Part shown: piece after piece, positions 1-58,433 of the stretch | How the letters are laid out: each line of letters begins with the position of its first letter | How positions within the stretch are numbered: position 1 is the first letter of the stretch | Assembly (NCBI GenBank): GCA_030040895.1 | Contig: JASHSJ010000002.1 | Coordinates: 1-58,433, forward strand | Length of the DNA: 58,433 bases | Source of the DNA: Microcaldota archaeon | GTDB taxonomy: Archaea > Micrarchaeota > Micrarchaeia > Micrarchaeales > Micrarchaeaceae | Reading direction: 5' to 3' | The notes under the pieces: model-generated | What the model was told of the DNA's origin: nothing | Seen by the model: only the letters and a program-made list of their open reading frames with translations | Database searches by the model: none | Made by a program: the position numbers and the translations under genes

Positions 1-210
1 ATAAAGATTGAACTTTATCCCGATGTCGAGCATCGTCTTTATGTTTTTGGCTCTGAGCACTCCGAAGTGCAGCGGCGCAAGTCCTGACGGCTCAAATCCG
101 TCATAGGCAAGGGGATGGTCATTTGTCTCAAAGAGCTTTTTGAGCTCCTCTTCCGTGACTATTTCTTGCGCAAATCCCTTTATCGCTGCTATCTTCACCT
201 CCGTGTCCAT
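1..210 (-). CDS. tyrS: Tyrosyl-tRNA synthetase, N-terminal part (runs off window)
   Basis: Seventy codons are visible from an ATG at 208-210, reading leftward off the window. They contain the class I synthetase signature of archaeal/eukaryotic TyrRS, YDGFEPSG followed by PLHFG at about residues 36-50, which is the tyrosine pocket and the HIGH-like ATP motif. The enzyme charges tRNA-Tyr in the cytoplasm. TrpRS shares part of this motif, but the YDGFEPSG form favours TyrRS. The C-terminal bulk, including KMSKS, lies outside the window. Confidence 0.88.
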   Translation of the reverse strand, partial: MDTEVKIAAIKGFAQEIVTEEELKKLFETNDHPLAYDGFEPSGLAPLHFGVLRAKNIKTMLDIGIKFNLY

Positions 211-342
211 TTTATCGTAAGGTATTCTATGGAATATTCTTTAATGTTTGCGCACTCGGATGCAAAAACAAGCAATCCGTGTTATTTTTCATGATCAAGA
301 ACGTATAAATATCATAAAATTCGTGAATATTGCAGTGGATAC

Positions 343-1176
343 ATGGTTGAGATATCAAACGATGGAGTGACGGCAAAGATAAATGAACTGAATGCCCAGC
401 TATACAGTCTTGCACGCGGAAAAACAGAGGTAATGTGGCCGGGCGGAGCACCCAGCGAAGATCCACGGCGCGCTAATCTACCGAGAGGCAGCTGGCCAAA
501 CAGTTCGCTAATTGTGCTCCCTATATTCGGACCGGCGATCAACAATACCATATACGTGCGCGGTAAGCCATATTCCATGGGACAGCATGGCCTGTCCAGG
601 GCCCTACCGTGGACAGTCTCATCTTCAACAAGTTCGTCAGCAACCTTTGCGCAGGAATATTCCGCAGGGACAAAAGTTGTGGTAAAGGATGTAAATTCCG
701 CATTCCCGAACTCCTTCTCTACCAGAGTCACATATTCTATAGACAGCAAAGGCGGGCTAGTATTCGATCTCGGAGTGCAGAACAAATCTGAATTGCCAAT
801 GCCATTTGCAGCTGGCTTCCTTCCTGCCTTTGCACGCAAACCTGATGACAAGGTAGAAGTAAACCTGCAGGGAATCGATTCTGTGTATCTAGATGATATG
901 TCTCGCAGCACGCATTCAAATATGAGGGTGCTGGAACGCATAAATCTTGTAACTTATACCACAAGAGCCTACGATCTAAGATTTTCGCATACGTTTGGAA
1001 ACACAGCGCTGTGGGCCCAGGAAAATTGGCTTGTGGCAATAGCACCAGTAACTGCTCCGCCGCTGAGTGACAGGAAGGATCTTATCGGCCGGCCGGGATA
1101 CATGTCCATAAGAAAAGGAGAGGTAGCAAGGTTCAGGGCCAGCATAAGCCTTATTCTCAGGGAGGACCATGCTTAA
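343..1176 (+). CDS. Aldose 1-epimerase-like (galactose mutarotase fold) protein, possibly inactive
   Basis: The 277-residue protein has the GalM/LacX N-terminal pattern: a WPGG segment near residue 32, a WPNSS segment at 51-55, IFGP at 61-64 and the family QHG at 81-83 followed by LSR. Active family members interconvert alpha and beta anomers of aldoses. Two expected catalytic positions look changed. The usual His-Pro-x-Phe motif reads GFLPAF (His to Leu), and the C-terminal Glu-Pro motif reads AIAPVT (Glu to Ala). It may therefore bind sugars without mutarotase activity, or use other residues. A TATA-like sequence near 303-310 precedes the start. It ends 7 nt from the convergent tRNA-Thr. 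Confidence 0.72.
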   Translation: MVEISNDGVTAKINELNAQLYSLARGKTEVMWPGGAPSEDPRRANLPRGSWPNSSLIVLPIFGPAINNTIYVRGKPYSMGQHGLSRALPWTVSSSTSSSATFAQEYSAGTKVVVKDVNSAFPNSFSTRVTYSIDSKGGLVFDLGVQNKSELPMPFAAGFLPAFARKPDDKVEVNLQGIDSVYLDDMSRSTHSNMRVLERINLVTYTTRAYDLRFSHTFGNTALWAQENWLVAIAPVTAPPLSDRKDLIGRPGYMSIRKGEVARFRASISLILREDHA

Positions 1177-1183
1177 AAGGCTG

Positions 1184-1255
1184 AGCCTCAAGAGGGAATT
1201 GAACCCTCGGCCTTTCGCTTACCAAGCGAACGCTCTACCACTGAGCTACTGAGGC
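1184..1255 (-). tRNA. tRNA-Thr (GGT anticodon)
   Basis: On the minus strand the cloverleaf is complete: acceptor GCCTCAG/TTGAGGC with one G-U pair, D stem GCTC/GAGC, anticodon stem TTCGC/GCGAA around a 7-nt loop with GGT, and T stem GAGGG/CCCTC around TTCAATT. The discriminator is T and CCA is not encoded, so it must be added after transcription. There is no intron. Confidence 0.95.
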
Positions 1256-1292
1256 ACGCTTAGTAGATTATGCGGAAAGCATTAAAGAATGT

Positions 1293-2834
1293 TCAGCTCT
1301 GCTGCGTTACCGGTCCCATGACTGCAGAGGGCATGACATAGTTTGGAGGCATACCACGAATCCTCACAAACTCTATATAGAGCTGTGACGTGGAGCTGGA
1401 TCCGGGGGCCGTCTGGGTGAAGAACTCAGGACGTATCTGTCCAGTTATGCCCACCGTTATGCCGTTTGACATTATTAGGCTTCCGCCCGGGTACGATATG
1501 TCGTTCCATGTAAAGTATGACAGGTTCGAGAACATCTGCTGGTCCATAATGTTGTAATTCGTAGCCGCTGATGGCAGCGGCACAGCCGTCCCGGTGTACG
1601 TACCTAGCCAGTAATACTGTGGCTGGGCCCCGCTCGACTTGGAATAATATCCGTAGTTCACCGTTGCAAGCCCGGTGCCCGCGTATGCTGTCATGTTGTC
1701 CATGATCCCCGTGCCGCTGCTGCCATAAGCATTCAGCAGAGCCTCCACTATGAAGCTCTTCACCGTGGTAGTGAACGGAATATTTGATGTTATTGAGGCA
1801 ATCTCGTTGCTGCCGGTGGACTCAAGCAATAAGCCGTTGCTGACCATTATCTTGCCGCCGTTCTGGTTTGCTGGAATCCAAAGAGCGGAAAGCGAAGAGC
1901 CAGCGAAGTCATCGTAGAAATTGAAAACTACATTTCCGTTGTCGTACTGCGCATAGTTAGCGCTCTGGTTCGGTGCCTCTCCGGCAAATACTCCATCATA
2001 TCCAACTGTATTTGACAAGAACTCCATCTTTATCACCACGTTTGAGCTTGGTTGTATAGCAAACGGCAGCCTGACCCAGAAGATCGCGTTTGTGACGGAG
2101 TTTGAGAGGCAGTTTATTTCGCACCAGCTGGGGAGTTCGGTGTTATAGTAGTAGAACCTTATGTTGCCCAGGGTGTTGCTCTCGTATGGGGTGTATGCGG
2201 TATTTGACGGCAGGAAGGTTATCTCTTGCTGGAAAGGCGCTGATGATGGGGCGTACTGCTGGTTAACAATTGTTATTGGGACATAGTATGAAGTCGTGAC
2301 GGCGTTCGCTATTATTGCATTGACGGAAATCGCCGATGCAGTTGGCTGAACCCTTATGCTGCCTCCGAAAATCGTATTTGATGCGGGCGTGCACGAAACA
2401 GTTGATACGTTTTGCGGCGCAACGGCGCAATAGTTTGAATAAACATCAAATGTTCCGGAATAAACGAGCGTCGGATTTGGCGTGAAACCGAAGTCTGCCA
2501 CGCAATATATTGTCTGCCCCTGTATCACGTTCTGGGGGGTGCAATACCCTGATGTGCTGCTCTTCGCATTCAGCACAGCGTTGAAACTTTGCACTGCGAC
2601 CACGCCGGGCTGCGCGGCCGTTGCCTCCAGGACAAGCGCAGACCCCCCGTTTGTCATTAGCAAAGTTGCATCAGAGCAAGTGAAACCGCTGTAGAAAGTG
2701 CACTGGAACGGCAGCGTGTACGATGGGAGGTTTATGAACAGAGCTATGGTTGCTATCACTATTGCAACTATTATAAACATGTAGCCATATACTGACAGGA
2801 ATTCTACGGCTGCCTGCGACCTCCCTGAATTCAT
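1293..2834 (-). CDS. Secreted class III signal-peptide (pilin-like) protein with DUF2341-like lectin domain
   Basis: The 513-residue protein starts with a short charged segment, then SQAAVEFLSVYG and a hydrophobic helix to about residue 33. This is the archaeal type IV pilin (class III) leader cut by a PibD/FlaK-type peptidase. A Cys-containing N-terminal domain resembles the one in the 953-residue protein at 26619-29480: both have a hydrophobic helix, an early Cys-x(n)-Cys, and a CTP-x(n)-C pattern. The middle part, with WVRLPFAIQPSSNVVIKM and a YDGVF segment near residues 250-280, resembles DUF2341, a lectin-like surface domain. It probably sits on the cell surface or a filament. No prepilin peptidase is in the window. 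Confidence 0.75.
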   Translation of the reverse strand: MNSGRSQAAVEFLSVYGYMFIIVAIVIATIALFINLPSYTLPFQCTFYSGFTCSDATLLMTNGGSALVLEATAAQPGVVAVQSFNAVLNAKSSTSGYCTPQNVIQGQTIYCVADFGFTPNPTLVYSGTFDVYSNYCAVAPQNVSTVSCTPASNTIFGGSIRVQPTASAISVNAIIANAVTTSYYVPITIVNQQYAPSSAPFQQEITFLPSNTAYTPYESNTLGNIRFYYYNTELPSWCEINCLSNSVTNAIFWVRLPFAIQPSSNVVIKMEFLSNTVGYDGVFAGEAPNQSANYAQYDNGNVVFNFYDDFAGSSLSALWIPANQNGGKIMVSNGLLLESTGSNEIASITSNIPFTTTVKSFIVEALLNAYGSSGTGIMDNMTAYAGTGLATVNYGYYSKSSGAQPQYYWLGTYTGTAVPLPSAATNYNIMDQQMFSNLSYFTWNDISYPGGSLIMSNGITVGITGQIRPEFFTQTAPGSSSTSQLYIEFVRIRGMPPNYVMPSAVMGPVTQQS

Positions 2835-2871
2835 GATATAGCTTCTTAATAAGCATTAAAATAATGTATGA

Positions 2872-3687
2872 TTGAAGGCCGTGGTTGCATTGGAAGACCA
2901 ATACTTGGAGTTGCTCAAGACAATAAAGCCGAACAGGAAGCTCGGCCAGTGCTTCCTGACGAGCAGGAGCATCGCGAAATCGGAAGCCAATTTCGGGATA
3001 GGAAAGAGTGTGGTGGAAATGGGGCCTGGGCTAGGCATACTAACAAGGGAACTGTGCAGGACTGCAGAAAAGGTTCTTTCCATAGAAAAAGACAGCAGGC
3101 TCTATGGAATACTCAAGAGCTCGTTGAAGTCGAAAAAGCTTTCGTTGGTCAATTCTGACTTCTTTGAGGTTCCAAAGACAAGGTTCAGGGGCATAGACAT
3201 AATGATATCAAATGTCCCATACGTGCTTTCCAGCAAGACGGTGTTCTGGCTTGCGCGCATGCGCATGCCGGCAGTGCTATGCCTGCAGAGGGAATTCGTG
3301 GGGCATATGCTTGCCACTGCGGGCAGCAATTCCTATTCAAGGCTCAGCGTTATGTCATCGCTCAGTTTCACAATAACAAAAATATTTGATGTCCCGAACA
3401 GTGACTTCTATCCGAGGCCTAATGTAAGCTCGTCTCTGATCCACATGAAGCCCAAGGGCACGCAGATAAGCGGGAATGAAGCCGCAATAATAGGCGCCCT
3501 GATGATGCACAAGAAGAAGACCGCAAGGAATGCAATAATAGACTCATCGGAGGAGTTTGGAATGAAGCACTCAGAAATAAAACCTATAGCCTCAAACATA
3601 AGGGGCTCGGAGAAAAGGCCCTTCCAGCTCAAGCCAAATGAATTGCTGGAAATGGCACGCGAGCTCGCAGACAAGATATCAGAATGA
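2872..3687 (+). CDS. ksgA: 16S rRNA dimethyladenosine transferase KsgA/Dim1
   Basis: This SAM-dependent enzyme dimethylates two adjacent adenosines in the 3' hairpin of 16S rRNA during small-subunit assembly. Seen in order: KLGQCFL near the N-terminus (family hallmark), the SAM loop VEMGPGLGILT, an SIEKD acidic turn, and motif IV NVPY. Length (271 aa) fits the family. No in-frame ATG precedes the conserved part. The start must be TTG 2872, GTG 2881 or TTG 2890, because an in-frame TGA lies at 2869-2871. The ATGs at 2864 and 2868 are out of frame. It overlaps the convergent hydrolase gene by 9 nt at its 3' end. Confidence 0.93.
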   Translation: MKAVVALEDQYLELLKTIKPNRKLGQCFLTSRSIAKSEANFGIGKSVVEMGPGLGILTRELCRTAEKVLSIEKDSRLYGILKSSLKSKKLSLVNSDFFEVPKTRFRGIDIMISNVPYVLSSKTVFWLARMRMPAVLCLQREFVGHMLATAGSNSYSRLSVMSSLSFTITKIFDVPNSDFYPRPNVSSSLIHMKPKGTQISGNEAAIIGALMMHKKKTARNAIIDSSEEFGMKHSEIKPIASNIRGSEKRPFQLKPNELLEMARELADKISE

Positions 3688-4344
3688 ATACCTGGGCTCT
3701 TGGACCTCTTTCATGAAGAGGGCGTTTTTCACCTTCTTCTTGAACTCCTGTTCTGCTGCATCAGCCTTCTCCTTGCCAAGAACCTGTTTGTAGTGCATTG
3801 GCACTGAGTGCTCGGCGCCGATTGCGTTGGCGGCTTCTGATGCCTCAGCCGCATCCATGACATACGTACCTCCCATCGGCAGCAGCGATGTCCATATGCC
3901 ATTGAGCCCTTTCATCTCATCTGTAAAATCTGTATCGCCAGCGTGGTAGATCTTTAGACCGCCTATGCCTATGATGTATCCGACCCAGTTGTTCTCCTTC
4001 GGGTGGAACATGAGCCTTTCCTTCTTGGTATTGTATGCCGGAACCGCTTCTATGCTGGATGTCTTGAACCTGTCACTGAATCCCGGCTTGGCGACCTGGA
4101 AGTTCTTGAACTCGTTGCCCCCGAGGCAGTTGGGCGCGCTTATGACAAGGCCTTCGGGCTTCAGCACCTTCGCTATTTCATCCTTGTTGCAGTGGTCCAT
4201 GTGTGCATGGGTTACCAAAACTAGGTCTGCCTTCTCGTTTATCGAAGGACCTATGTTGAACGGGTCTATGAATATCGTATATCCATCGTTCTTTATGTAG
4301 AACGACGCATGTCCTATCCAGAACAGCACCTTGTTTACGTCCAT
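3679..4344 (-). CDS. Metallo-beta-lactamase-fold hydrolase (UlaG/UPF0173-like)
   Basis: The 221-residue protein has the metal-binding HAHMDH motif at residues 46-51, a later HAGDTD and a C-terminal VPMHYK, as in UPF0173/UlaG-type metal-dependent hydrolases. It likely binds two Zn or Mn ions and acts in the cytoplasm; the substrate cannot be read from sequence. Unusually for this window the start has a clear Shine-Dalgarno GGAGG (plus-strand cctcc 4352-4356) seven nt before the ATG. A TATA box lies at about 4377-4383, and an inverted repeat sits between it and the expected transcription start, so repression is plausible. Confidence 0.88.
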   Translation of the reverse strand: MDVNKVLFWIGHASFYIKNDGYTIFIDPFNIGPSINEKADLVLVTHAHMDHCNKDEIAKVLKPEGLVISAPNCLGGNEFKNFQVAKPGFSDRFKTSSIEAVPAYNTKKERLMFHPKENNWVGYIIGIGGLKIYHAGDTDFTDEMKGLNGIWTSLLPMGGTYVMDAAEASEAANAIGAEHSVPMHYKQVLGKEKADAAEQEFKKKVKNALFMKEVQEPRYSF

Positions 4345-4358
4345 TTATCATCCTCCAA

Positions 4359-4374
4359 TTAGACATGTGTCTAA
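4359..4374 (-). promoter_or_regulatory. Inverted repeat, candidate operator of the hydrolase gene
   Basis: TTAGACA, two spacer bases, then TGTCTAA: a perfect 7-bp inverted repeat. It lies between the minus-strand TATA-like box (4377-4383) and the Shine-Dalgarno (4352-4356) of the gene starting at 4344. A dimeric repressor bound here would block polymerase. No regulator is encoded next to it. Confidence 0.5.
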
Positions 4375-4494
4375 GGATATAAATCCCTATTGCCAAGTTT
4401 CCGTGTTTTTAAGGAGTCCAGAATTCACGAAATATGCAGAATTACAGACGTATGGGATATTAATAAATACCAAAAACGCGTATATAATATTGGG

Positions 4495-7400
4495 ATGAAG
4501 ATGACGGGAATAGGACTGGTATTGCCGGCGTTGGCGCCGTTGCTAGTGATTATACTTAGCTCGATTGCTACATCATCGCTTGTGGCGCTCGCAGCCGTAT
4601 TCATATTCATAATAGCGGCCGCAGGGATGACGAGAGGACTTGACGTGTTCCAGATACTGGGACTGAACGCAGTGCTGGGAGCGGTAGGAAGTGTTGGAGT
4701 AGGGGGCGCAGGAAGAGGCATGAGGTCTGGATCTGCGGTTAGATTTACTGGGGCATATACGAGGGCTGTGGGAGGCGCTCTGACCGGATCAGCAACAACA
4801 TTTTTGGGAGGAGGGCTCAAGAAGAATCCAGTTACAGGAAGACCTTCTTTTGACTTGTATGGAGTCCAGGGCATGGAAAAGGTGCTGGAAAAGGCTGGAC
4901 AGAAACTAGAAACACGTTTTCCGAATGGTTTAGCTAGCGTACCAGTATTAGGAAGAGTAACTAATAGTTCACAAAGTCGTGAGACCGCAACGATAATGCA
5001 TAGCAAAATGGCAGGAGAGCGCGAAGCTAATGCAAATGGCGTGTCAGTACTGCCTATGGGAGGAGTACAAATGGCTGTTGCAGGAGGGCTAGTTGTGGGT
5101 GCCACTGCTGCTACTGCTGGTGCGTTAATGATAGAGAGAGACAAAGGTCAGCAAAAAACGACAGCCTCCAGTAGGGGAGAAATGTTTGTGAACAGCAGCG
5201 CAGGACTCCCGCCTGCAGGCTCTGAAAATAGGCAAAAGACAGAGCAGGATGCCATAGATAGAGGGAAAAGGGCATGGGATAATAGGGAAGGGATTTCAGG
5301 CACAAGAAGGGGGCAGAGCGCTGAAACAAAGACAGTTGAAGAGCAGCGCAGCAGAGTAGACAGCATATTGAAGGGCAAGAAGTCAAAAGAAGAAGAGGCG
5401 GAGGAGAGCGTAACGGAAAATGCTGCAGTTGAGGGTACAGTTTTTGGCCCTCTTCCTAAGGACACCGCCAGGAACGAGGATTTCAGGCAACACCGCATTG
5501 GAGAAGCAAAGGAGCAACTGGAAAAACTAGAAAGCCAGAGAAGTAGACTTAGTGAAGAAAGGGAGGCTGCGGTAAAGGCTGGAAATGCTGATGAAGTAAA
5601 TGCCATAGACAAGAGAACTAAAGATCTGAATGATAGGATCGACGCCGCTAATGAAAGGATAGAACTTATGGATAAGTCAAAGTTGCTAGGAACAGTAAGC
5701 ACAGTCGAATCTAGGCAGAGCAAAACCCCTATTATAGAAACCGGAGAGGGCCCTGGACTTCAAACAACACGCAAAGAAAGAAAGATGATGCAAATAGAGC
5801 AACAGAGGGAAGCCCTAAAGCTGATAGCTGACGCGCAGAAATCGGACAGGCAGAAGAAACAGATGAATAGAATTTTTGCGTACGTAAACCCTATGATGGA
5901 CAAACGTGATAAACTGGAGAGTGAAATAGAGTGGAACAAGAGCCACGCGGCTACGCTTGGAAAGAACAACGAGGAATTGGAAGAGCATTATGCAACTCTG
6001 ACTGCTAACAGGGATGCAATGCTAAAAGAGCAGGAAGCGCTCAGGAAGGCTGGAAGGAATACTGAAGCCGATGCACTCAACAAAGGTTTAAGGGGCCTTA
6101 ACAAGGGCATCTCAGCAATAGATAAACAGATGAAGGATACAACCAAGAGGATAGAAGCGCTCAACAAGAGGTCAAAGGAAGCTGCGAAACAGAAAGAGGC
6201 ACTGAGCAAGAGAATAAACCTTGCAGCGAAAACGGTAACTACGGAACCAGGAATACCAGTTCCTATAAAGGGCAAGCTTAGTTCCTATGTTATGCTATCG
6301 AGTAAGGGTGGAAAGCCGCTCGAAACTTGGAAGACTTCTGTTGAAACTAAGCGTGAGAGACTGGAGAGGAAGAGGCAGAAGCTGGAGCTGGGCACTGAGA
6401 TAACTGTGCCGTTCTTCGCCTTTAGGACTGGCAGGAGCTACGTGCACCCTGTAGAGAAAGAAGAGCTTAGGACGGAGGTAGTAAACGGCACAGGTGAGAA
6501 GGAGGCGGTGGTAAGATTTGATCCGGAAAGCGGAAGGACTGAAGTGTCTGTGGAAACTGTGCCCATGGGAAAAAAGGTATTAAGAGCAATACCTAGACTT
6601 GATGCAAAAGGCAATCCTATAAAAGGCGACGATGGACAGATAATATATGAAAGGGTCAAGCACACTACATTCGTAGTGCGTGAATTCTCGCCAAATGAAT
6701 ACAGGATATTCCCATCGATTTCTGGCGGTGGAATTCTCACAATGAGCGGAAAGTCTAGATCCACTGCGGCTCTTACAAATGATATAAGTAGCACAAGCAG
6801 AAGGATGCGCAGCGAGCGCTCATGGTCTATACTAGGACACCCAGTGCGTGCTCTTCCAAAGACCAACAAGGAATTTGAGGCTGTGCAACAGCAGCACAAG
6901 GAGAGAGAACAGGGAACAGCTGATGCGATAGCAAGTGCAGAGAATGCAAAGCTGGAAAAGGCGAAGGAGAGGGGTGGCTTCTGGGCTGAAACGCTCGATG
7001 GTGCCGAGAAGGAAAGAGCCGGATTAATAAGTGACAGAGAGGTGCTGCTCAAGGCTGGAAAGACTCAGGAAGCTGGATGGCTTGATAGAAGGATAAAGAC
7101 CTTGGATGGGAGAATAGAGGAAGCTAGATCTGCGATAACCAGGGGGGTTGCGAAGAAAGTCACTAAGAAGGCGGCAAAGAAGGAGCTAGCGGCACGCGGC
7201 AGGTTGCTGAAGGGCATGCGTGAAAAGGCAGATAGAGAGCAGAAAGACATAAAAAGAGAACAGGAGCAGTTCAGGCAGGAATACGGCGACCGCAAGTACT
7301 ACGAGTTACTTGATGAAGCAAGGCAGGAAGCCAGGGAGCGCACAGGGGAGGCACATTTTGCAGCACTAAGAGACTTCCGTACCTCAATAAGCGACTTCAA

Positions 7401-7740
7401 CAAGTACAGAATGAACGAGCATGGATATCTTGAACCTGCGCTTGGAAGTGGCGGCTCAGACAGGAAGAAGCTCGATGAGAAATATAACACTGAGATGGCG
7501 TCGCTATATGACAGATTCCAGATTATAAAAGCAAGAATGGACGCAGCAGGGCTAATACCGCGGACTGATCCGAACAGGAGCAAGATAATTGCGGCGATAG
7601 AGAAAGAAAGGACCGCCATAGTAACAAAGATGGCAAGGAAGAAAAAAGAATATGACCTACTCACAGCAGGAACTGCGCCGGTGGAATCAACAGTAGCCGT
7701 GAAGAATTCTGGTGTTTCGGCACCACCAATATCTGCTTAG
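4495..7740 (+). CDS. Giant membrane-anchored coiled-coil protein, function unknown
   Basis: From ATG 4495 the protein is 1081 residues. The reading frame stays open upstream to 4390, but a TATA-like stretch at 4459-4468 lies about 27-36 nt before 4495 and supports a leaderless start there. Residues 5-45 hold two hydrophobic segments, followed by a Gly/Ala-rich region with another short hydrophobic stretch near 205-225. The rest is highly charged Lys/Glu/Arg/Gln coiled coil. It is broken by a non-coiled region near residues 640-770 (from about 6400 to 6830). A motif of the form KAGxxxEAxxLDKRIKxL occurs three times. I do not recognise a family. It could be a structural scaffold or part of an envelope machine. 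Confidence 0.75.
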   Translation: MKMTGIGLVLPALAPLLVIILSSIATSSLVALAAVFIFIIAAAGMTRGLDVFQILGLNAVLGAVGSVGVGGAGRGMRSGSAVRFTGAYTRAVGGALTGSATTFLGGGLKKNPVTGRPSFDLYGVQGMEKVLEKAGQKLETRFPNGLASVPVLGRVTNSSQSRETATIMHSKMAGEREANANGVSVLPMGGVQMAVAGGLVVGATAATAGALMIERDKGQQKTTASSRGEMFVNSSAGLPPAGSENRQKTEQDAIDRGKRAWDNREGISGTRRGQSAETKTVEEQRSRVDSILKGKKSKEEEAEESVTENAAVEGTVFGPLPKDTARNEDFRQHRIGEAKEQLEKLESQRSRLSEEREAAVKAGNADEVNAIDKRTKDLNDRIDAANERIELMDKSKLLGTVSTVESRQSKTPIIETGEGPGLQTTRKERKMMQIEQQREALKLIADAQKSDRQKKQMNRIFAYVNPMMDKRDKLESEIEWNKSHAATLGKNNEELEEHYATLTANRDAMLKEQEALRKAGRNTEADALNKGLRGLNKGISAIDKQMKDTTKRIEALNKRSKEAAKQKEALSKRINLAAKTVTTEPGIPVPIKGKLSSYVMLSSKGGKPLETWKTSVETKRERLERKRQKLELGTEITVPFFAFRTGRSYVHPVEKEELRTEVVNGTGEKEAVVRFDPESGRTEVSVETVPMGKKVLRAIPRLDAKGNPIKGDDGQIIYERVKHTTFVVREFSPNEYRIFPSISGGGILTMSGKSRSTAALTNDISSTSRRMRSERSWSILGHPVRALPKTNKEFEAVQQQHKEREQGTADAIASAENAKLEKAKERGGFWAETLDGAEKERAGLISDREVLLKAGKTQEAGWLDRRIKTLDGRIEEARSAITRGVAKKVTKKAAKKELAARGRLLKGMREKADREQKDIKREQEQFRQEYGDRKYYELLDEARQEARERTGEAHFAALRDFRTSISDFNKYRMNEHGYLEPALGSGGSDRKKLDEKYNTEMASLYDRFQIIKARMDAAGLIPRTDPNRSKIIAAIEKERTAIVTKMARKKKEYDLLTAGTAPVESTVAVKNSGVSAPPISA
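5521..7125 (+). repeat. Three internal coiled-coil repeats in the giant protein
   Basis: Related segments are encoded near 5521-5660, 6001-6160 and 7009-7125 (protein residues about 342-389, 502-555 and 838-877). Each has a charged run, then AVKAGNADEVNAIDKR, ALRKAGRNTEADALNK or LLKAGKTQEAGWLDRR respectively, then a helix of the type xLxxRIxxA. They look like helical hairpins with a Gly turn at KAG. The DNA copies are diverged, so the duplication is old. Confidence 0.6.
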
Positions 7741-7752
7741 TTGATAGCTACG

Positions 7753-8493
7753 CTACTTCTGGGGCTGCTTCATGAACTGCTTGGCAAGCTCGCTGCCTAT
7801 CGCAACTCCTGTCGTTATCTCGGGCATTATCGTCCTATAAACTCCCACCATGCCGAGCTTTGGTATGCTGTCGACGTCGTTGATCCTGCTGATGACCCGT
7901 ATCCTTGGATTGGCTGACTTTGCAGCCACCGTTATCAGCGCGTTCTGGACATCGTCTTCATCGCACGCAACAACATATATCGCGCGCTTGGCCCCAGCTA
8001 TCTCGAATGATTCCTGAGACTTGGGGCTTCCGATGACTGCCATGTGCTTCCTCCTGGCAAAATGAAACGCATCGTGTTCCCTCTCCGCTATGGCCACGCT
8101 CTTCACGTTTATCTGGGCAAGCTCGTTGGCAACGTATTCCGCAAAGCTGTTTGCGGGGGCTAGCACAACGTGGTTTTCTAAATTCCTTATCTTTGAAAGC
8201 CCGAGAATGCGGCTCATCCTGAACCTCTTTATCATGTCAAAGAACATGGTTGCGAATGCGGCTGCCCATATCGCAAAGACGAATGCGTTTATAACTCCTA
8301 CTATGGGCACCAACGGGCTGGATTCGAATGCTATTGGCAGCAACTGGAAGTTCACCTGCAGCGATGACAGGATGTTCCAGAGCAGCGCTGTGCCCGGGCT
8401 TACTCCAGATATAAGCAGCAGCATGAACGATATGAAGAACATTAGCAGCCCGATGTAAACGAGCATGAACCTTGTGGTGTTCTCCTGCTTCAT
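7753..8493 (-). CDS. Two-TM RCK (TrkA-N-like) protein with no K+ filter and no Gly-rich loop
   Basis: The 246-residue protein has hydrophobic helices at about 8-29 and 60-84, then a Rossmann-like TrkA-N/RCK region from about residue 107. Architecture matches the MthK-type channel, but the loop between the helices has no TVGYG-like sequence. The dinucleotide loop reads LAPANSF where GxGxxG is expected. It starts with a 4-nt ATGA overlap with the upstream RCK gene, so both are almost certainly translated from one mRNA. A regulatory or structural subunit of a hetero-oligomeric channel is the most economical idea; conductance on its own looks unlikely. Confidence 0.75.
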   Translation of the reverse strand: MKQENTTRFMLVYIGLLMFFISFMLLLISGVSPGTALLWNILSSLQVNFQLLPIAFESSPLVPIVGVINAFVFAIWAAAFATMFFDMIKRFRMSRILGLSKIRNLENHVVLAPANSFAEYVANELAQINVKSVAIAEREHDAFHFARRKHMAVIGSPKSQESFEIAGAKRAIYVVACDEDDVQNALITVAAKSANPRIRVISRINDVDSIPKLGMVGVYRTIMPEITTGVAIGSELAKQFMKQPQK

Positions 8494-9281
8494 CCGACCA
8501 TCTTTTTCACTATTGCCTCTCCCATTTCAAGCCCTGACAGGACTTCCGGCACCACGCACAGATCTGCGCCCGCGCTGTGGAGCCTGGGCGTTGACTCGCT
8601 CGAATCCGCTTTTGCCAGTATCTTTATCCTCTTGTTGAGGCTCCTGGCCGTTATCACGCCAAGCATGTTCTCGTAGTCATTGTCGGAAAGGAACATCACC
8701 GCCTTCGCGTCCTGGACCGCAGCGCTTGACAGGCCAGTAGCAGTGGTGTAGCTCTCCCTTATGCACGGTATTCCGGCTTCGGTCATCAGGTCTATCGACG
8801 TCTGGTTCCCGTCTATGACAACGAATCTTTTGCCCTTTTCTTCCAAGCTCCTTATCATCTTGTCAGCGAGTCCAGAATACCCGCATATTACATAATGGTC
8901 CTTCATGCCCCTGAATCCCAGCCCGTATCTGCTTAGCCTTGCATCAAGCGATGTTATTATGTCAATAAGTCCGGCTATCACGAAGCCTATTATTATCATC
9001 TTGACAAGGCCGTCTATCGCTGATATGCCAAGTAATATGTAATCGGGAATGCCGCCTGCTGATGCTATGCCTATGAACGACGCGCTCTGGTCGAATCCTA
9101 TGGCATCGAATATAGAAGCGGTTGTATAGTAGCTAGCAGCATAGAGGTTATGCACTTCATAGTCGAGCGCGGTTATTGATACGATGGTGAAAAGAATTGA
9201 AGCAGCAGCAAGATAAAGCAGGAGTTCTGCAGCGGCGCTCCTCGCCTCTGGTATGGCAGCCTGCTTGTTCACATCCACCAT
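8490..9281 (-). CDS. Two-TM RCK channel-like protein with degenerate K+ filter
   Basis: The 263-residue protein has TM1 at about 20-38, a pore-loop-like segment with AIGFDQ at residues 60-65, TM2 at about 82-110 and an RCK (TrkA-N) domain from about 127 with CGYSGLA as the nucleotide loop. AIGFDQ sits where K+ channels carry TxGxGD. The Gly is kept, but the first Thr and the second Gly are not. It may be a modified ion channel. It is the middle gene of a three-gene operon, 8 nt after the solo RCK gene and overlapping the next by 4 nt. Confidence 0.78.
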   Translation of the reverse strand: MVDVNKQAAIPEARSAAAELLLYLAAASILFTIVSITALDYEVHNLYAASYYTTASIFDAIGFDQSASFIGIASAGGIPDYILLGISAIDGLVKMIIIGFVIAGLIDIITSLDARLSRYGLGFRGMKDHYVICGYSGLADKMIRSLEEKGKRFVVIDGNQTSIDLMTEAGIPCIRESYTTATGLSSAAVQDAKAVMFLSDNDYENMLGVITARSLNKRIKILAKADSSESTPRLHSAGADLCVVPEVLSGLEMGEAIVKKMVG

Positions 9282-9289
9282 AAGCTCAC

Positions 9290-9721
9290 CTATACGGGCT
9301 TGAACAGCTCACGTATCATCTCCTTGCTGGCAGTTTTCTGTGGCATTGCAACGTAGTTGGCTCCAGCTTCAACAAGCTTGTCCCTTGCAAAATCGTCGTT
9401 GGCCCTAGTCGCTATGTATATGCCCTTGCTTGAATCGCGTGCTGCAAGAACACAGAAAAGATCCTTCGCGTCGTTGTCCATCGCTATCGCTATCGCCTTG
9501 GCAGAATCGATGGATGCCTCGCGGAGAGTTTTTGTTCTGGTGGCATCGCCAACTATGGCCCTGTAGCCGAGCTCCCTCACGCGCTCCACAACCTTGATAT
9601 CGTTGTCTATGACTATGAACTGGATTTCCTTTTCGTCAAGAAGCCTCACTATCTCCATGCCCACCCTGCCGAATCCGCAGATAATTACATGATTTTTCAG
9701 CAGTGGCACTTTCGTTGGCAT
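9290..9721 (-). CDS. Stand-alone RCK/TrkA-N nucleotide-binding protein
   Basis: The 143-residue protein is a single TrkA-N domain: beta1 HVIICGFGRVG (Gly loop 16-21) and an acidic residue closing beta2 (FIVIDND), which favours NAD(H) or related nucleotides. There is no TrkA-C domain and no membrane segment. It heads the operon with the two membrane RCK proteins and probably joins their cytoplasmic gating ring, as free RCK subunits do in MthK- and Ktr/Trk-type systems. A TATA-like sequence is near 9752-9764. Confidence 0.85.
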   Translation of the reverse strand: MPTKVPLLKNHVIICGFGRVGMEIVRLLDEKEIQFIVIDNDIKVVERVRELGYRAIVGDATRTKTLREASIDSAKAIAIAMDNDAKDLFCVLAARDSSKGIYIATRANDDFARDKLVEAGANYVAMPQKTASKEMIRELFKPV

Positions 9722-9776
9722 GCAACAACCTGATTAGGAATAGAAAGATATCCTTTAATATGCTGTGCTGTAAGAC

Positions 9777-10427
9777 TCAGGGCAGTTCTGAGCCTGTGAT
9801 GTTTGCCAGCTCTGTGGAGCTGACGTTCTTGCCTAGTGCAAGTACCTGCGTAACGTAAGATCCTTTCCAGCCTATCAGGCTAGAGCCAGCGGCCGTTGAG
9901 TTGCTGCTGATCAGATACGAGTATGTCATTCCATTACTTGTGCCGTTCAGCGTTACTATGGTGCTGTTCGTGTAGTTGAGAAACTCTGTGTAGAGCCCCT
10001 GAGGTGTGTATCCTGGCATGGGCTGCACATAGAGCACAATCTGCAATATGCTAGAGTTTGTCTGGTTGTACCAGGCGCCCCATATCTCTGTTACGTTCCA
10101 TAGTCCTGTGAAACCAGGCTCGTAGTATTCCTCAAACGCGCTGATCTGCCCTGGATCGGTGGTGCTCGTCCAGTTGTAAATCCCTCCGGTTCCAATGAGC
10201 GATGCGGCCTGCTGCTGGCTGATGATTATCTGGCCTGACTGGCTAGCGTTTGCCGAGATGTTCTGGGTTATAGTTGTTGTTGGGACTGTAGTGGCGGCAG
10301 CAGTAGTGGGCAGAGTGGTTAGCGTGCTTTTTGGCTGGCCAAGCAAGGTCGCCGCTACGGCCAGCACTATCAAAACCACAATTACGATGAATATGATGAT
10401 CAGGAGGTTGATTGTTTGTCCTGGCAT
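9777..10427 (-). CDS. Secreted, membrane-anchored protein of unknown function
   Basis: The 216-residue protein has one N-terminal hydrophobic helix (about 6-29), a Thr/Ala-rich linker (about 33-55), and then an extracellular domain with many N-glycosylation sequons (N-x-S/T). No known fold is recognised. The layout (TM, Thr-rich stalk, globular domain) recurs in the 294-residue protein at 14278-15162. It starts 7 nt after the Cys-rich secreted protein gene and is likely co-transcribed with it. Confidence 0.65.
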   Translation of the reverse strand: MPGQTINLLIIIFIVIVVLIVLAVAATLLGQPKSTLTTLPTTAAATTVPTTTITQNISANASQSGQIIISQQQAASLIGTGGIYNWTSTTDPGQISAFEEYYEPGFTGLWNVTEIWGAWYNQTNSSILQIVLYVQPMPGYTPQGLYTEFLNYTNSTIVTLNGTSNGMTYSYLISSNSTAAGSSLIGWKGSYVTQVLALGKNVSSTELANITGSELP

Positions 10428-10434
10428 AGAATCA

Positions 10435-11040
10435 CTAGTTTATCCCATATCTTGATCCAAGAGTCCAGTTGCCGTTCACATAGGCGCACTTGCAGTTCTG
10501 GTTGTTTGTACCGTTTGCAATGCCATCACAGGGTATGTTTGCCCTGCCTACGACAGAAATATCAACAATGCACGTTGCTTGTGACGTGCACGATGATGGG
10601 CAGGCTTCCGGCTGCGTCGGGTCTGGATGGCACACGCACGATGTAGCGTTGCCCTGCCCATAATCAGTCTGGTAGCCAGCACACCTTGCATATGGCTTGT
10701 AGATCTCTGATTGATTTACGTTGCAGTTAACGGCTGATGGGCCGCTACCCGGCGAACCCCCTACGCTGAACAGGTAGCAAGCCATCGGGCAGATGTTGGC
10801 GCCAGGGCTAGGTGCGCTCGGTGAAAAACCGAAGACAAGCTTATTGTGGGCTCCGGGCTTGGCGAACGGCCTGCCGAAGAATGTTGCAAAGTTAATGAAT
10901 CCGGGGCGTGTTCCTCCGGCTGCGAAGCTCAATGAGCCGCCGGATGGCTGCGCCGCATAGCTAGAAGAAAAAGATATAACCGTAAACACAACCAAGATCA
11001 CGATTGCAAAAACGGCGACCCCCCAGAGCCGTTCATTCAT
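10435..11040 (-). CDS. Secreted cysteine-rich protein of unknown function
   Basis: Starting at ATG 11040, the 201-residue protein has one N-terminal hydrophobic helix (about 5-27), which is a signal peptide or anchor. The mature part holds about 12 cysteines, several in pairs (SCVC, ACPSSC, NCKC), suggesting disulfides outside the cell. A TATA-like sequence at about 11063-11072 sits the right distance for a leaderless mRNA from 11040. The open frame extends upstream to 11106, but that part is not signal-like. The family is not recognised. Confidence 0.65.
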   Translation of the reverse strand: MNERLWGVAVFAIVILVVFTVISFSSSYAAQPSGGSLSFAAGGTRPGFINFATFFGRPFAKPGAHNKLVFGFSPSAPSPGANICPMACYLFSVGGSPGSGPSAVNCNVNQSEIYKPYARCAGYQTDYGQGNATSCVCHPDPTQPEACPSSCTSQATCIVDISVVGRANIPCDGIANGTNNQNCKCAYVNGNWTLGSRYGIN

Positions 11041-11097
11041 GTTGTAGCTATTGCACCCAACCATTATAAACATTCCTAAACTTGATTTAGCGCCGGC

Positions 11098-11124
11098 ACA
11101 TGCCAACTTCGATGTCGAATTGGC
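11098..11124 (+). repeat. Repeat family copy, diverged (acatgccaacttc type)
   Basis: The copy shares acatg, caacttc, and gaattggc with the copy at 15756-15822 in the same order and spacing. It lacks the tagctcca part. It lies just upstream of the minus-strand Cys-rich protein gene and is the leftmost copy seen. Confidence 0.5.
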
Positions 11125-11140
11125 TCGCTCTGCCTGGTAT

Positions 11141-11157
11141 AAATGACTTTGTCATTT
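11141..11157 (-). terminator. Candidate hairpin after the SET-domain gene
   Basis: AAATGAC, TTT, GTCATTT forms a perfect 7-bp stem with a 3-nt loop, 16 nt beyond the minus-strand stop at 11174. It may end the SET-gene mRNA. No clear T-tract follows on the minus strand, so confidence is low. Confidence 0.3.
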
Positions 11158-11173
11158 TATATGCTGCAGAAAG

Positions 11174-11515
11174 TTAAAAATCTTCGGATGACGTGTCGGG
11201 AATTGAGAGCTCTTCGCCCTTTCTTATGACCCTCAAGGCGACGTTGGCCCCATTTTCGAAATCTGGAGCCACGTTCGGATTCCTCGATCTGTTGACGTGC
11301 CTTTCTGGATCCGGATATAAATGGATGACGCCGTTACGCTTGTGCGTGAAATTCTCTCTTTCGTACTTTGGCAGTTTCCAGTATTCTTCCTCGGTCAGAG
11401 CCTTGAGCTTCCATTTTATCACAACATCGCCTTTCTTGAAGTCTCTGTTGGCGAAGGCGCCAAGGCCATCCTTGAACTGCCCGATTTCTGATTTCCCTAT
11501 CACAACGTCCGCCAT
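11174..11515 (-). CDS. Small SET-domain protein (putative lysine methyltransferase)
   Basis: The 113-residue protein is little more than a SET core: GLGAFANRDFKKGDVV at the N-terminus, NRSRNPNV in the position of the SET NHSxxPN motif, and KGEELSIPD where SET enzymes have GEELxxDY. SET proteins transfer methyl groups from SAM to lysines, on histones or other proteins in archaea. The His of NHS is Arg and the final Tyr is absent, so activity is uncertain. No pre-SET or post-SET is present. The promoter-like TATA lies in the repeat copy at 11541-11571. Confidence 0.68.
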   Translation of the reverse strand: MADVVIGKSEIGQFKDGLGAFANRDFKKGDVVIKWKLKALTEEEYWKLPKYERENFTHKRNGVIHLYPDPERHVNRSRNPNVAPDFENGANVALRVIRKGEELSIPDTSSEDF

Positions 11516-11540
11516 ATTAAACTCTCAGCCGTACATTATA

Positions 11541-11571
11541 ATAATATAGCTCCAGCATATGATGCTGCTAG
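11541..11571 (+). repeat. Repeat family copy (atatagctccagc) acting as SET-gene promoter region
   Basis: Contains atatagctccagc followed by an AGCAT/ATGCT inverted repeat in place of the usual hairpin. On the minus strand it reads GGAGCTATATTATTATAATG, a TATA-rich element 25-35 nt before the SET gene start at 11515. Same orientation as all other copies. Confidence 0.5.
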
Positions 11572-11642
11572 TGGAAAGTATGGTCTTAGTATGGTCTTAT
11601 AAATGGATGCAAACCAAGTAAACCATCTGCAAAGTAGATATT

Positions 11643-14174
11643 ATGGCTAAACCTATCCTTCATGGACACCACATAATGTTGGCAATAATAATATCATACT
11701 TTTTGATTCTTATTACTCTTGGCACTACGCTAGTGGGCCTGGCGGGTGCAATGGCGTGCGTCCTTGTCAACGGGGTACCGCAATGTATCACAGTATCAAC
11801 CACGATGCACTACTCTAGCTCTACTACTTTGAAGTCCAGCACTACACTATCTTCATCTTCAACCACACTGGAATCATCGAGCACTAGCACAATAACTATG
11901 CCAATTACGATCATGATAAGTAATGGCTGCGTCCAGCTAACTCAGTCAAATGCGATATACTTGCTGACTAGCAACATTGGCTGCAATGCCACCACCATCA
12001 GTCTTGTAAAAGGCGTTAGCGGGATAACCTTGAATTGCCAGGGTCACGAGATTGAGAACTATGCTCCAATCGAAGTTAATAATTACTCTCTTGATTTTCT
12101 GGGACAAAATAACAACAATATAGTAGAAAATTGTGTGATAAATCTTCCTTCTATTCCGCTTAACCACGCTGTAGCACAAACAATACTTGTGGCAAACAAT
12201 TCCAACCATAATGTCTTTTCAAACATTAACTTGGCCGCAAACACCTCTATCACGGTGATAAATTCCTCCTACATTGGTATAACCAATAGCGTGTTTACCT
12301 ATTCACTGGGCGCAGTACTAGCAACGAACTCGAGCGGCGATTACATCTACAATAATACGATTTTAAATGCGCTGACTGGGATTTCTCTGATAAATACGTC
12401 AAACACCCAGGTCCTAGGCAACAAAATATACAACGCCATTAATAGCGCCCTACTGATTGGCAAGAGTGACAACAACACCCTTAAAAACAACGTGATGGAC
12501 TGGAGTTATGATGACGCAATACAGACAAGATATATCGAAGCAAACGGGCAAGTTTATGTCGTAAACGGTACTACAATTGCGAACAACATAGCATTTGGCG
12601 ATGCGGACGCGTTCCTTGAAGACATTGGCAGCGACAACACCCTCATAGCAAACAACATAATAGGAGGCATCGGAAATGCGGCCATATGGTTCAATCTCTT
12701 CCCCGGTTTTAATCCCCCTCCTCCTGGCACCTTTTTTGATAATCATACGACAATCATAAACAACGTCTTCTATTCAATCAGCGGACAAAACTACGTGTAC
12801 AATGACTCCCCGCCGGGCGGAGTCAATCACGTTACGCTTTCCGACAACCTATTTACCAACTATACTCTAAATTCGTATCCACAGTACATAGCATTCTTTG
12901 TTGAGGTTGTTGGGACTTTTATAGTGGATACTTCGACTGGCGCCCACGCAATAAGGGCAACGAACATTAGCAATATGGCACTAACCCCATATATAAATGG
13001 TGTACAGCTGCCTAAGTTGCTGAAAGGGCAATCGGTAGCTTATGCTGGCGTAAACCTCACTTACTTCGGATTCTCACCCCTTTCTGATGCTGCCTATGCT
13101 TATGTAACCGCAGCAAGCAATACACAACAACCTCCAACATCCATAGTAGCTAGTGCGTCCCAGACAGGCATTCCTATTAATACTATCTTTAACCTGGTTG
13201 CCTATGTTCAAAATCCACCTCCAAAAGCTTACAACTTGAATTTCTGTGTTTGCAGCGGAGCTGGATGTAATCCTTCTGCTTCCCAATGCGAGCAATATGG
13301 TTTACCTGAAGCTGGCGGCGCTATCAGTGGTTTTTACCCGCTTTGCGTTTCCCCCGGATTCCCAGGTTGCTATGCACTCGGCACCTATGGGCTACAGGCA
13401 TATGTGGTACTGGCGAACGGCTTAACTTTGAGCAGCTCCACTAATACATTCACTATAATACCACCCCCTCCTCAGGTATCTCTCAACTGGTCCCAGACAA
13501 ACGTAACCGTGGGCAATTCTGTCACGGCAAACGCACTAGTCACGAACCCCCCATCAATGACATACTATACCCAACTCCATTATTGCAATGGCATATGCAA
13601 TCCAACGTCAAGCAGTCCAACGATAGGCAATGCCGTTTATAATTCCACAAATCCATCATTGTCCTTCAACACTTCCGAAACATCTAGCACCTGCCCACCT
13701 GGCGCTGGCAACTGCCTCGGACCAGGCAACTATACCATTATAGCATGCACCACATATGGCACACCAACGCCAACGTATAATGTATGCAGTAGCGGCTTTC
13801 TCTGGCTATTGAACGTCACAGGATATCCACTGGTGTCAATTTCGAGCATATCTCCAAATCCAGCCGCATATAATGCGCAAATAACGATAGCGACAACAAT
13901 CACAAACCCCCCAGCCAACGGAGACTACATAGCGCTTTTTGAATGCTCACCGGCGCCTTGCACGCCATCAACCTCTAACATAGGCTATGAGGGCCAGAGC
14001 CTATCCGGCAGTGTTGGAAAATACGATTTCACTGTATGCGGCCACGCGTATTGCTGGCCGGCTGGAAATTATAACGTAACGGCGTGCGTTTCTGGGATAT
14101 TGAGCACCCCCGGACCTCCATGGCCCTATTGCAGCGCAGTGGAAGGACTCACTGTAGAAGATCAAGGCGGTTAG
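11643..14174 (+). CDS. Large surface protein: parallel beta-helix plus Cys-rich NPP repeats
   Basis: The 843-residue protein begins with a hydrophobic helix (GHHIMLAIIISYF onward, about 8-37) and a Ser/Thr-rich stalk (about 55-90). Residues about 110-430 have the repeating N-N-x-I/V pattern of right-handed beta-helix (PbH1/NosD-like) proteins, with ITLNCQGHEI as a typical first rung. From about 500 to the end there are three Cys-rich beta domains starting at NPP. The same domains and a nearly matching leader occur in the 402-residue protein at 50016-51224. Beta-helices often bind or cleave polysaccharide; no catalytic residues are evident. It likely sits on the outer surface. Confidence 0.75.
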   Translation: MAKPILHGHHIMLAIIISYFLILITLGTTLVGLAGAMACVLVNGVPQCITVSTTMHYSSSTTLKSSTTLSSSSTTLESSSTSTITMPITIMISNGCVQLTQSNAIYLLTSNIGCNATTISLVKGVSGITLNCQGHEIENYAPIEVNNYSLDFLGQNNNNIVENCVINLPSIPLNHAVAQTILVANNSNHNVFSNINLAANTSITVINSSYIGITNSVFTYSLGAVLATNSSGDYIYNNTILNALTGISLINTSNTQVLGNKIYNAINSALLIGKSDNNTLKNNVMDWSYDDAIQTRYIEANGQVYVVNGTTIANNIAFGDADAFLEDIGSDNTLIANNIIGGIGNAAIWFNLFPGFNPPPPGTFFDNHTTIINNVFYSISGQNYVYNDSPPGGVNHVTLSDNLFTNYTLNSYPQYIAFFVEVVGTFIVDTSTGAHAIRATNISNMALTPYINGVQLPKLLKGQSVAYAGVNLTYFGFSPLSDAAYAYVTAASNTQQPPTSIVASASQTGIPINTIFNLVAYVQNPPPKAYNLNFCVCSGAGCNPSASQCEQYGLPEAGGAISGFYPLCVSPGFPGCYALGTYGLQAYVVLANGLTLSSSTNTFTIIPPPPQVSLNWSQTNVTVGNSVTANALVTNPPSMTYYTQLHYCNGICNPTSSSPTIGNAVYNSTNPSLSFNTSETSSTCPPGAGNCLGPGNYTIIACTTYGTPTPTYNVCSSGFLWLLNVTGYPLVSISSISPNPAAYNAQITIATTITNPPANGDYIALFECSPAPCTPSTSNIGYEGQSLSGSVGKYDFTVCGHAYCWPAGNYNVTACVSGILSTPGPPWPYCSAVEGLTVEDQGG

Positions 14175-14177
14175 TTC

Positions 14178-14205
14178 GATATAGCTCCAGCGTATATCAA
14201 GCTAT
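14178..14205 (+). repeat. Repeat family copy (gatatagctccagcg)
   Basis: Directly after the stop of the beta-helix gene, atatagctccagcgtat matches the family core. The usual hairpin is replaced by ATAGCT/AGCTAT flanking arms. No minus-strand gene starts nearby, so promoter use is not evident here. Confidence 0.5.
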
Positions 14206-14235
14206 GGGTCGAACCGACTCTCCGTTTCCGTTGGC

Positions 14236-14248
14236 TTAATATATTTAA
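14236..14248 (+). promoter_or_regulatory. TATA box for the secreted protein gene at 14278
   Basis: The TATA-like run ttaatatatttaa ends 30 nt before ATG 14278, which fits leaderless archaeal transcription and argues against the TTG at 14266 as start. Confidence 0.5.
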
Positions 14249-14277
14249 CTATTGATTATGCTGCATTGCGTGATTCG

Positions 14278-15162
14278 ATGGAAGCCGACCCACCTTTACA
14301 GAGCCGGACTTCCGATACCGCACCAGAGACAGCTTATGCGCCCAAAAGCGTAAGCAGGGGCCCAATTGTCGCTGGCGTACTCGCGGTAGTAATCGTGATT
14401 TGCCTTGCTTATTTATATCTCAGTGGTGGGATTGGTAGTGCTGCAAAAATGCAAGGTGCAACCACGGCAAGCACCCAACCTACTACTACACAGGCCACTA
14501 GCACGTATTCCGGTACCTATGATGGACAGTACGTGACACTGACTAGATTATTTGGAGCAAGCACGTCTATTGAGGACCTGCCTGACGCCACACAGGTCGG
14601 CTATTTATACAACTTTTCGACTACCAATTCTACAGTTGCGTGCCTGGATGGCGAACCGATACTCGTCTGGACGGCGCCAAATGAATATCCTGGTGAATAT
14701 ATAGCACACAATGGTAATCAAGGTACACAGTGCGCTTATGTAACTCTGCTATTCCCGCAAAGTTCCACTGTTACAACACCGCCACCGCAAAGTTCCACTG
14801 TTACAACACCATCTGCATCCGAATTAACATTCCAATTTAGCAATATAGCAAACTATGACAATGGGCCTACTGTCACGTTGTTTAATGGGGGCGAGCTTAT
14901 ATTCGATACATCAAACGATACAGCATCGGTGACTTTGAGCAACGGGACGATTATCAATTTCGGCCAGCTCACATCAATATGCCACAGTTGCACTTCTGGG
15001 GCATATGCATATTCAAAAGACTGGAGCCCTGATCAGAAGATTGAAGATGGTATAGAATTTGAGGCGGTTTTTGTGAGCAATATAACAACATCTTACATAT
15101 CTTTCGAGTATCCGCCGAGCATCAATAACTATGCCTATTCCGCTAATTATAGTGCGCCATAG
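14278..15162 (+). CDS. Secreted or membrane-anchored protein with Thr/Ser stalk, unknown function
   Basis: The protein (294 residues from ATG 14278) has a cytoplasmic N-terminus of about 35 residues, one membrane helix (about 36-55), a Thr-rich linker and an extracellular region. That region holds a short domain, a ten-residue tandem repeat (PQSSTVTTPP twice, DNA period 30 nt), and a second domain with several N-glycosylation sequons. No family is recognised. The architecture matches the 216-residue protein at 9777-10427. It is followed after 11 nt by a repeat-family copy. Confidence 0.62.
   Translation: MEADPPLQSRTSDTAPETAYAPKSVSRGPIVAGVLAVVIVICLAYLYLSGGIGSAAKMQGATTASTQPTTTQATSTYSGTYDGQYVTLTRLFGASTSIEDLPDATQVGYLYNFSTTNSTVACLDGEPILVWTAPNEYPGEYIAHNGNQGTQCAYVTLLFPQSSTVTTPPPQSSTVTTPSASELTFQFSNIANYDNGPTVTLFNGGELIFDTSNDTASVTLSNGTIINFGQLTSICHSCTSGAYAYSKDWSPDQKIEDGIEFEAVFVSNITTSYISFEYPPSINNYAYSANYSAP
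14755..14810 (+). repeat. Tandem duplication, 30-nt period, within the coding region
   Basis: Two identical 26-nt copies (14755-14780 and 14785-14810) are spaced exactly 30 nt apart, encoding a repeated ten-residue Pro/Ser/Thr linker. Exact identity suggests a recent slippage event and likely length variation between strains. Confidence 0.8.
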
Positions 15163-15173
15163 GCAAGCAAAAG

Positions 15174-15210
15174 TTGCTCCAGCGTAATCCAACTTCAATG
15201 TTGGATTAGC
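15174..15210 (+). repeat. Repeat family copy with perfect 9-bp hairpin
   Basis: ttgctccagcg is followed by TAATCCAAC, a 6-nt loop, and GTTGGATTA, then gc. The 21 nt gctccagcg...cttc segment (15176-15196) is identical to parts of the copies at 17102-17155 and 19839-19871. It lies at the downstream end of the Doc-toxin module, between it and the convergent plus-strand gene. Confidence 0.7.
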
Positions 15211-15226
15211 CCGCTTATCCCTGCCC

Positions 15227-15346
15227 TTAGCGCATTCTTGTTTTGGCCTGCAATGCTATAGCGTAGACTTCATCCCTAAGCCTAGCTTCAAGCGCAGCCC
15301 AGCGCTTTCTTTCCTTCTTCAATATTGTCATGAAGCTCTTGTTCAT
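15227..15346 (-). CDS. Small basic ORF overlapping the Doc toxin gene (39 aa)
   Basis: ATG 15346 overlaps the doc stop codon as ATGA, and the frame runs 39 codons to TAA at 15227. The product begins MNKSFMTILKKE and is helical and Arg/Lys-rich (ERKRWAALEARL). The translational coupling is the main support. It could be a small partner or antitoxin of the Doc-like toxin, or just a short chance frame. No family is recognised. Confidence 0.4.
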   Translation of the reverse strand: MNKSFMTILKKERKRWAALEARLRDEVYAIALQAKTRMR

Positions 15347-15705
15347 TCAATCATCTTCTTTATCCATCTTTTTACTTGTAGCCGGTTTTCTTTTCCCTGT
15401 GCTATCTTATTCAGATAGGTTCCTACGACATCTATTTGGCTTTTCTTATATTTAAATGTAATGTTGTTGAGTTCGAGGAACGTTACCATTGAATAGAAAG
15501 CTGTCCTTTTGTTGCCATTGAGGAATATGTGCAATGATATTATGTCATGGAGAAGCACGGCAGCATAATTGAATATGTCATCAGTATATTCCAGCTTGTC
15601 CATCAGCTGGGCCAAGTTCGATTTGTTCAGAACAGTGCCACCCTCTTCTATGCTTTTATTTACCGCTATTATCTGCTCCGAAGTGAGCTTTACAAGTTCA
15701 GACAT
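15343..15705 (-). CDS. doc: Doc-type (Fic fold) toxin
   Basis: The 120-residue protein carries the Fic/Doc motif HIFLNGNKRT at residues 59-68. In Doc, a kinase-like Fic relative, HxFxxxNKR directs phosphorylation of EF-Tu and stops translation. In Fic AMP-transferases the end is GNGR; here NKR favours the Doc type. The typical partner Phd is encoded upstream, but no Phd-like gene is present. Instead a 39-codon ORF overlaps downstream. The promoter region is the repeat-family element at 15757-15794, about 50 nt before the start. Confidence 0.82.
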   Translation of the reverse strand: MSELVKLTSEQIIAVNKSIEEGGTVLNKSNLAQLMDKLEYTDDIFNYAAVLLHDIISLHIFLNGNKRTAFYSMVTFLELNNITFKYKKSQIDVVGTYLNKIAQGKENRLQVKRWIKKMIE

Positions 15706-15755
15706 ACACTGACTTCACTCCTAAGCCTTAAAGCTTTTGTTGGAGAAGAGAAAGT

Positions 15756-15822
15756 GTGATTTTGCTAATTTGAGTTTACCTTTATATAGCTCCAACATGT
15801 CAACTTCAAAGTTGAATTGGCC
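15756..15822 (+). repeat. Repeat family copy with 38-bp conserved block and hairpin
   Basis: A 38-nt block (15757-15794) identical to those at 16337 and 17987 is followed by a TCAAC/GTTGA hairpin with a 6-nt loop and gaattggcc. It separates the doc module from the DUF4258 gene. Confidence 0.75.
15757..15794 (-). promoter_or_regulatory. Conserved TATA promoter block upstream of doc
   Basis: Read on the minus strand: GGAGC TATATAAAGG, then about 25 conserved nt. The TATATAAA (plus 15781-15788) puts transcription start near 15757-15760, 52-55 nt before the doc ATG. The same 38 bp precede two unrelated gene modules. Confidence 0.55.
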
Positions 15823-15837
15823 AATATGAGTAAAGTT

Positions 15838-16071
15838 TCATGGCAAATATTTTTTAATTTTCTTAGTTTCCCATGCCGTAATTATGAACTTTACGCCGCC
15901 GCTAAGCGAATATATGACTATAACAACTTTATTTCCGAATAGCTTGATTGCTTGATATTCGTCATCTTTTCTGTGTAGCTTGTCTGGTGCATCTGCCGTC
16001 AGACTTACCTGTTCGGCACTAAGCTTCCTTTCGGCAATCCTCTTGAGCGCATGCTTAGAGAAAATCAGCAT
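15838..16071 (-). CDS. DUF4258 protein, putative RelE-like toxin
   Basis: The 77-residue protein begins with the DUF4258 pattern FSKHALKRIAERKLS and ends with IITAWET. DUF4258 has a predicted RelE/ParE-like fold and is commonly encoded next to small antitoxin-like genes. The start codon overlaps the stop of the DUF2283 gene by one base (TAATG), implying coupled expression. RNase or other toxin activity is inferred from fold and context only. Confidence 0.72.
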   Translation of the reverse strand: MLIFSKHALKRIAERKLSAEQVSLTADAPDKLHRKDDEYQAIKLFGNKVVIVIYSLSGGVKFIITAWETKKIKKYLP

Positions 16072-16301
16072 TAACTTACCAGGACTACATTTTCAAACTC
16101 TTTTACGAGCTTTCCCAGTTTGAAGTTTACTTTTGAGAAGTTTAGTATCTCTATGCCGATAAGCTTCTTGTTCTTGTCGAGATCGGCTAGTACATTGTCC
16201 TCTATTTCTGCGGTTTCGTAGACTTTTGCCCCTTTCTTAACCTTTATGTATGCAGCGTCGGCCTCTTGATCGTATTCGAATATGTATTCCTTCATAATCA
16301 T
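16071..16301 (-). CDS. DUF2283 protein, putative antitoxin partner
   Basis: The 76-residue protein matches DUF2283: EYDQEADAAYIKV near residues 9-21, TAEIEDNVLADLD in the middle, and the GIEIL motif. DUF2283 and DUF4258 genes are often adjacent in archaea and bacteria and are treated as a toxin-antitoxin-like pair. Start may be ATG 16301 or the next ATG at 16295. Its promoter is the conserved block 16337-16374, giving a leader of roughly 36 nt. Confidence 0.75.
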   Translation of the reverse strand: MIMKEYIFEYDQEADAAYIKVKKGAKVYETAEIEDNVLADLDKNKKLIGIEILNFSKVNFKLGKLVKEFENVVLVS

Positions 16302-16336
16302 GTTTGGTGCGAATCTGTATTAAAGCCTTTCGTATT

Positions 16337-16374
16337 TGATTTTGCTAATTTGAGTTTACCTTTATATAGCTCCA
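16337..16374 (-). promoter_or_regulatory. Conserved TATA promoter block upstream of the DUF2283/DUF4258 pair
   Basis: The same 38 bp as at 15757-15794 and 17987-18024, read on the minus strand with TATATAAA at plus 16361-16368. Predicted transcription start near 16337-16340, about 36-40 nt before the DUF2283 ATG. Confidence 0.55.
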
Positions 16375-16403
16375 GCGTAATCCGACTTCGATGTTGAGAT
16401 AGC
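16338..16403 (+). repeat. Repeat family copy with 38-bp block, between DUF2283 and VapC genes
   Basis: The identical 38-nt block (16337-16374) runs into gcgtaatccgacttcgatgttgag, where the hairpin is weakened by substitutions, and ends with tagctc, the beginning of another unit. A separate CTACT/AGTAG inverted repeat follows at about 16413-16426. Confidence 0.75.
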
Positions 16404-16441
16404 TCTGAATTACCTACTCTCGAGTAGTCCGATTTAAAGAT

Positions 16442-16822
16442 TTAATTGAACAGTTCAAGTCCATTACGTTGCATATCCTTAAAATGATCCCTATCAAATG
16501 TGTATAACTTCCCTTTGTTGTTTATTGTTATTGCTGCAATCATTGTGTCTGTTCTGCGTACCCGCCTGCCTCTCCCTTCTGTTTCGAATTCAAGCGCCGC
16601 GGATAAAACAGAATCAGCTTTCGTATACTCTAGAACTGGCAAGCCTAATATGTTTTGAGCTTCTTTGGCATATTTGTATATACCATATAGCACCTCATGG
16701 AGTGTTATTGTAGTTATCCCTATGTCTTCACCGGCTTCTGCAATTTTCCTGAGCGCCTCATCTCCTTTCTCTGATTGCTTCTCGAAAATCTCTATTAGAA
16801 CATCTGTATCTATGACAATCAT
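16442..16822 (-). CDS. vapC: VapC-type PIN-domain ribonuclease toxin
   Basis: The 126-residue PIN protein has the acidic metal-binding set: D5 in VIDTD, E43 in LHEVLYG, D92 in RTDTMIA and D110 in YTFDRDHF. VapC toxins cleave RNA, often tRNA or rRNA, when freed from VapB. It starts one base after the end of the vapB gene, so the two are coupled. Confidence 0.9.
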   Translation of the reverse strand: MIVIDTDVLIEIFEKQSEKGDEALRKIAEAGEDIGITTITLHEVLYGIYKYAKEAQNILGLPVLEYTKADSVLSAALEFETEGRGRRVRRTDTMIAAITINNKGKLYTFDRDHFKDMQRNGLELFN

Positions 16823-17032
16823 TTATCTCAGCTCTGCTCTTTTGGCATAGATCTCGTTTAGCATGCCCTTCTTGTCTCTAAACACAAACCTGCCTCTTAA
16901 CCCTTTGAGGGCATCGAGAGGCGTGGCAAGCTTCACCAGCCTATCGAATAAATCGCTAAAGCTTTCGCTCTTCTTTTTGACTTTTGTCAGCTCCAGATAT
17001 ACTTCATTTTTTATTGTTATTGTCTTGGACAT
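16823..17032 (-). CDS. vapB: VapB antitoxin, DUF217 (UPF0330) family
   Basis: The 69-residue protein matches the archaeal DUF217 antitoxin: a SKTITIKNEVYLEL strand-helix start, the ESFSDLFDRL motif near residues 23-32, and a basic C-terminal tail that would wrap VapC. It neutralises VapC and should repress its own promoter. An imperfect 20-bp palindrome at 17039-17058 and a TATA-like run near 17057-17068 are placed for that role. Confidence 0.88.
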   Translation of the reverse strand: MSKTITIKNEVYLELTKVKKKSESFSDLFDRLVKLATPLDALKGLRGRFVFRDKKGMLNEIYAKRAELR

Positions 17033-17038
17033 AATATC

Positions 17039-17058
17039 GTTTAAACATATGTGTAAAC
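17039..17058 (-). promoter_or_regulatory. Imperfect palindrome, probable VapB operator
   Basis: The 20-nt GTTTAAACATATGTGTAAAC differs from its own reverse complement at one symmetric pair of positions. It lies 7 nt before the vapB ATG and abuts the TATA-like run. A dimeric antitoxin could autoregulate here. Confidence 0.55.
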
Positions 17059-17101
17059 ATATATTTAAGTATTTCTATCAACTAGGCATTTTAGATAACC
17101 T

Positions 17102-17155
17102 CAACTTCTAAGTCGACTTAGCTCCAGCGTAATCCAACTTCTGAGTTGAATTAGC
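17102..17155 (+). repeat. Repeat family copy carrying an exact 27-nt tRNA-Gln 3'-end direct repeat
   Basis: 17102-17128 is identical over 27 nt to 19855-19881, which spans the last 10 nt of tRNA-Gln plus its flank. It is followed directly by a second unit (tagctccagcgtaatcc...) with a CCAAC/GTTGA-type hairpin ending in ttagcc. It lies between vapB and the metallopeptidase gene. Confidence 0.8.
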
Positions 17156-17192
17156 CTCACGAAAACACTAAGTGCTATCTATGATTTGGCGT

Positions 17193-17969
17193 TTATTGAG
17201 ATAAACGCTTCTTTGGCAATATGGCCTTTGGCCACTGTCTTGCAGCAGCTGGTGCAGGAAGCTCTTTGAAGAATTTGAACAGGGCAGTTCTTCTTTTGCT
17301 AGGCTTGGTTTCCGCTTCTATCAATTTAATGAACATATCAACATATTTCAAATTTTTTTCAAATGTTGTTTTTGCTCCGTGCTTTTTAGTCCATTCGATC
17401 CGCTCCTTCAAGAACCCGACATCCCTGCCATAGTAATTTCCAAGATAGTATTCCGCAAACACTGTCATGCCTTCGTTATATTTCCATCTATTGTCCCCTG
17501 TGTTATAAAACCCCAGTCTGTTGTAATTGAAAAGCGTGTGCATCCATTCGTGGAACATTACATCGAAAGAGTCTTCGGAGATTTTCTGCTTGGACGCTTT
17601 TACTATAGGAGAGTATCCCATGCTATTTGGCCTGATCTTCTTTGCTAGTTTTTCTATCATACTCTTATGTTTTGGATCATTTAGAAGTTTTATGTAACTA
17701 AGAATATACCGTTTTTGCACAGCAAGCCCTTTAGAGTCGATTTTGATTAGGTCGTTGGAGAGCAGAAATTTTTCGAAGTTTTTAGCCCTCTGTTGGCCTG
17801 GTTTACCGAATTTTTTATCATACGCTGGGCTCCCTGCTAGATAGTTCAATATATTAACCTCTTTCTTTGTCAAAAAACTCGCTACAAATATTTTACGATC
17901 GAATTTCAGGCCAAGCTGGTCTGCTTTCTCCCTTATTTTCCTCAAAACCTCTTCTTTGCCCTTGTGCAT
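17193..17969 (-). CDS. HEXXH zinc metallopeptidase-like protein
   Basis: The 258-residue protein has HEWMH at 140-144 and NEGMTVFAEY with Glu166, the gluzincin arrangement where two His and a downstream Glu bind Zn and the Glu of HEXXH activates water. There is no signal peptide, so it probably works in the cytoplasm unless exported another way. The N-terminal half is Lys-rich and helical; no family is recognised there. It lies within the repeat-delimited array, with the conserved 38-bp promoter block ending 18 nt before its start. Confidence 0.72.
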   Translation of the reverse strand: MHKGKEEVLRKIREKADQLGLKFDRKIFVASFLTKKEVNILNYLAGSPAYDKKFGKPGQQRAKNFEKFLLSNDLIKIDSKGLAVQKRYILSYIKLLNDPKHKSMIEKLAKKIRPNSMGYSPIVKASKQKISEDSFDVMFHEWMHTLFNYNRLGFYNTGDNRWKYNEGMTVFAEYYLGNYYGRDVGFLKERIEWTKKHGAKTTFEKNLKYVDMFIKLIEAETKPSKRRTALFKFFKELPAPAAARQWPKAILPKKRLSQ

Positions 17970-17985
17970 CTAAACACATTTGTTA

Positions 17986-18051
17986 GTGATTTTGCTAATT
18001 TGAGTTTACCTTTATATAGCTCCACCCTAATTCTAATGACTTTAGGGTTAG
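17986..18051 (+). repeat. Repeat family copy with 38-bp block and changed but intact hairpin
   Basis: After the shared 38 nt the arm sequence becomes ACCCTAA and TTTAGGGT: the hairpin is kept although the bases differ from the CCAAC/GTTGG arms of other copies. It sits directly upstream of the metallopeptidase gene. Confidence 0.75.
17987..18024 (-). promoter_or_regulatory. Conserved TATA promoter block upstream of the metallopeptidase gene
   Basis: Third exact copy of the 38 bp. TATATAAA at plus 18011-18018 predicts transcription start near 17987-17990, roughly 18-21 nt before the ATG at 17969. The rest of 18052-18187 shows no convincing gene. Confidence 0.55.
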
Positions 18052-18187
18052 TATCTTTTTGCATTCTCAAAGGAGTTTTAATATCGTTTTTCGATTACAT
18101 TCTGACCCTATACTATGGTACAGGGTTGCAAGATCCACAAGGAATTGATATTAAAACCCACGCAGAAACGGAAACGTAGTACTCCAA

Positions 18188-19720
18188 TTAGTCACTATGT
18201 ACCAAACCAGTCCACTCACCTGAAGTAACATTTGGTAAGGTAAGAGACCCGACAAGACTGGCCCCGCTTGCTACATAAAGTTTCGTACTATTCGCAATAT
18301 AGACATAGTTGTTAACAGGGTCGTAGCCGAACATCATAACAGTACTTGAAACGGCAGGTAGAGAGCCTGCTAATGAAGTTCCGCTTATAACTGCCGTTCC
18401 GCTTGCAGCAGGCACATAAACATAATTGTTCGAAGGATTGCTAAATAGATATGGAGCAGGTACGTTGTTATTGGTGCCACCTATATTGATATTTGCTATT
18501 GGGGTGTTGCTTCCACCAAATACAGTTATGTTGTTGCGTAATTGGAAGTAGGTATACCCGCTTTGGTTATTTTGCCCTAAATTATAGCCTGCCTGCAGAA
18601 TTCCCGTGCTATTATGAGTAGGAACCAAGGCTGTACCGTTAAATACTGATATCAAACCACCAGGAACCACCGGTGTGGAATACAGAGTGCCCTGTATCTG
18701 GTCGTAGCTCAAAGCACCAAAGTTACCATAAATCTTGTTTGTCAGACTTGTGCCGCTAATCAAGTAAAGAGTGTCGTTGGGGTAGCTTGCTAAACCATAT
18801 GTGTAACTTCCAAAAGAGTAAATTGGGGTTACGGTTCCTGATGTCGAAATTGTGGTTGCAAGCTGGGTTCCGGTTATCACAGCAATACCGCTGCCGAAAG
18901 TAGGAACGTACAGATGTTGGTTGTTGAAGCTCATGCTTCCACCAGGACAACCCGAAAGGCTTACAGTACTAACTAATGAGGTTCCGCTAACCACATATAC
19001 CTCGTTTGGAGAGCACGACGCTATGTACAAATCGTTATTGTAGGTATCGTACACCATGCCGACTGGCGAACTTATTGACAACATGCTGCTTACCAGTTGC
19101 CCGCCTTTGAAGATATTAAGTGAGAACGAAGAACCTGACGAAGAATTCAGCGCAAGAACGTAGGCGTATCCATTAGTTCCTGTACTACCCAGGGGCAGAT
19201 TTATTCGGCCCGATAGTGTTACCGTGCCAACGATCTGGGTGCCGTGAATCACAGATACCTCTCTTGATCCCTGAGAGAACGCATACATATAATCATTGTA
19301 ATTTTGCAACACGGTTGTCGTGGTACTAGAGGTTGTAGTAACTGACGTAGTGGAGCCAGACGAAGTACTACTTGTACTAGCTGAAATTGTAGATATAGTA
19401 CTTGATTGGGCTATTGTAGTAGAGCTTGAGGAGGTACCACCAATGATAGATATTGTTGGAACCGTTGTTTGCTGGGTAGAAGTGACAGGAGCAGTAGCAG
19501 ATGCAGGTACTATTGTTGGTGTAGTTGTTGATACAGAGGTGGTGCTTGTAGTAGTTGAACCTGTAAAGAGATGTGAAAAGAAGTTAGCAATTCCATGGAA
19601 GAAATTAGTAATTGAGCTAAAAATCCCCAGATAAACAGGATTGGGCAGTATGCTAGAGGCGCTTACAATACTGATCAGCAAGGTTGATGCCAAGAGCATT
19701 AAAACTAAGGACTTAGACAT
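18188..19720 (-). CDS. Secreted YVTN-type beta-propeller surface protein
   Basis: The 510-residue protein has an N-terminal signal or anchor helix (about 4-22) and a Ser/Thr-rich stalk (about 55-145). A run of roughly seven to eight repeats follows, of the form YDxxNNxxYVxSGTSLVxTVxLSG, typical of YVTN/40-residue beta-propellers of archaeal surface-layer proteins. The repeat sequences are close to each other, so the propeller probably arose by recent internal duplication. It likely mediates surface contact. TATA-like tttaaa at 19743-19748 fits a leaderless mRNA. Confidence 0.8.
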   Translation of the reverse strand: MSKSLVLMLLASTLLISIVSASSILPNPVYLGIFSSITNFFHGIANFFSHLFTGSTTTSTTSVSTTTPTIVPASATAPVTSTQQTTVPTISIIGGTSSSSTTIAQSSTISTISASTSSTSSGSTTSVTTTSSTTTTVLQNYNDYMYAFSQGSREVSVIHGTQIVGTVTLSGRINLPLGSTGTNGYAYVLALNSSSGSSFSLNIFKGGQLVSSMLSISSPVGMVYDTYNNDLYIASCSPNEVYVVSGTSLVSTVSLSGCPGGSMSFNNQHLYVPTFGSGIAVITGTQLATTISTSGTVTPIYSFGSYTYGLASYPNDTLYLISGTSLTNKIYGNFGALSYDQIQGTLYSTPVVPGGLISVFNGTALVPTHNSTGILQAGYNLGQNNQSGYTYFQLRNNITVFGGSNTPIANINIGGTNNNVPAPYLFSNPSNNYVYVPAASGTAVISGTSLAGSLPAVSSTVMMFGYDPVNNYVYIANSTKLYVASGASLVGSLTLPNVTSGEWTGLVHSD

Positions 19721-19788
19721 GTTAACTTATCTGCCAAAAAGGTTTAAATAGTAGTGCAAATAACGCTCAGAAATAGCTGTATTCTAAA

Positions 19789-19823
19789 GCCAAACCCGTA
19801 CAGATTCGAACTGGGGTCCTCGG
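19789..19823 (-). pseudogene. Decayed tRNA 3'-end (T-arm) remnant
   Basis: Shares a 14-nt T-arm sequence (cagattcgaactgg at 19801-19814) exactly with tRNA-Gln at 19882-19895, but the T stem pairs over only 3 bp and no 5' half is visible. It is best read as a leftover tRNA 3' end. Confidence 0.45.
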
Positions 19824-19838
19824 CGACAAGAAATTCCG

Positions 19839-19871
19839 TAGCTCCAGCGTAATCCAACTTCTAAGTCGACT
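19839..19871 (+). repeat. Repeat family copy abutting the tRNA-Gln 3' end
   Basis: One 33-nt unit (tagctccagcgtaatcc...gact) ends exactly where the tRNA-Gln gene's own tagctccagc begins. The unit and the tRNA end form a tandem arrangement, and 19855-19881 is the 27-nt sequence repeated at 17102-17128. Confidence 0.8.
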
Positions 19872-19944
19872 TAGCTCCAGCCAGATTCGAACTGGCGTCG
19901 CAAGGTCCAGAGCCTTGCATCCTTGACCACTAGACGATGGAGCT
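19872..19944 (-). tRNA. tRNA-Gln (CTG anticodon)
   Basis: On the minus strand: acceptor AGCTCCA/TGGAGCT, discriminator A, anticodon stem CAAGG/CCTTG around loop CTCTGGA (anticodon CTG), and T arm GCCAG TTCGAAT CTGGC. CCA is not encoded. The A1-U72 first pair fits archaeal tRNA-Gln. Its 3' end sequence recurs in the repeats to the left, marking it as a likely integration site. Confidence 0.92.
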
Positions 19945-19968
19945 TCCAAGTATATTCTTGCGAATACC

Positions 19969-19978
19969 TTATATAAAT
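19969..19978 (+). promoter_or_regulatory. TATA box for the M50 protease gene
   Basis: ttatataaat ends 19 nt before ATG 19997, supporting that start rather than the open frame reaching back to 19937 through the tRNA. Confidence 0.55.
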
Positions 19979-19996
19979 TGCCCCTTGATAGGTATC

Positions 19997-20695
19997 ATGC
20001 AAGCGCAGCAGGCACGCGTTTCTGGGGAGGAGCTCAAGCAGATAGTTATAGCAGACATTGCTCTGATCATTGGTTTTGCGCTTGTGTTCTCTGGCGGGCT
20101 GCTTGGTGCAATCAAAGATCCCCATACTTTTCTTCTTTACATACCGGTAGCTGCTGTCGGAGTAACTCTCAGCTTCGTTCTTCATGAACTTATGCACAAG
20201 TTCTTTGCACAGAGATACGGTGCTGTGGCTGGCTTTCGATCAAGCCAGATTGGCTTGATAATAACTCTGGGCAGCAGCATGTTCGGATTCCTTCTCGGAC
20301 TTCCTGGTGCCACATATGTATATGCCAGCAACTTCACAAGGAAGGAAAATGGAATAGTGTCGCTGGTTGGCCCGCTGACCAACATTGTGATATTCTTTAT
20401 TGCGCTTGTTGCGCTCATTGCACTCCAGTCAAAAATCGGCAATGGGTTGCTTGGCGATGCGATAGCGTTCACTATGTTCATAAACCTGTGGCTTGCTTTC
20501 ATCAACATGCTGCCCATCATGCCATTCGATGGGGCAAAAGTCTTCTACTGGAACAAGCTTGTCTATTTCCCTATGATGCTTGCCATAATAATACTGCTCG
20601 TAGTGTTTGAGAGTTCTGTGTTTTCCTTGTATACCCTGCTTCTCGTGCTCATCCTTTCATACATAATGAGCATGTCGTACAGACTGGTTCTCTAA
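19997..20695 (+). CDS. Site-2-protease-like M50 membrane metalloprotease
   Basis: The 232-residue integral membrane protein has HELMH at residues 63-67 inside a hydrophobic helix and NMLPIMPFDGAKV with Asp178, the two zinc-ligand motifs of M50 intramembrane proteases. About six membrane segments are visible. Family members cut transmembrane segments to release regulators or clear signal peptides. No PDZ or CBS domain is attached. It is divergent from tRNA-Gln and only 40 nt upstream of the secretion operon, so processing of surface proteins is possible but not shown. Confidence 0.87.
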   Translation: MQAQQARVSGEELKQIVIADIALIIGFALVFSGGLLGAIKDPHTFLLYIPVAAVGVTLSFVLHELMHKFFAQRYGAVAGFRSSQIGLIITLGSSMFGFLLGLPGATYVYASNFTRKENGIVSLVGPLTNIVIFFIALVALIALQSKIGNGLLGDAIAFTMFINLWLAFINMLPIMPFDGAKVFYWNKLVYFPMMLAIIILLVVFESSVFSLYTLLLVLILSYIMSMSYRLVL

Positions 20696-20703
20696 GTCAT
20701 AAA

Positions 20704-20713
20704 CATATATAAG
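20704..20713 (+). promoter_or_regulatory. TATA box of the secretion operon
   Basis: catatataag lies 23-32 nt before ATG 20736 and is the only promoter-like element before the five tightly spaced genes that follow. Confidence 0.5.
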
Positions 20714-20735
20714 CGTATATTCTCATGTATTGTTC

Positions 20736-22127
20736 ATGGCGGCAGACGAAAAAGCCCCCATGGGTAGCGGAGGCGGCAAAGAGGAGGCCAAGACGACCAT
20801 TGACGCACTTCCGGAACTGCTCAGGCAGAAGGGAAGGATGGAGCTAAGCAAGCTCGCCGCTGCGCTGAATGTCAGCGAGGCAATAGCGGAGGACTGGGCG
20901 AAGATCCTTGAGGCTGGCGGGATGGTAAGAATCATTTATGAAATGGGCAAGATGTATATTGAGCTTTCGGAGGGAAGCTCCGGTGGGCAGAGCGGGGGAG
21001 GAGCGCGCCCCGGCGGAGGATCTGGAACTGGAAGCTTCGGGGGCATAAGCTCCGGCAATTTTCGAAGTAGCGGAGAACCTGACACTGTAGCAAGGCTGGG
21101 CGCAGAAGCACAGAAGGAAGCAATAGAAAGCGATGTACTAAAGCAAAGGGGCACGCTGGACAGCTTTTCCCAAAGGCTTGGGCAGATGTCAACATCAGTG
21201 AACACTGATGAGGCTGCGTTCAGGGGAAAACTGCCGCAGATACAGGCGAACCTTGACGCGATAAACAAGATATACACTGCACTGCTTGCTGAAAGCCAGA
21301 AAGAACAGACTGTAGTCAAGTCTGTGCAAGATACATATAATACAATAAACGCAAGGATAAACGAACTCTACACGAAGATAGATACCTTCAGTTCCGCCAA
21401 CGTCGACAAGTCGAAGGCGGAGATGATGAGGATACAAAATTCTATGGGCAAGGCTGCGGAACTCGAGAGCCAGTTCACCCTACTGACAAAGAGCAAGGAC
21501 AAAGCTCTAGCGGCTATAAGAAAGAGCGTGGAGCTGCAGATAAAGGAACTGGAAAAGGAGGAGAGAGACGCCGAGAAGAGCATAAACGCGCAGCTAGCTG
21601 ACAGTAAGGAGGTAATAGATTCTGGCGCAAATAACCTTAGGGAGCTTGTCAAGTCAACCGGATCCATAGAGGAGCAGATAGCCCAGTTCTATAGGGAGAA
21701 GGAGCGGGCGAAGAAAAACCTTGAGCAGGCAAAAGTCCAGTTCAACGATGAATATGCAAGGATATATAACAGCATGAAAGGGCTTGATGATTCCCTGAAA
21801 AATGAATCGAAGAAGCTTGCAACGCAGCTAGATTCGCTAAAGGGCAACTTCGGCAGCGCAGCAAAGACCTATGACTCAATACAGGAGATGAAGAGCGACA
21901 TAGTGGAGCTGCGGAAAAGGGTGACAGATCTTCAAACCGAGGCGCTTGCTATACAGCAAGAGCTAAAGGATATGGATGCCGCAAGAATGACGCAGGACGC
22001 AAAGCTAAAGAAAGTCGCTGCCCTAAAGAAGAAAAAGGACGACATGGAAGGAGAGACATCAGATTTAGAGGACAAGATGAACAAGATGGAGAGCAGGATG
22101 GGCGCGGGCGCCACAAAGCAGAAGTAA
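20736..22127 (+). CDS. Winged-helix plus long coiled-coil protein of the pilus/secretion operon
   Basis: From ATG 20736 the protein is 463 residues. Residues about 18-75 (LPELLRQKGRMELSKLAAAL, then LEAGGMVRIIY) look like a winged-helix domain. A Gly/Ser linker follows and then about 330 residues of coiled coil. There is no membrane segment. It is the first gene of the operon, 24 nt before the secretion ATPase gene. It may be a cytoplasmic scaffold, in the position FlaC/D/E proteins take in archaellum operons, or a regulator. No direct homology to those is visible. Confidence 0.7.
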   Translation: MAADEKAPMGSGGGKEEAKTTIDALPELLRQKGRMELSKLAAALNVSEAIAEDWAKILEAGGMVRIIYEMGKMYIELSEGSSGGQSGGGARPGGGSGTGSFGGISSGNFRSSGEPDTVARLGAEAQKEAIESDVLKQRGTLDSFSQRLGQMSTSVNTDEAAFRGKLPQIQANLDAINKIYTALLAESQKEQTVVKSVQDTYNTINARINELYTKIDTFSSANVDKSKAEMMRIQNSMGKAAELESQFTLLTKSKDKALAAIRKSVELQIKELEKEERDAEKSINAQLADSKEVIDSGANNLRELVKSTGSIEEQIAQFYREKERAKKNLEQAKVQFNDEYARIYNSMKGLDDSLKNESKKLATQLDSLKGNFGSAAKTYDSIQEMKSDIVELRKRVTDLQTEALAIQQELKDMDAARMTQDAKLKKVAALKKKKDDMEGETSDLEDKMNKMESRMGAGATKQK

Positions 22128-22151
22128 ATATACAATAATCGATGATATTTC

Positions 22152-23672
22152 ATGGACGCGCAAGATCCAGTTCAGGACAATGACGGCGAGACAAAAGTAC
22201 TGCTGCACTACTCGCTGCTGGCCAACGGGCTGCCCGTCGAGATAAACATAAAGCAGACGAAGGACTTCGTTCCTGGATACAACATTATATTCCCCGGCAT
22301 AGGAACGGCCACGAAGCTCCTGGTATTGTCGCTCAGAAGCGAACTCCTTTCAATGGTGCCCATAGACCCGAGCAAGATCAACGAGAAGGAATACATAGCT
22401 GAACTGACAAGAAAGGTTGCAGCCGCAAGCAGGATCCTGATAGAAAAACACCTTCCGGGAACGAAGAAGGATGTTGAGGACATTCTCGTTGCATACATGG
22501 TAAACATGATGCTGGGCCTGGGAGACCTCGAAGCCCCGCTGGCTGACGAAAACCTTGAAGAGATCGCGGTCAACGGCGCCAGGGAAAACATCTGGGTTTT
22601 CCACAAGACGATAGGCTGGTGCAAGACGAACATAAAGCCGCACAGCGAGGACGCGATATACGACCAGGCGGAGCTAATAGGCAGGAGGGTGGGAAGGGAG
22701 ATAAACAATCTGTCTCCGCTCATGGATGCGGTTCTGTCTGACGGATCTAGGGTGAACGCGACGCTCTTCCCCGTTTCGCAGACAGGAAACACCATAACTA
22801 TAAGGAAGTTCGAGAAAAATCCTTGGACCATGCCTGCCCTAGTAAAAAACGGGACTCTCAGCGCGGAGATGGGTGCGCTTATATGGCTTTGCATACAGAA
22901 TGAGATCAGCCTCCTCATATCAGGAGGCACCGCCAGCGGAAAGACCAGTCTGCTGAACGCCGCATCGATATTCTTCCCCGCGACAAGAAGAATCATATCG
23001 GTGGAGGAAACAAAGGAGCTCTCGCTTCCTAACTTCTTCCAGTGGGTTTCCATGCTGGAGAGGCAGCCTAACCCGGAAGGAAAGGGAGAGGTGAGGCTGT
23101 ACGACCTTATGATAAACGCTCTCAGGCAGAGGCCAGACATAGTTCTGGTAGGGGAAATAAGGACGGCGCAGGATGCGGAAACGCTGTTCGAGGCCATACA
23201 TACTGGCCACGCGGTATACGGGACAGTGCACGCCGACAACGCCCAGGACACTGTACTGAGGATGACAAACCCGCCCATCAGCACGCCAAAGATCCTGCTG
23301 AACGCACTGGGCGGAGTGGTGACTACTTTCAGGCACAGGACAAGAAGCATAAGGAGGGTTTTGGACCTTGCAGAAGTCCTGACAAACGGAGACGTAAATG
23401 TAATATATAGATGGGACCTGAGGAACGATGCATTCAGAAAGCTTGGGGAGCTCACAAGGCTCGTGGACACTATAGAGCTCTACGGAGGCCTCAACAGGAG
23501 GGAGATAGAGGAGCAGGTCGCGGAGAAGGCTGAAATACTCAGATGGATGACCAGGTATTCGGTGATCGGAGTGGACCAGGCTGGATTCCTCGTGTCGAAC
23601 TACTATAGGAATCCGTCTAAGGTGCTCGACATAGTGAGGTACAACACACCATATTCAGACAATTTGTTTTAG
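22152..23672 (+). CDS. FlaI/TadA-type secretion ATPase (GspE superfamily)
   Basis: The 506-residue cytoplasmic ATPase drives assembly of archaeal type IV pili or archaella. An N-terminal domain (about 15-235) precedes the RecA-like core. The core has Walker A GGTASGKTS at 258-266, an Asp-box-type SVEETKEL, Walker B VLVGEIR at 331-337 and the His box TGHAVYGTVHAD at 351-362. The protein should form a hexamer. Two GspF-type membrane platform genes follow in the same operon. Confidence 0.93.
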   Translation: MDAQDPVQDNDGETKVLLHYSLLANGLPVEINIKQTKDFVPGYNIIFPGIGTATKLLVLSLRSELLSMVPIDPSKINEKEYIAELTRKVAAASRILIEKHLPGTKKDVEDILVAYMVNMMLGLGDLEAPLADENLEEIAVNGARENIWVFHKTIGWCKTNIKPHSEDAIYDQAELIGRRVGREINNLSPLMDAVLSDGSRVNATLFPVSQTGNTITIRKFEKNPWTMPALVKNGTLSAEMGALIWLCIQNEISLLISGGTASGKTSLLNAASIFFPATRRIISVEETKELSLPNFFQWVSMLERQPNPEGKGEVRLYDLMINALRQRPDIVLVGEIRTAQDAETLFEAIHTGHAVYGTVHADNAQDTVLRMTNPPISTPKILLNALGGVVTTFRHRTRSIRRVLDLAEVLTNGDVNVIYRWDLRNDAFRKLGELTRLVDTIELYGGLNRREIEEQVAEKAEILRWMTRYSVIGVDQAGFLVSNYYRNPSKVLDIVRYNTPYSDNLF

Positions 23673-23681
23673 GTTGGTATC

Positions 23682-24404
23682 ATGGCAGAAGAGAAAGCAG
23701 AGAAAACGTACAGCGAACTTGCAGCCATGATAGAGAGCGTTGAGGCCGGTTATTCCCCTACTGAGATAGTCAACCTTGATCTTAATGAAATGCTTAAGTC
23801 GGAGCAAAACCCCAATCCAATAAAGTATTCTGACATGCTTGCGATCATAGAGGAGTTCGAGGGTCCGCAAAGGGGGAGTCGCGTGGCGATTGGAAAGCCA
23901 GGAACGACACAGCAGGCATATCAGCAGCCGGCTCAGCAACAGCAGCCTGTTGTGCCACAGGTGCCTCAGCCGCAACAACAGCAACAGCAACCAATGCCAC
24001 AGATAGTGCAGCCGCAGCCAGCCAACGGCAGCGTAGCTCCAAGGGAGAAGCGCAAGATAGCCGCCAAGCTGGAACTTGGCAAGGCTATTGATCAGCTGGG
24101 AGAGCTGGAGGCAGAGATAAAGATGAGGTCAATAAGCACTGATGATCTGGTACTGCCCAATCTATCCGTGCCAGACCAGATATCAGAACTGGAAAGAATC
24201 ATAGAAGGGCTTAGGACCGGAGTGTTTGACAAAGACCATCTTGATACGGTAAGGCAGGAGCTGCAAGGACTCGACAAGATAGTCCAGCTGCAGAAAGCCA
24301 AGATGAAAGTATCGGGAAGGGCGGGAGACAGCGAGGAGATAATGATACGTGACCAGAGGCTCAAGAGTGCGCTTGAGCTGCTCAGGCAGCAGGGTGTTAG
24401 ATAG
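23682..24404 (+). CDS. Pro/Gln-rich linker protein of the pilus operon
   Basis: The 240-residue soluble protein has a helical N-terminal domain (about 1-62), a Gln/Pro-rich disordered middle (about 75-112) and a helical, charged C-terminal half. No family is recognised. It lies 9 nt after the ATPase gene, and its stop overlaps the GTG start of the GspF-like gene (TAGTG), so expression is coupled. The next protein also has a Pro/Gln-rich N-terminal tail, so the two may contact each other or the ATPase. Confidence 0.7.
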   Translation: MAEEKAEKTYSELAAMIESVEAGYSPTEIVNLDLNEMLKSEQNPNPIKYSDMLAIIEEFEGPQRGSRVAIGKPGTTQQAYQQPAQQQQPVVPQVPQPQQQQQQPMPQIVQPQPANGSVAPREKRKIAAKLELGKAIDQLGELEAEIKMRSISTDDLVLPNLSVPDQISELERIIEGLRTGVFDKDHLDTVRQELQGLDKIVQLQKAKMKVSGRAGDSEEIMIRDQRLKSALELLRQQGVR

Positions 24405-25612
24405 TGGCGTGGTTCTCCAAGAAAAAGAAGGTCATTGAGGTAGGAGGAAAGAAGATAGAGCTAGAGCCAAAGCCATCGAGGATCGGTTTTCTGGGCTTTG
24501 GCAGGAAGCCGCGGGCCCAGCAGGCAGCACAGCCAACGCCGCAGCCGCAGATCAAGGTGCCGCAGCCAGAGCAAAAAATAAACTTCAACCTTCCGTTCAG
24601 CAAGAATCAAGAACCGCAGGCAGGTGCAGCACCGCAACAGAAACCGGCGCAGCAACCCGCATCTGGCGAGTTGCAGGTGCCGCAGCCAAAGCTGGAAATA
24701 CCGAAGCTGGTCGTGCCAAAAGTGCAGCAAGAAAGGCAGAGACCGCCTGCCGTTCCCGCCGGCAAGCGGCAGACTGGCAATTTCCTTGACAACTATCTTG
24801 CAGGCGCATTGGCGGGGCAGAAGAATCTCCCGAACCTGCTCAGGGAGGAAGGGATAGCCGGAACTCCATTGCAGTTTGTGCGCAGGATGTTTACAGCCGC
24901 GCTGATGATCGCCACTGTCATAACTGTGGTATTTGCGGCGCTGCTCAGCATAGCGGGAGTGGATATACTTGAAACTGTGGTACTTGCCGTGATGATGGGC
25001 GTGGCGTCTTACGGCATAGCATTCAACCTGTTCCTGCAGTATCCAGCCGCAAAGAGGGCAAGAAGCGCGAAGATCATAGAACGCGATATATTGTTCGCAG
25101 CAAGGGACATGATAATATCACTTAGATCAGGAATGCCGCTGTTTGATGCAATAAAGGCGGTCAGCACTGGATACGGAGATGCAAGCAAAGAATTTTCGAA
25201 GATAGTAGAGAAGGCGCAGTTCAGGGTGCCGCTTGACGAGGCTATAGATTCGACCATTTCGGAGTCAAAGAGCCCGTCGTTCAAGAAGATAATGCTGCAG
25301 GCATCGGTCAGCATAAGAGCGGGGGCAGACGTCGTCGCGGCGCTGCAGGCGGTCATAGACCAGCTGCAGCAGGAGAGGATCATTGAGCTGAGGGCGTACG
25401 GCCAGAAGCTAAACGCGCTGGCGATGTTCTACATGCTTTTCGGCGTCATACTGCCAAGCATGGGAATAGCGGTGCTTACAATACTGACGACTTTCATAGC
25501 GATATTCACGGTCAATACTACGCTTCTGGGGCTGATGATAGCTTTCATATTCATAGTACAGCTTGTATTTCTCAGGCTGATAGTAGCATCAAGGCCGGTA
25601 TTTGCTTTGTGA
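24404..25612 (+). CDS. GspF/FlaJ/TadB-type membrane platform protein with P/Q-rich tail
   Basis: The 402-residue protein starts at GTG 24404. Residues 1-130 are a basic, Pro/Gln-rich cytoplasmic tail. Two membrane helices (about 163-205) precede a T2SSF domain with the typical DMIISLRSGMPLFDAI helix, then two more membrane segments at the end. T2SSF proteins form the inner-membrane base acted on by the ATPase. The next gene is a second member, as in TadB/TadC. Confidence 0.86.
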   Translation: MAWFSKKKKVIEVGGKKIELEPKPSRIGFLGFGRKPRAQQAAQPTPQPQIKVPQPEQKINFNLPFSKNQEPQAGAAPQQKPAQQPASGELQVPQPKLEIPKLVVPKVQQERQRPPAVPAGKRQTGNFLDNYLAGALAGQKNLPNLLREEGIAGTPLQFVRRMFTAALMIATVITVVFAALLSIAGVDILETVVLAVMMGVASYGIAFNLFLQYPAAKRARSAKIIERDILFAARDMIISLRSGMPLFDAIKAVSTGYGDASKEFSKIVEKAQFRVPLDEAIDSTISESKSPSFKKIMLQASVSIRAGADVVAALQAVIDQLQQERIIELRAYGQKLNALAMFYMLFGVILPSMGIAVLTILTTFIAIFTVNTTLLGLMIAFIFIVQLVFLRLIVASRPVFAL

Positions 25613-25616
25613 TTCC

Positions 25617-26615
25617 ATGGCCATAGACATAAACTTTGAGCGAATGATTTCGAGGGGTATGGCAAAATCCATATCAGACGAACTCGACATGGCTGGAGTC
25701 AAGCTTTCGGTAAACACCGTAGCCGGAATCATGATAGTACCGGGGATAATAACGTTCCTGCTCTCTACCATTCTCATATACGTATTTCTCATCAGCAACG
25801 CGTTCATATCAGTCGCGGCTGGAATCATAGCGTGGGGAAGCGTAATAGCTGGAGTCTATCTCTGGCTGGAATACAGGATAGACCAGAGAAAGACGAAGAT
25901 CGAGGCGATGCTGCCAGATTATCTGCAGATAGTCGCGGCAAACCTGAGGAGCGGGATATCACTGGAAAGGGCAATGCTCCTGGCTGCAAGGCCGGAGTTC
26001 AGCTTCCTGAGCGATGAGGTCAAGGAGCTCAACAGGAGGGTATTCGGAGGGCAGACGCTCGAGGCATCGCTGCAGGAATTCGCATCAAGGTACAGATCAA
26101 ACCAGCTGTCACACGCAATCAGGATGATGAACGAGGCACTGAGATACGGAGGGGCTATGGCTGATCTAGTCATACAGATATCAAAGGACATGAGAGACCA
26201 ACAGGTCATACAGAAGGAAGTTGCGGGCCAACTCCTCCTGTACACTATATTCGTCGCGTTCGCTGGAATAATAGCGGCTCCTGTCCTCTACGGGCTGACT
26301 GCGCAGATGATAACCGTCACCGACCAGGTGTGGAACGGGATACTCGCGGCGAATCCTGCAGGACTCCAAGGAGTAGGCGTTTCGTTCTTCAAGCCAACTC
26401 CGCCGCAGATAACGCCAGATGAATATCAGCTGTTTGCGTATCTTGCCATACTGATAATAACCGGATTTGCAAGCCTTATAATATCGGCAATATCCACGGG
26501 GTCAATAATAAAAGGGCTGAGGTTTGTACCGCTTGGCATGATAGTAGGGGTTCTTATTTTCATAGTTGTGCGGCACGTAATGGCCAGCATATTCGTAAAC
26601 ATCGGCAGCATATAG
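25617..26615 (+). CDS. GspF/FlaJ/TadC-type membrane platform protein
   Basis: Starting at ATG 25617, 4 nt after the previous stop, the 332-residue protein has membrane helices near 40-80, a cytoplasmic T2SSF domain with LQIVAANLRSGISLERAM, and three or more C-terminal membrane segments. It should pair with the preceding platform protein. The gene ends 3 nt from the convergent lectin/pilin gene. Confidence 0.88.
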   Translation: MAIDINFERMISRGMAKSISDELDMAGVKLSVNTVAGIMIVPGIITFLLSTILIYVFLISNAFISVAAGIIAWGSVIAGVYLWLEYRIDQRKTKIEAMLPDYLQIVAANLRSGISLERAMLLAARPEFSFLSDEVKELNRRVFGGQTLEASLQEFASRYRSNQLSHAIRMMNEALRYGGAMADLVIQISKDMRDQQVIQKEVAGQLLLYTIFVAFAGIIAAPVLYGLTAQMITVTDQVWNGILAANPAGLQGVGVSFFKPTPPQITPDEYQLFAYLAILIITGFASLIISAISTGSIIKGLRFVPLGMIVGVLIFIVVRHVMASIFVNIGSI

Positions 26616-26618
26616 GCT

Positions 26619-29480
26619 CTAGACGCAGATGTTTGCTGTAGTAGTGGATTGCAACTGCGGTCCCTCTATTATTGTTGGTATGGTTACCACGGTAAGCGGC
26701 GGGCTGTAGCCTGTGCCCCCCGATGATGATATGCATCTTCCATACATGGGCGAAGCGCATCCGGCGCCAGGAACGAAGTTCGGGCATGATGAAGGGCAGG
26801 AATATCCTGCAATTGGCAGCGTGCAGGTATTGCACGAATAAGTATTGCCGGTGGCCACCGGGCCTATTGTAGTGGTGGAGGGGAAGGACGTGGACGAAGA
26901 CTGAGTCCCTATGACACCGTTGCTGACCAGCGCGCCAACGTAGTTTGAATATGCTGTTGAGCCCATGAAGGTTGCGCCCAGGCAGTAGTAGGTAGTTGAA
27001 GCTGGGGAATTTGAATACGAACTCGAGGTAGCTCCTGATATGGCAGTCCATGAAGACCCGCACGTCCCGGCTACTGTGTTGCTGTACCACTGGTATGTTG
27101 GACTGGAAGGCAATGAGAGCGAGCTGGTAAGCGATACCGTCTGGCCGTTGTTGGTCAGGGCGGGGCTTATGGATATTGTAAAGGGAGAGGAACTGCCGGA
27201 AAAGACCCACGCGCTCATTGACAAGGATCTTATGCTGGTGACCAGCCAGTTGGCTGTCAGGCTTCCATAGCTCGCGAACACGCAGTTGGCTGCGAACGAG
27301 GTGCTCCCGCCTTCCGAAATATAGTTAGCAACCTGGCATCCTGCTGGAAGCGTAGGCAGCACGCCGGCTGAGGCACTGCTCGCAGAACCCAGTATATAAC
27401 CGCCGTATCCTGCAGCGGGGACCGAAAAGGTAACAATCAGATTTGTCGTACCGGAATTCCCGTTTACGCCATTGCTTGCGAACGCCACCAGATTGCTTGG
27501 AAGCAGGTTGCTTGCAAGCCCGACTGTTCCCAGCTGCGCGGATATGACGTTTAGGCTTGTCGTGAAAGCGCTGCTCGGTGAGTTCCCGGAAGATGAGAAA
27601 TTGAGCCCGTATGTTGTAACCTTGGTTTCGGGGTTGTAGTTGCTGAACTGCTGCGAGTAGAGCGCATTATCTGGTCCGTATGTTGAATAGCTTACTGTAG
27701 GCTGTACGCTATTGCTGACCTGCCCGCCAGATGCAAAGAAATACGAGTTATAAGTAGTGGATGGCGATGATGTGGCTTCTTTTAAGGCATCGCCAAAAAA
27801 CACCCATGTGTTGCTGCTAGACCATGAGAAGCCGTAAACTGCGGCGGATTTTGTTGACGTTACAAATGCGTTTCCCGCTATCACCGCCCTGCTGCCCGCG
27901 GCCTGTGCTATTATGTTCATCGTGGTCGAGCTGAAGCTTGTGGGAGTGGACGAGACTGCGCCCATCACGATTATCATGTCATTTGCATTGCTAGTGGTTA
28001 TGGCTACATTGCCTGTCGTGGTCGATGAAGAATCTACGGTGTTTGTTGGCAGGGCGGAGTTCGGATCGAACGGGCTCACAGTGTTTGCTCCGCTGACTCC
28101 AAACGCCACTATGTCAAGGTTGCCTGTTGTTGCGGTATTGCTGGCCACTGTTATCTGGTCGTTCGTGAGCGCGCTGCTCGCTAGCGCATACCATTCATAG
28201 TTTGTTCCTAGCGTTGCGGTTTCCGTTTGCCTTACGCTCCACGACAAGTGTGAAGTGTCGCTAATCGATAGCGTCACCACGGATGAACCGCTTATTCCGC
28301 TATAGACAATTATTATGTCGTTTGCATTGGCTGTGCTCAGCGTGGCTGTCACAGTATTTGCGCTTGTCCTAATTGCATTGGATCCATCTATGCTCATGCT
28401 GACTGGGCTACCGCCTCCGGACGCAAACGAAAGCTGCGTGCTTGTGCCTGATAAACTTGTGGATCCTGTATTCGCTGTTGTGAATGTAGGAAGAGTACCG
28501 ACCGGCGCAGACCCGGATACTTCATTTGAATCCGATACCAATGTTATTGACTGCGCGGAGTTTGCAACCTTTGTTGTCAGAAGGGTGGGGCATGATGACG
28601 GGCACAGTGGAGCGAAACCAGAGTACGGCGTATCGCATTTTGCCGTTGTGAACGCCGCTTCCAGCACCGTGTTCGCGTTGAGCGTAAGCGTCGTGTTTCC
28701 GCCCGACGGCGCGAGCGCCGCAAGGTAAGACGGGGAGTTGACAGCGAAATACGCCAGGCTGTCGCCTGATGGGGGCTGCCCGAATATCTCATATGTACTT
28801 GGGAATAGCAGAACCTGTGCATTGTTGGAATACGGATTTCCAGATATCCTGACAAACCCGCCAGGGCCGCTGTCAATGGTGTTGGTGGACCACACCTGCG
28901 TTATCACATTAACAGCGTATGCAGCAGATGAATATGGAGTGAGCAGGCTCTGGGTTGCGTATCCGGATGTTTTGTAGGTGATCGAGCCGCAGCTGCCCGA
29001 AGAGCTTGACGTGCACAGCTGGTAGCTTATTATGAATAGCGTATTTACCATAGATCCTATGGACGGCTCATAAGTCCCTGATATCGTGCTTCTGCAAAAT
29101 ATCTGCGCGCCTGGCAGCGCAAACGACGGAGTGCAGCTGCCCGCATAGCTGCCCTGGCCCTGCGAGCCGAGGTTGCTCACTATGGCGTTGAAGGAATTAG
29201 AGCCCAAGTATATCGGATTGTTCAAATTATTAGTGAATATTATCTGGTAGGTTATCGGGGCAGATGCGGATCCGTATGCGGTAAGCAGGGTTCCCTGGCA
29301 CGGAAACAGCGGCGATATATAGCAAGTTGCCGGAACGTAGTTTGACGGTGCAGCGGTCAGCGACAGTATTGCCGCGGCTGCCAGCACAAGCGCGAGTATG
29401 AGCAGCGCCCATGAATATGTTGAGAGAAACTCTATTGCCGACTGGCCCCTGAACCACAATGCTGCTTGGCGCCCATCCAT
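26619..29480 (-). CDS. Giant class III signal-peptide surface protein with Ig-like C-terminal domain
   Basis: The 953-residue protein has the archaeal pilin leader RGQSAIEFLSTYS and helix (about 12-43), and an N-terminal domain related to that of the protein at 1293-2834. A long Ser/Thr/Asn-rich beta region follows, containing two similar segments each with NANDxIIV. An Ig-like domain lies near residues 775-870 (PTYQWYS...YYCLG). A Cys-rich tail ends the protein. It is probably processed at the membrane and displayed on a filament or the cell surface. It lies 42 nt downstream of the LamG cluster and is transcribed in the same direction. Confidence 0.78.
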   Translation of the reverse strand: MDGRQAALWFRGQSAIEFLSTYSWALLILALVLAAAAILSLTAAPSNYVPATCYISPLFPCQGTLLTAYGSASAPITYQIIFTNNLNNPIYLGSNSFNAIVSNLGSQGQGSYAGSCTPSFALPGAQIFCRSTISGTYEPSIGSMVNTLFIISYQLCTSSSSGSCGSITYKTSGYATQSLLTPYSSAAYAVNVITQVWSTNTIDSGPGGFVRISGNPYSNNAQVLLFPSTYEIFGQPPSGDSLAYFAVNSPSYLAALAPSGGNTTLTLNANTVLEAAFTTAKCDTPYSGFAPLCPSSCPTLLTTKVANSAQSITLVSDSNEVSGSAPVGTLPTFTTANTGSTSLSGTSTQLSFASGGGSPVSMSIDGSNAIRTSANTVTATLSTANANDIIIVYSGISGSSVVTLSISDTSHLSWSVRQTETATLGTNYEWYALASSALTNDQITVASNTATTGNLDIVAFGVSGANTVSPFDPNSALPTNTVDSSSTTTGNVAITTSNANDMIIVMGAVSSTPTSFSSTTMNIIAQAAGSRAVIAGNAFVTSTKSAAVYGFSWSSSNTWVFFGDALKEATSSPSTTYNSYFFASGGQVSNSVQPTVSYSTYGPDNALYSQQFSNYNPETKVTTYGLNFSSSGNSPSSAFTTSLNVISAQLGTVGLASNLLPSNLVAFASNGVNGNSGTTNLIVTFSVPAAGYGGYILGSASSASAGVLPTLPAGCQVANYISEGGSTSFAANCVFASYGSLTANWLVTSIRSLSMSAWVFSGSSSPFTISISPALTNNGQTVSLTSSLSLPSSPTYQWYSNTVAGTCGSSWTAISGATSSSYSNSPASTTYYCLGATFMGSTAYSNYVGALVSNGVIGTQSSSTSFPSTTTIGPVATGNTYSCNTCTLPIAGYSCPSSCPNFVPGAGCASPMYGRCISSSGGTGYSPPLTVVTIPTIIEGPQLQSTTTANICV

Positions 29481-29522
29481 CTATATCCACAATCACTTCT
29501 GAACATGCATTTAATATTTTTT

Positions 29523-32195
29523 CTACGGCGGCGCTATTGAAGCCCCGCACGTGCCTTCGACTGAATTAATCTGCGTGCACAGTATGCCATTGGTGTAGAA
29601 CACGCCGTAGTCGTTTGTGCCTATCACCGAGGTCGTATTGAGCGCGCCAAGATACTGGCTGCTTAGCGGCCATATGAAATTGGCTGGAACGCCGGTTACG
29701 CTGTTGTTGAGGTAGAGCTGCGTCATCTGCGCGTTTGTGAGCGGCTGGTTGAACACCTGGAAGTCTGATGTGTATCCGGAATAGTACGTGTTGGAACCGC
29801 AGTTAGTAGTTGCGGTTCCGCCAAGCTGATACAGCAGCGAGTTGCCGGGCGTACCAGGCACGCTGCTGGATAGCGACGATATCGTATTCTGGCCAACCGC
29901 GCCGTTGATCATTACGCTGCTGGTTGAACCTGACACCAGGTTCGCGGTATACACTATATTTGTCCACGCATCCACCGGAACGTTTCCCTCGAACTTGCAC
30001 GTGGATGCCGGAGTCCAGTACAATCCGCCGTCGTAGAGCTCGAGCCTGGACTTGCTCCACGGCGTTGATTTGTTGAACGATGACAATATCACGCCGTTAT
30101 TTGAGAGCGGATATATCCACAAGGATACGCTATAGCTCTGTATCCCGTTGTTCGGCCAGGTAAGCGAATACTTGTTCGTTATATAGCTGTTTGTGCCCGG
30201 CTGGAAGAACGCCAGAGAGCTAATCACCGCGTTCTGAACTCCGAAAGCCTGCCTTTCATTCTCTATAAGCCCTGATGGAAGCGCTTCCAGCGAGGCATTG
30301 CTCAGGTACAGGTGCGGGGCAGTGTAGTTCATGCACTGGTTTATGTTGAGGCAGTTCATTACTCCCATGACCTCACTGACGTTATAGTTCGGATATTGCA
30401 TGCCGCTCAGCACAGGGTCCCCGGTGTAGTTTGCAGCATAATAATATACAACGTTGTTCTGTACCCCGTTGTAGTTGTTGCCGCTGTAATCGTTTGGATT
30501 GCCGGTCAGCGGCCAGTCCCCTACCAGATGCAGAGTGTCTACTGGATAGCCGAAGAGCCCTCTCGTATATGCTTTCTGTAGTTTGTAAAGCGGCACAGCG
30601 TAGTCATACAGCTGCACATCGGCTATCTTGCCGCTGAACCATGACATTGATCCGGAAACAGTCCCGCTGCCTATATTCATGACGTGCACGCTGTTCGCGA
30701 ACATCGGAGTGTTTGTCGGATAGGTGCCGCTGACCGGAGGGCCTCCGTTTATCTCTATGAAATAGCCGTTGGTGGTGAACTCCAGGCCCACATTGTACCA
30801 GACTCCCGCCTGGAAATTGAATGGCGCGTTTGCGTTGGTTGTTATGGAGTTCGTACCCGTTCCTATGCTCGCCCTGATTCCGTTGAATCCGCATGAGCCG
30901 CCTCCGCAAAGCCTCACATCAAACGAATTGGTGCTCGGCTGCAGCGTGCTTATCAGCGGCGCGTCGAACGATGTTGCGTAGCCCTTGTCGCTCTGGAACC
31001 AGAAGCTTAGGGCGAAGTTGCCGGTAAGGCTCAGTGTGTTCGATACTACTATGTTGGCATTGCCGCCGTTGAAATGCGGAACCGAATATGCGGCACTGGC
31101 GAGCGTGAATATCCCGTAAGGCGACCTTGAATGGTACGTATTTTGCGCCCTGTCGAGATACGCTGGAGTATAGTTGGACCCGTAGTAAGTGCCTGAAATC
31201 ACGGCGCTCTGCAGCGCGCTAAGATTCAGCAGCTCCAGCTGCGGTCCGTCGAGCAGCACCTGGGTCCCGTTGGACAGGCTGTTGAATATGTATGAATTGG
31301 AAGAGAATACTAGGTATGGGACTACTGGCAGATTCGAATTCGCGGATGTAGTTATCAGCCCACCGAAGCCGCACGCGTTGGTCTGTATGTTAACCGCGTT
31401 GTATACTGCCAGTATGTAGTATTGGTTCATGTATGTATTCGAGCCAATGGCTGCGCATGTTGGCTTTGCTCCGGAAGAGCCGGCAACTATGACAGTGCCG
31501 GCTATCGACATGAATGGCGATGTGCTTCCGGTGTCTGCTCTCCCCTGCCCGACAACAAATGCCTGCGGTATGATTCCGGTATTTATCGTGGACCGCAGCC
31601 CCTGCAACAGCGGATACGGACTCGCAGTCCCATTTATCACAACGCTTGAGACAACTGACATAGGATAGGAAAAGCTGCCTTGCGGAGTCGCGGCAGTGAC
31701 CAACGCGCTGTAATTCGCCGTAACCAGGAATGGCCCGCTCTGGTACACTCTTAGGCTGGTGTTCGAGAAGCTTATTGATATCTGCTGTGCTGCGAGCTGC
31801 TTTGTGGTCGAGTTTATGTATCCGGATATGGTGGCCCCCTTCATTATCCACGGCATCCTGACGCCGTAATAGCTGCCGTTCAGCATCATCGATTCGAGAA
31901 AGCCCGGGGTATTGTTCATCTCGTACAGGGTTCTCAGCGAAGAATTAGAATTGTATGATGTTAGGGCGTATATGGCCTGCTGCAGGCTGGTGTGCAGGAA
32001 CCCCTTCGTGTTCTGGGTCAGCGTGGAGACGCTGAACGACTGTGTCAGTGCGCTCGCCTGCGCTGCCTGCAGATTGTCATACGATATGTTGACTACAACA
32101 TACGCGATCACTGACCCGAGCATCACCACGAACACTATTATTGTAAGGAGGGTGAGCAGCACTCCCTTGCTGTAGCCAAACTTTTTCATCGCCAT
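29523..32195 (-). CDS. Giant pilin-like protein with two LamG (concanavalin-like) domains
   Basis: The 890-residue protein has a short basic N-terminus (KKFGYSKG) and a hydrophobic helix (about 12-35). A pilin-like helical region is followed by two LamG/ConA-like lectin domains (about 365-545 and 640-850), each showing SLWIYPLS/SFWFQS-type strands. LamG folds bind sugars or proteins. The start may be ATG 32195 or ATG 32189; the latter overlaps the upstream stop as ATGA. It belongs to a tightly packed run of pilin-leader genes. Confidence 0.78.
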   Translation of the reverse strand: MAMKKFGYSKGVLLTLLTIIVFVVMLGSVIAYVVVNISYDNLQAAQASALTQSFSVSTLTQNTKGFLHTSLQQAIYALTSYNSNSSLRTLYEMNNTPGFLESMMLNGSYYGVRMPWIMKGATISGYINSTTKQLAAQQISISFSNTSLRVYQSGPFLVTANYSALVTAATPQGSFSYPMSVVSSVVINGTASPYPLLQGLRSTINTGIIPQAFVVGQGRADTGSTSPFMSIAGTVIVAGSSGAKPTCAAIGSNTYMNQYYILAVYNAVNIQTNACGFGGLITTSANSNLPVVPYLVFSSNSYIFNSLSNGTQVLLDGPQLELLNLSALQSAVISGTYYGSNYTPAYLDRAQNTYHSRSPYGIFTLASAAYSVPHFNGGNANIVVSNTLSLTGNFALSFWFQSDKGYATSFDAPLISTLQPSTNSFDVRLCGGGSCGFNGIRASIGTGTNSITTNANAPFNFQAGVWYNVGLEFTTNGYFIEINGGPPVSGTYPTNTPMFANSVHVMNIGSGTVSGSMSWFSGKIADVQLYDYAVPLYKLQKAYTRGLFGYPVDTLHLVGDWPLTGNPNDYSGNNYNGVQNNVVYYYAANYTGDPVLSGMQYPNYNVSEVMGVMNCLNINQCMNYTAPHLYLSNASLEALPSGLIENERQAFGVQNAVISSLAFFQPGTNSYITNKYSLTWPNNGIQSYSVSLWIYPLSNNGVILSSFNKSTPWSKSRLELYDGGLYWTPASTCKFEGNVPVDAWTNIVYTANLVSGSTSSVMINGAVGQNTISSLSSSVPGTPGNSLLYQLGGTATTNCGSNTYYSGYTSDFQVFNQPLTNAQMTQLYLNNSVTGVPANFIWPLSSQYLGALNTTSVIGTNDYGVFYTNGILCTQINSVEGTCGASIAPP

Positions 32196-34714
32196 ACAAC
32201 CACGCTCACGTTGTATTCCGCGCTCTGCCCAGTTATGTTAAGCAGAACAGTTGCTGATGCCCTGCTGACCTGTGTGGATGCGAGCAGCGTAGGAGGAATA
32301 AAGTTCATACTTCCGTATGCTATGTTGCTCGGGAATGCGGTGTTGAACAACCCGCCGTAATCGTTAGTATCTCCTTCGAGAGGCCAAAATCCTACTAGCG
32401 GCTGGCCGGAAATCGGCTGGCCTGCAATGCCGGATTGATACAATGACAGTATCTGGTTTGTTGATAAGGATGTGTTGTAGAACTGCACTCCTGTTATCGT
32501 GCCGTTCATGTAGCCGTATGATCCATAGGATCCGCCTATGTATAGGGGCCCTACGGGGGCTGACAGGCTCAGTGGCACGTTGCACACTAGGCTGCCATTC
32601 ACATACAGCAGTACTTTCGATGAAGCCAATTCCTCCGTAACGAAGTACCACTGGTTGAAATTATAATTTGACGGACTTGAACATGCCTGCGATGATCCTC
32701 CGCTTATTGTGTTCACTGCGAAGTCCATTTGCGTCGCAGTAGTCCAAACTCCGGCCGGTATGGCTTCAAGCGCTATCGCTGAGCCGCTGCCGCTTGGCGC
32801 TTCCCATATCTGGTCGCCGAGAGAACCTGAGGCCGGGTTCTTGCTCATCGGCACCACGTTTACCCATCCGCTTATGGTAAGCGCGTTGTACGATGACATC
32901 GCGGTATTTGACGACTGCACCGACAGCGATGAACCGCCAGGGGCATTGAACCTAGCGAGGTCGAGCGAAGACGCATACTGGTTGTTTATGAACATTCCTA
33001 TCCTGCCGCCTGGATACAGAACGCTGAATATCTTGTTTGCGCAGGCTGCCTGTCCCCTCACGTACATCTCGGCGAGCGCGGCCAGCACGCTTTGCTGCGG
33101 GTCCGCCTTGCACATGCCGAATGCGTACAGCGTGTTTCCGACTACGACGTAGGCATTGCCATAAGCAAGCGCCACGTCCCCATACTGATGCGACACCTGG
33201 CTTGACGGAAGCGTGAGATTCCACATCGGTGCGCCACCCTGCTGCTGGAATCCCTGCAGGACATTGCCTGACAGCGCGTATATTATCTGGCTAAGCGCCG
33301 GCGTGACGTTGTAGTTGTTTGTTGGCGTTTTCGCGGATAGCAGCTGCACAGAGTTTGAAGATGTAGTGAACCCGTATATTCCGTTCGAGGTCTGCGCGTA
33401 GGCCGCGAGCCCGTCTGTTGCCACGCCTCCCACGAAATTAGCGCTTAGCTGCCTGACCCACATTATGGTCCCACCCGAAGAGATCATGTACATGTAGCTG
33501 CCGCTTTCGATTATGCTGAAGTTGGCCGCAGCTGCGGGTATTGTAGAGACCGTGTTTCCGAACCTCCCCTTCGCCGTCCATACGTTAGTCAGGACCGTGG
33601 GTCCCAGCACGTATCCACCGAACAGCGCGTTTGAACTCGTGGTTCCATTGTAGGCGCCGTAGAAAATTCCTGATGAGTATGCAAGCGTTGCCTCGTATGC
33701 CCCAGATCCGGACGGATATTTTGATGTTGGAACCTGCAACACCTCCTGCCACTGGCTGAGCTGGCCAGATACGGTGTCCTTTACAACGACGAAGAAGGTG
33801 TTTGCAGGAGGAGTTACCGGCGTTACAGTAAGCGAAGTTCCTGAGCCTAGCGCATTGGTGGTGCACGCTGCGAGCGCAGTAGAGTTGAGCGGCAATGATA
33901 CGCACTCATACAAAGTCAGCGCGTTGTTTGAAGTGTATTTGTAGACGTAGCTGTCAGGAGCGCCTGTTATGACAGGCCCTATGGCTCCGTCTATCCCGCC
34001 TATATTCAGAACTGGACCACCTCCAACCGGGGTGCCGTTCATTGGATAGAGCAGCATAGACTGGCTCTGCAAATACCCTCCTTCTATTGTCAGCGGCGAA
34101 GTCTGCACGTAGGTTGAACCGGGGCTTCCACCAGGCCTGACAAATGTTGACCATACCAGAGAATTAGACTCGCTTATGGCATTGAGGTATCCGGCAGTAT
34201 TGGCAGTTATTATAATGTGATTGTAGAATACTGGACCGGTCGAGAACGGCCCTCCGAGCAGCGTGTTTACGACTACGGCGCCGGTTGTGGCGTTGATACC
34301 GTAGAGCCTCGACGAGCCGATGCCAGCGTTCGTGGTGAAGAATACCATACCATCTGCAACAACTGGATTCGGATATATCGTGTTTGGCGCGGCAAACTGG
34401 AACATCAGGTCAGGACCGACCGGCGCAAACGAATACGTGGATGAATTCAGGGCCCCGTTCTGCCCGTACTGCGGCCAGGAATACTGCGATGATGCAAACC
34501 CCAGGGTGGCAAAGCTTGCGTACTGGACGTTCTGCGATATCTGACCCATCGTGGTCTGCGACATTGTCTGCAGCACGCTGTACGCAGTTGATGCGCTCGC
34601 CTGATACGATGCCGGGGCTATGTAATATGAATAAACGAGTATCGTCACCGCAGCGCTGGCTACTATGAGCGAGAAGATCGCATCAGTAGTAAATATGAAG
34701 CCCTTCATTTGCAT
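32186..34714 (-). CDS. Giant pilin-like protein with PQQ-type propeller and LamG domain
   Basis: The 842-residue protein begins MQMKGFIFTTDAIFSL, a short leader plus a hydrophobic helix. Residues about 95-530 have PQQ/quinoprotein-like propeller repeats (VADGMVFFTT, LYGINATTGAV, LNAISESNSLVWS). A LamG lectin domain covers about 600-760 and is followed by WPLEGDTNDYGG. The start is ATG 34714 or GTG 34717, directly after the preceding stop. It overlaps the next gene by a few bases, so translation is coupled. Confidence 0.78.
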   Translation of the reverse strand: MQMKGFIFTTDAIFSLIVASAAVTILVYSYYIAPASYQASASTAYSVLQTMSQTTMGQISQNVQYASFATLGFASSQYSWPQYGQNGALNSSTYSFAPVGPDLMFQFAAPNTIYPNPVVADGMVFFTTNAGIGSSRLYGINATTGAVVVNTLLGGPFSTGPVFYNHIIITANTAGYLNAISESNSLVWSTFVRPGGSPGSTYVQTSPLTIEGGYLQSQSMLLYPMNGTPVGGGPVLNIGGIDGAIGPVITGAPDSYVYKYTSNNALTLYECVSLPLNSTALAACTTNALGSGTSLTVTPVTPPANTFFVVVKDTVSGQLSQWQEVLQVPTSKYPSGSGAYEATLAYSSGIFYGAYNGTTSSNALFGGYVLGPTVLTNVWTAKGRFGNTVSTIPAAAANFSIIESGSYMYMISSGGTIMWVRQLSANFVGGVATDGLAAYAQTSNGIYGFTTSSNSVQLLSAKTPTNNYNVTPALSQIIYALSGNVLQGFQQQGGAPMWNLTLPSSQVSHQYGDVALAYGNAYVVVGNTLYAFGMCKADPQQSVLAALAEMYVRGQAACANKIFSVLYPGGRIGMFINNQYASSLDLARFNAPGGSSLSVQSSNTAMSSYNALTISGWVNVVPMSKNPASGSLGDQIWEAPSGSGSAIALEAIPAGVWTTATQMDFAVNTISGGSSQACSSPSNYNFNQWYFVTEELASSKVLLYVNGSLVCNVPLSLSAPVGPLYIGGSYGSYGYMNGTITGVQFYNTSLSTNQILSLYQSGIAGQPISGQPLVGFWPLEGDTNDYGGLFNTAFPSNIAYGSMNFIPPTLLASTQVSRASATVLLNITGQSAEYNVSVVVWR

Positions 34715-34717
34715 CAC

Positions 34718-35278
34718 TCATGCTGTGCCCAGGTTCGTGCCAGTCCACAGGTATGTGCTGACCTTGACGGGAATGCCGTTCATCACGCCGTTGCGGTCCT
34801 GCACTGCTATCGTAACCGCGTTGTTGGTTGCGGGGTTAGAGCCTATGGTTATGTTTATTGTCTGCCCCTTGATTATTATAAAGTAGTCGTAGCTGATGCC
34901 GAGCATCTGCTTTGTGGCACCGTAGTCGTAGTTCGACATTGCTGCCAGCGCGTAGACCTTAGACGATGAAAGTGTGCTGTTGAGCGTGGAGCCAGCCAAG
35001 CCCACGCTCACGTTGCTCCAAGTTATGGTGTTGGTGACGTTTACCACTCCCTGCCAGTTGCCAGGATATCCGGGCTCGAAAATCCTCTGCGCGAGCACTG
35101 AGGCCTGGAGCTGCAGCAGAGATGCGCCTCCGCCGCTGGCTATCGCGAGCTGGTTGTTTATGCCATACCATGTGACTACTATCACGGTTATGGAAAAGCT
35201 GAATATCACTATAGCGAATATTATGTCAAAGCTCCAGAACTGGCCCCTCAGCGCATGCCACCCTAGACATCGTTTCAT
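34718..35278 (-). CDS. Pilin-like protein (pseudopilin size)
   Basis: The 186-residue protein starts at ATG 35278 (MKRCLGWHALRG, then QFWSFDIIFAIVIFSF). It has the class III/type IV pilin pattern of basic leader, Gly at the cut site and a hydrophobic assembly helix (about 17-40). The remaining 145 residues are beta-rich. The longer frame to 35602 is antisense read-through into the upstream gene and is not supported. It is the only normal-sized pilin in the run and could be the core subunit carrying the giant lectin pilins. Confidence 0.75.
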   Translation of the reverse strand: MKRCLGWHALRGQFWSFDIIFAIVIFSFSITVIVVTWYGINNQLAIASGGGASLLQLQASVLAQRIFEPGYPGNWQGVVNVTNTITWSNVSVGLAGSTLNSTLSSSKVYALAAMSNYDYGATKQMLGISYDYFIIIKGQTINITIGSNPATNNAVTIAVQDRNGVMNGIPVKVSTYLWTGTNLGTA

Positions 35279-35280
35279 TT

Positions 35281-38139
35281 TCACACCGGTATCGTAATCC
35301 TTGCGGTTGGAGGCAGACCCGCTGAATACAGCTGCTGTATCTGCGTGGTGGAAAGCACTCCGTTGTAAACTTGCGCATCCAGAACGCTGCCGTTCATGTA
35401 CTCGGAACCTGTGCCTGAATAGCCTATCTTCCATCCGGTGCTCTGCGATGATATGGTAAGGGTGTTGTAGCCTATTGCTACGCCGTTTACATACACTATC
35501 TCCACGCCAGATCCAACCGTTGCCATCACCATATACCACTGGCCCGGATTCAGGCTGTACGAAAATATCGTATTTGCACTGTCGCTCCAGTCGTGGAAGC
35601 AAAGCTGCAGCTTGGTACCGCAGGTTCCCACGCCATACGCGCCATACTTGGCCATCAGCCAGTTGAACTTTGCGCCAGAAGCCGAGGTCGCCGGCCCATT
35701 ATATCTGACCCATCCTCCGAACGTCACAGATGATAACTTGAGCGACGCGGCATTCGGAATGCTCACGTAGCTGGAGGCGGCCGGGCTGAACACCGGAAAC
35801 GCAGACTGGTTTACCTGCTTTGCGAGGCTTACCGCGGTATTCTGGAATGCTACGCCAGATCCTACGCTCGCCGGATTATTGTTTTTGCTGAAGTCGCTGC
35901 CGCTGCCGTCGAGGGGCCACCATCCAACCAAGCCAGCATTGTCCAGCGGAGCCCCCGATATTCCCTCACCGACAAGATAGTTTATCTGCGTCTGGTTGAG
36001 AGACGTGGAGTAGAGCTGCACATTGGTTATCATGCCATTGAACACTCCTGTTCCGGCAGACCAAGGAGTGCTGCCTATTGTGAAGCTGTTAGTCCCTCCT
36101 ATCAAAAGCCCTGGGGATAGGTCGGATTCGCTCACGAGAGTCTGGTTCAGGTAAGCAGCAGCGATTCCGCTCTGGCCATTGTATTCTGCAGTTATCATGA
36201 CCCAGTTGCCAGTGGTTAGCAGCGGTATGGTGCACAGGCCAAGCGAGCCCAGTGCCTTCTGATTCACATACATTATATTGCACTCGCTCGGGTCGTTGGC
36301 CAGCACCGCGAATCCGTCGGCCGGGCCCGTCCTATCATTTCCGCCGTCGCCGAAAATTGCAGATGTGCCGCCCGACCCTGGGCCAGCCTCGTTTATCCAA
36401 GTCACCACCGTGAAGCTGTCATTCTGCAGCAGCGCATTGTAGGCGCTTATCTGCGATATTGTTGCATAGTTGCTGGACGATGAGGTGCCGGGGAACTTCG
36501 CAGGCGAAAGGCTGGTGCTGTTGACCGACTTGCTCCATGCAAGGTTGGATGCGGTGCCGAAATTGTAACCTCCGCTGAGGTCATGTATTATGTTCCCGGT
36601 TCCCTCGTTCAGTGGCCACCATCCTGTGAGATTCGATACTGTGGTAAGGTTGCCGTTGAATCCTACGGCAGTTACTGTTATCGCATTCGTAGTTCCGTTC
36701 GAGTCAAGGAATATGGTTGCCTGGCCAGGCGGATCGCCGGCCGTATTGTTGTTGAAGCTGAACGTTATCGCGTTTTCATCAGAGTACGAATAGCCGTTGG
36801 CTGGAGTTGTTGCAGGCCTTGGCCCCGGATTGAATATGGCTACGCTGGACAACACACCAGCAGTAGAATATGCGCCAGCGAAGTACTGCCCGAACGGCGA
36901 CAATGAATAGGAGTTGCCGAACGTTGATCCCAATACCTCAAGCTGTGCTACGGTCCTGAACCTTGCCAGGTAGGGGGTCGCGGAGTTACCGAATCCGGAA
37001 TAGTCAAGCGTGTCTCCATTGAGCTTGTACCATAGGCTGACATTGCCTATGTTTATGGGCGCCCCGTTTATGCCCTCCTTGTAAAGACCGGCTATCTGGG
37101 CAGTTGAGAGTGATGCGTTGTATATCTGAAGGTTTGTTATGCCAAGCCCCGGGGAGAGCGAGCTTGCCATGCCGGAGTATACGCTGCCCACGTTTACTCC
37201 TACGCCTATCTCGTTCGTGCCAAGATTATTCTCTCCCTGAATGCCCACGCCGGTCTGGCTCAGGTTGTCAAGGTAGAAATTGTATGTTCCTGTCTGGTAG
37301 CCACAGCCGCTGCAGCTGACTCCTATAAAAACCCAGGGGCCCATCGGCGCGTTGGTTGGAGGGTTTGTCTGGTATACCTCGCCGTAAAGCTGGTTCGTCA
37401 CGTTTATGCTCATGCCGTAGTTCTGCGACAGCGACAGCTTGTACGAATTTCCCAGCAGCGTATTTCCCTCGCTGTAGACCACCGCATTGGTTGCTATGGC
37501 ATTAGACGCCACCCACGCGGTAAGCGTGTACGAGGAAGCGTAGTCTATGGGCGCATTTCCTGGAAGGGTGGCGTAGATGTAGTTGACGTTGTTGAATGAC
37601 GCGTATTCGGTTATCTTGGGGTTTCCGAACCATATGTTGCCCAGCTGCGTGCCCGTGGGAAATGGCTTTTCATCGACGTATATGGTTCCTTGCTGGTTGT
37701 ATACGCTAACTCCACCGGAATACGTCTGGACCGAGTACAGTATTATGTTGTTTGAACTTCCGAGCAACGCAGTGCCGTTGATTATGAGGTTTCTTACTCC
37801 GCTGAAGCTCTCCGCGGATATAACCTGGCTGCCAAGCGTCTGGTTCACTATCACTATTCCTGTGCTCGTTATTATTATGTTATAGGGAGATGCCCCTGCC
37901 GGCTCAGTTATCAGTATGGTAGTGTTGTAGCCGTTTCCCGCCGCAAGCGCCTGGTTGAGCGTCTGCGATATGCTCTGGGCAACGAGCTGCAGGTAAGAAT
38001 AATCCTGCTCATTCAGTGTGGCAGCCCTCTGGTTTACCACAAGTGCGAAGAGGAAGACGAATATGACAAGCACGAAGGAATACACGACTATGAATTCTAT
38101 CGCTATCTGCGCTCTGGTTCCCCCCTCCATCAAATCCAT
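35281..38139 (-). CDS. Giant class III signal-peptide protein with three LamG domains
   Basis: The 952-residue protein has the leader GGTRAQIAIEFIVVYS and hydrophobic helix (about 10-36), an extended pilin-like helix to about 65, then three LamG/ConA-like domains (about 190-350, 500-690 and 770-945). They are punctuated by motifs LWYKLNGDTLDYSG, LTGWWPLNEG and VGWWPLDGSGSDFS. It heads the minus-strand run and ends 2 nt before the small pilin gene. Likely an adhesin or minor pilin at a filament tip. Confidence 0.8.
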   Translation of the reverse strand: MDLMEGGTRAQIAIEFIVVYSFVLVIFVFLFALVVNQRAATLNEQDYSYLQLVAQSISQTLNQALAAGNGYNTTILITEPAGASPYNIIITSTGIVIVNQTLGSQVISAESFSGVRNLIINGTALLGSSNNIILYSVQTYSGGVSVYNQQGTIYVDEKPFPTGTQLGNIWFGNPKITEYASFNNVNYIYATLPGNAPIDYASSYTLTAWVASNAIATNAVVYSEGNTLLGNSYKLSLSQNYGMSINVTNQLYGEVYQTNPPTNAPMGPWVFIGVSCSGCGYQTGTYNFYLDNLSQTGVGIQGENNLGTNEIGVGVNVGSVYSGMASSLSPGLGITNLQIYNASLSTAQIAGLYKEGINGAPINIGNVSLWYKLNGDTLDYSGFGNSATPYLARFRTVAQLEVLGSTFGNSYSLSPFGQYFAGAYSTAGVLSSVAIFNPGPRPATTPANGYSYSDENAITFSFNNNTAGDPPGQATIFLDSNGTTNAITVTAVGFNGNLTTVSNLTGWWPLNEGTGNIIHDLSGGYNFGTASNLAWSKSVNSTSLSPAKFPGTSSSSNYATISQISAYNALLQNDSFTVVTWINEAGPGSGGTSAIFGDGGNDRTGPADGFAVLANDPSECNIMYVNQKALGSLGLCTIPLLTTGNWVMITAEYNGQSGIAAAYLNQTLVSESDLSPGLLIGGTNSFTIGSTPWSAGTGVFNGMITNVQLYSTSLNQTQINYLVGEGISGAPLDNAGLVGWWPLDGSGSDFSKNNNPASVGSGVAFQNTAVSLAKQVNQSAFPVFSPAASSYVSIPNAASLKLSSVTFGGWVRYNGPATSASGAKFNWLMAKYGAYGVGTCGTKLQLCFHDWSDSANTIFSYSLNPGQWYMVMATVGSGVEIVYVNGVAIGYNTLTISSQSTGWKIGYSGTGSEYMNGSVLDAQVYNGVLSTTQIQQLYSAGLPPTARITIPV

Positions 38140-38177
38140 AGTACTTAAAAAGGAATTAATAAAGCCTTAATGATTTC

Positions 38178-38450
38178 TTACTTCTTCCCGGGGATCTGGG
38201 ACCTGAGCTCCGATATGCTTTCATCAAGCTCGTCTATGGCCTTCGAGAGCACCGATGCTGCCTTCTTCTTTCCTGTCTTCAGGACAAGGGTGGGCCTTCC
38301 CACTTCAGGATGCTCCTTGTTAACTCCAGCAAATTCCACGTCATCGCTCTGGAGCAGCTGCCCCGCGACAAGATCTGGTATGGTGTAGTCGTTGGTCTCA
38401 AACTCAAGTATGATCTCGTTGTTCTCGCTCTTTATCACGTTGACCTTCAT
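38178..38450 (-). CDS. rpoL: DNA-directed RNA polymerase subunit L
   Basis: The 90-residue protein is the archaeal Rpb11/AC19-type subunit: NDYTIPDLVAGQLL near residues 20-33 and VEFAGVNKEHPEVGRPTL near 38-55. It pairs with RpoD in the assembly platform of RNA polymerase. The upstream 38475-38535 segment is extremely T-rich on the plus strand and probably holds its promoter. Confidence 0.96.
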   Translation of the reverse strand: MKVNVIKSENNEIILEFETNDYTIPDLVAGQLLQSDDVEFAGVNKEHPEVGRPTLVLKTGKKKAASVLSKAIDELDESISELRSQIPGKK

Positions 38451-38533
38451 GGATTCACTCTTTTATCGCCATATTATGCAATTTACGTTTTTGTTTTATT
38501 TATTTTATTTATCTTATTTATTTTTTATATTTT

Positions 38534-39163
38534 TTATGCAAGATGCTTCTGTATCTCGCTTATGTTGTTGTACAGCGTGCTGATCTTCCTTGTTTCCGAG
38601 TGCTTGCACCTGGTGCACGTTAGTACACCGTGCCTGTCCCGCGATGGCTGCATCGGAGAACCACAGAGCTCGCAGATCTTGTACACCACCCCAGTTTCAT
38701 CGTCTCTTATGCCCAGTGTATATATCTCTGGGTCGTCAAATAGCACCTTCGCGAATATCACGTCGCCTACGCCGCACTGCTTCGGGGGCTTTTCCTCCAT
38801 GTTCCTTCCCGGCGGGCCGCCGAACCTGCCCATGGGCCTCCCCGCCCTCTCGGCAACTATCTTGCCGTCCTTTATTGCCACGTATTCAATGCCGTTGGCC
38901 TTTACCACGTTGTCTATCTTCACAAAGACCACGGATCTCACGTCCGCAACAACTGTTCCTATCACGTGCATGCCCCTCTTTATCGTTTTTATCTCGCTGC
39001 CAGGATTGACGACCGATATTCTTCCATCACTTATCTGCACTTTCCCGAATATCGATGACCTTATCGTGCCCTTGTCAAGATACGTATTGTCTGATGGGGC
39101 CAGCTCTTCCTCAGCGCCAAGCGTGTCCCCAGGCGCAACTATTTTCCCTTCTTCGACCGCCAT
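38534..39163 (-). CDS. csl4: Exosome complex RNA-binding subunit Csl4
   Basis: The 209-residue protein has the Csl4 layout: an N-terminal domain (VAPGDTLG), an S1-type RNA-binding domain in the middle, and a C-terminal zinc ribbon (CELCGSP and CTRCKHS). Csl4 forms part of the cap of the archaeal exosome and feeds RNA to the Rrp41/42 ring. An Arg/Gly-rich loop (GRPMGRFGGPPGR) interrupts the S1 domain and looks like an insertion. Confidence 0.93.
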   Translation of the reverse strand: MAVEEGKIVAPGDTLGAEEELAPSDNTYLDKGTIRSSIFGKVQISDGRISVVNPGSEIKTIKRGMHVIGTVVADVRSVVFVKIDNVVKANGIEYVAIKDGKIVAERAGRPMGRFGGPPGRNMEEKPPKQCGVGDVIFAKVLFDDPEIYTLGIRDDETGVVYKICELCGSPMQPSRDRHGVLTCTRCKHSETRKISTLYNNISEIQKHLA

Positions 39164-39445
39164 TGCATCACATGAATAAACAGAACAAACAGCAGTAGTA
39201 TTGGCTCAGCAAAGGATTTAATACCTTTGATGAAGGAGCGGGGGATGAAGCCGGGCCTGGCCAACGTGATATTCAAAGATGTAAAGATGAGCGCAATCGG
39301 GGTAAAACAGCATTCTGGAAGCCAATGTGCATGAGGTTCGGGAATCCCCAATTTCATCAAATACGCCGATACCTCGATACTGCATTATGGCATGGTATAG
39401 GTAGGTTTACCGATATCTTTAAATATTTAGTAAACTATAAATCTA
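39164..39445. other. Intergenic region between csl4 and the T4SS-like operon
   Basis: About 300 nt without a convincing gene. It holds divergent promoter sequences. A 34-codon plus-strand frame (39230-39334, beginning MKERGMKPGL) follows a TATA-like aaaggatttaatacc but has no other support. A TATAAAT-like box at 39435-39442 sits 27-34 nt before ATG 39469. Confidence 0.5.
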
Positions 39446-39459
39446 TTTACCTAGGTAAA
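39446..39459 (+). promoter_or_regulatory. Perfect 14-bp palindrome before the T4SS-like operon
   Basis: TTTACCTAGGTAAA lies between the TATA-like box and the first start codon (39469), 9 nt before it. Related half-sites (TTTACC, GGTAGG, AGTAAA) occur at 39400-39435. A repressor operator is likely. The wHTH regulator gene at the far end of the operon is a candidate binder. Confidence 0.6.
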
Positions 39460-39468
39460 AGTGATTGT

Positions 39469-39861
39469 ATGAGACTGCTATTGAACGCAAGGCGTGTGAT
39501 AGAGGCGATAGCGCGGATTTCGATGCCGTTGGCCATGATGCTGCTGATCCTCATCAGGCCGGCGTATGGCGCTGTGATGTATTTCCAGGTGACCCCCGAG
39601 CTTGACCAGGTCAAGGCCGTGCTCTCGAGCGTTGGCCCGTCGCTGAGCGGAATACTGTTCGTGGTGGCAGGCATAATGTATGCGATAGGCCAGATGCTGC
39701 CGCCGGAGAAGAAAGCGCAGTTCCATACAACCGCGGTCAATATAATAATAGGTGCCATAGTAGTCGGTGTTCTAAGCGTTGCCTCGACGTCCCTCTCCAT
39801 AGCCACCTCGCACCTCCTGAACAACGTAACGGTAAACAGCACCGTCAACAGCACGGGATGA
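39469..39861 (+). CDS. VirB2/TrbC-like pilin subunit
   Basis: From ATG 39469 the protein is 130 residues: an N-terminal signal-like helix ending near PAYGA (about residue 35), a short loop, then two hydrophobic helices (about 55-74 and 88-115) split by a charged PPEKKAQF turn. This is the shape of VirB2/TrbC pilins of type IV secretion systems. Sequence similarity is weak, so the call rests on topology and on the VirB4-like ATPase in the same operon. The frame reaching back to 39325 includes the promoter and is not supported. Confidence 0.62.
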   Translation: MRLLLNARRVIEAIARISMPLAMMLLILIRPAYGAVMYFQVTPELDQVKAVLSSVGPSLSGILFVVAGIMYAIGQMLPPEKKAQFHTTAVNIIIGAIVVGVLSVASTSLSIATSHLLNNVTVNSTVNSTG

Positions 39862-39865
39862 GAAA

Positions 39866-40918
39866 TTGGCATTTGCTGGTTATGACATAGGCATGAGTTT
39901 GATAGCGATAATGCTTGCAGTGGCTGGGATACTGCTGGGGCTGGGGTACGCGCTCGGTGACAAGAGGCTCAAAGAGTTTGGAATGTCGGAGCTTTATCAG
40001 TCACTGATAAACGCTGCTATACTTGGATCACTGATACTCGCTTTCGGGCCTTCCGGGATCATAACGAATACGATAAATTCGCTAAGCGCTGGAGTACAGC
40101 CGCAGTCCTGTTCCGCGTATTTTGATGGAAACTCCGCGCTGTGCTTCTCGTACGCTTACCTTGCTGGAAACACGACGGTTCAGGTATACAACAACACTGT
40201 GCTCTCCTTGAGGACATCCACTGCGGGGATGCTGGTAGCATCCTCGGGGCTGTACATACTGATAGGCACGCTGGCTTCTGTAAAAGTCGAGGCCGGGTTC
40301 ATAGCGTTCGGGCTTCAGGGTCTCACGGTTTTCATGGGTCCGCTCAAGGCAATAACGGACTTCCTTACCTTTGCAATCCTGTCCATAATAGCGCAGGCTG
40401 TTATACTCAAGTTCATAGGTGTCACTGCAATCTCCACGCTGCTGCCCGTCGGACTTGTACTCAGGACGTTCTACTTCACTAGGGCTCTCGGAGGCTCGAT
40501 AATAGCCATTACCATAGGATTTTTCGCGATATTGCCAATGACGTACGTAATGGGGGCGATAATGCTCAACGACTTCTCCGGATATAACCAGGCCCAGCTG
40601 TTTGCAAATGCGGACAGCGCGCTCAGCTCGACATCATCGGGATCAGCCGGCGGGCTGGCTGATGGCTCGCTGAGCTCAATCCCGTCAAATCCCAACTCCA
40701 TAACGATAGGCACGGTAGCCAGCATAAGCGCGCTGCTAGAAGGGGCATCCAACGCCCTCTCCTCGCTCATAGACTATGTTGGCGACGCAATAGCATTCAT
40801 AGTGCTGCAAGTATTCCTGTTGCCCACAATGTCACTGATACTCACAGTAATATCAATAAGGGAGCTGGCGAGGCTGCTTGGTTCCGAAATCACATTCGGG
40901 AGGTTTGACGTGTTCTGA
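39866..40918 (+). CDS. Polytopic membrane protein, VirB6/TrbL-like candidate
   Basis: The 350-residue protein has about seven hydrophobic segments and an extracellular-like loop with two Cys and N-glycosylation sequons (QPQSCSAYFDGNSALC) near residues 75-90. VirB6/TrbL proteins form the inner-membrane core of type IV secretion systems. Position between pilin and VirB4-like genes supports the role; sequence alone does not prove it. The start is TTG 39866 or ATG 39893. Its stop overlaps the next start (TGATG). Confidence 0.6.
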   Translation: MAFAGYDIGMSLIAIMLAVAGILLGLGYALGDKRLKEFGMSELYQSLINAAILGSLILAFGPSGIITNTINSLSAGVQPQSCSAYFDGNSALCFSYAYLAGNTTVQVYNNTVLSLRTSTAGMLVASSGLYILIGTLASVKVEAGFIAFGLQGLTVFMGPLKAITDFLTFAILSIIAQAVILKFIGVTAISTLLPVGLVLRTFYFTRALGGSIIAITIGFFAILPMTYVMGAIMLNDFSGYNQAQLFANADSALSSTSSGSAGGLADGSLSSIPSNPNSITIGTVASISALLEGASNALSSLIDYVGDAIAFIVLQVFLLPTMSLILTVISIRELARLLGSEITFGRFDVF

Positions 40919-41658
40919 TGCAAATCAACAAGAACAAACTGCTGATGATGGCCGTGATTTTGCTAGAGATGGCCCTGACGGTTGCAGCGGTGTTTACGCT
41001 GAATGCGCTGCTTATCGTTGCGGCGCTGTGTGCGCTGCTGCTCCTCTTCTTTTTCTACAAGATGGGATACATAATAGAGGACTTCCTGTTCGTCCGCACG
41101 GGAATAGTCGAGGTCATAGGCCCGTACGAACTCTCGGGCAGCAGGAACTCGGCCTTCAGAAGGCTTGGAAGCGGGTTCAGCTGCATTGCGGTTGCGCTTC
41201 TAGAAGTCAACAACCATGATGAAGTGGACAGGAAGAAGATAGAAAATATCATAGCTCACTCTGGACATGCATTCAGGTTCGTCATGCAGGCGCGAAGGCA
41301 GGATATAAGCGGAATCACTGACGGGCTAAGGACGGGCATAAGTTCGCGCGAGATCCGGCTCGCTAGGCTGGGCAATTCGAAGAAGGATACGCAAACCGGC
41401 GAGCGCATAAGGCGGGAAATCGAGGTAATGAGGAACGACCTCAGGAGCATGGAGCAGGGAGAAGCGCCGATGGAGCTCATGTACTATCTCTGTGCAAGCG
41501 CGGAATCGGAGAGCGCCTACGCGGCTGAAGAAAGCGCGATATCGCACATCAGGGAACTCTCAAGCCAATTCGACGCCCTGCTCGGATCAAGGTCTAGAAT
41601 CCTGTCCGGCAGCGAGCTGGCGGATGTCATCTCGCTAGACGTGACGATGAAGCGGTGA
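40918..41658 (+). CDS. Membrane protein with soluble domain, T4SS-like operon
   Basis: The 246-residue protein has two close hydrophobic helices at about 8-50 (VirB3-like size), then a soluble alpha/beta region of about 190 residues with many Arg/Glu. The soluble part could match the N-terminal domain of VirB4/TrbE ATPases, here split from the ATPase made by the next gene. That reading is inference from order and size. It starts in a TGATG overlap with the previous gene and ends 4 nt before the next. Confidence 0.55.
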   Translation: MQINKNKLLMMAVILLEMALTVAAVFTLNALLIVAALCALLLLFFFYKMGYIIEDFLFVRTGIVEVIGPYELSGSRNSAFRRLGSGFSCIAVALLEVNNHDEVDRKKIENIIAHSGHAFRFVMQARRQDISGITDGLRTGISSREIRLARLGNSKKDTQTGERIRREIEVMRNDLRSMEQGEAPMELMYYLCASAESESAYAAEESAISHIRELSSQFDALLGSRSRILSGSELADVISLDVTMKR

Positions 41659-41662
41659 TACC

Positions 41663-42772
41663 TTGAAGATATCAAATTCAAAAATAGCTGGCTCGAAGAT
41701 TGCATTCCTTGCGATGTCAGAACCTAGATCATCGCTCTCCGGAGTGCTGGTAGGCCAAACATCTGTATACGGGAGCCATTTCTTCCTCGACAGCACGGCG
41801 TTGCTGAACAGGCACTTGGCCGTAATAGGCATGACGGGCAGCGGGAAAACCTATTTCTTGAAGAGCTACGTAACTAGATGCGTATCGCTAAAGGAATCAT
41901 CCTTGCTTGTCATCGACTGGAACGGCGAATACAGCGAGATGGTGGAATTCCTGGGCGGCAGGATTACCATGATATCGCGCGCATCGGAGCCCGAGATTGC
42001 GGCCGCGATGAATCTCAATGGAATATGCAGCGTATCATTCTCCGACATAAAAGACGACAGGGAGAAGAAGCTAGCCGGAGCCATTGCCATCAGGCTCATA
42101 GTCGACATGCTGCACAACATGGAAATAGACAACAGCAGGGAGCGCATAATACTGATCGATGAGGCGTGGAAGATAATAGGCGAAGATTCTCCTGTCATAC
42201 AGCTGTTCAGGGAGGGCAGGAAGTACGGGATATCAATATGCATAGCCACACAGCTTGTAAACGACATATTGAACGCCATAATAGCAAACTGCGCTTGCAT
42301 AGCGTTGTTCCGGCTGCAGATCCCCGATGACTACCAGTCGCTCGTATCATCCGGCATAATAAGTCAGGGAGAATGTGTGGCGCTGTCTGCGCTAAGGATG
42401 GGGGAATGCATGTTCCACATGGCGCGCAAGGACGGCGGAGGCACGGGAAATTTCATAATAAGAAGGGCTTTCGGGGTGTCAAACAAAAAACTCACGGTTA
42501 TTGGTGTCGCCATGAGATACGAGGTAACTGAGAAAAGGCTGGGAGATTCATTGCGCACGTTCACGGAGCCCGCAGTCGCGGCCAAGATAATGGATTACAT
42601 TATCTCGCACGGCTGGAGGGTGAGTTCAACGCAGCTCATAACAAAGATGGCTGAGCTGGGCCTGGAGCGCAAGGACGTAGTGCCTATCCTGAGGGCGTTC
42701 GGGGTAGATGACATAGAAATAGTCAGGTCCTACGAATCAGCGAAGGGCACGATAATAAACATTGAACGCTGA
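41663..42772 (+). CDS. VirB4/HerA-like transport ATPase
   Basis: The 369-residue ATPase has Walker A GMTGSGKT at 56-63 and Walker B LIDEAW at 164-169, the DEAW form typical of VirB4/TraC-type ATPases, plus a later ATQ sensor (SICIATQLVND). VirB4 proteins power pilus assembly and substrate transfer. HerA (DNA-end processing) is the main alternative, but no NurA lies nearby and the neighbours are membrane proteins. The start is TTG 41663 or ATG 41714, with an in-frame stop just upstream. A C-terminal helical domain follows the core. Confidence 0.82.
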   Translation: MKISNSKIAGSKIAFLAMSEPRSSLSGVLVGQTSVYGSHFFLDSTALLNRHLAVIGMTGSGKTYFLKSYVTRCVSLKESSLLVIDWNGEYSEMVEFLGGRITMISRASEPEIAAAMNLNGICSVSFSDIKDDREKKLAGAIAIRLIVDMLHNMEIDNSRERIILIDEAWKIIGEDSPVIQLFREGRKYGISICIATQLVNDILNAIIANCACIALFRLQIPDDYQSLVSSGIISQGECVALSALRMGECMFHMARKDGGGTGNFIIRRAFGVSNKKLTVIGVAMRYEVTEKRLGDSLRTFTEPAVAAKIMDYIISHGWRVSSTQLITKMAELGLERKDVVPILRAFGVDDIEIVRSYESAKGTIINIER

Positions 42773-42781
42773 TTGGCTTGC

Positions 42782-43993
42782 TCATGCCCGGTGCCTCAGG
42801 TTAGCCGTCGCGTTGACGCGCCATGCGTCCACGGTGGCGTTTGCGCTGGTATTTCTGGGCGGCATTATGATGTGGGGCGGGCCCGCAGGTCCCCCGATGG
42901 GCTGCGCAACTGTCGTGTTGTTCATCATGAACGGCCTGGGGCGTGCATGGAACATTATCATTGGAGGCACTGCATACGTTCCATTGAGAACCGCTATCCC
43001 ATTCCTGCTTATCTCAAGCTCGTAGTAGCTGGGCAGGGGCAGCGGACCAGCTTGTTCGCTGCCGTTGAGCGTCATGTGGACGCGCTTCTGGAAATCGAGG
43101 CTGAAATTGCTGCAGTTGAGAATCCCGTACGCGCCAATGCTGAACGACTGCGGGCCGCCGTGCAGCTTCTCGAACGTGACTACTGGAAGAAGCACTATGG
43201 TATCGTTTGAAGTTATGTGAATCGAAGCCGATAGGTTGACATCCAGATTGATCCAGTTTGCACTGCCGTTTGTTATGTTAAAGAGCCCGTATATGTCTAT
43301 CGTTTGCGTGGGCACGAACACGCTTGTGGCATTTCCATTCAGCACAGCGCTGGCATTGACCACATCAAGCCTCAGCGTATCGTAAGTCCCGGCAGGTATG
43401 TTTGCCCCTGACACCACCTCTGATATATTGTCCAACTCTACCAGGTCTACGGTCTTAGTGCCATTGAATACTACATACCACTTGCCGTCCGTGCTGTGCA
43501 CCAGCAACGATGATATTGTTATGTTTAGATCGTCAAGTTGCGGCGTTGTTGGGGCATCCGATATGCTGAATACTGTTGTTCCCGCCGCAACTGTGTTACC
43601 CGGAGCAAGGTACTGCCCCGCGGATATGTAGGGTTGGGCTGGGGTGCCCTGAGGACCGTTGGCGTATATACCCCACACCGCGAGAGCAGCCAATAGGAGC
43701 AGCGCGATTATTCCCATGAACTTGTATGGAGAATTAAGCATGATCCTTGAAGATTGCGCTGGATACCTTTCTGCTTCAAAGCCCTTGAAGCTTGGATCGA
43801 GCTCGTAGTACTTCCACTTCCTTGCATACGCGCTATCAACCTGCCGTATCGCATGCATCTCAAGTAGCTCGTTTATGTGCTGGTTCATCGTTGATGGCGC
43901 GAGGTCTAGCGCCCTGCAGAGATCTGTAAGCGTCATCTTCTTTTCGGACAGCATTTTGAGCATTTTGTTTTTTGTGACTAGCGGTTCCCTCAT
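42782..43993 (-). CDS. Membrane-tethered winged-helix regulator with DUF4382-like outer domain
   Basis: The 403-residue protein has an N-terminal ArsR/MarR-type winged helix (about 8-66, LTDLCRALDLAPSTMNQHI), one membrane helix (about 91-110), and a large extracellular domain. The outer domain resembles DUF4382: SDAPTTPQLDDLNITI, WYVVFNGTKTVDLVEL and IPAGTYDTLRLDV. The C-terminus is Pro/Met-rich. Domain order suggests a one-component sensor that binds DNA in response to an outside signal. It converges on the T4SS-like operon with a 9-nt gap. A TATA-like sequence is near 44024-44034. Confidence 0.75.
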   Translation of the reverse strand: MREPLVTKNKMLKMLSEKKMTLTDLCRALDLAPSTMNQHINELLEMHAIRQVDSAYARKWKYYELDPSFKGFEAERYPAQSSRIMLNSPYKFMGIIALLLLAALAVWGIYANGPQGTPAQPYISAGQYLAPGNTVAAGTTVFSISDAPTTPQLDDLNITISSLLVHSTDGKWYVVFNGTKTVDLVELDNISEVVSGANIPAGTYDTLRLDVVNASAVLNGNATSVFVPTQTIDIYGLFNITNGSANWINLDVNLSASIHITSNDTIVLLPVVTFEKLHGGPQSFSIGAYGILNCSNFSLDFQKRVHMTLNGSEQAGPLPLPSYYELEISRNGIAVLNGTYAVPPMIMFHARPRPFMMNNTTVAQPIGGPAGPPHIIMPPRNTSANATVDAWRVNATANLRHRA

Positions 43994-44096
43994 GTTAATC
44001 TGAATATCCTTTACTCCCCAACTAATAAAAAGGGTGCCATGATGTTTCGGTTATGGTTCGGTATTAGTCCAACCCGGCGATGTCAGGATAAGAAAA

Positions 44097-44783
44097 TTAC
44101 TCCTTGCTTGTCATCGCAACCTTCTGTGCGTTCTTCATCGATTCCACGTTCAGGAGCGCCCTGTATGTAGCCAGGAGAACGTTGTACTTTGTCCTTGTCC
44201 TGCCCCTTGAGAAACTCCATAGGTCCTTAACCCCTCCCAGCCTCAGCATCTTCTTGATCGGGTCGCTCGCCACAAGGCCCAGCCCCCTGGGCGCTGGCTT
44301 GAGTATGACCTGGACGCTGCCGCACCTTCCTTTTGCTATGACTGGAAGGCTGTGGCCAAGCCCGCAGGCGCACTGCCATGACCCGCACCCCATGACTATT
44401 GGTATTATGTTGAACTTGGCGGATTTTATCGCAGCATCGATCGCTGCCTTGACTTCCGGATCCTTGCCGGCCCCCATGCCGACGTGGCCCTTCCCGTCCC
44501 CAACAACTGCAGTTGCCCTGTACTTCTGCTTCCTGTTGTTCTTCGTCATCCTCTGGACGCTGAGTATTTCTATGACCTCGTTCTTGAGGTCAGGAAGAAG
44601 CGCGTCTATTATCTCGACCTCTTCTATGCGCTTGCCTTCGTGGAATATCTGCTCTATCGAGGTTATCTCGTGGCTCTTGACCTTCTTGCCTACCATGGTT
44701 TTCGGCTCCCATCCCTCGATGTTGAACCTCGGCTTTTCCTCGTCCCTGTTGTAATTCCTTCTTCCTCCGTACAAATCATGCAC
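44097..44783 (-). CDS. rps5: Ribosomal protein uS5
   Basis: The 228-residue protein has the double-stranded-RNA-like domain of S5 (KYRATAVVGDGKGHVGMGAGK) and the C-terminal domain with PAPRGLGLVAS. It shapes the decoding-centre side of the small subunit. The start appears to be GTG 44783, overlapping the uL18 stop by 8 nt. It is the last gene of the operon; uL30 and uL15, which usually follow in archaea, are absent here. Confidence 0.95.
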   Translation of the reverse strand: MHDLYGGRRNYNRDEEKPRFNIEGWEPKTMVGKKVKSHEITSIEQIFHEGKRIEEVEIIDALLPDLKNEVIEILSVQRMTKNNRKQKYRATAVVGDGKGHVGMGAGKDPEVKAAIDAAIKSAKFNIIPIVMGCGSWQCACGLGHSLPVIAKGRCGSVQVILKPAPRGLGLVASDPIKKMLRLGGVKDLWSFSRGRTRTKYNVLLATYRALLNVESMKNAQKVAMTSKE

Positions 44784-45342
44784 CTATCTTCTTCTTTGCC
44801 TGCTCGAACGCGTGTTTGATAGACTCGGGCGAAAATCCCGACCTTGTATATGCGGCGAACTGCCTTTTATATGCATCTGAATCTCCCTTTATAGAGCCGG
44901 CGTACCCGGCTATGTGCTCGCCGCTGATCCTCTTCTCGTCAGCCTCTATGCCACTGACTATCTTCAACCCGGAATCGATTGATCCCTTTGCGGCTGCAAA
45001 TACTACCGATGACTTTATCGGCTTGTACAGGCCGGTGTCGAGAACATACTGCGATTCCTTTAGGCCCTTAGCCTTCTTTGCTAGCAAGCATCCGGTCAGA
45101 TACGCTGTTGGCATGTTGCTTCTCGGCTGCCATGAGAACTCGCTGAGCTCGCCGGATCTCGCGCTCACGACCACTCTGTCGCCCTTCTCCGAATATTCGA
45201 CTATCTGCATGATTATGCCGCGGTTGCTCTTCCTGACTACAACCCTTGGCAGTCCGCTCTTCAGCATCGCAATCCTCCTGGTGTAGTTTGTCGTCGAGTC
45301 TCTTCTTCTCCTCCTTATCATCTTGTATTTCATGGATATCAT
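44776..45342 (-). CDS. rpl18: Ribosomal protein uL18
   Basis: The 188-residue protein has the 5S-rRNA-binding N-terminus RRRRRDSTTNYTRR and the core with YLTGCLLAKKA and LDTGLYKP. It anchors 5S rRNA in the large subunit. Start ATG 45342 overlaps the eL19 stop as ATGA. Confidence 0.95.
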   Translation of the reverse strand: MISMKYKMIRRRRRDSTTNYTRRIAMLKSGLPRVVVRKSNRGIIMQIVEYSEKGDRVVVSARSGELSEFSWQPRSNMPTAYLTGCLLAKKAKGLKESQYVLDTGLYKPIKSSVVFAAAKGSIDSGLKIVSGIEADEKRISGEHIAGYAGSIKGDSDAYKRQFAAYTRSGFSPESIKHAFEQAKKKIGA

Positions 45343-45812
45343 GCGTGTTTTAGTTGCTTGAGCCTATCCGGCGCTATCGCAACTCCCCTCCCGGTTATGT
45401 TGCTGAGCAGCGATGCCTTGCTTGAGAACACTCCTCCTCTTACGAGCTTGTAGAGCGCCTTGAACTGCACATTTGTTATCGTTCCATCATTCTTGAGCTT
45501 GAACAGAACTCTCCTCTGCCCCCTGACCGCCTTGCTGTATTCTATGCTCCTCCTCGCATTCATTGTTCCCTTCTTCCTTCCGGGGCCCCTCTTCCTTCCC
45601 TGCATGCGCTTCTTCTTCAGTATCTTGGAATACAGGCTCATCTGTATCTTCCGTTTCTGCGCAAATACCTTGCCCTCGCTTATGAGCTTCTTGACGTCAT
45701 CGCGGGTTATCGCCTGCGCCGCCTCCTTCTCGGCATCGGGCTTTATCCTTATGGCGCTCTCGCCCCTTCCCAGTATGTCAGATGCAACTCTCTTTGTAAG
45801 GCTTATAGTCAT
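45339..45812 (-). CDS. rpl19e: Ribosomal protein eL19
   Basis: The 157-residue archaeal/eukaryotic protein has KRVASDILGRGESAIRI, the basic loop GRKRGPGRKKGTMNAR and LYKLVRGGVF. It is a large-subunit protein with a long basic helix. Start overlaps the eL32 stop as ATGA. Confidence 0.95.
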   Translation of the reverse strand: MTISLTKRVASDILGRGESAIRIKPDAEKEAAQAITRDDVKKLISEGKVFAQKRKIQMSLYSKILKKKRMQGRKRGPGRKKGTMNARRSIEYSKAVRGQRRVLFKLKNDGTITNVQFKALYKLVRGGVFSSKASLLSNITGRGVAIAPDRLKQLKHA

Positions 45813-46177
45813 GAGGAAACACCATTGGTCACGTTTATGCCGTTGTCCGTTGCGAGCTTGCTAAGCTCGGCCTTCTTGCGCCTGGAAAGCGCTCCAGAGA
45901 GCGTTATCTCGTATCCCTTTTCCGCACCGCTGATTATCTCGCGCAGCTGTTCTGTGTTGTATACCATGATGGCCCTGTTGCCGCTGGCCCTGATGCCCCT
46001 GATGCTTTCCGGATTTCTGTAGCCGATCGTGGGCTCTGCTCCCGCGAAACTCTTCTTGACGCGCTTCTTGCTGTCTATTCCGCGCTGCTTCCTCCATCTC
46101 TCCTTGACTCTAGACCTGCTCTTCGCCCCGGCATTTGGCACGTTGAACCTCGGATGCCCTTTCTTCTTCATAATCAT
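45809..46177 (-). CDS. rpl32e: Ribosomal protein eL32
   Basis: The 122-residue protein shows WRKQRGIDSKKR, PTIGYRNPESIRG and a C-terminal ILSGALSRRKK-like segment of eL32. Start is ATG 46177 or ATG 46171. It lies 7 nt after the uL6 gene. Confidence 0.94.
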   Translation of the reverse strand: MIMKKKGHPRFNVPNAGAKSRSRVKERWRKQRGIDSKKRVKKSFAGAEPTIGYRNPESIRGIRASGNRAIMVYNTEQLREIISGAEKGYEITLSGALSRRKKAELSKLATDNGINVTNGVSS

Positions 46178-46184
46178 TATATCA

Positions 46185-46706
46185 TCATTCTATTGCATAG
46201 TAGAGCCCATCCTGGAATATGCGCTCGTCTTTCTTCCTTATCTTGCATGCCTTCCTTATGTTTGCTGCGGTTTGTGAAACGTCGTCCTTGCTAGTTCCGT
46301 AGATGCGCACTGCCTGGCCCTTGACCTCGACTTTCGTAGATCCGGCAATCGCTGCAGTCCTTGGGGCCCTCTCGCCTATTAGATTCTTTATGAGTATCAC
46401 ATTGCCCTTTGTCTCGACCGTGGCCGGGAAGTGCGCGAACACCACCTGCATGTTCTTCTCGTAGTGCTTTGTCACGCCGTCCACATCGTTCTGTATTTCC
46501 TTTGCGAGCGCCTTCTCCGCAAGCGCCCCCTTCATCTCTTGAGCCTTCTCCTTAGTGTGGTCTATCACTACCTTGCTTCCCTCCCTCTTCACGCTGAGCA
46601 GGGAGTCGTTGTAGCTCCTCGTGTTCGCCCCCAGGCTTCCCTTTGTGCTGATCTCGGTGCCCTTGATTTCCACCTGAACCCCATTTGGCACTTCTATCTG
46701 TATCAT
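46185..46706 (-). CDS. rpl6: Ribosomal protein uL6
   Basis: The 173-residue protein has two repeated L6 beta-sheet domains, with VEIKGTEISTKGSLG at the start and VEVKGQAVRIYG in the second. It binds near the sarcin-ricin loop of the large subunit. It lies 8 nt after the uS8 gene. Confidence 0.93.
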   Translation of the reverse strand: MIQIEVPNGVQVEIKGTEISTKGSLGANTRSYNDSLLSVKREGSKVVIDHTKEKAQEMKGALAEKALAKEIQNDVDGVTKHYEKNMQVVFAHFPATVETKGNVILIKNLIGERAPRTAAIAGSTKVEVKGQAVRIYGTSKDDVSQTAANIRKACKIRKKDERIFQDGLYYAIE

Positions 46707-46714
46707 GATATCAT

Positions 46715-47110
46715 CTAGTAAACGAACGCTACCAGCCTTCCTCCGACCGATTGCTCTTTTGCCTGCTTGTTTGTCAACATGCCCTTCGAAGTTGAGAGTA
46801 TCAGTATTCCGAAGTCTCTGCTAGGTATGTATCTCATTTCATACTTCTGTATGTCGGTCATCTTTACCGAATATCGCGGCTTTATTACCCCGATGGCATT
46901 GATCCTGTTTGAAAGCTGGACCTTCAGCCTCGGTATCTTGCCGTCCATGAATTCGGCGTAGTTTCCTATGTACGATTCCCTCTTCATGACGTCGAGTATG
47001 GCACGTATCATCTTTGTCGAATGGAGCGTGCACTCCTTCCTGCCTATGCGCTCGTTCGTCTTTATGGTGTTTATTGCATCAGCTATACTGTCTACCATCT
47101 TATCAGCCAT
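46715..47110 (-). CDS. rps8: Ribosomal protein uS8
   Basis: Starting at ATG 47110 the protein is 131 residues, the usual archaeal length: [15 protein letters not shown] near the N-terminus and [17 protein letters not shown] at the C-terminus. The longer frame to 47173 reads through the uS14 gene and is unsupported. The start overlaps the end of uS14 by 8 nt. Confidence 0.95.
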
Positions 47111-47261
47111 ATTTGTTGAATCCAAGGTCCTTGGCGGATTCCCTGAAGCACCTCCTGCATATGTTGAGGCCATGAGACCTGATAAGTGCCCTTGCGTTGC
47201 CGCACAGCCTGCACTTCCTGTTGCCCTTGCCCTTGAACTTATCTTCTATCCTTACTTTCAT
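47103..47261 (-). CDS. rps14: Ribosomal protein uS14, zinc-binding type (52 aa)
   Basis: A 52-codon gene from ATG 47261 to TGA at 47103. It encodes a zinc-binding S14 with CRLCG at residues 17-21, ICRRC at 34-38 and the ending [12 protein letters not shown]. Length and CxxC pair match the archaeal short form. It fits exactly between uL5 and uS8, where uS14 belongs in the archaeal order. Confidence 0.96.
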
Positions 47262-47265
47262 AATA

Positions 47266-47781
47266 TCATTCCGCCAAATCAACAGAGAATTCCTTCTTGA
47301 GATATTCCTGTATTTCGCCCCTTGCTATGTTCCTGTGCCTTTCCGGAATCTGCGCCCTTTTCCTCTTCCTTAGCGCTACCCTCAGGCCCTTTCTTCTGAA
47401 TGAAAGGTTAACATTCATTCCGAGCATTCCTATCTTTGGATCATATTTTATCCCGCTTATGTCTATGTATTCACGAATACCGAAGCTTACGCTGTTGTCA
47501 GCTATGGAACTCTGCTTTATTCTGTTGTCTATTGATTCGAAGAGCCTCTTTGCCAGCGGCATTATCTGATCTCCTCTCACCGTCACGAATGCGCCTATCT
47601 GATGCCCCTTTGATATCTTGAATGCGGGATTCCTTTTCTTCGCGGCTGCCTGGGAGGGCTTCCTGCCAGTGAGCAGTTCTAGCAGCTTGGCTGCGCTCTG
47701 GTTCCTGGCCTGCTCTCCACCGGTGCCTATGTTGACCACGAGCTTGTCTATCATGATTTCTTTCATCGGATTATTCTCCAT
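47266..47781 (-). CDS. rpl5: Ribosomal protein uL5
   Basis: The 171-residue protein has [27 protein letters not shown] and [16 protein letters not shown], all typical of archaeal L5, which binds 5S rRNA and P-site tRNA. It starts 4 nt after eS4. Downstream uS14 begins 4 nt after its stop. Confidence 0.96.
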
Positions 47782-47785
47782 AGTC

Positions 47786-48460
47786 TCAGCCGTTCACCAT
47801 TATGTTCTTGACCAAGGTTTCAAAAGCGTCCCCGGATCCGGGAGCTATCAGCACCGTAGCCCTTATGTTCATCGACCCTTTCTTTATCTCCTTTATCTTG
47901 CCGGCTGTGCCGACGTGAACTCCGCCTATTACCGTGCATTCTGCGCCCACCCTCATCTGCATGACCTTCTTTATCTTTCCATTTTCAAGGACCACAGAGT
48001 CGTTAACGTGGATGTCGTTGCTTGCCACAACATTGCTGCCGTCGTGCAGCCTGGCCATGAGCGATCCTTTCTTCGTCCTGTACTTGCCAAGTACCCTCAG
48101 CAGCCTAGATTTCTCGCTGGTTTCTTCAAACTTTATCTTGCCAAGCGCGTCTATCCCAGCCGAATATGACTTGTGCTCCTTCGGAAGCTCTATCACATCA
48201 TTGAGCCCGACCGGATACTTCGGCTCGCTTACTGCCCTTCCATTTACTAGTATGGCCCCGGACTTCAGGAGCTTGCCGGCCTCGCCCTTTGTGCTTGCGA
48301 TATCCATCTTCTTTAGCGCATGCTCTATCGCGACGCTAGTCTGCAGCGTGTGCCTCCCGGGATTGGGCTTGAGCACATAGTAGTTCGCCTTCCTCTGTAC
48401 ACCGAAGTACTTCGGTGCCGCTATGCTTTTCATGTGCCTTGTGCTTCCCTTGTTAGCCAT
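47786..48460 (-). CDS. rps4e: Ribosomal protein eS4
   Basis: From ATG 48460 the protein is 224 residues: KGSTRHMKSIAAPKY at the N-terminus, an S4-type RNA-binding domain with LLKSGAILVNGR, and a C-terminal KOW-like part (VGTAGKIKEIKKGSM). ATGs at 48469 and 48466 are possible earlier starts, but the family begins close to the MANKGS position. Confidence 0.95.
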   Translation of the reverse strand: MANKGSTRHMKSIAAPKYFGVQRKANYYVLKPNPGRHTLQTSVAIEHALKKMDIASTKGEAGKLLKSGAILVNGRAVSEPKYPVGLNDVIELPKEHKSYSAGIDALGKIKFEETSEKSRLLRVLGKYRTKKGSLMARLHDGSNVVASNDIHVNDSVVLENGKIKKVMQMRVGAECTVIGGVHVGTAGKIKEIKKGSMNIRATVLIAPGSGDAFETLVKNIMVNG

Positions 48461-48474
48461 AAACATCATTCATT

Positions 48475-48945
48475 CTATTTCTGCGCCATAACGGCTTCCT
48501 GCACAGGAGGGGCGGCAGCCGGAGCCGGCAGCTGCGGCTGTTCCTTCTTCTCTGGCGCTTTCTCTGGCTGCTTGGGCTGGACCGCAAGCTTCAGCTTTGC
48601 TGCCCTGATCTTGTCAGAAAGATTAAGATCAGTTATGTAAACGTTGCTTGTGCTTACAGAGACTGCGAGTTCCTTGCCCCTTGCGTTCTTTCTTGACAGC
48701 GAGTCTACTCTTATCCTTCCTGTCCTTAGATTCACTCCGGTAACCTTTCCTGTTGTTCCTCTCTTCGCGCCGCTCATTACCTTTATCGTATCTCCTTTTA
48801 CTATCTGGACCGTCCTCCTGCTCAGCCTGAGCTTTGCCCTGAGCGCCTTGTCTACGTGGGCATGGGCAAAATGCTGCCTGACGTGCATGGGCGCGTTAAA
48901 CCTGAACTTCCTCTGAATCCTTGGCTTGCTGCTCTGAATCATCAT
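48475..48945 (-). CDS. rpl24: Ribosomal protein uL24 with Pro/Gln/Ala-rich C-terminal tail
   Basis: The 156-residue protein has the archaeal N-terminus (RKFRFNAPMHVRQ, then LRAKLRLSRRTVQI) and a KOW domain (VKGDTIKVMSGAKRGTTGKV). About 38 extra residues at the end (QPKQPEKAPEKKEQPQ and on) are low-complexity and not part of the usual fold. Start overlaps the uL14 stop by 4 nt. Confidence 0.94.
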   Translation of the reverse strand: MMIQSSKPRIQRKFRFNAPMHVRQHFAHAHVDKALRAKLRLSRRTVQIVKGDTIKVMSGAKRGTTGKVTGVNLRTGRIRVDSLSRKNARGKELAVSVSTSNVYITDLNLSDKIRAAKLKLAVQPKQPEKAPEKKEQPQLPAPAAAPPVQEAVMAQK

Positions 48946-49340
48946 ACCACCCTCGAGGCTATTCCAGCCAGCTTTATGTATCGTTCTACTACCTCCCTCG
49001 CCATAGCCCCCTTGACCTCGGTTCCTATGGGTAAATTAGCATCACTGACAAGCATTGCGGCATTATCCTCAAACCTGACTCTCAGCCCGCTGGCCCTCCT
49101 TATGTCCTTCTTCTGCCTTATTATTACAGCCCTTACCTTCTTCTTTATGTAAGCGGGATTTCCACTCTTGACCGACGCCATGACAAGGTCACCAATGCCG
49201 CATCCGGCCAGCCTCTTCCTGTGGCCCGCCTTGCCTATCTTGTTTATTATCATCAGGGTTTTCGCTCCGCTGTTGTCCGCGCACGTTAGCACCGACCCTG
49301 GAACCAGTCCCTTTGATATTCTTGTTGATAGTCCTTTCAT
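48942..49340 (-). CDS. rpl14: Ribosomal protein uL14
   Basis: From ATG 49340 the protein is 132 residues, the usual length, with GSVLTCADNSGAKTL, GCGIGDLVMASVKSG and VVERYIKLAGIASRVV. A GTG at 49349 would extend it by three residues into uS17. The ATG follows the uS17 stop by one base. Confidence 0.95.
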   Translation of the reverse strand: MKGLSTRISKGLVPGSVLTCADNSGAKTLMIINKIGKAGHRKRLAGCGIGDLVMASVKSGNPAYIKKKVRAVIIRQKKDIRRASGLRVRFEDNAAMLVSDANLPIGTEVKGAMAREVVERYIKLAGIASRVV

Positions 49341-49341
49341 T

Positions 49342-49650
49342 TTAGGCACCCTGCTGTTCGCTCCTCCTTGACAAAATCTTTGTGACTACGAATGACTTTG
49401 TCTTGCTGAGCTTCCTCGTTTCCTGTATCTCAACCTGATCTCCATATCTTGCACTCATGCATGGTGGATTGTGGGCGTGAATCTTCGAATTCTTCCTGAG
49501 CGACCTCTGGTACTTTGACAGAACCACCGTGTATGGCCTCTCGACTACAACTGTGCCCTTCATCTTATCGCTGACAACTGTGCCTTCCAGCCTATACCCA
49601 TGGGTCTTCAGCTCGCCGTGAGCGGGGCATCTAGGATCTTTGCATTCCAT
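49342..49650 (-). CDS. rps17: Ribosomal protein uS17
   Basis: The 102-residue protein has the archaeal N-terminal CxxxxCPAHG segment, LEGTVVSDKMKGTVVVER and the KIHAHNPPC motif of S17. It binds 16S rRNA early in small-subunit assembly. It follows rnp1 by 17 nt. Confidence 0.95.
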   Translation of the reverse strand: MECKDPRCPAHGELKTHGYRLEGTVVSDKMKGTVVVERPYTVVLSKYQRSLRKNSKIHAHNPPCMSARYGDQVEIQETRKLSKTKSFVVTKILSRRSEQQGA

Positions 49651-49667
49651 GCAAATCGCGCTGATAG

Positions 49668-49961
49668 CTACTTCCTTCTCTTGTAAAACTTGAGCGATTT
49701 CTCAAGCCTTTCATGAGGCCTGAAGTTTATCTCCTCTCCGTCTACGATAAAGGATTTGGAACCTTTCTTGAACCGGAAAGTTGAGCACTTCTTTACCGCT
49801 CTCCTTACACCACGCCGCGTCGATATGAGCAGCGTGTTCTTTGTTTCATCAATGACCCTGCCCGACACCCCGATCTGCTCAGGATCGCTGCAGTTTATGA
49901 CTTCTACATCCAAGCCAATTAGCTCGTGTAGTACAATATTTTTATTATTGTAACTCGGCAT
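49668..49961 (-). CDS. rnp1: RNase P protein component 1 (Pop4/Rpp29)
   Basis: The 97-residue protein has HELIGLDVEVINCSDP, GVSGRVIDETKNTLLI and a C-terminal FRPHERL, the Rpp29 Sm-like barrel. With Rpp21 it binds the specificity domain of RNase P RNA for tRNA 5' processing. It is the first gene of the ribosomal block here; uL29 and eIF1/SUI1, which usually precede it in archaea, are not present. Confidence 0.93.
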   Translation of the reverse strand: MPSYNNKNIVLHELIGLDVEVINCSDPEQIGVSGRVIDETKNTLLISTRRGVRRAVKKCSTFRFKKGSKSFIVDGEEINFRPHERLEKSLKFYKRRK

Positions 49962-50015
49962 TATTTAAGTCTTTCTTTATCTCCTTTTTATCTGTTTTGG
50001 AGGGGAAAACGGGCG

Positions 50016-51224
50016 CTAGGTATTAGTAACATTGTATGAAACGGGTGATGATATCTGCCCGGTCCCAGTGTACTCAGCTATATAAGAATACGAGCCTGGC
50101 TGCTGGCCGCTAATTGAGTAGTTGCACGATATAGATGTCGATGACGATGTGCACGAGCATGCAGGAGATCCGCCACCGCCGCCGATTGTCGCAGCGCTGC
50201 GGCTTGAAAGGGATGTGCCTGCGCTGCACACGGCGTTCGAGTATCCGAGCTGGAATATCTCGCATATTCCGCTGCTAGTAGTAACCTGGCACGTGGCCGA
50301 TATGCTTACGCTGGCCGGATATGCTAGAGTAGTGCACGCGGATCCCTTGCTAGTACATGATATGGTGGGCGCTGACACAGATGTTATAACCAGCGGGTAT
50401 GGACTTCCGCATACGCTTGTTCCGCCGGAGTATGATATGCATGGAAGCAGGCTGTACGCGCCTGATGCAAGGCACGTTGACTGCGTCGAGCTCTGGCAGA
50501 GCTGGAATGTGAACGATGTGGCTCCTGACTGGCTCTTCTGCGCAAGCACCTGGCTGCCAGTCGTCGGAACGCATCCGTTGCCAGAGCAGTAGTACAATGA
50601 TGTTGTGAATGACCCTGGCGGGTTTGATATGCTGCCTGCCACGGCATACTGATACCCCTGTATCGGGGATACCGGGCTTATTCCCTGGATTGACACGTTC
50701 GGATTTATGACCTTGAAGCTAACTGGATTGCCGCATATGCTTATGGCGTAATAGCCTATGCAGAAAAGTGCGTTGTACTTCCCCGCCGGAAGGCACGACG
50801 CAGAGTTCGGAGTGGAACATAGCGTGAATGAATATGAAGTATCGCCCGATGAATCTGACCCTGATCCCAGCACCGGGCTGCTGGTGCTAGGTATGCATGA
50901 TGCGCCAGAGCAGTAGAATACATAGGTCTTATACGATAAAGGGGGATTTGCGATGCCCACAGTTAAAGTGGCAGTGGATCCGTACAGCACGGGCGACGGG
51001 CTTACTATTGGGTCTGATACGCTCGTTGGCGGTGGCACCGCGGATGGCACTGTATTAGATGATACTGTCGTGCCCCCGCCGCCGCACAACACGCACGGAA
51101 CAGCTACCGCGTACGCAAGTTCGACTCCGCAAGTAATCGTTGCAATGGAGAAAATGATGAAATACGTCAGTATTATCGCAAGCATTAAATTATGCCCGGT
51201 AAACGTATTTTGCCGCATATCCAT
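50016..51224 (-). CDS. Secreted Cys-rich NPP-repeat surface protein
   Basis: From ATG 51224 the protein is 402 residues. It has a leader (TGHNLMLAIILTYF) very like that of the 843-residue beta-helix protein at 11643, then CVLCGGGG and a short linker. Two Cys-rich beta domains (about 85-180 and 185-280) each start near NPP and carry YCSGxxCxP and, later, CLPAGKYNxxxC-type motifs. A further C-terminal Cys-containing domain follows. It is likely on the outer surface. A TATA-like TTATAAATG lies at about 51256-51264. Start could also be TTG 51248 or ATG 51218. Confidence 0.72.
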   Translation of the reverse strand: MDMRQNTFTGHNLMLAIILTYFIIFSIATITCGVELAYAVAVPCVLCGGGGTTVSSNTVPSAVPPPTSVSDPIVSPSPVLYGSTATLTVGIANPPLSYKTYVFYCSGASCIPSTSSPVLGSGSDSSGDTSYSFTLCSTPNSASCLPAGKYNALFCIGYYAISICGNPVSFKVINPNVSIQGISPVSPIQGYQYAVAGSISNPPGSFTTSLYYCSGNGCVPTTGSQVLAQKSQSGATSFTFQLCQSSTQSTCLASGAYSLLPCISYSGGTSVCGSPYPLVITSVSAPTISCTSKGSACTTLAYPASVSISATCQVTTSSGICEIFQLGYSNAVCSAGTSLSSRSAATIGGGGGSPACSCTSSSTSISCNYSISGQQPGSYSYIAEYTGTGQISSPVSYNVTNT

Positions 51225-51269
51225 CCTGGCTTCGTGCCTGCTATCCAATGTTACTGATCATTTATAATA

Positions 51270-52496
51270 CTACCTTATGACAACGCGGTCAGCTATGCTG
51301 GTGATTCTATCTATGTCGAACTTGAGCGTTGTGCCGTAGCTGGTCTTGACCAGCATGACGCCCCTCCTCGAGTCTATGTCGGAAACCCTGCCTATGTAAG
51401 CTCCTATGTCGTTGATCACGTGCTTGTTCTTCATCTTGGTCTTCCTGACTATCCTGGCCCTGAACGCAGCTCCTGCCCTGGACACCATATATCCGCCAAC
51501 CAGCAACAGCAGGCTGTAGAGCAGCAACTGCCAGAAGTATATCTGGCCTATCAGCCACGCTGCCGCAACGTACATCATCACTATAGCAAGTATCGCATAT
51601 CCTATGTACATTCCAAGGTTTATCGCCTTGTACCTCATGCGCCTGCCCTCGTAATCAGCCAGCCTTCCTATCCAAAACAGTATCAGCGATATGGGAAATA
51701 TCAGAAGAAATCCTTCTATGGCGTATGCCACCAATGACAGGGGATCAGTGACCAGCTTGACGCCCGCTGCGTTGGCGTACGTGCCGGATCCTAGTATGAG
51801 CGCTATTATGAAGAATATTATTGCACCCATGTAGAATACAAATGACATCCTCGATATGCTGAAGCCAAAGCCCCTGAAAGAATCCACGAGTGCATCTTCG
51901 AGCCCGAATCCCTTCAGTATAAGATACAGGCCGATCAGGGCAACCGGCAGCTGCCATCCATAGTTGAGATAGTAGCTGACGGCGAAAAGTATAAGCAGCA
52001 CTGCAGGAATCCCGAATACAGTCCTCGCATAGTGGGGTTCCTTGAGCTTCTCAAGGACGGTGAAATAAGTATTTTCTAGTGCCTCGGACTGCTTCATCCT
52101 TAGTATGTCTACGCTGTTCACCTTGACCCTTGTCTTTAGTATAGGAATGACCCTGTTGTCGCTTGCGCCATCAGTAACCAGCACACAGCTGTCAGCCTTG
52201 AACTTGTCTAGTACCTGGTCGAGCTGCCTTGCCATCTCTGAGTCTGCAACGTATCCTTCCTTCTCCGCGCCTGTCACGGTGACTATAGCGACGGTATTTC
52301 CAGCCTTCTTGAGCTGGTCGTATTTCTTGACTGCCTCGAACATTGTGTTGGCGTCAGTTTCCTGCGGGTCCGCAAGTGCAAGTCTCTCCGCTGCCTTTAT
52401 GTTGTCATTCCTGCCTACAACTGGTCCGGTTATCTTTGTCTTCCTGTACAGGTCGTTGTCTATGTCGACAGCCAGCACCAGTATGCGTTCCGGCAT
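51270..52496 (-). CDS. DUF373 family membrane protein
   Basis: The 408-residue protein matches archaeal DUF373: an N-terminal soluble domain (LVLAVDIDNDLYRKT, then LVTDGASDNRVIPIL) of about 160 residues, and then about six membrane helices (160-350). A short soluble C-terminal domain ends the protein. The function of DUF373 is unknown. The Asp-rich TDGASD motif could bind metal or nucleotide. Confidence 0.85.
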   Translation of the reverse strand: MPERILVLAVDIDNDLYRKTKITGPVVGRNDNIKAAERLALADPQETDANTMFEAVKKYDQLKKAGNTVAIVTVTGAEKEGYVADSEMARQLDQVLDKFKADSCVLVTDGASDNRVIPILKTRVKVNSVDILRMKQSEALENTYFTVLEKLKEPHYARTVFGIPAVLLILFAVSYYLNYGWQLPVALIGLYLILKGFGLEDALVDSFRGFGFSISRMSFVFYMGAIIFFIIALILGSGTYANAAGVKLVTDPLSLVAYAIEGFLLIFPISLILFWIGRLADYEGRRMRYKAINLGMYIGYAILAIVMMYVAAAWLIGQIYFWQLLLYSLLLLVGGYMVSRAGAAFRARIVRKTKMKNKHVINDIGAYIGRVSDIDSRRGVMLVKTSYGTTLKFDIDRITSIADRVVIR

Positions 52497-52592
52497 GGAA
52501 ATACAGCGTAAATAAGCTTTAAAATCATATCCTGTATCTTTAGGATAAAAAACCTGCCTTTCGGGTATGGCAAAAGGCGTAATAATGCAGTA

Positions 52593-52925
52593 TCAGGCCC
52601 TGCCGTAGTCGTCGTCAATCCTTATAATATCGCCCTCATCAAAATGGCCGTATGATATTTCCAGCACTGTTGAATCCGATATCCCTTCAATCCTGTGCTT
52701 GGCGCCCAGAGGCACTCCCACATGATCGCCCTCCTTTAGCATCCTTTCCCTACCATTCAACATTATCCTTATCTTGCCTGCAACAACCTTCCAATACTCA
52801 GACCTATGCCTGTGATATTGGTAGCTTGTCCTGCTGCCTGCCCTGATATGAAGCAACTTCACAGTAGTTTTTTCGTTTCTAGTAAACCTTTCAAAATTTC
52901 CCCATGGTTTCCTCACTGCAACCAT
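52593..52925 (-). CDS. Single-domain cupin, mannose-6-phosphate isomerase (type II) like
   Basis: The 110-residue protein is a cupin with KPWGNFERF, HRHRSEYWKVVAG and HRIEG, matching the C-terminal isomerase half of bifunctional PMI/GMP enzymes. Metal ligands would be the His and Glu of HRHRSEYW and the later His. It may isomerise fructose-6-phosphate and mannose-6-phosphate, feeding glycosylation of the many sequon-rich surface proteins; that link is inference. It follows priS by 12 nt. Confidence 0.83.
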   Translation of the reverse strand: MVAVRKPWGNFERFTRNEKTTVKLLHIRAGSRTSYQYHRHRSEYWKVVAGKIRIMLNGRERMLKEGDHVGVPLGAKHRIEGISDSTVLEISYGHFDEGDIIRIDDDYGRA

Positions 52926-52937
52926 TTGCTCACCTAG

Positions 52938-54122
52938 TCATATGGGAATGCCCAGCCTCTTCAGCATGATGTATAGCGCAACATATGTGGGAAGTTCTTC
53001 TTCCGTATTCTCGAACGGGCCGAACAGCTCCCCGTTCATCACGAGCTGGGGGCATTGTTCTATCTTGAGCTTTATAGTTCCTCTCTTGAATGCGATAGCA
53101 TCTTTCATCGGATCAAAATCCTGGATCCCTGACATAGATACCTTCATTCCAACTAGCCCTGTGTCGCCGTGTATGGTATTCGGAATCCTTAGAAGATGGT
53201 GCGTGTCGTTTGTCACGTTCTTGTCTATCGAGTCGCTCTGCTCTATAGCCATCTTGTTTATGACGCTGGCCCAGAATTCCTTCTTCCTCGGAATTGAAAC
53301 CTTGTCCCATGTCCCAAGCGATATGCCGAGCGCTATCTCGGCGTTGTTTGAATATAGTTTCTTTGCCGTAGTCTTGTCAACTCCGAGGTCTGTCAGCGTC
53401 AACTCGCTCCGGCTTCCGTCCCTGCTGGTTACAGTGCTTATGACCCCTTTCGCGAACTTGCCCGCCCATCCCCCGTCTGTTGGCTTTGGCCCTATGAGCG
53501 TCTTCCTTCCCCTTCCTATATCCTCGAACGAGAAAAACCGGTCTGGATTGATTCCTATTCCAGCTATGTACTCGGTTATCTGCCGCCTCTGCCTTGAATC
53601 CAGCTGCATTACCTTATCGTTGTCAACATGCACGTGATATCCGCGGTTGCCGCTGAAGTTTATCGATATTTCGCCTTTCGAGAACCCGAAATCCGGGACA
53701 AGGAAGTCTTCGACAAGCCTTATCGTCTCATCCTTGACGGAATTAAGACAGTTCTTGCATACCCATGACCTTCCATGGAGTTCCTGGCACTTCAGGTGCA
53801 TGTCGGTCGCGTCGAGGTCGAATATGAGCTCAGATCCGAGCCATACCTTTGCCTCCATGGGCCTCGCATCGGGCCTTTCATACATGGCAGACGAGTATGA
53901 TGCAAACGGGGGGTGCTTTTCAACGAAGTACCTCTTGAGCTCCGATGCGTTCTTGAAAGCTATGTGCCTGAATGCGATCTTCTTCTCATAATCGCCAAAT
54001 CCGAACTCTCGCCTCTCAGTCATCTTCGGCGCTATCTCATCCGCGTCCACGCTCTTGTAATATGATGTAAAGAGATTATTGGAAATGTCAGCAATTCTGC
54101 TGTCGAGCAAAAGATTCACCAA
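52938..54122 (-). CDS. priS: DNA primase small (catalytic) subunit PriS
   Basis: The 394-residue protein has the primase catalytic Asp pair in IFDLDATD, a zinc-binding segment (CQELHGRSWVCKNC) and the SGNRGYHVHV motif. PriS makes RNA primers for replication with PriL, which is not in this window. No ATG is available near the N-terminus; TTG 54122 or GTG 54119 must start it. Confidence 0.93.
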   Translation of the reverse strand: MVNLLLDSRIADISNNLFTSYYKSVDADEIAPKMTERREFGFGDYEKKIAFRHIAFKNASELKRYFVEKHPPFASYSSAMYERPDARPMEAKVWLGSELIFDLDATDMHLKCQELHGRSWVCKNCLNSVKDETIRLVEDFLVPDFGFSKGEISINFSGNRGYHVHVDNDKVMQLDSRQRRQITEYIAGIGINPDRFFSFEDIGRGRKTLIGPKPTDGGWAGKFAKGVISTVTSRDGSRSELTLTDLGVDKTTAKKLYSNNAEIALGISLGTWDKVSIPRKKEFWASVINKMAIEQSDSIDKNVTNDTHHLLRIPNTIHGDTGLVGMKVSMSGIQDFDPMKDAIAFKRGTIKLKIEQCPQLVMNGELFGPFENTEEELPTYVALYIMLKRLGIPI

Positions 54123-54159
54123 TGATTATTATCACGCAAGATATTAATCACAGCGCATT

Positions 54160-54522
54160 TCAGAGTGCACGCTGCTTCTTTCCCTGTGGGGCGGCAGATC
54201 CCCTGAGATGTGGATGTGGAGCGCTCTCTTCCGCATGCGTCCTCCGCAGCTCTCTCATATGGATCTCGAAGTTGGTGGAAATCAGCGCGTACTGATACGT
54301 ATGCCCCCATGTCTTCTGGGCTATCTTGGTCTCCCAGACCAAAACCTGCCTATCTTCCAATGAATCAAAAATCTTCTTCGCGTCAGCCGCGGTTGTGCCT
54401 TGCCTGCCTATCATTTCTTCCGTAAGCTGTTCCCTTGTAATCTGTCTTCCCATCTGCTGCTGCGCCAGTACGCGGAATATCACAAACGACTCGATTCCCG
54501 AAAAGCCCTCTAGCGTGTCCAT
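54160..54522 (-). CDS. Small helical protein, possible winged helix, unknown function
   Basis: The 120-residue protein has a helical N-terminal half (GIESFVIFRVLAQQQ, then ITREQLTEEMI and AKKIFDSLEDRQVLVW) whose pattern resembles a winged helix, and a basic, His/Pro-rich tail. No family is recognised. It lies between priS and another unknown gene on the same strand. Confidence 0.55.
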   Translation of the reverse strand: MDTLEGFSGIESFVIFRVLAQQQMGRQITREQLTEEMIGRQGTTAADAKKIFDSLEDRQVLVWETKIAQKTWGHTYQYALISTNFEIHMRELRRTHAEESAPHPHLRGSAAPQGKKQRAL

Positions 54523-54532
54523 AGATACACAA

Positions 54533-55084
54533 TTAATGATAGAACCTCATAAAGTCAGGCGCATCGGAGAACCTGAGCGGAGAAGCCTGCGTGGCGAGGA
54601 ATTCGTTCATATCCTTGACAAAACGCCTGACGAACTTTTCATCAGTCAGCAGGCCCGGATCCCTGTCCAGTTCGCGGAAATAATATACGGCAGCGCTGTA
54701 CTTCTCCGATGAGATAAAGGGCGTCCCTGGCCTTCCTGTCCTGCGGACTAGCGCCACCACTCCGGTAGCCGATACGCTGTTGACGAGATTTGCGACCCTG
54801 TTGCCGAATGACTCAGCCGCTTGCGGGTCATTTAGTATGTACGTAGTCCTCGATTCGACAAGTTCCCTTGCCAGCCCCTTTATCTCTTCCCTTAATTCAT
54901 TGCCCTTTTTGCCGTTGATCGTGCCCGCATCCGTACCTTCATCGGTGAACGCATAGTGGCGCCCATAAGTCCTAAAAGCCGGATTTGGCTCATTTTCTGC
55001 GATGTGTCTATGAGGCGTCGATGCCGCAGATCCTGACGATCGGAGGATTGTGCCAATTGCGCTTCTGCGGGTAGTCGTTGCCAT
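54533..55084 (-). CDS. Hypothetical protein, unknown function
   Basis: From ATG 55084 the protein is 183 residues, soluble, with a Ser/Thr/Arg-rich N-terminus, a helical middle (LREEIKGLARELVESR) and a charged C-terminal part. No motif is recognised. It ends 10 nt before the preceding-strand neighbour at 54522, so the two are probably co-expressed. GTG 55093 is an alternative start. Confidence 0.55.
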   Translation of the reverse strand: MATTTRRSAIGTILRSSGSAASTPHRHIAENEPNPAFRTYGRHYAFTDEGTDAGTINGKKGNELREEIKGLARELVESRTTYILNDPQAAESFGNRVANLVNSVSATGVVALVRRTGRPGTPFISSEKYSAAVYYFRELDRDPGLLTDEKFVRRFVKDMNEFLATQASPLRFSDAPDFMRFYH

Positions 55085-55133
55085 CAAGATCACTACTTCC
55101 CAGACCTCGACTGTTCAGATATTTAGAAGTTTC

Positions 55134-56828
55134 TCAGAACATCTGTGCGCCCTTCCTCGCACCTATTTCGTCTTTTAGTGCGGATATGAACTCCGCTGCC
55201 TTCATGCCCATCTTCTGCTTCCCAGTTCTGCTTCTTACTGATATGGTCTTTGCTTCGGCCTCCTTGCCACCAACTATAATCATATATGGGATCTGGGCCG
55301 TCTGCGCTGCCTTTATCTTGTATTCCAGGGTTCTGTCAGAAGTGTCAAGCTCAGCCCTTACCTTGGCTGCCCTGAACTCTTTTAGTATGGACTCTGCGTA
55401 CTCTGACTGGTTCTCTGATATAGGTATGACCTCAACTTGAACTGGAGACAGCCATGTTGGAAATCTTCCGCGTAGATGCTCTGTTATTATTGCTATGAAT
55501 CTTTCAAGCGATCCGTACAGCACCCTGTGCAGTATTATGGGCGTATGCTCCGCACCGTCTTCGCCAGTATACTTCAACCCGAACCGCTGTGGCAGCTGGT
55601 AATCAAGCTGTATGGTTGCACACTGCCACTCCCTTCCCATCGAATCCTTGACGTCTATGTCTATCTTCGGACCGTAGAAGGCTCCTTCCTTATCCTTTAT
55701 CTCATATTTCATCTTGTTCTCCTTGAGGGCATTCTTGAGCGCATCAGTTGCCTTCTCCCATGTCTCATTATCTCCAAGATGCGCATCTGGCATGGTTGAA
55801 AGCCTTGGCTTGTAATCGAGCCCAAATATTGAGTACAGTTCGTGAGTTAGCCGCAGGACGGTGACAAGCTCGTCCCTTATCATGTCTTCGCTTAGGAATA
55901 TGTGTGCATCATCCTGAGTTAGCTCTCTTACCCTGAACAGGCCGCTGAGCGCACCGCTGATTTCGTTCCTATACAGCTTGTCGAATTCCGCATATCTGAG
56001 CGGAAGATCCCTGTAGCTGCGGTGCTTTGACTTGTAGAGAAGTATTGCGAACGGGCACCCCATGGGACGTAGTCCTACTTCCTGGCCGTTTGCCTCCAGT
56101 ATGAACATGTTTTCTCTATAGTGGTCTATGTGACCGCTCACGTGCCATAGCGCAGTGTTTGCCATAACTGGAGTTGATATCTCTAGATATCCATACTCAT
56201 CAAGCTTTTCTCTTATGAACTTCATGAGTTCCTTCATGACTATGTAGCCGTTATTGTGCCAATAAACCATGGCTGGTGACACTTCCTGGAAGCTGAAGAG
56301 ATCTTGTTTCTCTGCTATGCTCCTGTGATCCGTTTCTGGAAGTCCTGACCAATCAGCTTTCTTGACAAGAGATGTATCGTATTTCCTTTCCTTCGCTCTT
56401 TTCTCTGCAGATTTTGGGGCCTCGCCATAACTCTTGAACATCTCTGCAAGTGGATGTCCTTTTGCAGAGAACGCAAGCCTTTTGTTCCAGCCGAATGGAG
56501 CTCTATATATTTTCATCTTGCCCTTCTCCGCCTCCTTTACCATATAATCTAGAAGATTCATGGCCCTCTGTGGCTCTTCAAGAGTCGAGCTGAGATGTGC
56601 AAATGGATAGAGCACAATGTTTCCTATCTTCTGCTTTGTTGCAAAATCAGTTAGTTCCTTGACTGCCTTGCTGGCGTATGCTTCAGTGTCTCCACTCTCT
56701 ATCGCGACAAGGAACACAAGCGCATCCTTTACAACTGTGACCTTCTTCTCTGCCTTGTCATGAATCCTTATCTCTGGCTCGATTGGCTCATACTCTATGC
56801 TGTCCACATCTAGCTGTATAGCTTTCAT
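55134..56828 (-). CDS. thrS: Threonyl-tRNA synthetase, archaeal type
   Basis: The 564-residue class II synthetase has the archaeal N-terminal editing domain (about 1-135, with YPFAHLSS and GWNKRLAFSAKGHPL). The catalytic core has class II motif 2 around RYAEFDKLYRNE and ends with the ITEHLRGRFPTWLSPVQV segment before the anticodon-binding domain. It charges tRNA-Thr and removes mischarged Ser. tRNA-Thr(GGT) is in the same window at 1184. It is divergent from cysS with a 59-nt gap. Confidence 0.95.
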   Translation of the reverse strand: MKAIQLDVDSIEYEPIEPEIRIHDKAEKKVTVVKDALVFLVAIESGDTEAYASKAVKELTDFATKQKIGNIVLYPFAHLSSTLEEPQRAMNLLDYMVKEAEKGKMKIYRAPFGWNKRLAFSAKGHPLAEMFKSYGEAPKSAEKRAKERKYDTSLVKKADWSGLPETDHRSIAEKQDLFSFQEVSPAMVYWHNNGYIVMKELMKFIREKLDEYGYLEISTPVMANTALWHVSGHIDHYRENMFILEANGQEVGLRPMGCPFAILLYKSKHRSYRDLPLRYAEFDKLYRNEISGALSGLFRVRELTQDDAHIFLSEDMIRDELVTVLRLTHELYSIFGLDYKPRLSTMPDAHLGDNETWEKATDALKNALKENKMKYEIKDKEGAFYGPKIDIDVKDSMGREWQCATIQLDYQLPQRFGLKYTGEDGAEHTPIILHRVLYGSLERFIAIITEHLRGRFPTWLSPVQVEVIPISENQSEYAESILKEFRAAKVRAELDTSDRTLEYKIKAAQTAQIPYMIIVGGKEAEAKTISVRSRTGKQKMGMKAAEFISALKDEIGARKGAQMF

Positions 56829-56887
56829 AGATGATAGATTGGCTCACAAAGTTTTTAATATCGAGTCTGGAATTAGTAGTGGTTACG

Positions 56888-58345
56888 ATGTTAAGGATTT
56901 ACAACACGCTCACGCGCAGGAAAATGAAGTTTGTTCCGGCCAATGACAAGGAAGCGAAAATGTACGCGTGCGGCCCAACGGTATATTTCTACGCGCACAT
57001 AGGCAACCTCAGGACATATGTTTCAGAGGACGTTATAAGGAGGACGTTCATCCACAGAAAATATAGTGTAACATTTGTCATGAACATAACGGATGTCGGA
57101 CACCTTGTCGGGGACGGAGATGTTGGAGAAGACAAAGTTGCATCATCTGCTAGGACGCAGCACAAGACTGCAAAGGAGATAGCTGATTTTTACACTAAGA
57201 TATTCACAGATGACTGCAATGCGCTGAACGTAATGGCTCCGGACATCGAGCCGAAGGCAACAGAGCACATAACTGACATGATAAACCTGATCGGGATCCT
57301 GGAACAGAAAGGATATACTTACAGCGCGGAGAACGGCCTATACTACGACACATCAAAGTTCAAGAACTATGGGGAACTCACTGGAACCAACTTCAAGGAG
57401 CTAAATGAGCAGCTGAAGAGCGGGGCTAGGGTGGAACGCGTGCCAGGATTGCGAAACATAACTGACTTCGCTGTCTGGAGATTATCAAAGCCCGAGCAGA
57501 AGGAAATGATATGGGAGACGAAGTGGGGAAAAGGGTTTCCAGGCTGGCACATTGAGTGCAGCACTATGAGCATGAAGTATCTCGGCAATCACTTTGACCT
57601 GCACTTTGGAGGAGTTGACCACATACCAATACACCATACAAACGAGATAGCGCAATCAGATGCCGCGGTGGGGAGCAGAGTGGTCAATTACTGGATGCAC
57701 ATGGAGTTCATGGTTGTAGACGGAACAAAGATGTCTAAGTCGCTCAGCAACATATACACGATGAAGGACATTACAGAGAAAGGATATGATCCACTTGAAC
57801 TGAGGCTGCTCTTCATATCATCACACTATAGGCAGCTGATGAACTTCACTTTTGATGCACTTGATGCGGCCTCCAAATCGCTCAGCGGGATATATTCATT
57901 CTTATCAAGAATGGCTGATGTCACGAATGTTGTGGAAAATCCTGATACCGCGGATTTCAAGAAGAAAGTAGGCTCTATAAAGAAGGCGTTCTTTAAGGAG
58001 CTTGATGATGACATAAACACCCCAAACGCGCTGGCTAGGATGCATGAACTGATAGGCGAGGCGAACGCGAGACTGGCAAGCGCAAAGTTAAACAAGAAGG
58101 AAGCCAGGACAGTTACAAGAACGATGTTGGAGTTTGATGAAGTCCTTGGCCTGAATTTAGCCCAGCATGCAAAAAGGAAGAAAACCAAGCTCGGCAAGGA
58201 AGTAATGACGCTGATCAAGGAGCGTGAGGATGCCAGAACGGCCAAGAACTTTACAAAAGCGGACGAGATAAGAAAGATATTAAAGGAAAAACATCATGTT
58301 GTGCTTGAGGACACTAACGCTGGACTGCGCTGGCACGTAGAATAA
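56888..58345 (+). CDS. cysS: Cysteinyl-tRNA synthetase
   Basis: From ATG 56888 the protein is 485 residues. It shows the class I motifs: YACGPTVYFYAHIGNLR (HIGH-type, with the zinc Cys), WHIECSTMS and HFGGVDHIPIHH for zinc and substrate, and TKMSKSLSN. The C-terminal anticodon-binding part follows. A TATA-like sequence near 56850-56862 supports this start rather than 56831. A direct CysRS implies the SepRS/SepCysS route is not required. Confidence 0.95.
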   Translation: MLRIYNTLTRRKMKFVPANDKEAKMYACGPTVYFYAHIGNLRTYVSEDVIRRTFIHRKYSVTFVMNITDVGHLVGDGDVGEDKVASSARTQHKTAKEIADFYTKIFTDDCNALNVMAPDIEPKATEHITDMINLIGILEQKGYTYSAENGLYYDTSKFKNYGELTGTNFKELNEQLKSGARVERVPGLRNITDFAVWRLSKPEQKEMIWETKWGKGFPGWHIECSTMSMKYLGNHFDLHFGGVDHIPIHHTNEIAQSDAAVGSRVVNYWMHMEFMVVDGTKMSKSLSNIYTMKDITEKGYDPLELRLLFISSHYRQLMNFTFDALDAASKSLSGIYSFLSRMADVTNVVENPDTADFKKKVGSIKKAFFKELDDDINTPNALARMHELIGEANARLASAKLNKKEARTVTRTMLEFDEVLGLNLAQHAKRKKTKLGKEVMTLIKEREDARTAKNFTKADEIRKILKEKHHVVLEDTNAGLRWHVE

Positions 58346-58346
58346 G

Positions 58347-58433
58347 TCATTTCTTTGCCTGCGCGTCGTTCTTTTTCTTCTGTATAGAAACGATGAGCTC
58401 TGCATTGATCATCGCATAGCAGTTGGTGCACAT
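58347..58433 (-). CDS. C-terminal end of an unidentified protein (runs off window)
   Basis: Twenty-eight codons precede TGA at 58347-58349. The visible end, MCTNCYAMINAELIV followed by a Lys-rich tail, has one CxxC pair that may bind zinc. The Met lies exactly at the window edge and may be internal. The identity cannot be told from this stretch. Confidence 0.4.
   Translation of the reverse strand: MCTNCYAMINAELIVSIQKKKNDAQAKK

Follow-up and report, generated by a model that had tools for sequence, protein, structure and literature searches.

What has accumulated behind the tRNA-Gln gene of this micrarchaeal genome, and how did it get there? Gene acquisition by ultra-small, host-dependent archaea is poorly known, and the 58,433-nucleotide stretch analyzed here (the window) carries a tRNA-Gln (CTG) gene on the minus strand (19872–19944) that is followed by a series of seemingly unrelated gene modules. 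The first-pass annotation had described about nine same-orientation repeats that punctuate these modules and had proposed that the modules were added one by one at the tRNA 3′ end. Our analysis shows that 11088–19871 is a tandem array of nine units at the 3′ end of tRNA-Gln (CTG), most of which hold a single gene and several of which are toxin-antitoxin (TA)-like.

The repeat that defines the units is the sequence GCTGGAGCTA, which is the 3′ end of the tRNA itself (19872–19881 in plus-strand coordinates; the tRNA sense strand is minus). Nine copies of this 10-nt core are located downstream of the tRNA gene, starting at 11088, 11547, 14182, 15174, 15787, 16367, 17119, 18017, and 19839 (plus-strand coordinates), all in the orientation of the tRNA and one in each gap between modules. 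On the tRNA strand, 11000–19871 holds five exact and eight one-mismatch cores, and on the opposite strand none. First-order simulations (n = 300) yielded a mean of 0.03 exact cores (maximum 1) and 0.33 one-mismatch cores (maximum 3); the copy number is far above chance, and on the tRNA strand only. All nine copies fall in non-coding DNA, which makes up 14.6% of the array, and none is inside the two TA operons. The proposed family of about nine repeats with one module between each pair is therefore sound, as is the grouping of the copies, although several of their coordinates had to be corrected: at 15756, 16338, and 17986 a different repeat starts, namely the 30-nt type A end described below, and 17102 marks another type of end.

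A 33-nt core had been attributed to all copies, which does not hold. An adjacent 26-nt dyad is kept at six of the nine (15174, 16367, 17119, 19839, 11088, and 15787; profile scores of 45–56 bits), and the copies at 14182, 18017, and 11547 have the 10-nt core in common with the others and lack the standard dyad. The dyad consists of 9-bp arms around a 6-bp spacer, the central 6 nt vary among copies, and some of the repeats fold into hairpins. A search of the whole genome found no other full site (core plus dyad), and no such sites were present at the other tRNA genes examined in the same genome. A plain dispersed repeat, which would have undermined the accretion proposal, was rejected on these grounds. 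The exact dyad-core had no match in GTDB contigs or IMG/VR, and within those sets the exact site is thus private to this genome. The repeat had also been derived from both the acceptor and the T-arm of tRNA-Gln. The 3′ end is indeed its source, but the dyad resembles the T-arm only weakly, with about 9 of 17 positions matching by eye; the place where the T-arm is firmly copied is the unit 8 att arm, not the dyad.

The units range from 0.03 to 2.6 kb, and each contains one intact gene or TA pair except for unit 9, which is empty; 86–218 nt separate the modules. All features are on the minus strand unless noted. Reading outward from the tRNA, core copy a9 with its dyad (19839–19875, core 19839–19848; 56.3 bits) delimits the 33-nt unit 9 (19839–19871), which lies between this core and the tRNA. 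Unit 8 (18017–19838) starts with a type C end, CGGAATTTCTTGTCGCCGAGGACCCCAGTTCGAATCTG (19801–19838), which is the attL arm of a Micrarchaeota tRNA-integrase family and includes a copy of the tRNA-Gln T-arm. Its cargo is a secreted, propeller-like protein with no confident Pfam assignment (18188–19720), its distal end (18069–18120) matches that of a VapBC insert behind tRNA-Gln in L250 with 75% identity over 53 nt, and it is bounded by core copy a8, GGTGGAGCTA (18017–18026), without a standard dyad. Unit 7 (17119–18016) has the type A end, TATAAAGGTAAACTCAAATTAGCAAAATCA (17987–18016), which together with the core makes a TATATAAA box. It encodes an HExxH...E metallopeptidase-like protein without a Pfam match (17193–17969), a homologue of which (56%) is situated directly at the 3′ end of tRNA-Arg in G071, and it ends in core copy a7 with dyad (17119–17155, core 17119–17128; 56.4 bits). 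Unit 6 (16367–17118) begins with a type B end, AGTCGACTTAGAAGTTG (17102–17118), the same as 19855–19871, followed by the antitoxin VapB (16823–17032; PF02697, 3.1e-10), the PIN domain toxin VapC (16442–16822; PF01850), and core copy a6 with dyad (16367–16403; 53.8 bits).

Unit 5 (15787–16366) again has a type A end (16337–16366) and carries a TA-like pair (15838–16301) of DUF2283 (16071–16301) and DUF4258 (15838–16071) proteins; the dyad of its core copy a5 has a 2-nt deletion (15787–15821; 45.2 bits). In unit 4 (15174–15786), a third type A end (15757–15786) precedes a Doc/Fic family toxin (15343–15705), which gave only weak partial matches to candidate-defence models in PADLOC, and core copy a4 has a perfect 9-bp dyad (15174–15210; 55.7 bits). 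The cargo of the next two units is on the plus strand: a predicted secreted protein of no family (14266–15162) in unit 3 (14182–15173) and a secreted right-handed beta-helix protein (11643–14174; PF13229) in unit 2 (11547–14181). Core copy a3 (14182–14191) is exact with a decayed dyad, and a2 (11547–11556) is exact with no standard dyad. Unit 1 (11088–11546) encodes a SET domain protein (11174–11515; PF00856) and terminates in the distal and most degenerate copy, a1, GCCGGCGCTA with dyad (11088–11124; 49.7 bits), beyond which the GC content is at the level of the host. No recombinase gene was detected among the cargo of the array.

The type A end is identical over 30 nt on units 4, 5, and 7, which have unrelated cargo, and it occurs nowhere else in 85 genomes. 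Neither this end nor type B could be assigned to any integrase. Judging from the TATA element that it contains, the type A end may serve as a promoter; the TATATAAA boxes lie at 18018, 16368, and 15788 on the minus strand. That observation, the presence of a repeat in every inter-module gap, and the hairpins formed by some repeats would also fit non-mobile regulatory elements, such as terminators or insulators, that resemble the end of a tRNA by chance. We regard that explanation as scarcely credible: terminator-like matches are at background (10 versus 7.0 ± 2.8) with none at the repeats, and the copies match the tRNA tail in constant orientation even beside plus-strand genes. Furthermore, the repeats are absent from other, non-tRNA operons in the host and in related genomes.

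Comparison with relatives and base composition both speak to the origin of the array. The gene order M50 / tRNA-Gln / TrkA is kept in relatives, and the gap between tRNA-Gln and TrkA, which is 10,150 nt here, is about 80 nt in G006 (L050) and short in G004, such that a near-empty site with almost directly joined flanking genes exists at the matching position. GC content is 38–40% in units 4–7, 43% in unit 8, 45–47% in units 1–3, and 51% just outside the array, which places the edge of the island exactly at the last, distal repeat. The order of the modules is not conserved in relatives; such conservation would have spoken against stepwise accretion.

A profile built from the six dyad copies was run on 85 family genomes, the kind of scan that the first-pass annotation had proposed. 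The best match outside the array is in G023, a member of another genus, 2.3 kb behind tRNA-Gln and in the same orientation, where it ends an AT-rich insert (33% GC in a genome of 48% GC). When weaker matches elsewhere were checked for adjoining tRNA genes, none besides that in G023 resembled a cassette end. Integrase-less VapBC inserts occupy tRNA-Gln in two congeners and in another Micrarchaeota MAG. Those of G005 and G003 have a common end motif, AGTACCT(n)ATAATC...CTGGAG, that is found in just 2 of 164 genomes. In L250, tRNA-Gln is followed by a unit-8-type arm, VapBC-like genes, and the unit-8-like distal end mentioned above; an integrase gene was not found downstream of tRNA-Gln in either L250 or L234. 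Different cargo is present at tRNA-Gln in other species, with edges marked by related sites. Among 80 named loci and 39 relatives, no same-strand array of tail copies at tRNA-Gln approached that in the window, the runner-up being G018 with four near-matches scattered across 17 kb, and no array was seen in the large tRNA-integrase elements examined in genus g19.

We consider it likely that the array was built up step by step as small non-autonomous cassettes were added at the tRNA-Gln 3′ end by integrase-type recombination, presumably with a recombinase acting in trans. A putative circular cassette would recombine with the tRNA through its last ~10 nt in a reaction of the tyrosine recombinase type. 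Insertion would leave the tRNA intact, and one tail copy would be moved to the distal side together with the dyad that the cassette brought. Newcomers would enter beside the tRNA and the array would grow outward, which would make the distal units the oldest. The tail copies, the shared ends on unrelated cargo, the single site at each boundary, and the near-empty site in relatives all support this model, as do the composition edge, the independent inserts with related sites at tRNA-Gln elsewhere, and the att arm of unit 8. The stepwise accretion of modules at this tRNA that the first-pass annotation proposed is supported. Several observations count against insertion. The array has no recombinase, and the one integrase found in the host genome (92% complete) is carried by an element located at tRNA-Val(GAC). 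A recognisable integrase arm, consisting of ATTTnTTGTCGnCG n10 and the T-arm copy after the tRNA tail, is present on unit 8 alone within the array. Three of the nine copies are reduced to the 10-nt core, which on its own is short for a crossover region, and the cargo of units 2 and 3 is on the opposite strand.

The helper would most likely come from the tRNA-targeting tyrosine integrases that are widespread in these archaea. Such enzymes are common in the family and are located at tRNA 3′ ends with an att arm of the unit 8 type; for some of them, attR retains only 12–16 nt of the tRNA, a length similar to that in the array. One of them is encoded by a 4.2-kb element that occupies tRNA-Gln in G031. 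This element, and the full integrase-type arm of unit 8 in the absence of an integrase, are also what would be expected if the units were decayed remains of larger integrase-coding elements stacked in tandem at tRNA-Gln. Entry would then be the same, and the small size would reflect decay and not design. Decay followed by accretion is a documented route for CIMEs in bacteria (PMC5704250), and the distal units do look older. We hold this to be a serious possibility, if somewhat short of an even chance. It does not readily account for the lack of a recognised integrase remnant in any unit, for the tight trimming around intact genes and TA pairs, for an identical end that abuts different genes in three units, or for the similar-sized single VapBC inserts in G003 and L250 and the two-cassette insert in G005.

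Two other recombination systems deserve attention. Modules of the dif type use XerC/XerD and dif, and their sites have arms in common with a chromosomal dif site and alternate between C/D and D/C orientation. The 9-bp arms and 6-bp spacer of the dyad resemble the dif layout, and one could propose that the host XerA acts on dif-like dyads whose proximity to a tRNA is incidental. The p-dif modules of Acinetobacter are likewise small TA or adaptive modules that have palindromic recombination sites, lack a recombinase, and rely on one in trans (PMC6449649). However, the sites of the array all face the same direction, with the tRNA tail as their conserved boundary, and their central 6 nt are not constant. 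The best XerA match in the 92%-complete genome scored 63.7 bits against a cut-off of 220, and no canonical XerA was found there. We find a dif-type origin improbable; the one-way orientation and the lack of any other full copy in the genome both count against it. The second system is an integron cassette cluster lacking its integrase (CALIN), in which the dyads would be attC sites recombined as folded single strands by an integron integrase. Single-gene cassettes with TA pairs and same-orientation sites fit such a cluster, as do the hairpin on the 3′ side of minus-strand genes and two copies in which, read from the sequence, each arm of the dyad fits the R-box consensus (RYYYAAC ... GTTRRRY); moreover, integrons are known in archaeal MAGs (PMC9668308), although the main text of that paper does not name Micrarchaeota. 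Yet the units meet at the tRNA core, ~10 nt away from any GTTRRRY, only 6 nt separate the two R-like boxes and L boxes are lacking, the dyads show no covariation (pairing of 84.6% versus 85.6% when shuffled), and the units target a tRNA. An integron integrase was not found in the genome, the sole candidate being a tyrosine recombinase that scores 26.9 bits where the cut-off is 265. Tests for IntI and for attC (R/L boxes, a conserved fold, and a G/TTRRRY boundary) were negative, and we rejected this very unlikely assignment.

More speculatively, the stepwise insertions might represent an integron-like, tRNA-anchored cassette system of DPANN archaea, in which a diffusible tRNA integrase encoded at another locus would capture and stack minimal one-gene cassettes at a tRNA 3′ end for expression there. 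Each cassette would be defined only by a tRNA-tail core flanked by a dyad and, at the opposite side, by an end that bears a promoter; we offer this idea tentatively. If the insertion model is true, a tRNA gene serves as a landing site, single genes (TA-like pairs and surface proteins in particular) accumulate there without recombinases of their own, and integron-like cassette collecting extends to another type of recombination site, a tRNA tail plus dyad. The notion of a trans-acting integrase then becomes directly testable. The short signature by which such arrays can be diagnosed, a tail copy in every gene gap and all copies in one orientation, would be missed by island finders that demand an integrase and a length of 2 kb or more. 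The Islander database has both requirements and would therefore miss the array; it counts only four tandems with three or more members in its 3919 islands (PMC4383910).

How does the array compare with known systems? Tycheposons carry variable cargo and are anchored at tRNA genes, and some of them lack full mobility genes. They are larger than the units described here and have recognisable recombinase or replication modules, and we know of no nine-unit single-gene arrays among them. The array shares with them the tRNA-anchored variable cargo but has smaller units and no recombinase. Tycheposons and the tRNA-associated island cargo of marine bacteria are named in PMC10872708. The tRNA-targeting tyrosine integrase elements of Micrarchaeota have the class of insertion site and the unit 8 arm in common with the array; in contrast to its units, they encode an integrase, are ~1.8–4.7 kb and mostly single, and in their classical form duplicate up to 45 nt of the tRNA compared to a 10-nt core. 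Genomic islands and CIMEs that accrete in tandem at tRNA genes are known from the bacterial ICE and IME literature (PMC5704250), and the earlier view that nothing like the array had been described was too strong. Shared features are site-specific entry at the tRNA 3′ end, tail copies at boundaries, integrase-less units moved with or by others, and tandem stacking; like a CIME, the array has an intact tRNA with same-orientation tail copies, an empty site in relatives, and att sites without integrase or transfer genes. Recombinase-less accretion of islands is thus already known in bacteria, and an array of nine units of 0.03–2.6 kb, mostly with one gene or pair each, is a striking new form of it. 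With integrons and CALINs the array shares linear single-gene cassettes, TA cargo, one same-orientation site per cassette, and acquisition at one anchor. Unlike in integrons, that anchor is a tRNA gene, the site is a tRNA tail with a short dyad and has neither attC architecture nor IntI, and some cassettes appear to have their own promoter end. In appearance, the array is a tRNA-based equivalent of the integron cassette arrays of bacteria, with no recombinase gene of its own.

The tRNA-Gln(CTG) gene lies on the minus strand at 19872–19944, and copies of its last ten bases (GCTGGAGCTA) begin at 19839, 18017, 17119, 16367, 15787, 15174, 14182, 11547 and, in degenerate form, 11088. Coordinates are those of the plus strand; with the tRNA and most cargo genes on the minus strand, tRNA-proximal means high coordinates. 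Between 11000 and 19871 the tRNA strand holds five exact and eight one-mismatch matches to this core and the opposite strand neither kind, while 300 simulated sequences gave at most one exact and three one-mismatch cores. Although ORFs cover 85% of the array, all core copies are non-coding, with one in every inter-module gap and none at either operon-internal join. The repeat array proposed in the first-pass annotation consists of copies of the tRNA-Gln end, one per gap, but the positions listed were partly out of register, and only some of the copies carry the full 33-nt core.

Locus comparisons and base composition point to insertion rather than inheritance as the origin of the array. Much of the family retains the gene order M50, tRNA-Gln, gap, three TrkA-type genes. 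Between tRNA and TrkA genes the window has 10,150 nt, whereas the near-empty site of the relative G006 has about 80 nt and that of G004 about 200 nt. GC content is 38–40% in units 4–7, 43% in unit 8 and 45–47% in the distal units 1–3, and directly past the last repeat it is 51%, the same as in the host. Because the distal units are closest to host composition and the last core, at 11088, is the most degenerate, the data fit an array that grew outward from the tRNA. We placed the island edge at 11088 since the genes in 9722–11087 are host-like in composition and free of repeats. Two predicted secreted proteins with host-like GC lie between array and TrkA (9777–11106); no homologues were found in any of the relatives' loci compared, and the genes are either native or derive from an older insertion whose composition has fully ameliorated. 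At one relative's locus (L046, G020), two tandem tRNA-Gln(CTG) genes at 17557–17632 and 18941–19016 enclose TrkA-like genes and form a locally duplicated insertion site.

Read in the tRNA sense, a unit runs from core through tRNA-proximal end and gene(s) to a distal dyad and the next core. Six distal ends carry GCTAATTCAAC-N6-GTTGGATTAC ahead of the core; no covariation was seen among the dyad copies, and the element therefore looks like a putative protein-binding dyad in duplex DNA and not like a folded strand. End A (TATAAAGGTAAACTCAAATTAGCAAAATCA) is the identical tRNA-proximal end of units 4, 5 and 7, which differ in their genes (Doc, DUF2283/DUF4258 and a metallopeptidase, respectively); end B (AGTCGACTTAGAAGTTG) is found in units 6 and 9, and end C in unit 8 alone. 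Core joined to end A gives CTATATAAAGG, a good archaeal TATA box 48–82 nt upstream of the start codons and a candidate promoter. End B of unit 6 is, by eye, a near-perfect inverted repeat of that unit's distal dyad (CTCAACATCGAAGTCG versus CTCAACTTCTAAGTCG).

The sole tyrosine recombinase found in the window genome (764 kb, 92% complete, the window being its contig C6) is a 324-aa protein encoded outside the array, by a 2.9-kb element located at tRNA-Val(GAC) (G000:C15:1-3012, L075/L152). The attR end of that element shares 50 identical nucleotides with a tRNA-Val end plus downstream flank at G000:C25:225-331 (L147), whereas the sequences upstream of the two tRNA-Val genes agree at only 77%. 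The explanation is either an element that carries its own tRNA and the 3' part of the gene or a bin that mixes strains. Of the 85 family genomes, 48 encode relatives of this integrase, with up to 12 matches per genome, and relatives with a tRNA gene nearby are located at its 3' end. Three genomes of about 1.1–1.3 Mb (G031, G084 and G086) have 9–12 matches each, a large load for archaea so small. Elements of the closest subgroup duplicate just 13–16 nt of tRNA, comparable with the 10 nt in the window. In the integrase elements as a whole, the tRNA tail is often followed by an arm made up of roughly five bases (ATTTTGTCGTCG or a variant), ten or so more and a copy of that tRNA's T-arm. Unit 8 has such an arm, CGGAATTTCTTGTCGCCGAGGACCCCAGTTCGAATCTG, after the core copy at 19839; it is identical at 25 of 28 positions to the tRNA-Gln junction of locus L234, and its T-arm part matches the tRNA-Gln of another MAG (L255) at 21 of 21. 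A search of 164 genomes with the arm pattern found nine places, seven of them adjoining a tRNA tail or tail copy, and the reversed control gave zero matches. At G087:C14:29168-29195 (L288), close to the end of a contig, an arm directly follows a degenerate tRNA-Gln(TTG) tail, and the place lacks an intact tRNA; two elements probably adjoin in tandem here.

Locus L250 consists of tRNA-Gln, a unit-8-type arm and VapBC-like genes in place of the propeller gene, and its distal end is 75% identical to that of unit 8 over 53 nt; no integrase was found in the insert. The same ends and site with different cargo and no recombinase are the hallmark of non-autonomous cassettes. In the most likely mechanism, an integrase of the tRNA-targeting kind, from a co-resident or transient element, would act in trans and recombine cassette circles into the 3' end of the tRNA, and repeated entry would stack them. 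The data themselves show the sites, paired one-to-one with modules, the nearly vacant site in relatives, the edge in composition, the inserts of other species and the arm of unit 8, whereas the helper integrase, the circles and the promoter role are inferred. A likely helper type for cassettes inserted here is the 4.2-kb integrase-coding element downstream of the same tRNA-Gln in G031 (C21, positions 1-4232, L049/L257), whose far end carries a 45-nt perfect tRNA copy. The main rival holds that the units are what was left of larger elements after trimming; the entry mechanism would be the same as in the cassette reading, and the two differ only in whether the minimal form moves.

Other species carry independent insertions behind their tRNA-Gln genes. 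When a model built on the six dyad copies, with rough E-values, was run over the 85 family genomes, its top match outside the window genome was G023:C1:152172-152209 (21.1 bits), 2.3 kb downstream of the G023 tRNA-Gln and in the same orientation. It closes an insert with 33% GC that adjoins host DNA of 48% and whose ORFs by eye look Nudix-like and nucleotidyltransferase-like. By our estimate, that gap makes up roughly 3 kb of some 65 Mb, giving a small chance that the best match of the 85 genomes falls in it. The congeners G005 and G003 each have a VapBC-like pair behind tRNA-Gln, in inserts of 36% GC (versus 47–49%) bounded by AGTACCT(n)ATAATC...CTGGAG; among 164 genomes, this combination was confined to these two. 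For the unit 7 protein there is a single close relative (56% identity), which belongs to another genus and lies directly at a tRNA-Arg 3' end. Several of the sequence comparisons above are short and rest equally on shared position at the tRNA and on identity. The HExxH motif and downstream Glu of the unit 7 protein (17193–17969) are kept in three relatives, and by sequence it matched no Pfam family or solved structure.

The array is known from one MAG. The related genomes compared are MAGs of Candidatus Micrarchaeota, part of them labelled Micrarchaeaceae; their contigs are fragmented, so that arrays elsewhere may be cut. In the window genome, several tRNA genes at or near the ends of contigs C4, C17, C21, C23, C24, C25, C28 and C34 may conceal additional insertions at such genes, or differences between strains there.

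The open literature yielded no account of such arrays from Micrarchaeota, most subscription journals lying outside this coverage. Archaeal integrons are documented (PMC9668308); we rejected an integron reading of the array, for which the defining features fail. Islander, whose entries need an integrase and 2 kb, has four tandems with three or more members in a set of 3919 islands (PMC4383910). In bacteria, tandem accretion involving CIMEs, which lack a recombinase, is documented (PMC5704250).

What the first reader, a model, noticed from the sequence alone, without database searches (positions are those of the whole stretch)
15757..18024. Three unrelated gene modules share a 38-bp identical TATA-containing upstream block
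15757-15794, 16337-16374 and 17987-18024 are identical. They precede the Doc toxin, the DUF2283/DUF4258 pair and the peptidase, all on the minus strand. The TATATAAA inside fits transcription start at the block's end. Perfect identity while the downstream genes are unrelated implies recent copying or gene conversion and a common regulator, so the three modules may form one regulon.
Basis: partly seen in the sequence, partly recalled or inferred. Interest (0 to 1): 0.75.

Follow-up and report, generated by a model that had tools for sequence, protein, structure and literature searches.

The report
Tandem gene cassettes at archaeal tRNA-Gln
The 38-base repeat upstream of three toxin-type or peptidase genes is real, but it looks like the leading edge of small gene cassettes stacked one after another at the end of a tRNA gene, with a copy of the tRNA's last eight bases at every joint, rather than evidence of a shared genetic switch.

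Summary
In detail: the 38-mer is identical at 15757-15794, 16337-16374 and 17987-18024 and occurs nowhere else in the 764-kb genome. The regulon reading is not supported. Read on the minus strand, the block starts exactly with TGGAGCTA, the 3' acceptor strand plus discriminator base of the tRNA-Gln gene at 19872-19944. Seven exact copies and one variant of that octamer lie downstream of the tRNA on its strand (P about 2e-9). They cut 11547-19872 into seven one-gene or one-operon units (surface protein, membrane-anchored protein, Doc, DUF2283+DUF4258, VapBC, putative metallopeptidase, secreted protein) and a 25-bp empty unit. In relatives the same tRNA-Gln lies 60 bp to 3 kb from a TrkA-like gene; here the gap is 10.2 kb. 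No other tRNA of the genome has such an array, but several have one downstream copy of their 3' end; one such copy encloses the only tyrosine recombinase detected. Best explanation: a tandem array of non-autonomous integrative cassettes at a tRNA end, the 38-mer being attachment core plus a shared leading arm that might also carry a promoter. It works somewhat like an integron but fails the integron tests. Recombination itself is inferred, not shown.

The parts
19872..19944 (-). tRNA-Gln (CTG); its 3' end GCTGGAGCTA is the presumed attachment site
19839..19846 (-). core copy TGGAGCTA, joint 0, 25 bp beyond the tRNA end
19847..19871 (-). 25-bp empty unit between tRNA end and joint 0; tRNA end plus arm AGTCGACTTAGAAGTTG identical over 27 nt to 17102-17128
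17987..18024 (-). 38-bp block 1: core (18017-18024) plus leading arm of the metallopeptidase cassette
16337..16374 (-). 38-bp block 2: core (16367-16374) plus leading arm of the DUF2283/DUF4258 cassette
15757..15794 (-). 38-bp block 3: core (15787-15794) plus leading arm of the Doc cassette
17119..17126 (-). core copy, joint 2, before the VapBC cassette (other leading arm)
15174..15181 (-). core variant TGGAGCAA, joint 5
14182..14189 (-). core copy, joint 6 (TACGCTGGAGCTATAT, same 16 nt as joint 3)
11547..11554 (-). core copy, joint 7, outermost; possibly the displaced original flank of the tRNA
17127..17156 (-). trailing end of the metallopeptidase cassette, inverted repeat
16375..16404 (-). 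trailing end of the VapBC cassette (no stable hairpin)
15795..15822 (-). trailing end of the DUF2283/DUF4258 cassette, inverted repeat
15182..15211 (-). trailing end of the Doc cassette, strongest inverted repeat
18025..18047 (-). trailing end of the 510-aa protein cassette; unrelated inverted repeat CCCTAA/TTAGGG
18188..19720 (-). 510-aa secreted-type protein (cassette gene)
17193..17969 (-). 258-aa putative zinc metallopeptidase (HEWMH motif; no family match)
16442..17032 (-). VapB antitoxin (16823-17032) and VapC PIN toxin (16442-16822)
15838..16301 (-). DUF2283 (16071-16301) and DUF4258 (15838-16071) pair
15343..15705 (-). Doc/Fic toxin-type protein, 120 aa
14266..15162 (+). 298-aa membrane-anchored protein, cassette gene in the opposite orientation
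11643..14174 (+). 843-aa beta-helix surface protein, outermost cassette gene, opposite orientation
9290..9721 (-). TrkA-like gene that directly follows tRNA-Gln in relatives; far border of the insertion

Best explanation
The stretch 11547-19872 is a tandem array of small, non-autonomous integrative gene cassettes inserted at the 3' end of tRNA-Gln in a small-genome archaeon. Each insertion recombined at the last bases of the tRNA (core TGGAGCTA), regenerated the tRNA and pushed older cassettes outward, leaving one core per joint. The 38-bp block is the core plus the leading arm shared by three cassettes; a related trailing end with an imperfect inverted repeat closes most cassettes and may be a recombinase binding site. 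A tyrosine recombinase acting in trans, such as the one beside tRNA-Val in the same genome, is the likely enzyme. The leading arm may double as a promoter. Shown: the repeats, their identity with the tRNA end, one-strand clustering, and near-empty sites in relatives. Inferred: recombination, the enzyme, the order of insertion, any promoter role.
For: Seven exact same-strand copies of the tRNA-Gln 3' octamer within 13 kb (P 2e-9); no other of the 42 tRNA loci has more than two. TGGAGCTA, with its one-base shifts, is among only two 8-mer families clustered this strongly in the window. The identity of the three 38-mers starts exactly at the core, and the bases before it differ. tRNA end plus flank matches joint 2 over 27 nt. 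Conserved order M50 protease - tRNA-Gln - TrkA in relatives, with gaps of 62, 80, 147, 194 bp up to 3.0 kb versus 10.15 kb here. G005 has a 1.47-kb VapBC-like unit bounded by GGCTGGAGCTA repeats at the same tRNA. Five tRNAs of this genome have a 12-nt downstream copy of their 3' end versus 0.63 expected; the 16-nt copy at tRNA-Val encloses the only PF00589 recombinase. A homologous DUF2283/DUF4258 pair in G094 lies between a tRNA-Leu and a fragment 58% identical to that recombinase; a peptidase homologue in G056 ends 22 bp from a tRNA-Arg 3' end.
Against: The core is only 8-11 bp. No recombinase lies in the array. Gene orientation differs between inner and outer units. Leading arms are of several kinds. 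No second tRNA-end copy was found beside the G056 and G094 homologues, and another peptidase homologue (G258) lies on the 5' side of a tRNA. The joint sequence is not found in the other 84 genomes of the family apart from one unconvincing 3-mismatch match. No reads or strains were available to show movement.
Confidence: 0.72

Rival explanations
1. One reading: a duplicated promoter element upstream of three unrelated modules, bound by a common regulator, so that the three form one regulon.
For: Perfect identity of 38 bp with a TATATAAA inside, always upstream of a gene on the same strand; the element scores above the median of real upstream regions.
Against: The identity includes the tRNA 3' end and starts exactly there; five further core copies have no TATA arm. 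The score is not outside the random range and the distance to the start codon varies from 49 to 83 nt. It does not explain the 10-kb insertion between tRNA-Gln and TrkA.
Confidence: 0.1
2. A palindromic repeat family (REP-like) spread between genes, with chance similarity to the tRNA end.
For: Several joints carry a hairpin-forming inverted repeat, and a bacterial contig (L091, Thiotrichaceae) holds two copies of a palindrome GTCGGATTACGCTGGAGCTAATCCGAC that resembles the joint.
Against: All copies are on one strand, confined to the stretch next to the tRNA whose 3' end they carry. Joints 1, 6 and 7 share only the core region and not the palindrome, and joints 0 and 3 do not fold stably. No Y1 transposase in the genome.
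Confidence: 0.1
3. Transposon-type (for example casposon-like) insertion with short target duplications at the tRNA end, or an integron-type array.
For: Tandem insertion at one target is known for casposons (PMC6563490); gene followed by inverted repeat resembles the gene-attC order of integrons.
Against: Leading and trailing ends are not inverted copies of each other. The recombinase scores 26.9 bits against a 265-bit cut-off for integron integrases, no Rfam match other than the tRNA was credible, and the invariant joint is the tRNA core, not a GTTRRRY box.
Confidence: 0.08

Closest known systems
Archaeal tRNA-targeted integrated elements of the tyrosine recombinase type, including tandem integrations (PMC8371274, PMC6563490)
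   Same: Insertion at the 3' end of a tRNA gene, short direct repeats of the tRNA end (8 bp and more reported in Thaumarchaeota), re-use of one site by several elements, some elements without integrase
   Different: Here the units are single genes or operons of about 0.6-2.6 kb, at least seven in a row, none with an integrase or replication gene, with shared leading and trailing arms
Integrons and integrase-less attC clusters, also known in Archaea (PMC9668308)
   Same: Row of small cassettes rich in toxin-antitoxin genes, each followed by an inverted repeat; recombinase elsewhere
   Different: No integron integrase, no attC detected, joint made of the tRNA end, some genes in reverse orientation
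Tycheposons of marine bacteria (from memory; not read here)
   Same: Cargo at tRNA genes attributed to tyrosine recombinases, with units lacking their own
   Different: Archaeal host, much smaller units, many stacked at one tRNA

Membership tests
tRNA-targeted integrative element | Direct repeat of the tRNA 3' end at the far border | tested here: met
   Seven exact copies downstream of tRNA-Gln on its strand
tRNA-targeted integrative element | Empty or shorter site in relatives | tested here: met
   tRNA-Gln to TrkA gap 62-194 bp in four relatives, 10.15 kb here
tRNA-targeted integrative element | Own integrase in the element | tested here: not met
   The only PF00589 match of the genome lies on another contig; units are therefore called non-autonomous
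tRNA-targeted integrative element | Recombination or excision at the repeat | not testable with these tools
   No reads, strains or assays
Integron / attC cluster | Integron integrase | tested here: not met
   TIGR02249 26.9 bits against cut-off 265 for the only recombinase detected; genome 92% complete
Integron / attC cluster | attC sites with conserved boxes and fold at each joint | tested here: not met
   Inverted repeat absent or unstable at several joints; the invariant part is the tRNA core; no attC-type match in Rfam, though attC-specific software was not available
Casposon / transposon | Terminal inverted repeats | tested here: not met
   Leading and trailing ends differ (alignment)
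IS200/IS605 or REP element | Y1 transposase in the genome | tested here: not met
   No PF01797 match in own genome
Regulon with a shared promoter | Clear promoter element at a fixed distance from the genes | tested here: inconclusive
   4.14 bits; 49, 67 and 83 nt before the starts

The most novel reading that the evidence does not exclude
A general integron-like gene-capture system of small-genome archaea in which tRNA 3' ends are the capture platform: single-gene cassettes with standard leading and trailing arms, moved in trans by a tyrosine recombinase, stack at tRNA-Gln and sit singly at other tRNAs of the same genome.
Probability: 0.25. Interest if true: 0.8.

Novelty: new variant of a known kind. 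Interest (0 to 1): 0.6.

Why it matters
How tiny-genome archaea gain and stack accessory genes such as toxin-antitoxin modules is poorly known. An array in which the tRNA end marks every joint gives exact unit borders, makes recombination directly testable, and supplies a search rule (repeated tRNA 3' ends downstream of tRNAs) for finding further arrays in uncultivated genomes.

Tried and rejected
The joint pattern was sought elsewhere: six single-pattern contigs in the genome collection and eleven in viral contigs, mostly chance matches inside genes; one bacterial contig (L091) has two copies of a similar palindrome, another (L089, archaeal) lies next to low-complexity repeats. The 22-bp core of the 38-mer is in no viral contig and no other locus fetched carries the 30-bp arm within 7 mismatches. 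attC sites, a hairpin transposase and inverted terminal repeats were considered and rejected. Terminators were rejected because no T-run follows the inverted repeats. The tRNA-end copy at C15:14057 (+8 kb) is probably chance. Paper searches for this kind of array in such archaea gave nothing, and none links DUF2283 with DUF4258.

Full report
Observation. The three 38-mers at 15757-15794, 16337-16374 and 17987-18024 are identical and the whole genome holds no further copy. The genes behind them are a Doc/Fic protein, a DUF2283/DUF4258 pair and a 258-aa HExxH protein. A VapBC operon (16442-17032) lies among them and is not preceded by the block.

What the block is. Read on the minus strand, the block is TGGAGCTA followed by TATAAAGGTAAACTCAAATTAGCAAAATCA. 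TGGAGCTA is the 3' acceptor strand and discriminator base of the tRNA-Gln gene at 19872-19944, and most relatives' tRNA-Gln genes end the same way. Downstream of this tRNA, on its strand, the octamer recurs at 19839, 18017, 17119, 16367, 15787, 14182 and 11547, with a one-base variant at 15174. Seven exact copies in 13 kb have a Poisson probability of 2e-9 under equal base frequencies; among the 42 tRNA loci of the genome no other has more than two, although some lie near contig ends. As a composition-free check, only two 8-mer families in the whole window are as clustered on one strand: TGGAGCTA with its shifts, and CTTTATCT, which is a run of coding matches around the ribosomal protein and tRNA-synthetase genes.

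Anatomy. From the tRNA outward the units are: 25 empty bases, a 510-aa secreted-type protein, the putative metallopeptidase, VapBC, DUF2283/DUF4258, Doc, a 298-aa membrane-anchored protein and an 843-aa beta-helix protein; the last two genes are reversed. Most units end before the core with a related sequence of about 30 bp holding an imperfect inverted repeat (GGCTAATTCAACTCAGAAGTTGGATTACGC at joint 2). As single-stranded DNA it folds better than most shuffles at joints 1, 2, 4 and 5, but not at joints 0 and 3, so a fold is not a constant feature. Two leading arms recur: the 30 bp of the 38-mer, and AGTCGACTTAGAAGTTG at joint 2 and at the tRNA itself, where core plus arm match over 27 nt. The identity of the three 38-mers begins exactly at the core; the bases before it differ at all three sites.

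Relatives. An M50-type protease gene, tRNA-Gln and a TrkA-like gene are neighbours in relatives from genus to order. The gap from tRNA-Gln to TrkA is 62 bp in G025, 80 in G006, 147 in G015, 194 in G004, 0.46-0.9 kb in three others, 2.2-3.0 kb in four others, and 10.15 kb here. In G003 the gap holds a VapBC-like pair; in G005 a 1.47-kb unit with a VapBC-like pair is bounded by GGCTGGAGCTA repeats. The place is an insertion hotspot and this window holds the largest array among the genomes examined. Part of the 10 kb, two genes at 9777-11106, lies beyond the outermost core and is unexplained.

Other tRNAs. Five tRNA 3' ends of this genome have a 12-nt downstream copy with at most one mismatch, against 0.63 expected. 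Thirteen control searches (upstream, opposite strand, internal parts of the tRNA, shifted ends, tRNA flank) gave 0-2, except that the 3' flank gave 3, which includes the repeated arm of the present array. The clearest case is tRNA-Val at C15:2941, whose 16-nt copy 2.9 kb away encloses the only tyrosine recombinase detected in the genome. In G094 a DUF2283/DUF4258 pair follows a tRNA-Leu and adjoins a recombinase fragment 58% identical to that enzyme. In G056 the peptidase homologue (56% identical) ends 22 bp from a tRNA-Arg 3' end. In neither of these two was a second tRNA-end copy found, and a peptidase homologue in G258 lies on the 5' side of a tRNA-Thr.

Mechanism. Most likely each cassette entered by site-specific recombination at the tRNA end, restored the tRNA and displaced older cassettes outward; the recombinase presumably acted in trans, and the recurring arms are candidates for its binding sites. 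Recombination, the enzyme and the order of insertion are inferred. That three cassettes share an identical leading arm while their trailing ends differ by up to a fifth suggests that the leading arm is under constraint or recently shared.

Promoter question. A TATA-type matrix built from 333 upstream regions of this genome gives TATATAAAGG in the block 4.14 bits; random 30-mers have a 75th percentile of 2.83 and a 90th of 4.47. Its distance to the start codon is 49, 67 and 83 nt, and Doc and DUF2283 have alternatives at 28 and 24 nt. The arm may act as a promoter, above all for the metallopeptidase, but nothing points to a common regulator.

Known kinds. Tandem integration of whole elements at one site is known in archaea, and attachment sites as short as 8 bp are reported (PMC6563490, PMC8371274). 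Archaeal integrons with toxin-antitoxin cassettes are known (PMC9668308), but the integron tests were not met here. Word searches of the paper library found no account of tRNA-end cassette arrays in such archaea, which proves little.

Noticed in passing
G000:C15:1-3012 (L085): A 2.9-kb element at tRNA-Val bounded by a 16-nt copy of the tRNA 3' end; it holds the only tyrosine recombinase detected in the genome (L085:194-1168) and two further genes.
   Followed up: partly
G000:C13:12598 (L154), G000:C28:100 (L169), G000:C11:1211 (L164): Single-gene or few-gene stretches of 0.6-1 kb between a tRNA and a 10-12-nt copy of its 3' end, possible single cassettes.
   Followed up: partly
window 19801-19818: A second T-arm-like piece (GACCCCAGTTCGAATCTG on the minus strand, 17 of 18 bases as in tRNA-Gln) 20 bases beyond joint 0, perhaps a displaced tRNA fragment.
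   Followed up: no
window 9777-11106: Two genes between TrkA and the outermost core that are absent from the short gaps of relatives but not bounded by a recognisable core.
   Followed up: no
window 14755-14810: Perfect 26-bp tandem duplication (period 30) inside the 298-aa protein gene.
   Followed up: no
window 26619-38139: A row of very large surface-type proteins (about 840-950 aa) with pilin-like N-termini beside a secretion ATPase and TadC-like group at 22152-26615.
   Followed up: no
L091 (Thiotrichaceae contig): Two copies of a palindrome GTCGGATTACGCTGGAGCTAATCCGAC-type repeat resembling the joint sequence in an unrelated bacterium.
   Followed up: partly

Follow-up and report, generated by a model that had tools for sequence, protein, structure and literature searches.

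Little is known of how DPANN archaea, whose genomes are very small, acquire genes. In a Micrarchaeota archaeon, a stretch of 58,433 nucleotides (the window), which belongs to a 92% complete draft assembly of 764 kb in 34 contigs, contains an exact 27-nt direct repeat that takes in the 3' end of a tRNA-Gln gene. Does this repeat mark the two ends of one integrated element, as the first-pass annotation proposed, or does it belong to a larger structure? A full-text literature search on Micrarchaeota, integrase, tRNA and mobile found no paper, and a review of archaeal recombinases makes no mention of DPANN.

Junction sites beside tRNA-Gln

The repeat itself is as first described. Positions 17102-17128 and 19855-19881 (plus strand) match exactly over 27 nt (CAACTTCTAAGTCGACTTAGCTCCAGC), and the right copy takes in the final 10 nt of tRNA-Gln together with 17 nt of flank because the tRNA-Gln gene (CTG) occupies 19872-19944 on the minus strand (ARAGORN; Rfam RF00005, 59.8 bits). 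The 27-mer is not dispersed over unrelated loci. These two copies are the only ones in the 764-kb genome with up to 3 mismatches allowed, and the count expected by shuffling is 0. It is, in turn, a slice out of a longer, degenerate site family. At both ends, a 33-nt period made of the tRNA tail and 22 nt is visible (17119-17155 and 19839-19875; 92% over 37 nt).

The tRNA-Gln 3' end, as GCTGGAGCTA or a close form, is repeated about nine times between tRNA-Gln and a gene with a TrkA domain, always in a single orientation. Within this island, TGGAGCTA occurs seven times in the tRNA sense and never in antisense, against a Markov expectation of 0.2 and a maximum of 3 in 1500 simulations. Each of the nine sites lies in a gap between transcription units, with one unit per interval, and 87% of the island is coding. 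An approximate dyad, GCTAATTCAAC-N6-GTTGGATTAC, precedes most tail copies and has 0 occurrences in the rest of the genome.

All sites are given on the plus strand. Site A (19839-19875), a tail copy with dyad, runs into the tRNA and defines an empty 33-bp unit (19839-19871). Site B (18016-18052) is a tail copy whose dyad has diverged. Site C (17102-17156) is a double site of the 27-mer and a dyad shifted by 33 nt, and sites D (16366-16404) and E (15786-15822) are each a tail copy with dyad. Site F (15174-15211) combines a perfect 9-6-9 dyad with a partial tRNA tail. Two outer tail copies, ATAGCTCCAGCG at 14181-14192 and ATAGCTCCAGCA at 11546-11557, have no dyad. The outermost site (11087-11124) is diverged, yet model R1, which was built on five other sites, recovers it independently (E = 3e-4). 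Across the order's 163 other genomes, the same model has no match, and the site patterns, searched as exact DNA patterns, are absent from viral contigs. Compared with dyads of the 11-6-11 type, site F is a perfect 9-6-9 and site C comes near, while B, 14181 and 11546 do not fit.

The tRNA-Gln gene is intact and would serve as the anchor of the array, in the manner of an attB or attI. Its neighbourhood with an M50 peptidase gene (19997-20695, plus strand; Pfam and synteny) is kept across the order. On the other side, about 10 kb is inserted between tRNA-Gln and the conserved TrkA_N-domain gene (9290-9721, minus strand; domain match and synteny). In four relatives (G004, G006, G017 and G020), the TrkA-domain gene lies 15-190 nt from tRNA-Gln; by synteny, these are the empty sites that an insertion at this tRNA predicts. 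With the flanking genes conserved, synteny comparison found none of the island genes beside tRNA-Gln of relatives. The comparison yielded no two strains that differ by just one cassette; the relatives are about 50% identical in protein.

Genes carried between the sites

Eight units are bounded by neighbouring tail copies, each holding one gene or one toxin-antitoxin operon, and the empty 33-bp unit adjoins the tRNA. Their GC content is 38-47%, versus 49-51% for the core. Next to the empty unit lies the gene for a 510-aa secreted, Thr/Ser-rich protein (18188-19720, minus strand). A single sub-threshold Arylesterase match is the sole basis of its beta-propeller label, so by sequence it is possibly propeller-like. 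The following unit encodes a 258-aa protein (17193-17969, minus strand) that was first annotated as an HEXXH peptidase. The motif is present (FHEWMH), but the protein matches no Pfam or NCBIfam family, and a search of the genome collection gave no relative.

Farther from the tRNA, the minus strand carries a VapBC pair (16442-17032), with VapC at 16442-16822 (Pfam PIN, 4e-12) and VapB at 16823-17032 (VAPB_antitox, 3e-10), followed by a toxin-antitoxin-like pair (15838-16301) of DUF2283 (16071-16301; Pfam 2e-16) and DUF4258 (15838-16071; 1.5e-6). A Doc/Fic toxin comes next (15343-15705, minus strand; NCBIfam DOC_P1, 1.7e-16, above cut-off). A short open reading frame at about 15221-15340 lies after the Doc gene on the minus strand. 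Two genes are on the plus strand, one for a 298-aa protein (14266-15162) and one for an 843-aa beta-helix surface protein (11643-14174; Pfam Beta_helix, 4.7e-12). The outermost unit encodes a 113-aa SET-domain protein (11174-11515, minus strand; Pfam SET, 1.8e-7).

Three cassettes with unrelated genes begin with an identical 38-bp block, which is exact in its three copies in the window (17987-18024, 16337-16374 and 15757-15794, all minus strand) and absent elsewhere in the genome. It includes a TATA-like box and, judged by sequence, may act as a promoter.

Integrases that insert behind tRNA genes

The first-pass annotation saw no integrase in the window, and none is present in any unit at the tRNA-Gln locus. 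Across Micrarchaeota, however, a family of tyrosine integrases belongs to elements inserted behind tRNA 3' ends, tRNA-Gln included. The integrase lies directly behind the tRNA 3' end at 55 of 80 named Micrarchaeota loci, and 26 of these tRNA-adjoining loci have a tRNA-tail repeat 1.7-9 kb downstream. In FK3.bin83, a family integrase is found at tRNA-Gln with a 61-bp repeat. A second GTTC follows the T-loop at a distance of 47-49 nt in 38 of these 55 loci. In the window, a second T-loop copy, GACCCCAGTTCGAATCTG (19801-19818, minus strand), stands at 81 nt, which equals 48 nt plus the 33-bp unit. This copy is a relic of the attachment geometry of the family, displaced by exactly that unit. The first-pass reading of site-specific integration into the 3' end of tRNA-Gln is supported.

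A tyrosine recombinase does exist elsewhere in the genome, and it is a member of the tRNA-targeting family. A family-profile search of the genome matched contig C15 only; no other recombinase is present in the assembly, which is 92% complete. A 15-bp repeat of tRNA-Val(GAC) flanks its element, so that the C15 enzyme probably targets tRNA-Val and probably does not serve tRNA-Gln. Against viral contigs, it gave only two remote matches. It scores 26.9 bits with the IntI model TIGR02249 (cut-off 265) and 63.7 bits with XerA (cut-off 220), leaving no XerA above cut-off in the assembly.

Similar arrays occur at other tRNAs. Among 74 tRNAs, the array signature was found three times in the forward direction and not at all in the reverse control. 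At one tRNA-Val (L211), an integrase element is followed by a Doc cassette of 594 bp, compared with 613 bp for the Doc unit in the window; the two Doc proteins are 44% identical. Another tRNA-Val (L176) has an integrase element, a PIN gene and a HicA-containing operon in an array, and a tRNA-Glu (L161) has ADH-like and NUDIX cassettes. No convincing dyad was seen at the L161 and L176 sites. A further site of the L161 type (G165) was a weak match and was dropped after inspection. No array was found at the 30 other tRNAs examined in the genome of the window.

A probable cassette array at a tRNA gene

These features are best accommodated, with moderate confidence, by a tRNA-anchored array of single-gene cassettes that lacks its own integrase and was built by serial site-specific integration in trans. 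In the orientation of the tRNA, each cassette would comprise its gene or genes and then a recombination site, formed by the dyad and the last 10 nt of tRNA-Gln. A tyrosine integrase of the Micrarchaeota tRNA-inserting family, acting in trans, would recombine the tail of a circular cassette with the tail of tRNA-Gln. Every integration would restore the tRNA and place the newest cassette next to it, shifting older cassettes outward. The circle junction of a single mobile unit, such as Doc or DUF2283, would then read dyad-GCTGGAGCTATATAAAGG. The crossover point, the circular intermediates, the supply of integrase in trans and the insertion order are all predictions of this scheme. Against it stand the lack of an integrase at the locus, the tRNA-Val setting of the sole recombinase in the draft assembly, the two outer sites without a dyad, the different dyad of site B and the failure to find two strains one cassette apart.

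The most serious competitor, though an unlikely one, is tandem accretion with decay, in which serial integrase elements at tRNA-Gln lost their integrase and most genes, leaving the units as remnants with att scars. Complete family elements at tRNA-Gln in relatives and the relic att geometry at the start of the propeller unit agree with it, and archaea are known to receive elements in tandem at a single site (PMC8371274; PMC6563490). However, the family-profile search found no integrase remnant in the array beyond that one relic att; the units are also compact, and their genes are intact. Decay would also have to account for the exact 38-bp start common to three units with unrelated genes, and for a Doc unit of similar size between tail copies of another tRNA in another genome. 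A single 2.7-kb integrative element, with attL at 17102 and attR at 19855 beside unrelated toxin-antitoxin genes, is improbable. Of the identical pairs that take in the tRNA, the 27-mer is the longest, and it is confined to two places, but its copies belong to a series of about nine tandem junctions that spans 8.8 kb. The presumed cargo is divided by the tail copy at 18016 into two single-gene cassettes, and the site family goes on at 16366, 15786, 15174 and 11087, so that the island runs leftward past 17102 through VapBC, DUF2283-DUF4258, Doc and other units.

It is highly improbable that the repeats are promoters or operators shared within a regulon for surface proteins and toxin-antitoxin systems rather than recombination sites. 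In three copies (15757, 16337 and 17987), TATATAAAG and the start of a gene do follow closely behind the dyad. The idea of a promoter repeat and nothing more was nevertheless rejected, since the best dyad (site F) separates two convergent genes at their 3' ends and site A continues into the tRNA. The sites also carry 8-10 nt of tRNA-Gln and keep their orientation despite two reversed genes. Hardly any credence is given to a canonical integron or a cluster of attC sites that lacks an integrase (CALIN), of which examples are reported from archaeal draft genomes. In such a cluster, every cassette would have a single gene with a single site, the sites all oriented alike, as is the case here, and RYYYAAC-N6-GTTRRRY is matched at sites F and C (2 matches, 0.04 expected). 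However, the anchor is a tRNA, the sole recombinase falls far below the IntI cut-off, and the sites are short dyads of the double-strand type that mostly fold no better than chance (DNA folding z of -1.7 to +0.5, except -6.1 for F and -3.2 for 14181). On folding, the dyad was ruled out as a bacterial-type attC.

The cassette array resembles integron-style collection of genes at a tRNA, with the enzyme no longer alongside. More tentatively, and with less than even confidence, it may represent a Micrarchaeota analogue of the integron, in which genomes below about 1 Mb use a tRNA 3' end as the cassette entry and the integrases of tRNA elements in trans, and collect ordered single genes, above all toxin-antitoxin genes and surface proteins. 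If true, single-gene capture at a tRNA would accomplish the task of bacterial integrons in a second, independent way, genes without an integrase would be exploiting those of resident elements, and the array would be an ordered, readable record of gene acquisition.

Archaeal tRNA-targeting elements use tyrosine integrases and a 3'-end attB (review, PMC8371274; Thaumarchaeota survey, PMC6563490). As at this locus, they target the tRNA 3' end, restore the tRNA, leave direct repeats with the tRNA tail, can integrate in tandem at one site and have empty sites in relatives. Unlike them, the array has about nine junctions, where a dyad accompanies no more than some 10 nt of tRNA, and its units measure 0.5-2.6 kb and hold a single gene or toxin-antitoxin operon but no integrase. 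Integrons and archaeal CALINs (PMC9668308) share with it single-gene cassettes with one site each, constant orientation, one anchored end and an array without its own recombinase. They differ in that the array has no IntI, attI or folded attC, is anchored at tRNA-Gln, and includes two reversed cassette genes and three cassettes with their own promoter-like block. The dif (pdif) modules of Acinetobacter (PMC6449649; PMC13141974) are likewise small, in many cases with a toxin-antitoxin pair or a single gene, and have short dyads with a 6-bp centre. In contrast to dif modules, the sites here keep one orientation without alternation, contain tRNA sequence and lie at one tRNA; in the 92%-complete assembly, no XerA-type recombinase scores above cut-off. 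CIMEs, finally, are described as decayed or hitch-hiking larger segments. Like CIMEs and the composite islands that arise by tandem accretion (the term is used in PMC5704250), the array consists of recombinase-less segments between att sites, and in both cases such segments adjoin elements with the same att; unlike CIMEs, the array sets compact single-gene units in a row.

Sites and cassettes behind tRNA-Gln

The 27-nt exact repeat reported by the first-pass annotation is present (17102-17128 is identical to 19855-19881), and its right copy contains the last 10 nt of tRNA-Gln (19872-19944, minus strand). It is not dispersed, with no third copy at ≤3 mismatches in the host genome, G000 (764 kb in 34 contigs, a draft assembly, 92% complete). 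A degenerate pattern search adds a third site, at 15185, whose dyad TAATCCAAC-TTCAAT-GTTGGATTA is perfect. Scanning with the two arms yields only plus-strand sites, at 11099, 15185, 15796, 16378, 17130, and 19850. In most cases AGCTCCAGCG, which is complementary to the tRNA-Gln 3′ end, precedes the site on that strand. Listing every GCTCCA position adds tail copies at 18018, 14183, and 11548. Within the island between tRNA-Gln and a TrkA-domain gene, TGGAGCTA occurs seven times in tRNA sense and never in antisense (Markov expectation, 0.2). Each of the nine sites occupies a gap between transcription units, in an island that is 87% coding.

In tRNA orientation, a unit runs from a start block through its gene(s), the dyad, and GCTGGAGCTA to the next, presumably older unit. 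From the tRNA outward, the units are an empty 33-bp unit (19839-19871), a 510-aa putative propeller-like protein, a 258-aa HEXXH protein, VapBC, DUF2283-DUF4258, Doc, a 298-aa protein, an 843-aa beta-helix protein, and a SET-domain protein. Three units with unrelated genes share an identical 38-bp start; read in gene orientation, it includes TATATAAAG, and G000 has no further copy of it elsewhere. Cassettes have a GC content of 38-47%, versus 49-51% in the core. Close homologues of the VapBC pair (47-58%) in other Micrarchaeota (L142, 4078-4664; L208, 3197-3772) lie near tRNA-integrase elements but are not flanked by tRNA-tail copies.

The tRNA-Gln locus in relatives

Ancestrally, both the genus and the family have TrkA-domain genes followed by tRNA-Gln and then the M50 peptidase. 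Empty tRNA-Gln sites, which the first-pass annotation proposed to seek, exist in relatives: the gap from the TrkA-domain gene is ~80 nt in G006, 190 nt in both G004 and G017, and, in G020, which has two tRNA-Gln copies, 15 nt to the first, versus 10.1 kb in the window. Island proteins have no match in the tRNA-Gln neighbourhoods of relatives, where the flanking proteins do match. This hot spot is also occupied in G031, G014, and G020, by segments flanked by 61-bp, 21-nt, and whole-tRNA duplications. In G020 (L077, oriented as the window), a 104-bp direct repeat (12528-12631 and 13912-14015, 98% identical) comprises a complete second tRNA-Gln gene and encloses ~1.4 kb.

Next to the island, three TrkA_N-domain proteins in succession (7753-9721) form a block conserved in the family. 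Between two conserved genes, 4390-7740 encodes a 1116-aa protein that matches no Pfam family and is only patchily conserved in relatives.

Integrases and parallel arrays

The tyrosine recombinase to be sought outside the window is present in G000, on contig C15. Members of its family are found widely across the order, with up to nine matches in a single genome, and the named relatives found through it are nearly all Candidatus Micrarchaeota. Of 80 named loci, 55 have the integrase immediately after a tRNA 3′ end and oriented like the tRNA (tRNA-Leu, Glu, Ala, Pro, Val, Lys, and Gln). Among these 55, a tRNA-tail repeat follows 1.7-9 kb downstream in 26, and in 38 the T-loop recurs as a second copy 47-49 nt beyond that of the tRNA. 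This spacing is 48 in the FK3.bin83 tRNA-Gln element. Because the window's spacing of 81 equals 48 plus the 33-bp unit, an element of this family probably once sat directly behind the window tRNA-Gln and was later displaced by that unit. At several loci, the integrase reading frame continues open through the tRNA; it is in frame across the 3′ half in L103, L104, L107-L109, L122, L123, and others. The integrase N-terminus may thus be encoded by the tRNA, or the gene may start within the attachment site.

The C15 element (C15:36-3012, L237) spans 2.9 kb, with a 15-bp repeat of the tRNA-Val(GAC) 3′ end at both bounds. It carries the only tyrosine integrase of G000, at its far end and facing the tRNA, a layout shared by L211. 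Given this location, the enzyme is unlikely to serve tRNA-Gln.

Among the loci retrieved, three further tRNAs are followed by multiple exact 10-mer tail copies. At tRNA-Val(TAC) (L176), an integrase element is followed by tail copies around a PIN-domain gene and a HicA-containing operon. At tRNA-Glu (L161), the integrase element precedes an alcohol-dehydrogenase-like gene and a NUDIX gene, the latter between sites 90% alike over 48 bp. At tRNA-Val(GAC) (L211), a 594-bp unit follows the integrase element; its Doc is 44% identical to that of the window (613-bp unit), and a short ORF follows Doc in both. A shared-flank test of repeated tails at 74 tRNAs gives three positives (the window, L161, and L176) and none in the reverse-strand control. 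The other tRNAs examined in G000 have no array.

Proposed mode of insertion and known systems

The sites, their order and orientation, the single unit per interval, the empty sites, the family's attachment geometry, and the parallel arrays can all be read off the sequence. We infer that a tRNA-targeting integrase acting in trans would catalyse recombination between a circular single-gene cassette, at its tRNA tail, and the end of the tRNA. Each insertion would restore the tRNA and push older units outward. The missing recognisable dyads at 14181 and 11546 would fit older junctions further out; a dyad is still present at 11087, despite its outermost position. The main rival is that complete elements inserted serially and then lost their integrases. 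Against it stand the exact 38-bp start common to unrelated units, the compactness of the units, and the recurrence of the Doc unit at another tRNA, which together make transfer as small units the more probable reading.

In its proposed working the array is integron-like, yet it does not pass the tests for integron membership: IntI was not found in G000, and most sites do not show attC folding. The anchor also differs, being a tRNA here; the account of known archaeal integrons does not mention tRNA (PMC9668308). The cargo, and the dyad at some of the sites, recall dif modules, but sites alternate in dif modules and not here, and the window sites carry tRNA sequence. Integration at tRNA sites has been described for archaea (PMC8371274, PMC6563490), and the array is a variant of it that is itself new.

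Follow-up and report, generated by a model that had tools for sequence, protein, structure and literature searches.

A chromosomal operon of Micrarchaeota encoding a candidate type IV secretion-like machine with a VirB4 divided between two proteins

The window analysed here, a 58,433-nucleotide stretch of DNA from a tiny archaeon whose probable mode of life is attachment to other archaea, contains four consecutive genes (Table 1) whose products belong to a machine very likely related to type IV secretion systems (T4SSs). Similar machines serve for conjugation in bacteria and for DNA import in some archaea. We propose that the window carries the front half of a chromosomal T4SS-like machine of Micrarchaeota that probably works like the Ced and Ted DNA transfer systems. 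The type IV secretion-like reading is well supported by the combination of a VirB2-type pilin, a VirB6 fold and a split VirB4, and the open-access literature yielded no description of this machine in Micrarchaeota.

Table 1. Genes of the window operon, with the basis of each assignment
Gene	Product	Length (aa)	Start codon	Coordinates in window	Strand	Basis
1	VirB2/T4SS-type pilin	130	ATG	39469..39861	+	Pfam, hhalign, loop motif
2	VirB6-like polytopic membrane protein (CedA/TedA position)	350	TTG	39866..40918	+	AlphaFold2 fold
3	Two-TM hairpin and second half of VirB4 N-terminal domain	246	ATG	40918..41658	+	AlphaFold2, Foldseek, VIA
4	HerA/VirB4-superfamily ATPase	369	TTG	41663..42772	+	Pfam, NCBIfam, hhalign

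Pilin, VirB6-like protein and a probable VirB4 in two parts

The gene 1 product begins with a hydrophobic signal-like segment, followed by two transmembrane (TM) helices linked by a GQMLPPEKKA loop of net positive charge, and carries NxT/NxS sequons in its C-terminal part. It matches the Pfam families PF18895 T4SS_pilin (E=5.5e-4) and PF04956 TrbC (E=3.3e-4), both under the curated cut-offs for the window's own copy (20.4 vs 26.6 bits; 21.3 vs 27.9 bits). Across the family, PF18895 matches 24 of 28 orthologs (best 4.8e-7) and PF04956 matches 23 of 28, the gene 1 profile aligns with VirB2 of MPF_T plasmids (hhalign, P=1.7e-4), and the loop pattern GQ-x5-[KRQ][KRQ]A is found in all 80 pilins. 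The pilin profile had no match among PDB chains. Judged by sequence, these features argue that gene 1 encodes the VirB2-type pilin of a T4SS in the broad sense, in agreement with the VirB2-shaped pilin proposed in an earlier note on this DNA.

The gene 2 sequence has no meaningful match in Pfam, NCBIfam or the PDB sequences, and its profile gave no signal against VirB6 (MPF_T) or PrgH (MPF_FATA); since these two known groups also miss each other, the profile-profile test is uninformative for this gene. Its AlphaFold2 model (mean pLDDT 83) retrieved nothing better than E=1.2 with Foldseek alone, and a match to VirB6 surfaced only when the Foldseek candidates were re-aligned with VIA-align, where the best 3 of 682 solved chains were VirB6/TrwI (8rtd_L, 7o3v_F and 8rt9_F). 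These alignments cover 230-232 residues spanning positions 1-337 of the model, at an rmsd of 5.2-6.0 and with Z scores of 8.3-8.6, the range of 8-9 being modest for a helical protein on the method's own scale. The modelled fold suggests that gene 2 provides the VirB6-type polytopic pore of a broadly defined T4SS, and a polytopic VirB6-like protein is what the earlier note had predicted at this position.

We consider it highly probable that genes 3 and 4 act as one VirB4 made of two proteins. For the gene 3 model (mean pLDDT 92), the best 13 Foldseek matches are all VirB4/TrwK (prob 0.97-1.00), and residues 68-245 superpose on VirB4 221-376 (VIA Z 11.9). In addition, 3 of 27 members of the gene 3 family match the NCBIfam CedB model (best 1.3e-3) over residues 148-221 of 590, just ahead of the ATPase domain. 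Gene 3 starts with a two-TM hairpin at the place of VirB3/PrgI, and profiles give no VirB3 match. The two-TM protein with a soluble domain described earlier thus has both of these parts; rather than a separate accessory subunit, it makes up the N-terminal portion of a VirB4 that is split.

Gene 4 contains Walker A (GMTGSGKT, residues 56-63) and Walker B (LIDEAW, residues 164-169) motifs, the latter including the previously noticed DEAW (166-169), in which all of 71 orthologs share D166, E167 and W169. Its best NCBIfam match is CedB (2.5e-17), with CedD at 1.4e-15, and it matches PF01935 DUF87 (1.6e-14) and PF19044 P-loop_TraG (1e-8) in Pfam; hhalign of its profile against plasmid VirB4 (MPF_FATA, prob 97.9; MPF_T, 95.7) bears out the VirB4-like assignment. 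Since gene 4 reaches 62.7 bits against the CedB equivalog cut-off of 700 bits, and no protein genome-wide lies above it, we term the system Ced-like, not Ced. Genes 3 and 4 show the strongest co-variation of all gene pairs (r=0.86 vs 0.69-0.73) and lie no more than 14 nt apart in all of 70 loci. Together, the two polypeptides make up a VirB4-type ATPase that includes a VirB4 N-terminal domain, the first half of that domain being unaccounted for; gene 5, which follows in relatives, was considered for this absent half and received no support from profiles. No certain fusion of genes 3 and 4 was found among the matches in the phylum, where two long frames held stops and the single 816-aa frame of one locus (L175) is matched by the ATPase profile only.

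Conservation and continuation of the operon

The close packing of the four genes had been noted earlier: 4 nt separate genes 1 and 2, genes 2 and 3 overlap by 1 nt, and genes 3 and 4 are again 4 nt apart. The gene order is conserved in relatives. All 27 relative loci first inspected have genes 1-4 in identical order, and 75 of 80 independently fetched database loci contain the four genes with order and strand kept, the remaining 5 being interrupted by contig ends; the genes are therefore not chance ORFs. The operon is also present in the complete genome of Ca. Micrarchaeum sp. A_DKE (locus L129), and a divergent form of the four-gene unit is found in other orders of the class. Two loci from the class (L157 and L158) have the pilin and the VirB6-like gene with no ATPase gene adjoining. 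Mean pairwise identity is highest for the pilin (0.49, vs 0.29-0.40 for the other genes). Of 131 genomes sampled from the order, about 37 have no strong gene 2 ortholog, so that this copy is dispensable in some lineages, a point that weighs against the proposed machine. The operon is chromosomal, its flanks in the window are housekeeping genes (exosome and ribosomal proteins), and the surrounding genes in relatives are not conserved, genes 5-9 excepted. The window also contains an archaeal type IV pilus locus distinct from this operon.

The idea of a minimal four-gene system, put forward in the earlier note, did not survive comparison with relatives. In most of them, the operon runs on for about five further genes to a total of about nine: gene 5 (soluble), up to three smaller membrane proteins (genes 6-8), and gene 9, a second VirB4-like ATPase. 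This second ATPase lies downstream of genes 1-4 in 49 of 77 loci and is nearest, among plasmid sets, to VirB4_FATA (P=3.3e-5), not to VirD4. In the source genome, the second half of the operon is on another contig, C1, in the order seen in relatives; the cluster of gene 5 and a 636-aa ATPase on that contig was considered as a third system, and synteny with relatives identifies it as the detached second half.

A larger paralogous system, near-universal in the phylum, has six VirB6-like genes, two VirB4-NTD genes and one ATPase. A first scan of a collection of genome contigs with gene 4 alone as query gave no match. The 504-aa ATPase on contig C2 was tried as a canonical HerA; its VirB6-like and VirB4-NTD-like neighbours speak otherwise and place it in a second T4SS-like cluster.

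Known systems, proposed function and alternatives

The Ced system of Sulfolobales (CedA1, CedA, CedA2, CedB, CedD and CedE) and the Ted system of Thermoproteales (TedC, TedA and TedB) (PMC9905601, PMC11868833) share with the Micrarchaeota operon a chromosomal location in archaea, one VirB2-type pilin, a VirB6-type pore and one or more VirB4-type motors, with no relaxase found. Gene 9 of the relatives parallels CedD of Ced, which has two ATPases, CedB and CedD (PMC11868833). In contrast to both systems, the Micrarchaeota VirB4 is two proteins, with a motor part of 369 aa compared with the 590-position CedB model, and the operon normally has five further genes and occurs in another archaeal phylum; unlike Ted loci, it has no adjoining homologous-recombination genes. 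The T4SSs of Gram-positive conjugative plasmids, which are also single-membrane systems (MPF_FATA; PrgF/PrgH/PrgI/PrgJ region of pCF10), share the gene order of genes 1-4, namely PrgF (small, two-TM), PrgH (VirB6-type), PrgI (VirB3-type, two-TM) and VirB4. However, genes for a relaxase, VirD4 or a cell-wall hydrolase are absent from the neighbourhood of the Micrarchaeota operon, its VirB4 is split, its pilin is a true VirB2-type pilin, and it is not plasmid-borne.

Two host-associated lineages offer further parallels. Patescibacteria, also an episymbiont lineage, have chromosomal T4SSs with VirB2-like pilins, mostly without relaxase, for which co-option has been proposed; these differ in being bacterial, in having a single-protein VirB4 of the MPF_FATA clade, and in their pilin arrays as opposed to one pilin (PMC12102498). 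In Nanohaloarchaeota, which like Micrarchaeota are host-dependent DPANN archaea with VirB4-type ATPases, VirB4/TraG-like ATPases adjoin giant surface proteins and have been proposed as secretion motors; there, a giant adhesin carries an ATPase domain as a fusion, with no pilin or VirB6 described (PMC10266531), whereas no such fusion is seen in the Micrarchaeota operon.

In a machine working like Ced and Ted, the gene 1 product would be exported, cleaved and built into a thin VirB2-type pilus, while gene 2, going by its modelled fold, would serve as a platform or pore of VirB6 type in the cell's one membrane. Gene 3 would anchor the complex through its TM hairpin and supply the VirB4 N-terminal domain to the gene 4 ATPase, a complex suggested by the homology of both to VirB4. 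ATP hydrolysis would then drive pilus assembly and the passage of a polymer between cells, most likely single-stranded DNA, as in Ced and Ted. We give DNA as the main substrate an even chance, and consider import rather than export somewhat less likely than not.

Searches for the relaxase and coupling protein of a conjugation system, which the earlier note had suggested, came back empty: the genome (92% complete) has no match to VirD4 (PF02534), an identical search being positive in 5 of 14 controls, or to the PF03432 relaxase family, positive in only 1 of 14 controls. Neither component is found in Ced and Ted either. Within the window operon, no VirB8, VirB10, VirB11 or other scaffold parts are encoded. 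It is conceivable, if unlikely, that an identical machine moves proteins or other effectors into the archaeal host, or nutrients out of it. Protein-exporting T4SSs usually retain a coupling ATPase, which counts against such a role, as does the absence of any candidate effector gene accompanying the operon, its flanks being unconserved beyond genes 5-9. On the other hand, the lack of VirD4 and PF03432 matches is compatible with co-option, as proposed for the mostly relaxase-free T4SSs of Patescibacteria (PMC12102498), and cultured Micrarchaeota known so far need an archaeal host (PMC5498576). ARM-1 is connected to its host by protein nanotubes, although these arise from the host, not the symbiont (PMC11329633). 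A surface pilus for attachment or sensing, in which the motor just assembles pilin without translocation, would fit the high conservation of the pilin and the loci L157 and L158; we regard it as improbable, given that a static pilus requires less than VirB6-type pores and two VirB4-type ATPases and that a type IV pilus locus is already encoded in the window.

The remaining alternatives fare worse. By tblastn against a plasmid collection, 229 of 261 gene 4 matches are to conjugative plasmids, as might be expected if the operon were a transfer module belonging to a plasmid or to a conjugative element that had integrated, but this origin is very improbable for an operon that sits between chromosomal housekeeping genes, is kept across most of an order, and has neither an accompanying PF03432 relaxase or VirD4 nor, as far as we found, relatives among viral contigs. 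Least credible is a reading of gene 4 as a HerA-type translocase for DNA repair, with unrelated membrane genes as neighbours. DUF87/HerA models do score well on gene 4, VirB4 and HerA being a single superfamily; however, the gene 4 P-loop begins at residue 56, leaving little space for a HerA N-terminal barrel domain, and the gene lies beside others for membrane proteins and a VirB4 N-terminal domain. This is not the arrangement of HerA-NurA, in which the barrel is part of one chain encoded next to nurA. Moreover, in the 80 fetched loci genes 1-4 stay linked wherever contig ends do not interrupt them, and gene 1 matches T4SS pilins. The earlier note had named a HerA-type ATPase with non-T4SS membrane folds as the outcome that would tell against its proposal; instead, the gene 3 model led to VirB4 N-terminal domains and that of gene 2 to VirB6.

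Implications for symbiont-host exchange

A Ced/Ted-like mode of action would carry this kind of transfer beyond Crenarchaeota into a DPANN phylum, by means of a divided VirB4 whose domain and motor are the products of separate genes. It is tempting to speculate that Micrarchaeota have two paralogous T4SS-type families unlike any described, one compact, with a split VirB4 and a second VirB4-like ATPase, and one phylum-wide, with six VirB6-like proteins and two VirB4 N-terminal domains per ATPase, which jointly could form a channel through which DNA or other polymers pass in both directions between the symbiont and host cells. Protein nanotubes linking a Micrarchaeota relative with its host have been reported without gene assignment (PMC11329633). 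The conserved T4SS-type machine described here provides a named gene set for material exchange between host-dependent DPANN archaea and their partners, Ca. Micrarchaeum sp. A_DKE, with its complete genome, is a lineage suited to examining it, and the operon may be a route by which symbiont and neighbour exchange material.

Layout and conservation of the operon

The four ORFs described in the earlier note as a type IV secretion system (T4SS)-like operon were recovered at their proposed positions, with the same spacing (4 nt, a 1-nt overlap and 4 nt). The 764-kb genome, of which the window is contig C6, comprises 34 contigs and is 92% complete. Its near relatives are Candidatus Micrarchaeota MAGs, among them the complete chromosome of Ca. 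Micrarchaeum sp. A_DKE; the host is therefore an archaeon of the order holding them, in agreement with the original assignment. A gene 4 query found orthologs in most relatives of this order, and genes 1-4 share one order and one strand in all 27 loci extracted around them. An independent scan of genome contigs with a pilin alignment found all four genes in order in 75 of 80 loci, the remaining five ending too early for all four. Intergenic gaps are mostly ≤20 nt, the spacing between genes 3 and 4 is always ≤14 nt, and the pairwise identities of these two genes correlate (r=0.86) above every other gene pair. Among 245 genomes sampled from the phylum, 131 of them from the window's order, strong gene 2 matches (E<1e-40) were present in ~94 of the 131 by hand count.

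Divergent operons with the order pilin, VirB6-like protein, VirB4 N-terminal domain (NTD) and ATPase occur in other orders of the class (loci L153, L155 and L156), as does the same gene order with no pilin detected (L154, L163). The ATPases of these divergent operons have ~500 aa; that of the window has 369 aa, typical of its order (60/71 are <400 aa), and a locus from its own family with the same gene order (L161) encodes one of 397 aa. L157 and L158, which belong to other families of the class, pair a short pilin with a closely placed VirB6-like gene and have no NTD or ATPase genes nearby; at L157, a single opposite-strand ORF separates the two.

Coordinates of the operon and associated features
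Feature	Location	Strand	Remarks
Genes 1-4	window 39469-42772	+	
Archaeal type IV pilus locus	window 22152-25612	+	T2SSE ATPase, T2SSF membrane protein
Large laminin-G/concanavalin-like lectin domain proteins (three)	window 29523-32195, 32186-34717, 35281-38139	minus	
Gene 5 family member	C1:14084-14764	minus	E=1.6e-21
Detached second operon half (L143)	C1:11078-14764	minus	gene order as downstream of gene 4 in relatives
Larger T4SS-like cluster (L167, L144)	C2:54200-69326		pilin-like, VirB6-like, VirB4-NTD-like, ATPase and gene-5-like genes
Transposase-like ORF, 419 aa (G003)	L179:14297-15556		between VirB6-like and VirB4-NTD genes
Fragmentary second gene 4 and gene 5 copy (G006)	L195:4198-5257		near transposase-like ORF

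Pilin, VirB6-like protein and split VirB4

The proposal that gene 1 encodes a VirB2-shaped pilin is supported: its matches to PF04956 and PF18895 are weak but consistent, recurring in 23/28 and 24/28 orthologs, respectively (best E=4.8e-7), and profile-profile comparison aligns it to VirB2 of MPF_T plasmids (P=1.7e-4, 53 columns). An N-terminal hydrophobic segment ending near AYGA precedes two TM helices, and the loop that joins them has the pattern GQ-x5-[KRQ][KRQ]A in 80/80 pilins. Because asparagine sequons lie at the C-terminus, this end is predicted to be outside and the loop inside.

Gene 2 has no sequence relatives outside Micrarchaeota, and Foldseek with its AlphaFold2 model (75 sequences, mean pLDDT 83, pTM 0.76) returned nothing by E-value. 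Upon structural re-alignment against 682 candidate chains, the best three matches all fell on VirB6/TrwI from the R388 T4SS (Z 8.6, 8.4 and 8.3; 230-232 aligned residues, spanning model residues 1 to 334-337), and most next-ranked rows span just 55-70 residues. For a helical protein, Z values of this size are modest, so its identification as a polytopic VirB6-like protein, which we retain, draws jointly on fold, length, operon position and rank.

Gene 3, previously described as a two-TM protein with a soluble domain, has this architecture in a confident model (mean pLDDT 92), with two TM helices preceding a mixed alpha/beta domain, and the soluble domain is now recognized as part of the VirB4 NTD. 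All 13 best Foldseek matches are VirB4/TrwK chains (probability 0.97-1.00, E 1e-3 to 7e-2), and residues 68-245 align to VirB4 221-376 (VIA Z 11.9), the NTD stretch preceding the ATPase domain. The NCBIfam model of CedB, from the archaeal DNA-transfer system Ced, matches gene 3 in three members (best 1.3e-3), the window copy aligning to CedB 148-221, likewise ahead of the ATPase domain. Gene 4 is a VirB4-like ATPase, as had been claimed, matching DUF87, TraG P-loop, CedB (2.5e-17), CedD (1.4e-15) and VirB4_FATA (hhalign probability 97.9); the CedB model matches 28/28 orthologs (best 2.4e-25). With part of the NTD encoded by gene 3 and the motor by gene 4, the two genes jointly specify a single VirB4 as two polypeptides, which probably form one complex. 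A minority of gene 4 orthologs (L034, L036, L040, L045 and L050) carry an extra segment of 75-100 residues after residue ~105, absent from the window version.

The detached operon half and a second, larger cluster

In most relatives, gene 4 is directly followed or overlapped by gene 5, which ORF calling identified in 59 loci and profile searching in another 7. After it come a 150-270 aa protein, usually with a TM segment, and, in many loci, one or two small membrane proteins. A second ATPase of ~670-750 aa lies 1.2-2.5 kb past gene 4 in 49 of the 77 loci with room for it, as counted with a single query; its similarity to VirB4 of MPF_FATA (P=3.3e-5) exceeds that to VirD4 (P=0.035). In the window genome, gene 5 does not follow gene 4; a family member instead lies on contig C1, followed by 215-aa one-TM, 65-aa two-TM and 111-aa three-TM proteins and a 636-aa ATPase. 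Given this order, which is that of the relatives, and an operon split in the same way in genome G019, the four-gene look that suggested a minimal machine is that of a broken operon. Among the relatives searched, a strong gene 5 match accompanies possession of the operon; operon-less relatives give only a more distant match, that of the second cluster. At L195, the gene 4 and gene 5 fragment looks like a decaying duplicate.

This second, larger cluster, on contig C2, encodes a pilin-like protein (PF18895, E=3.2e-3), six VirB6-like proteins in a row, two 277-aa proteins matching gene 3 (1.7e-15, 9.8e-20), a 504-aa VirB4/HerA-type ATPase matching gene 4 (7.7e-69) and a gene-5-like product. Other genomes repeat this layout: L176 and L177 have all of it, in L179 it is truncated at the locus end and an insertion interrupts it, and in L178 no ATPase ORF was called. 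Several large secreted-looking proteins (250-1284 aa) are encoded immediately upstream of the C2 pilin-like gene. Gene 2 and gene 3 profiles match 220/245 and 222/245 phylum genomes, respectively; much of this signal must be the second cluster, which is apparently near-universal in the phylum.

Possible functions

About 14 kb separate the type IV pilus locus from the operon. The Ced system of Sulfolobales depends on a type IV pilus, Ups, to bring cells into contact. The lectin-domain proteins, which are candidate adhesins, adjoin the operon, and in the one at 35281-38139 the N-terminus is of pilin-like or class III type. We found no account of this system in open-access papers on Micrarchaeota or DPANN, an absence that is not proof of novelty; the Mia14 paper counts Sec/Tat and type IV pili among the secretion systems, also names laminin-G proteins and 'potential conjugative elements', and uses no VirB names (PMC5498576).

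The window genome has no match to PF02534 (VirD4 coupling protein; search positive in five controls) or to PF03432, the only relaxase family searched (positive in one control), and viral contigs hold no loci related to the operon, which by these tests is therefore not a conjugative element. A HerA repair complex was rejected, as it leaves genes 1-3 unexplained. Ced and Ted are archaeal, chromosomal systems with VirB2-, VirB6- and VirB4-type proteins and without relaxase (PMC9905601), and the Micrarchaeota operon shares these traits, no relaxase having been found. It also matches Ced in having two VirB4-like ATPases, which in Ced are CedB and CedD, with NTDs matching different parts of one VirB4 NTD (PMC11868833). 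By analogy, these common traits make DNA transfer the best-supported guess for its function. The operon, however, falls below the CedB equivalog cut-off and comes from host-dependent organisms, so that a role in the contact between symbiont and host is a credible alternative to DNA transfer.
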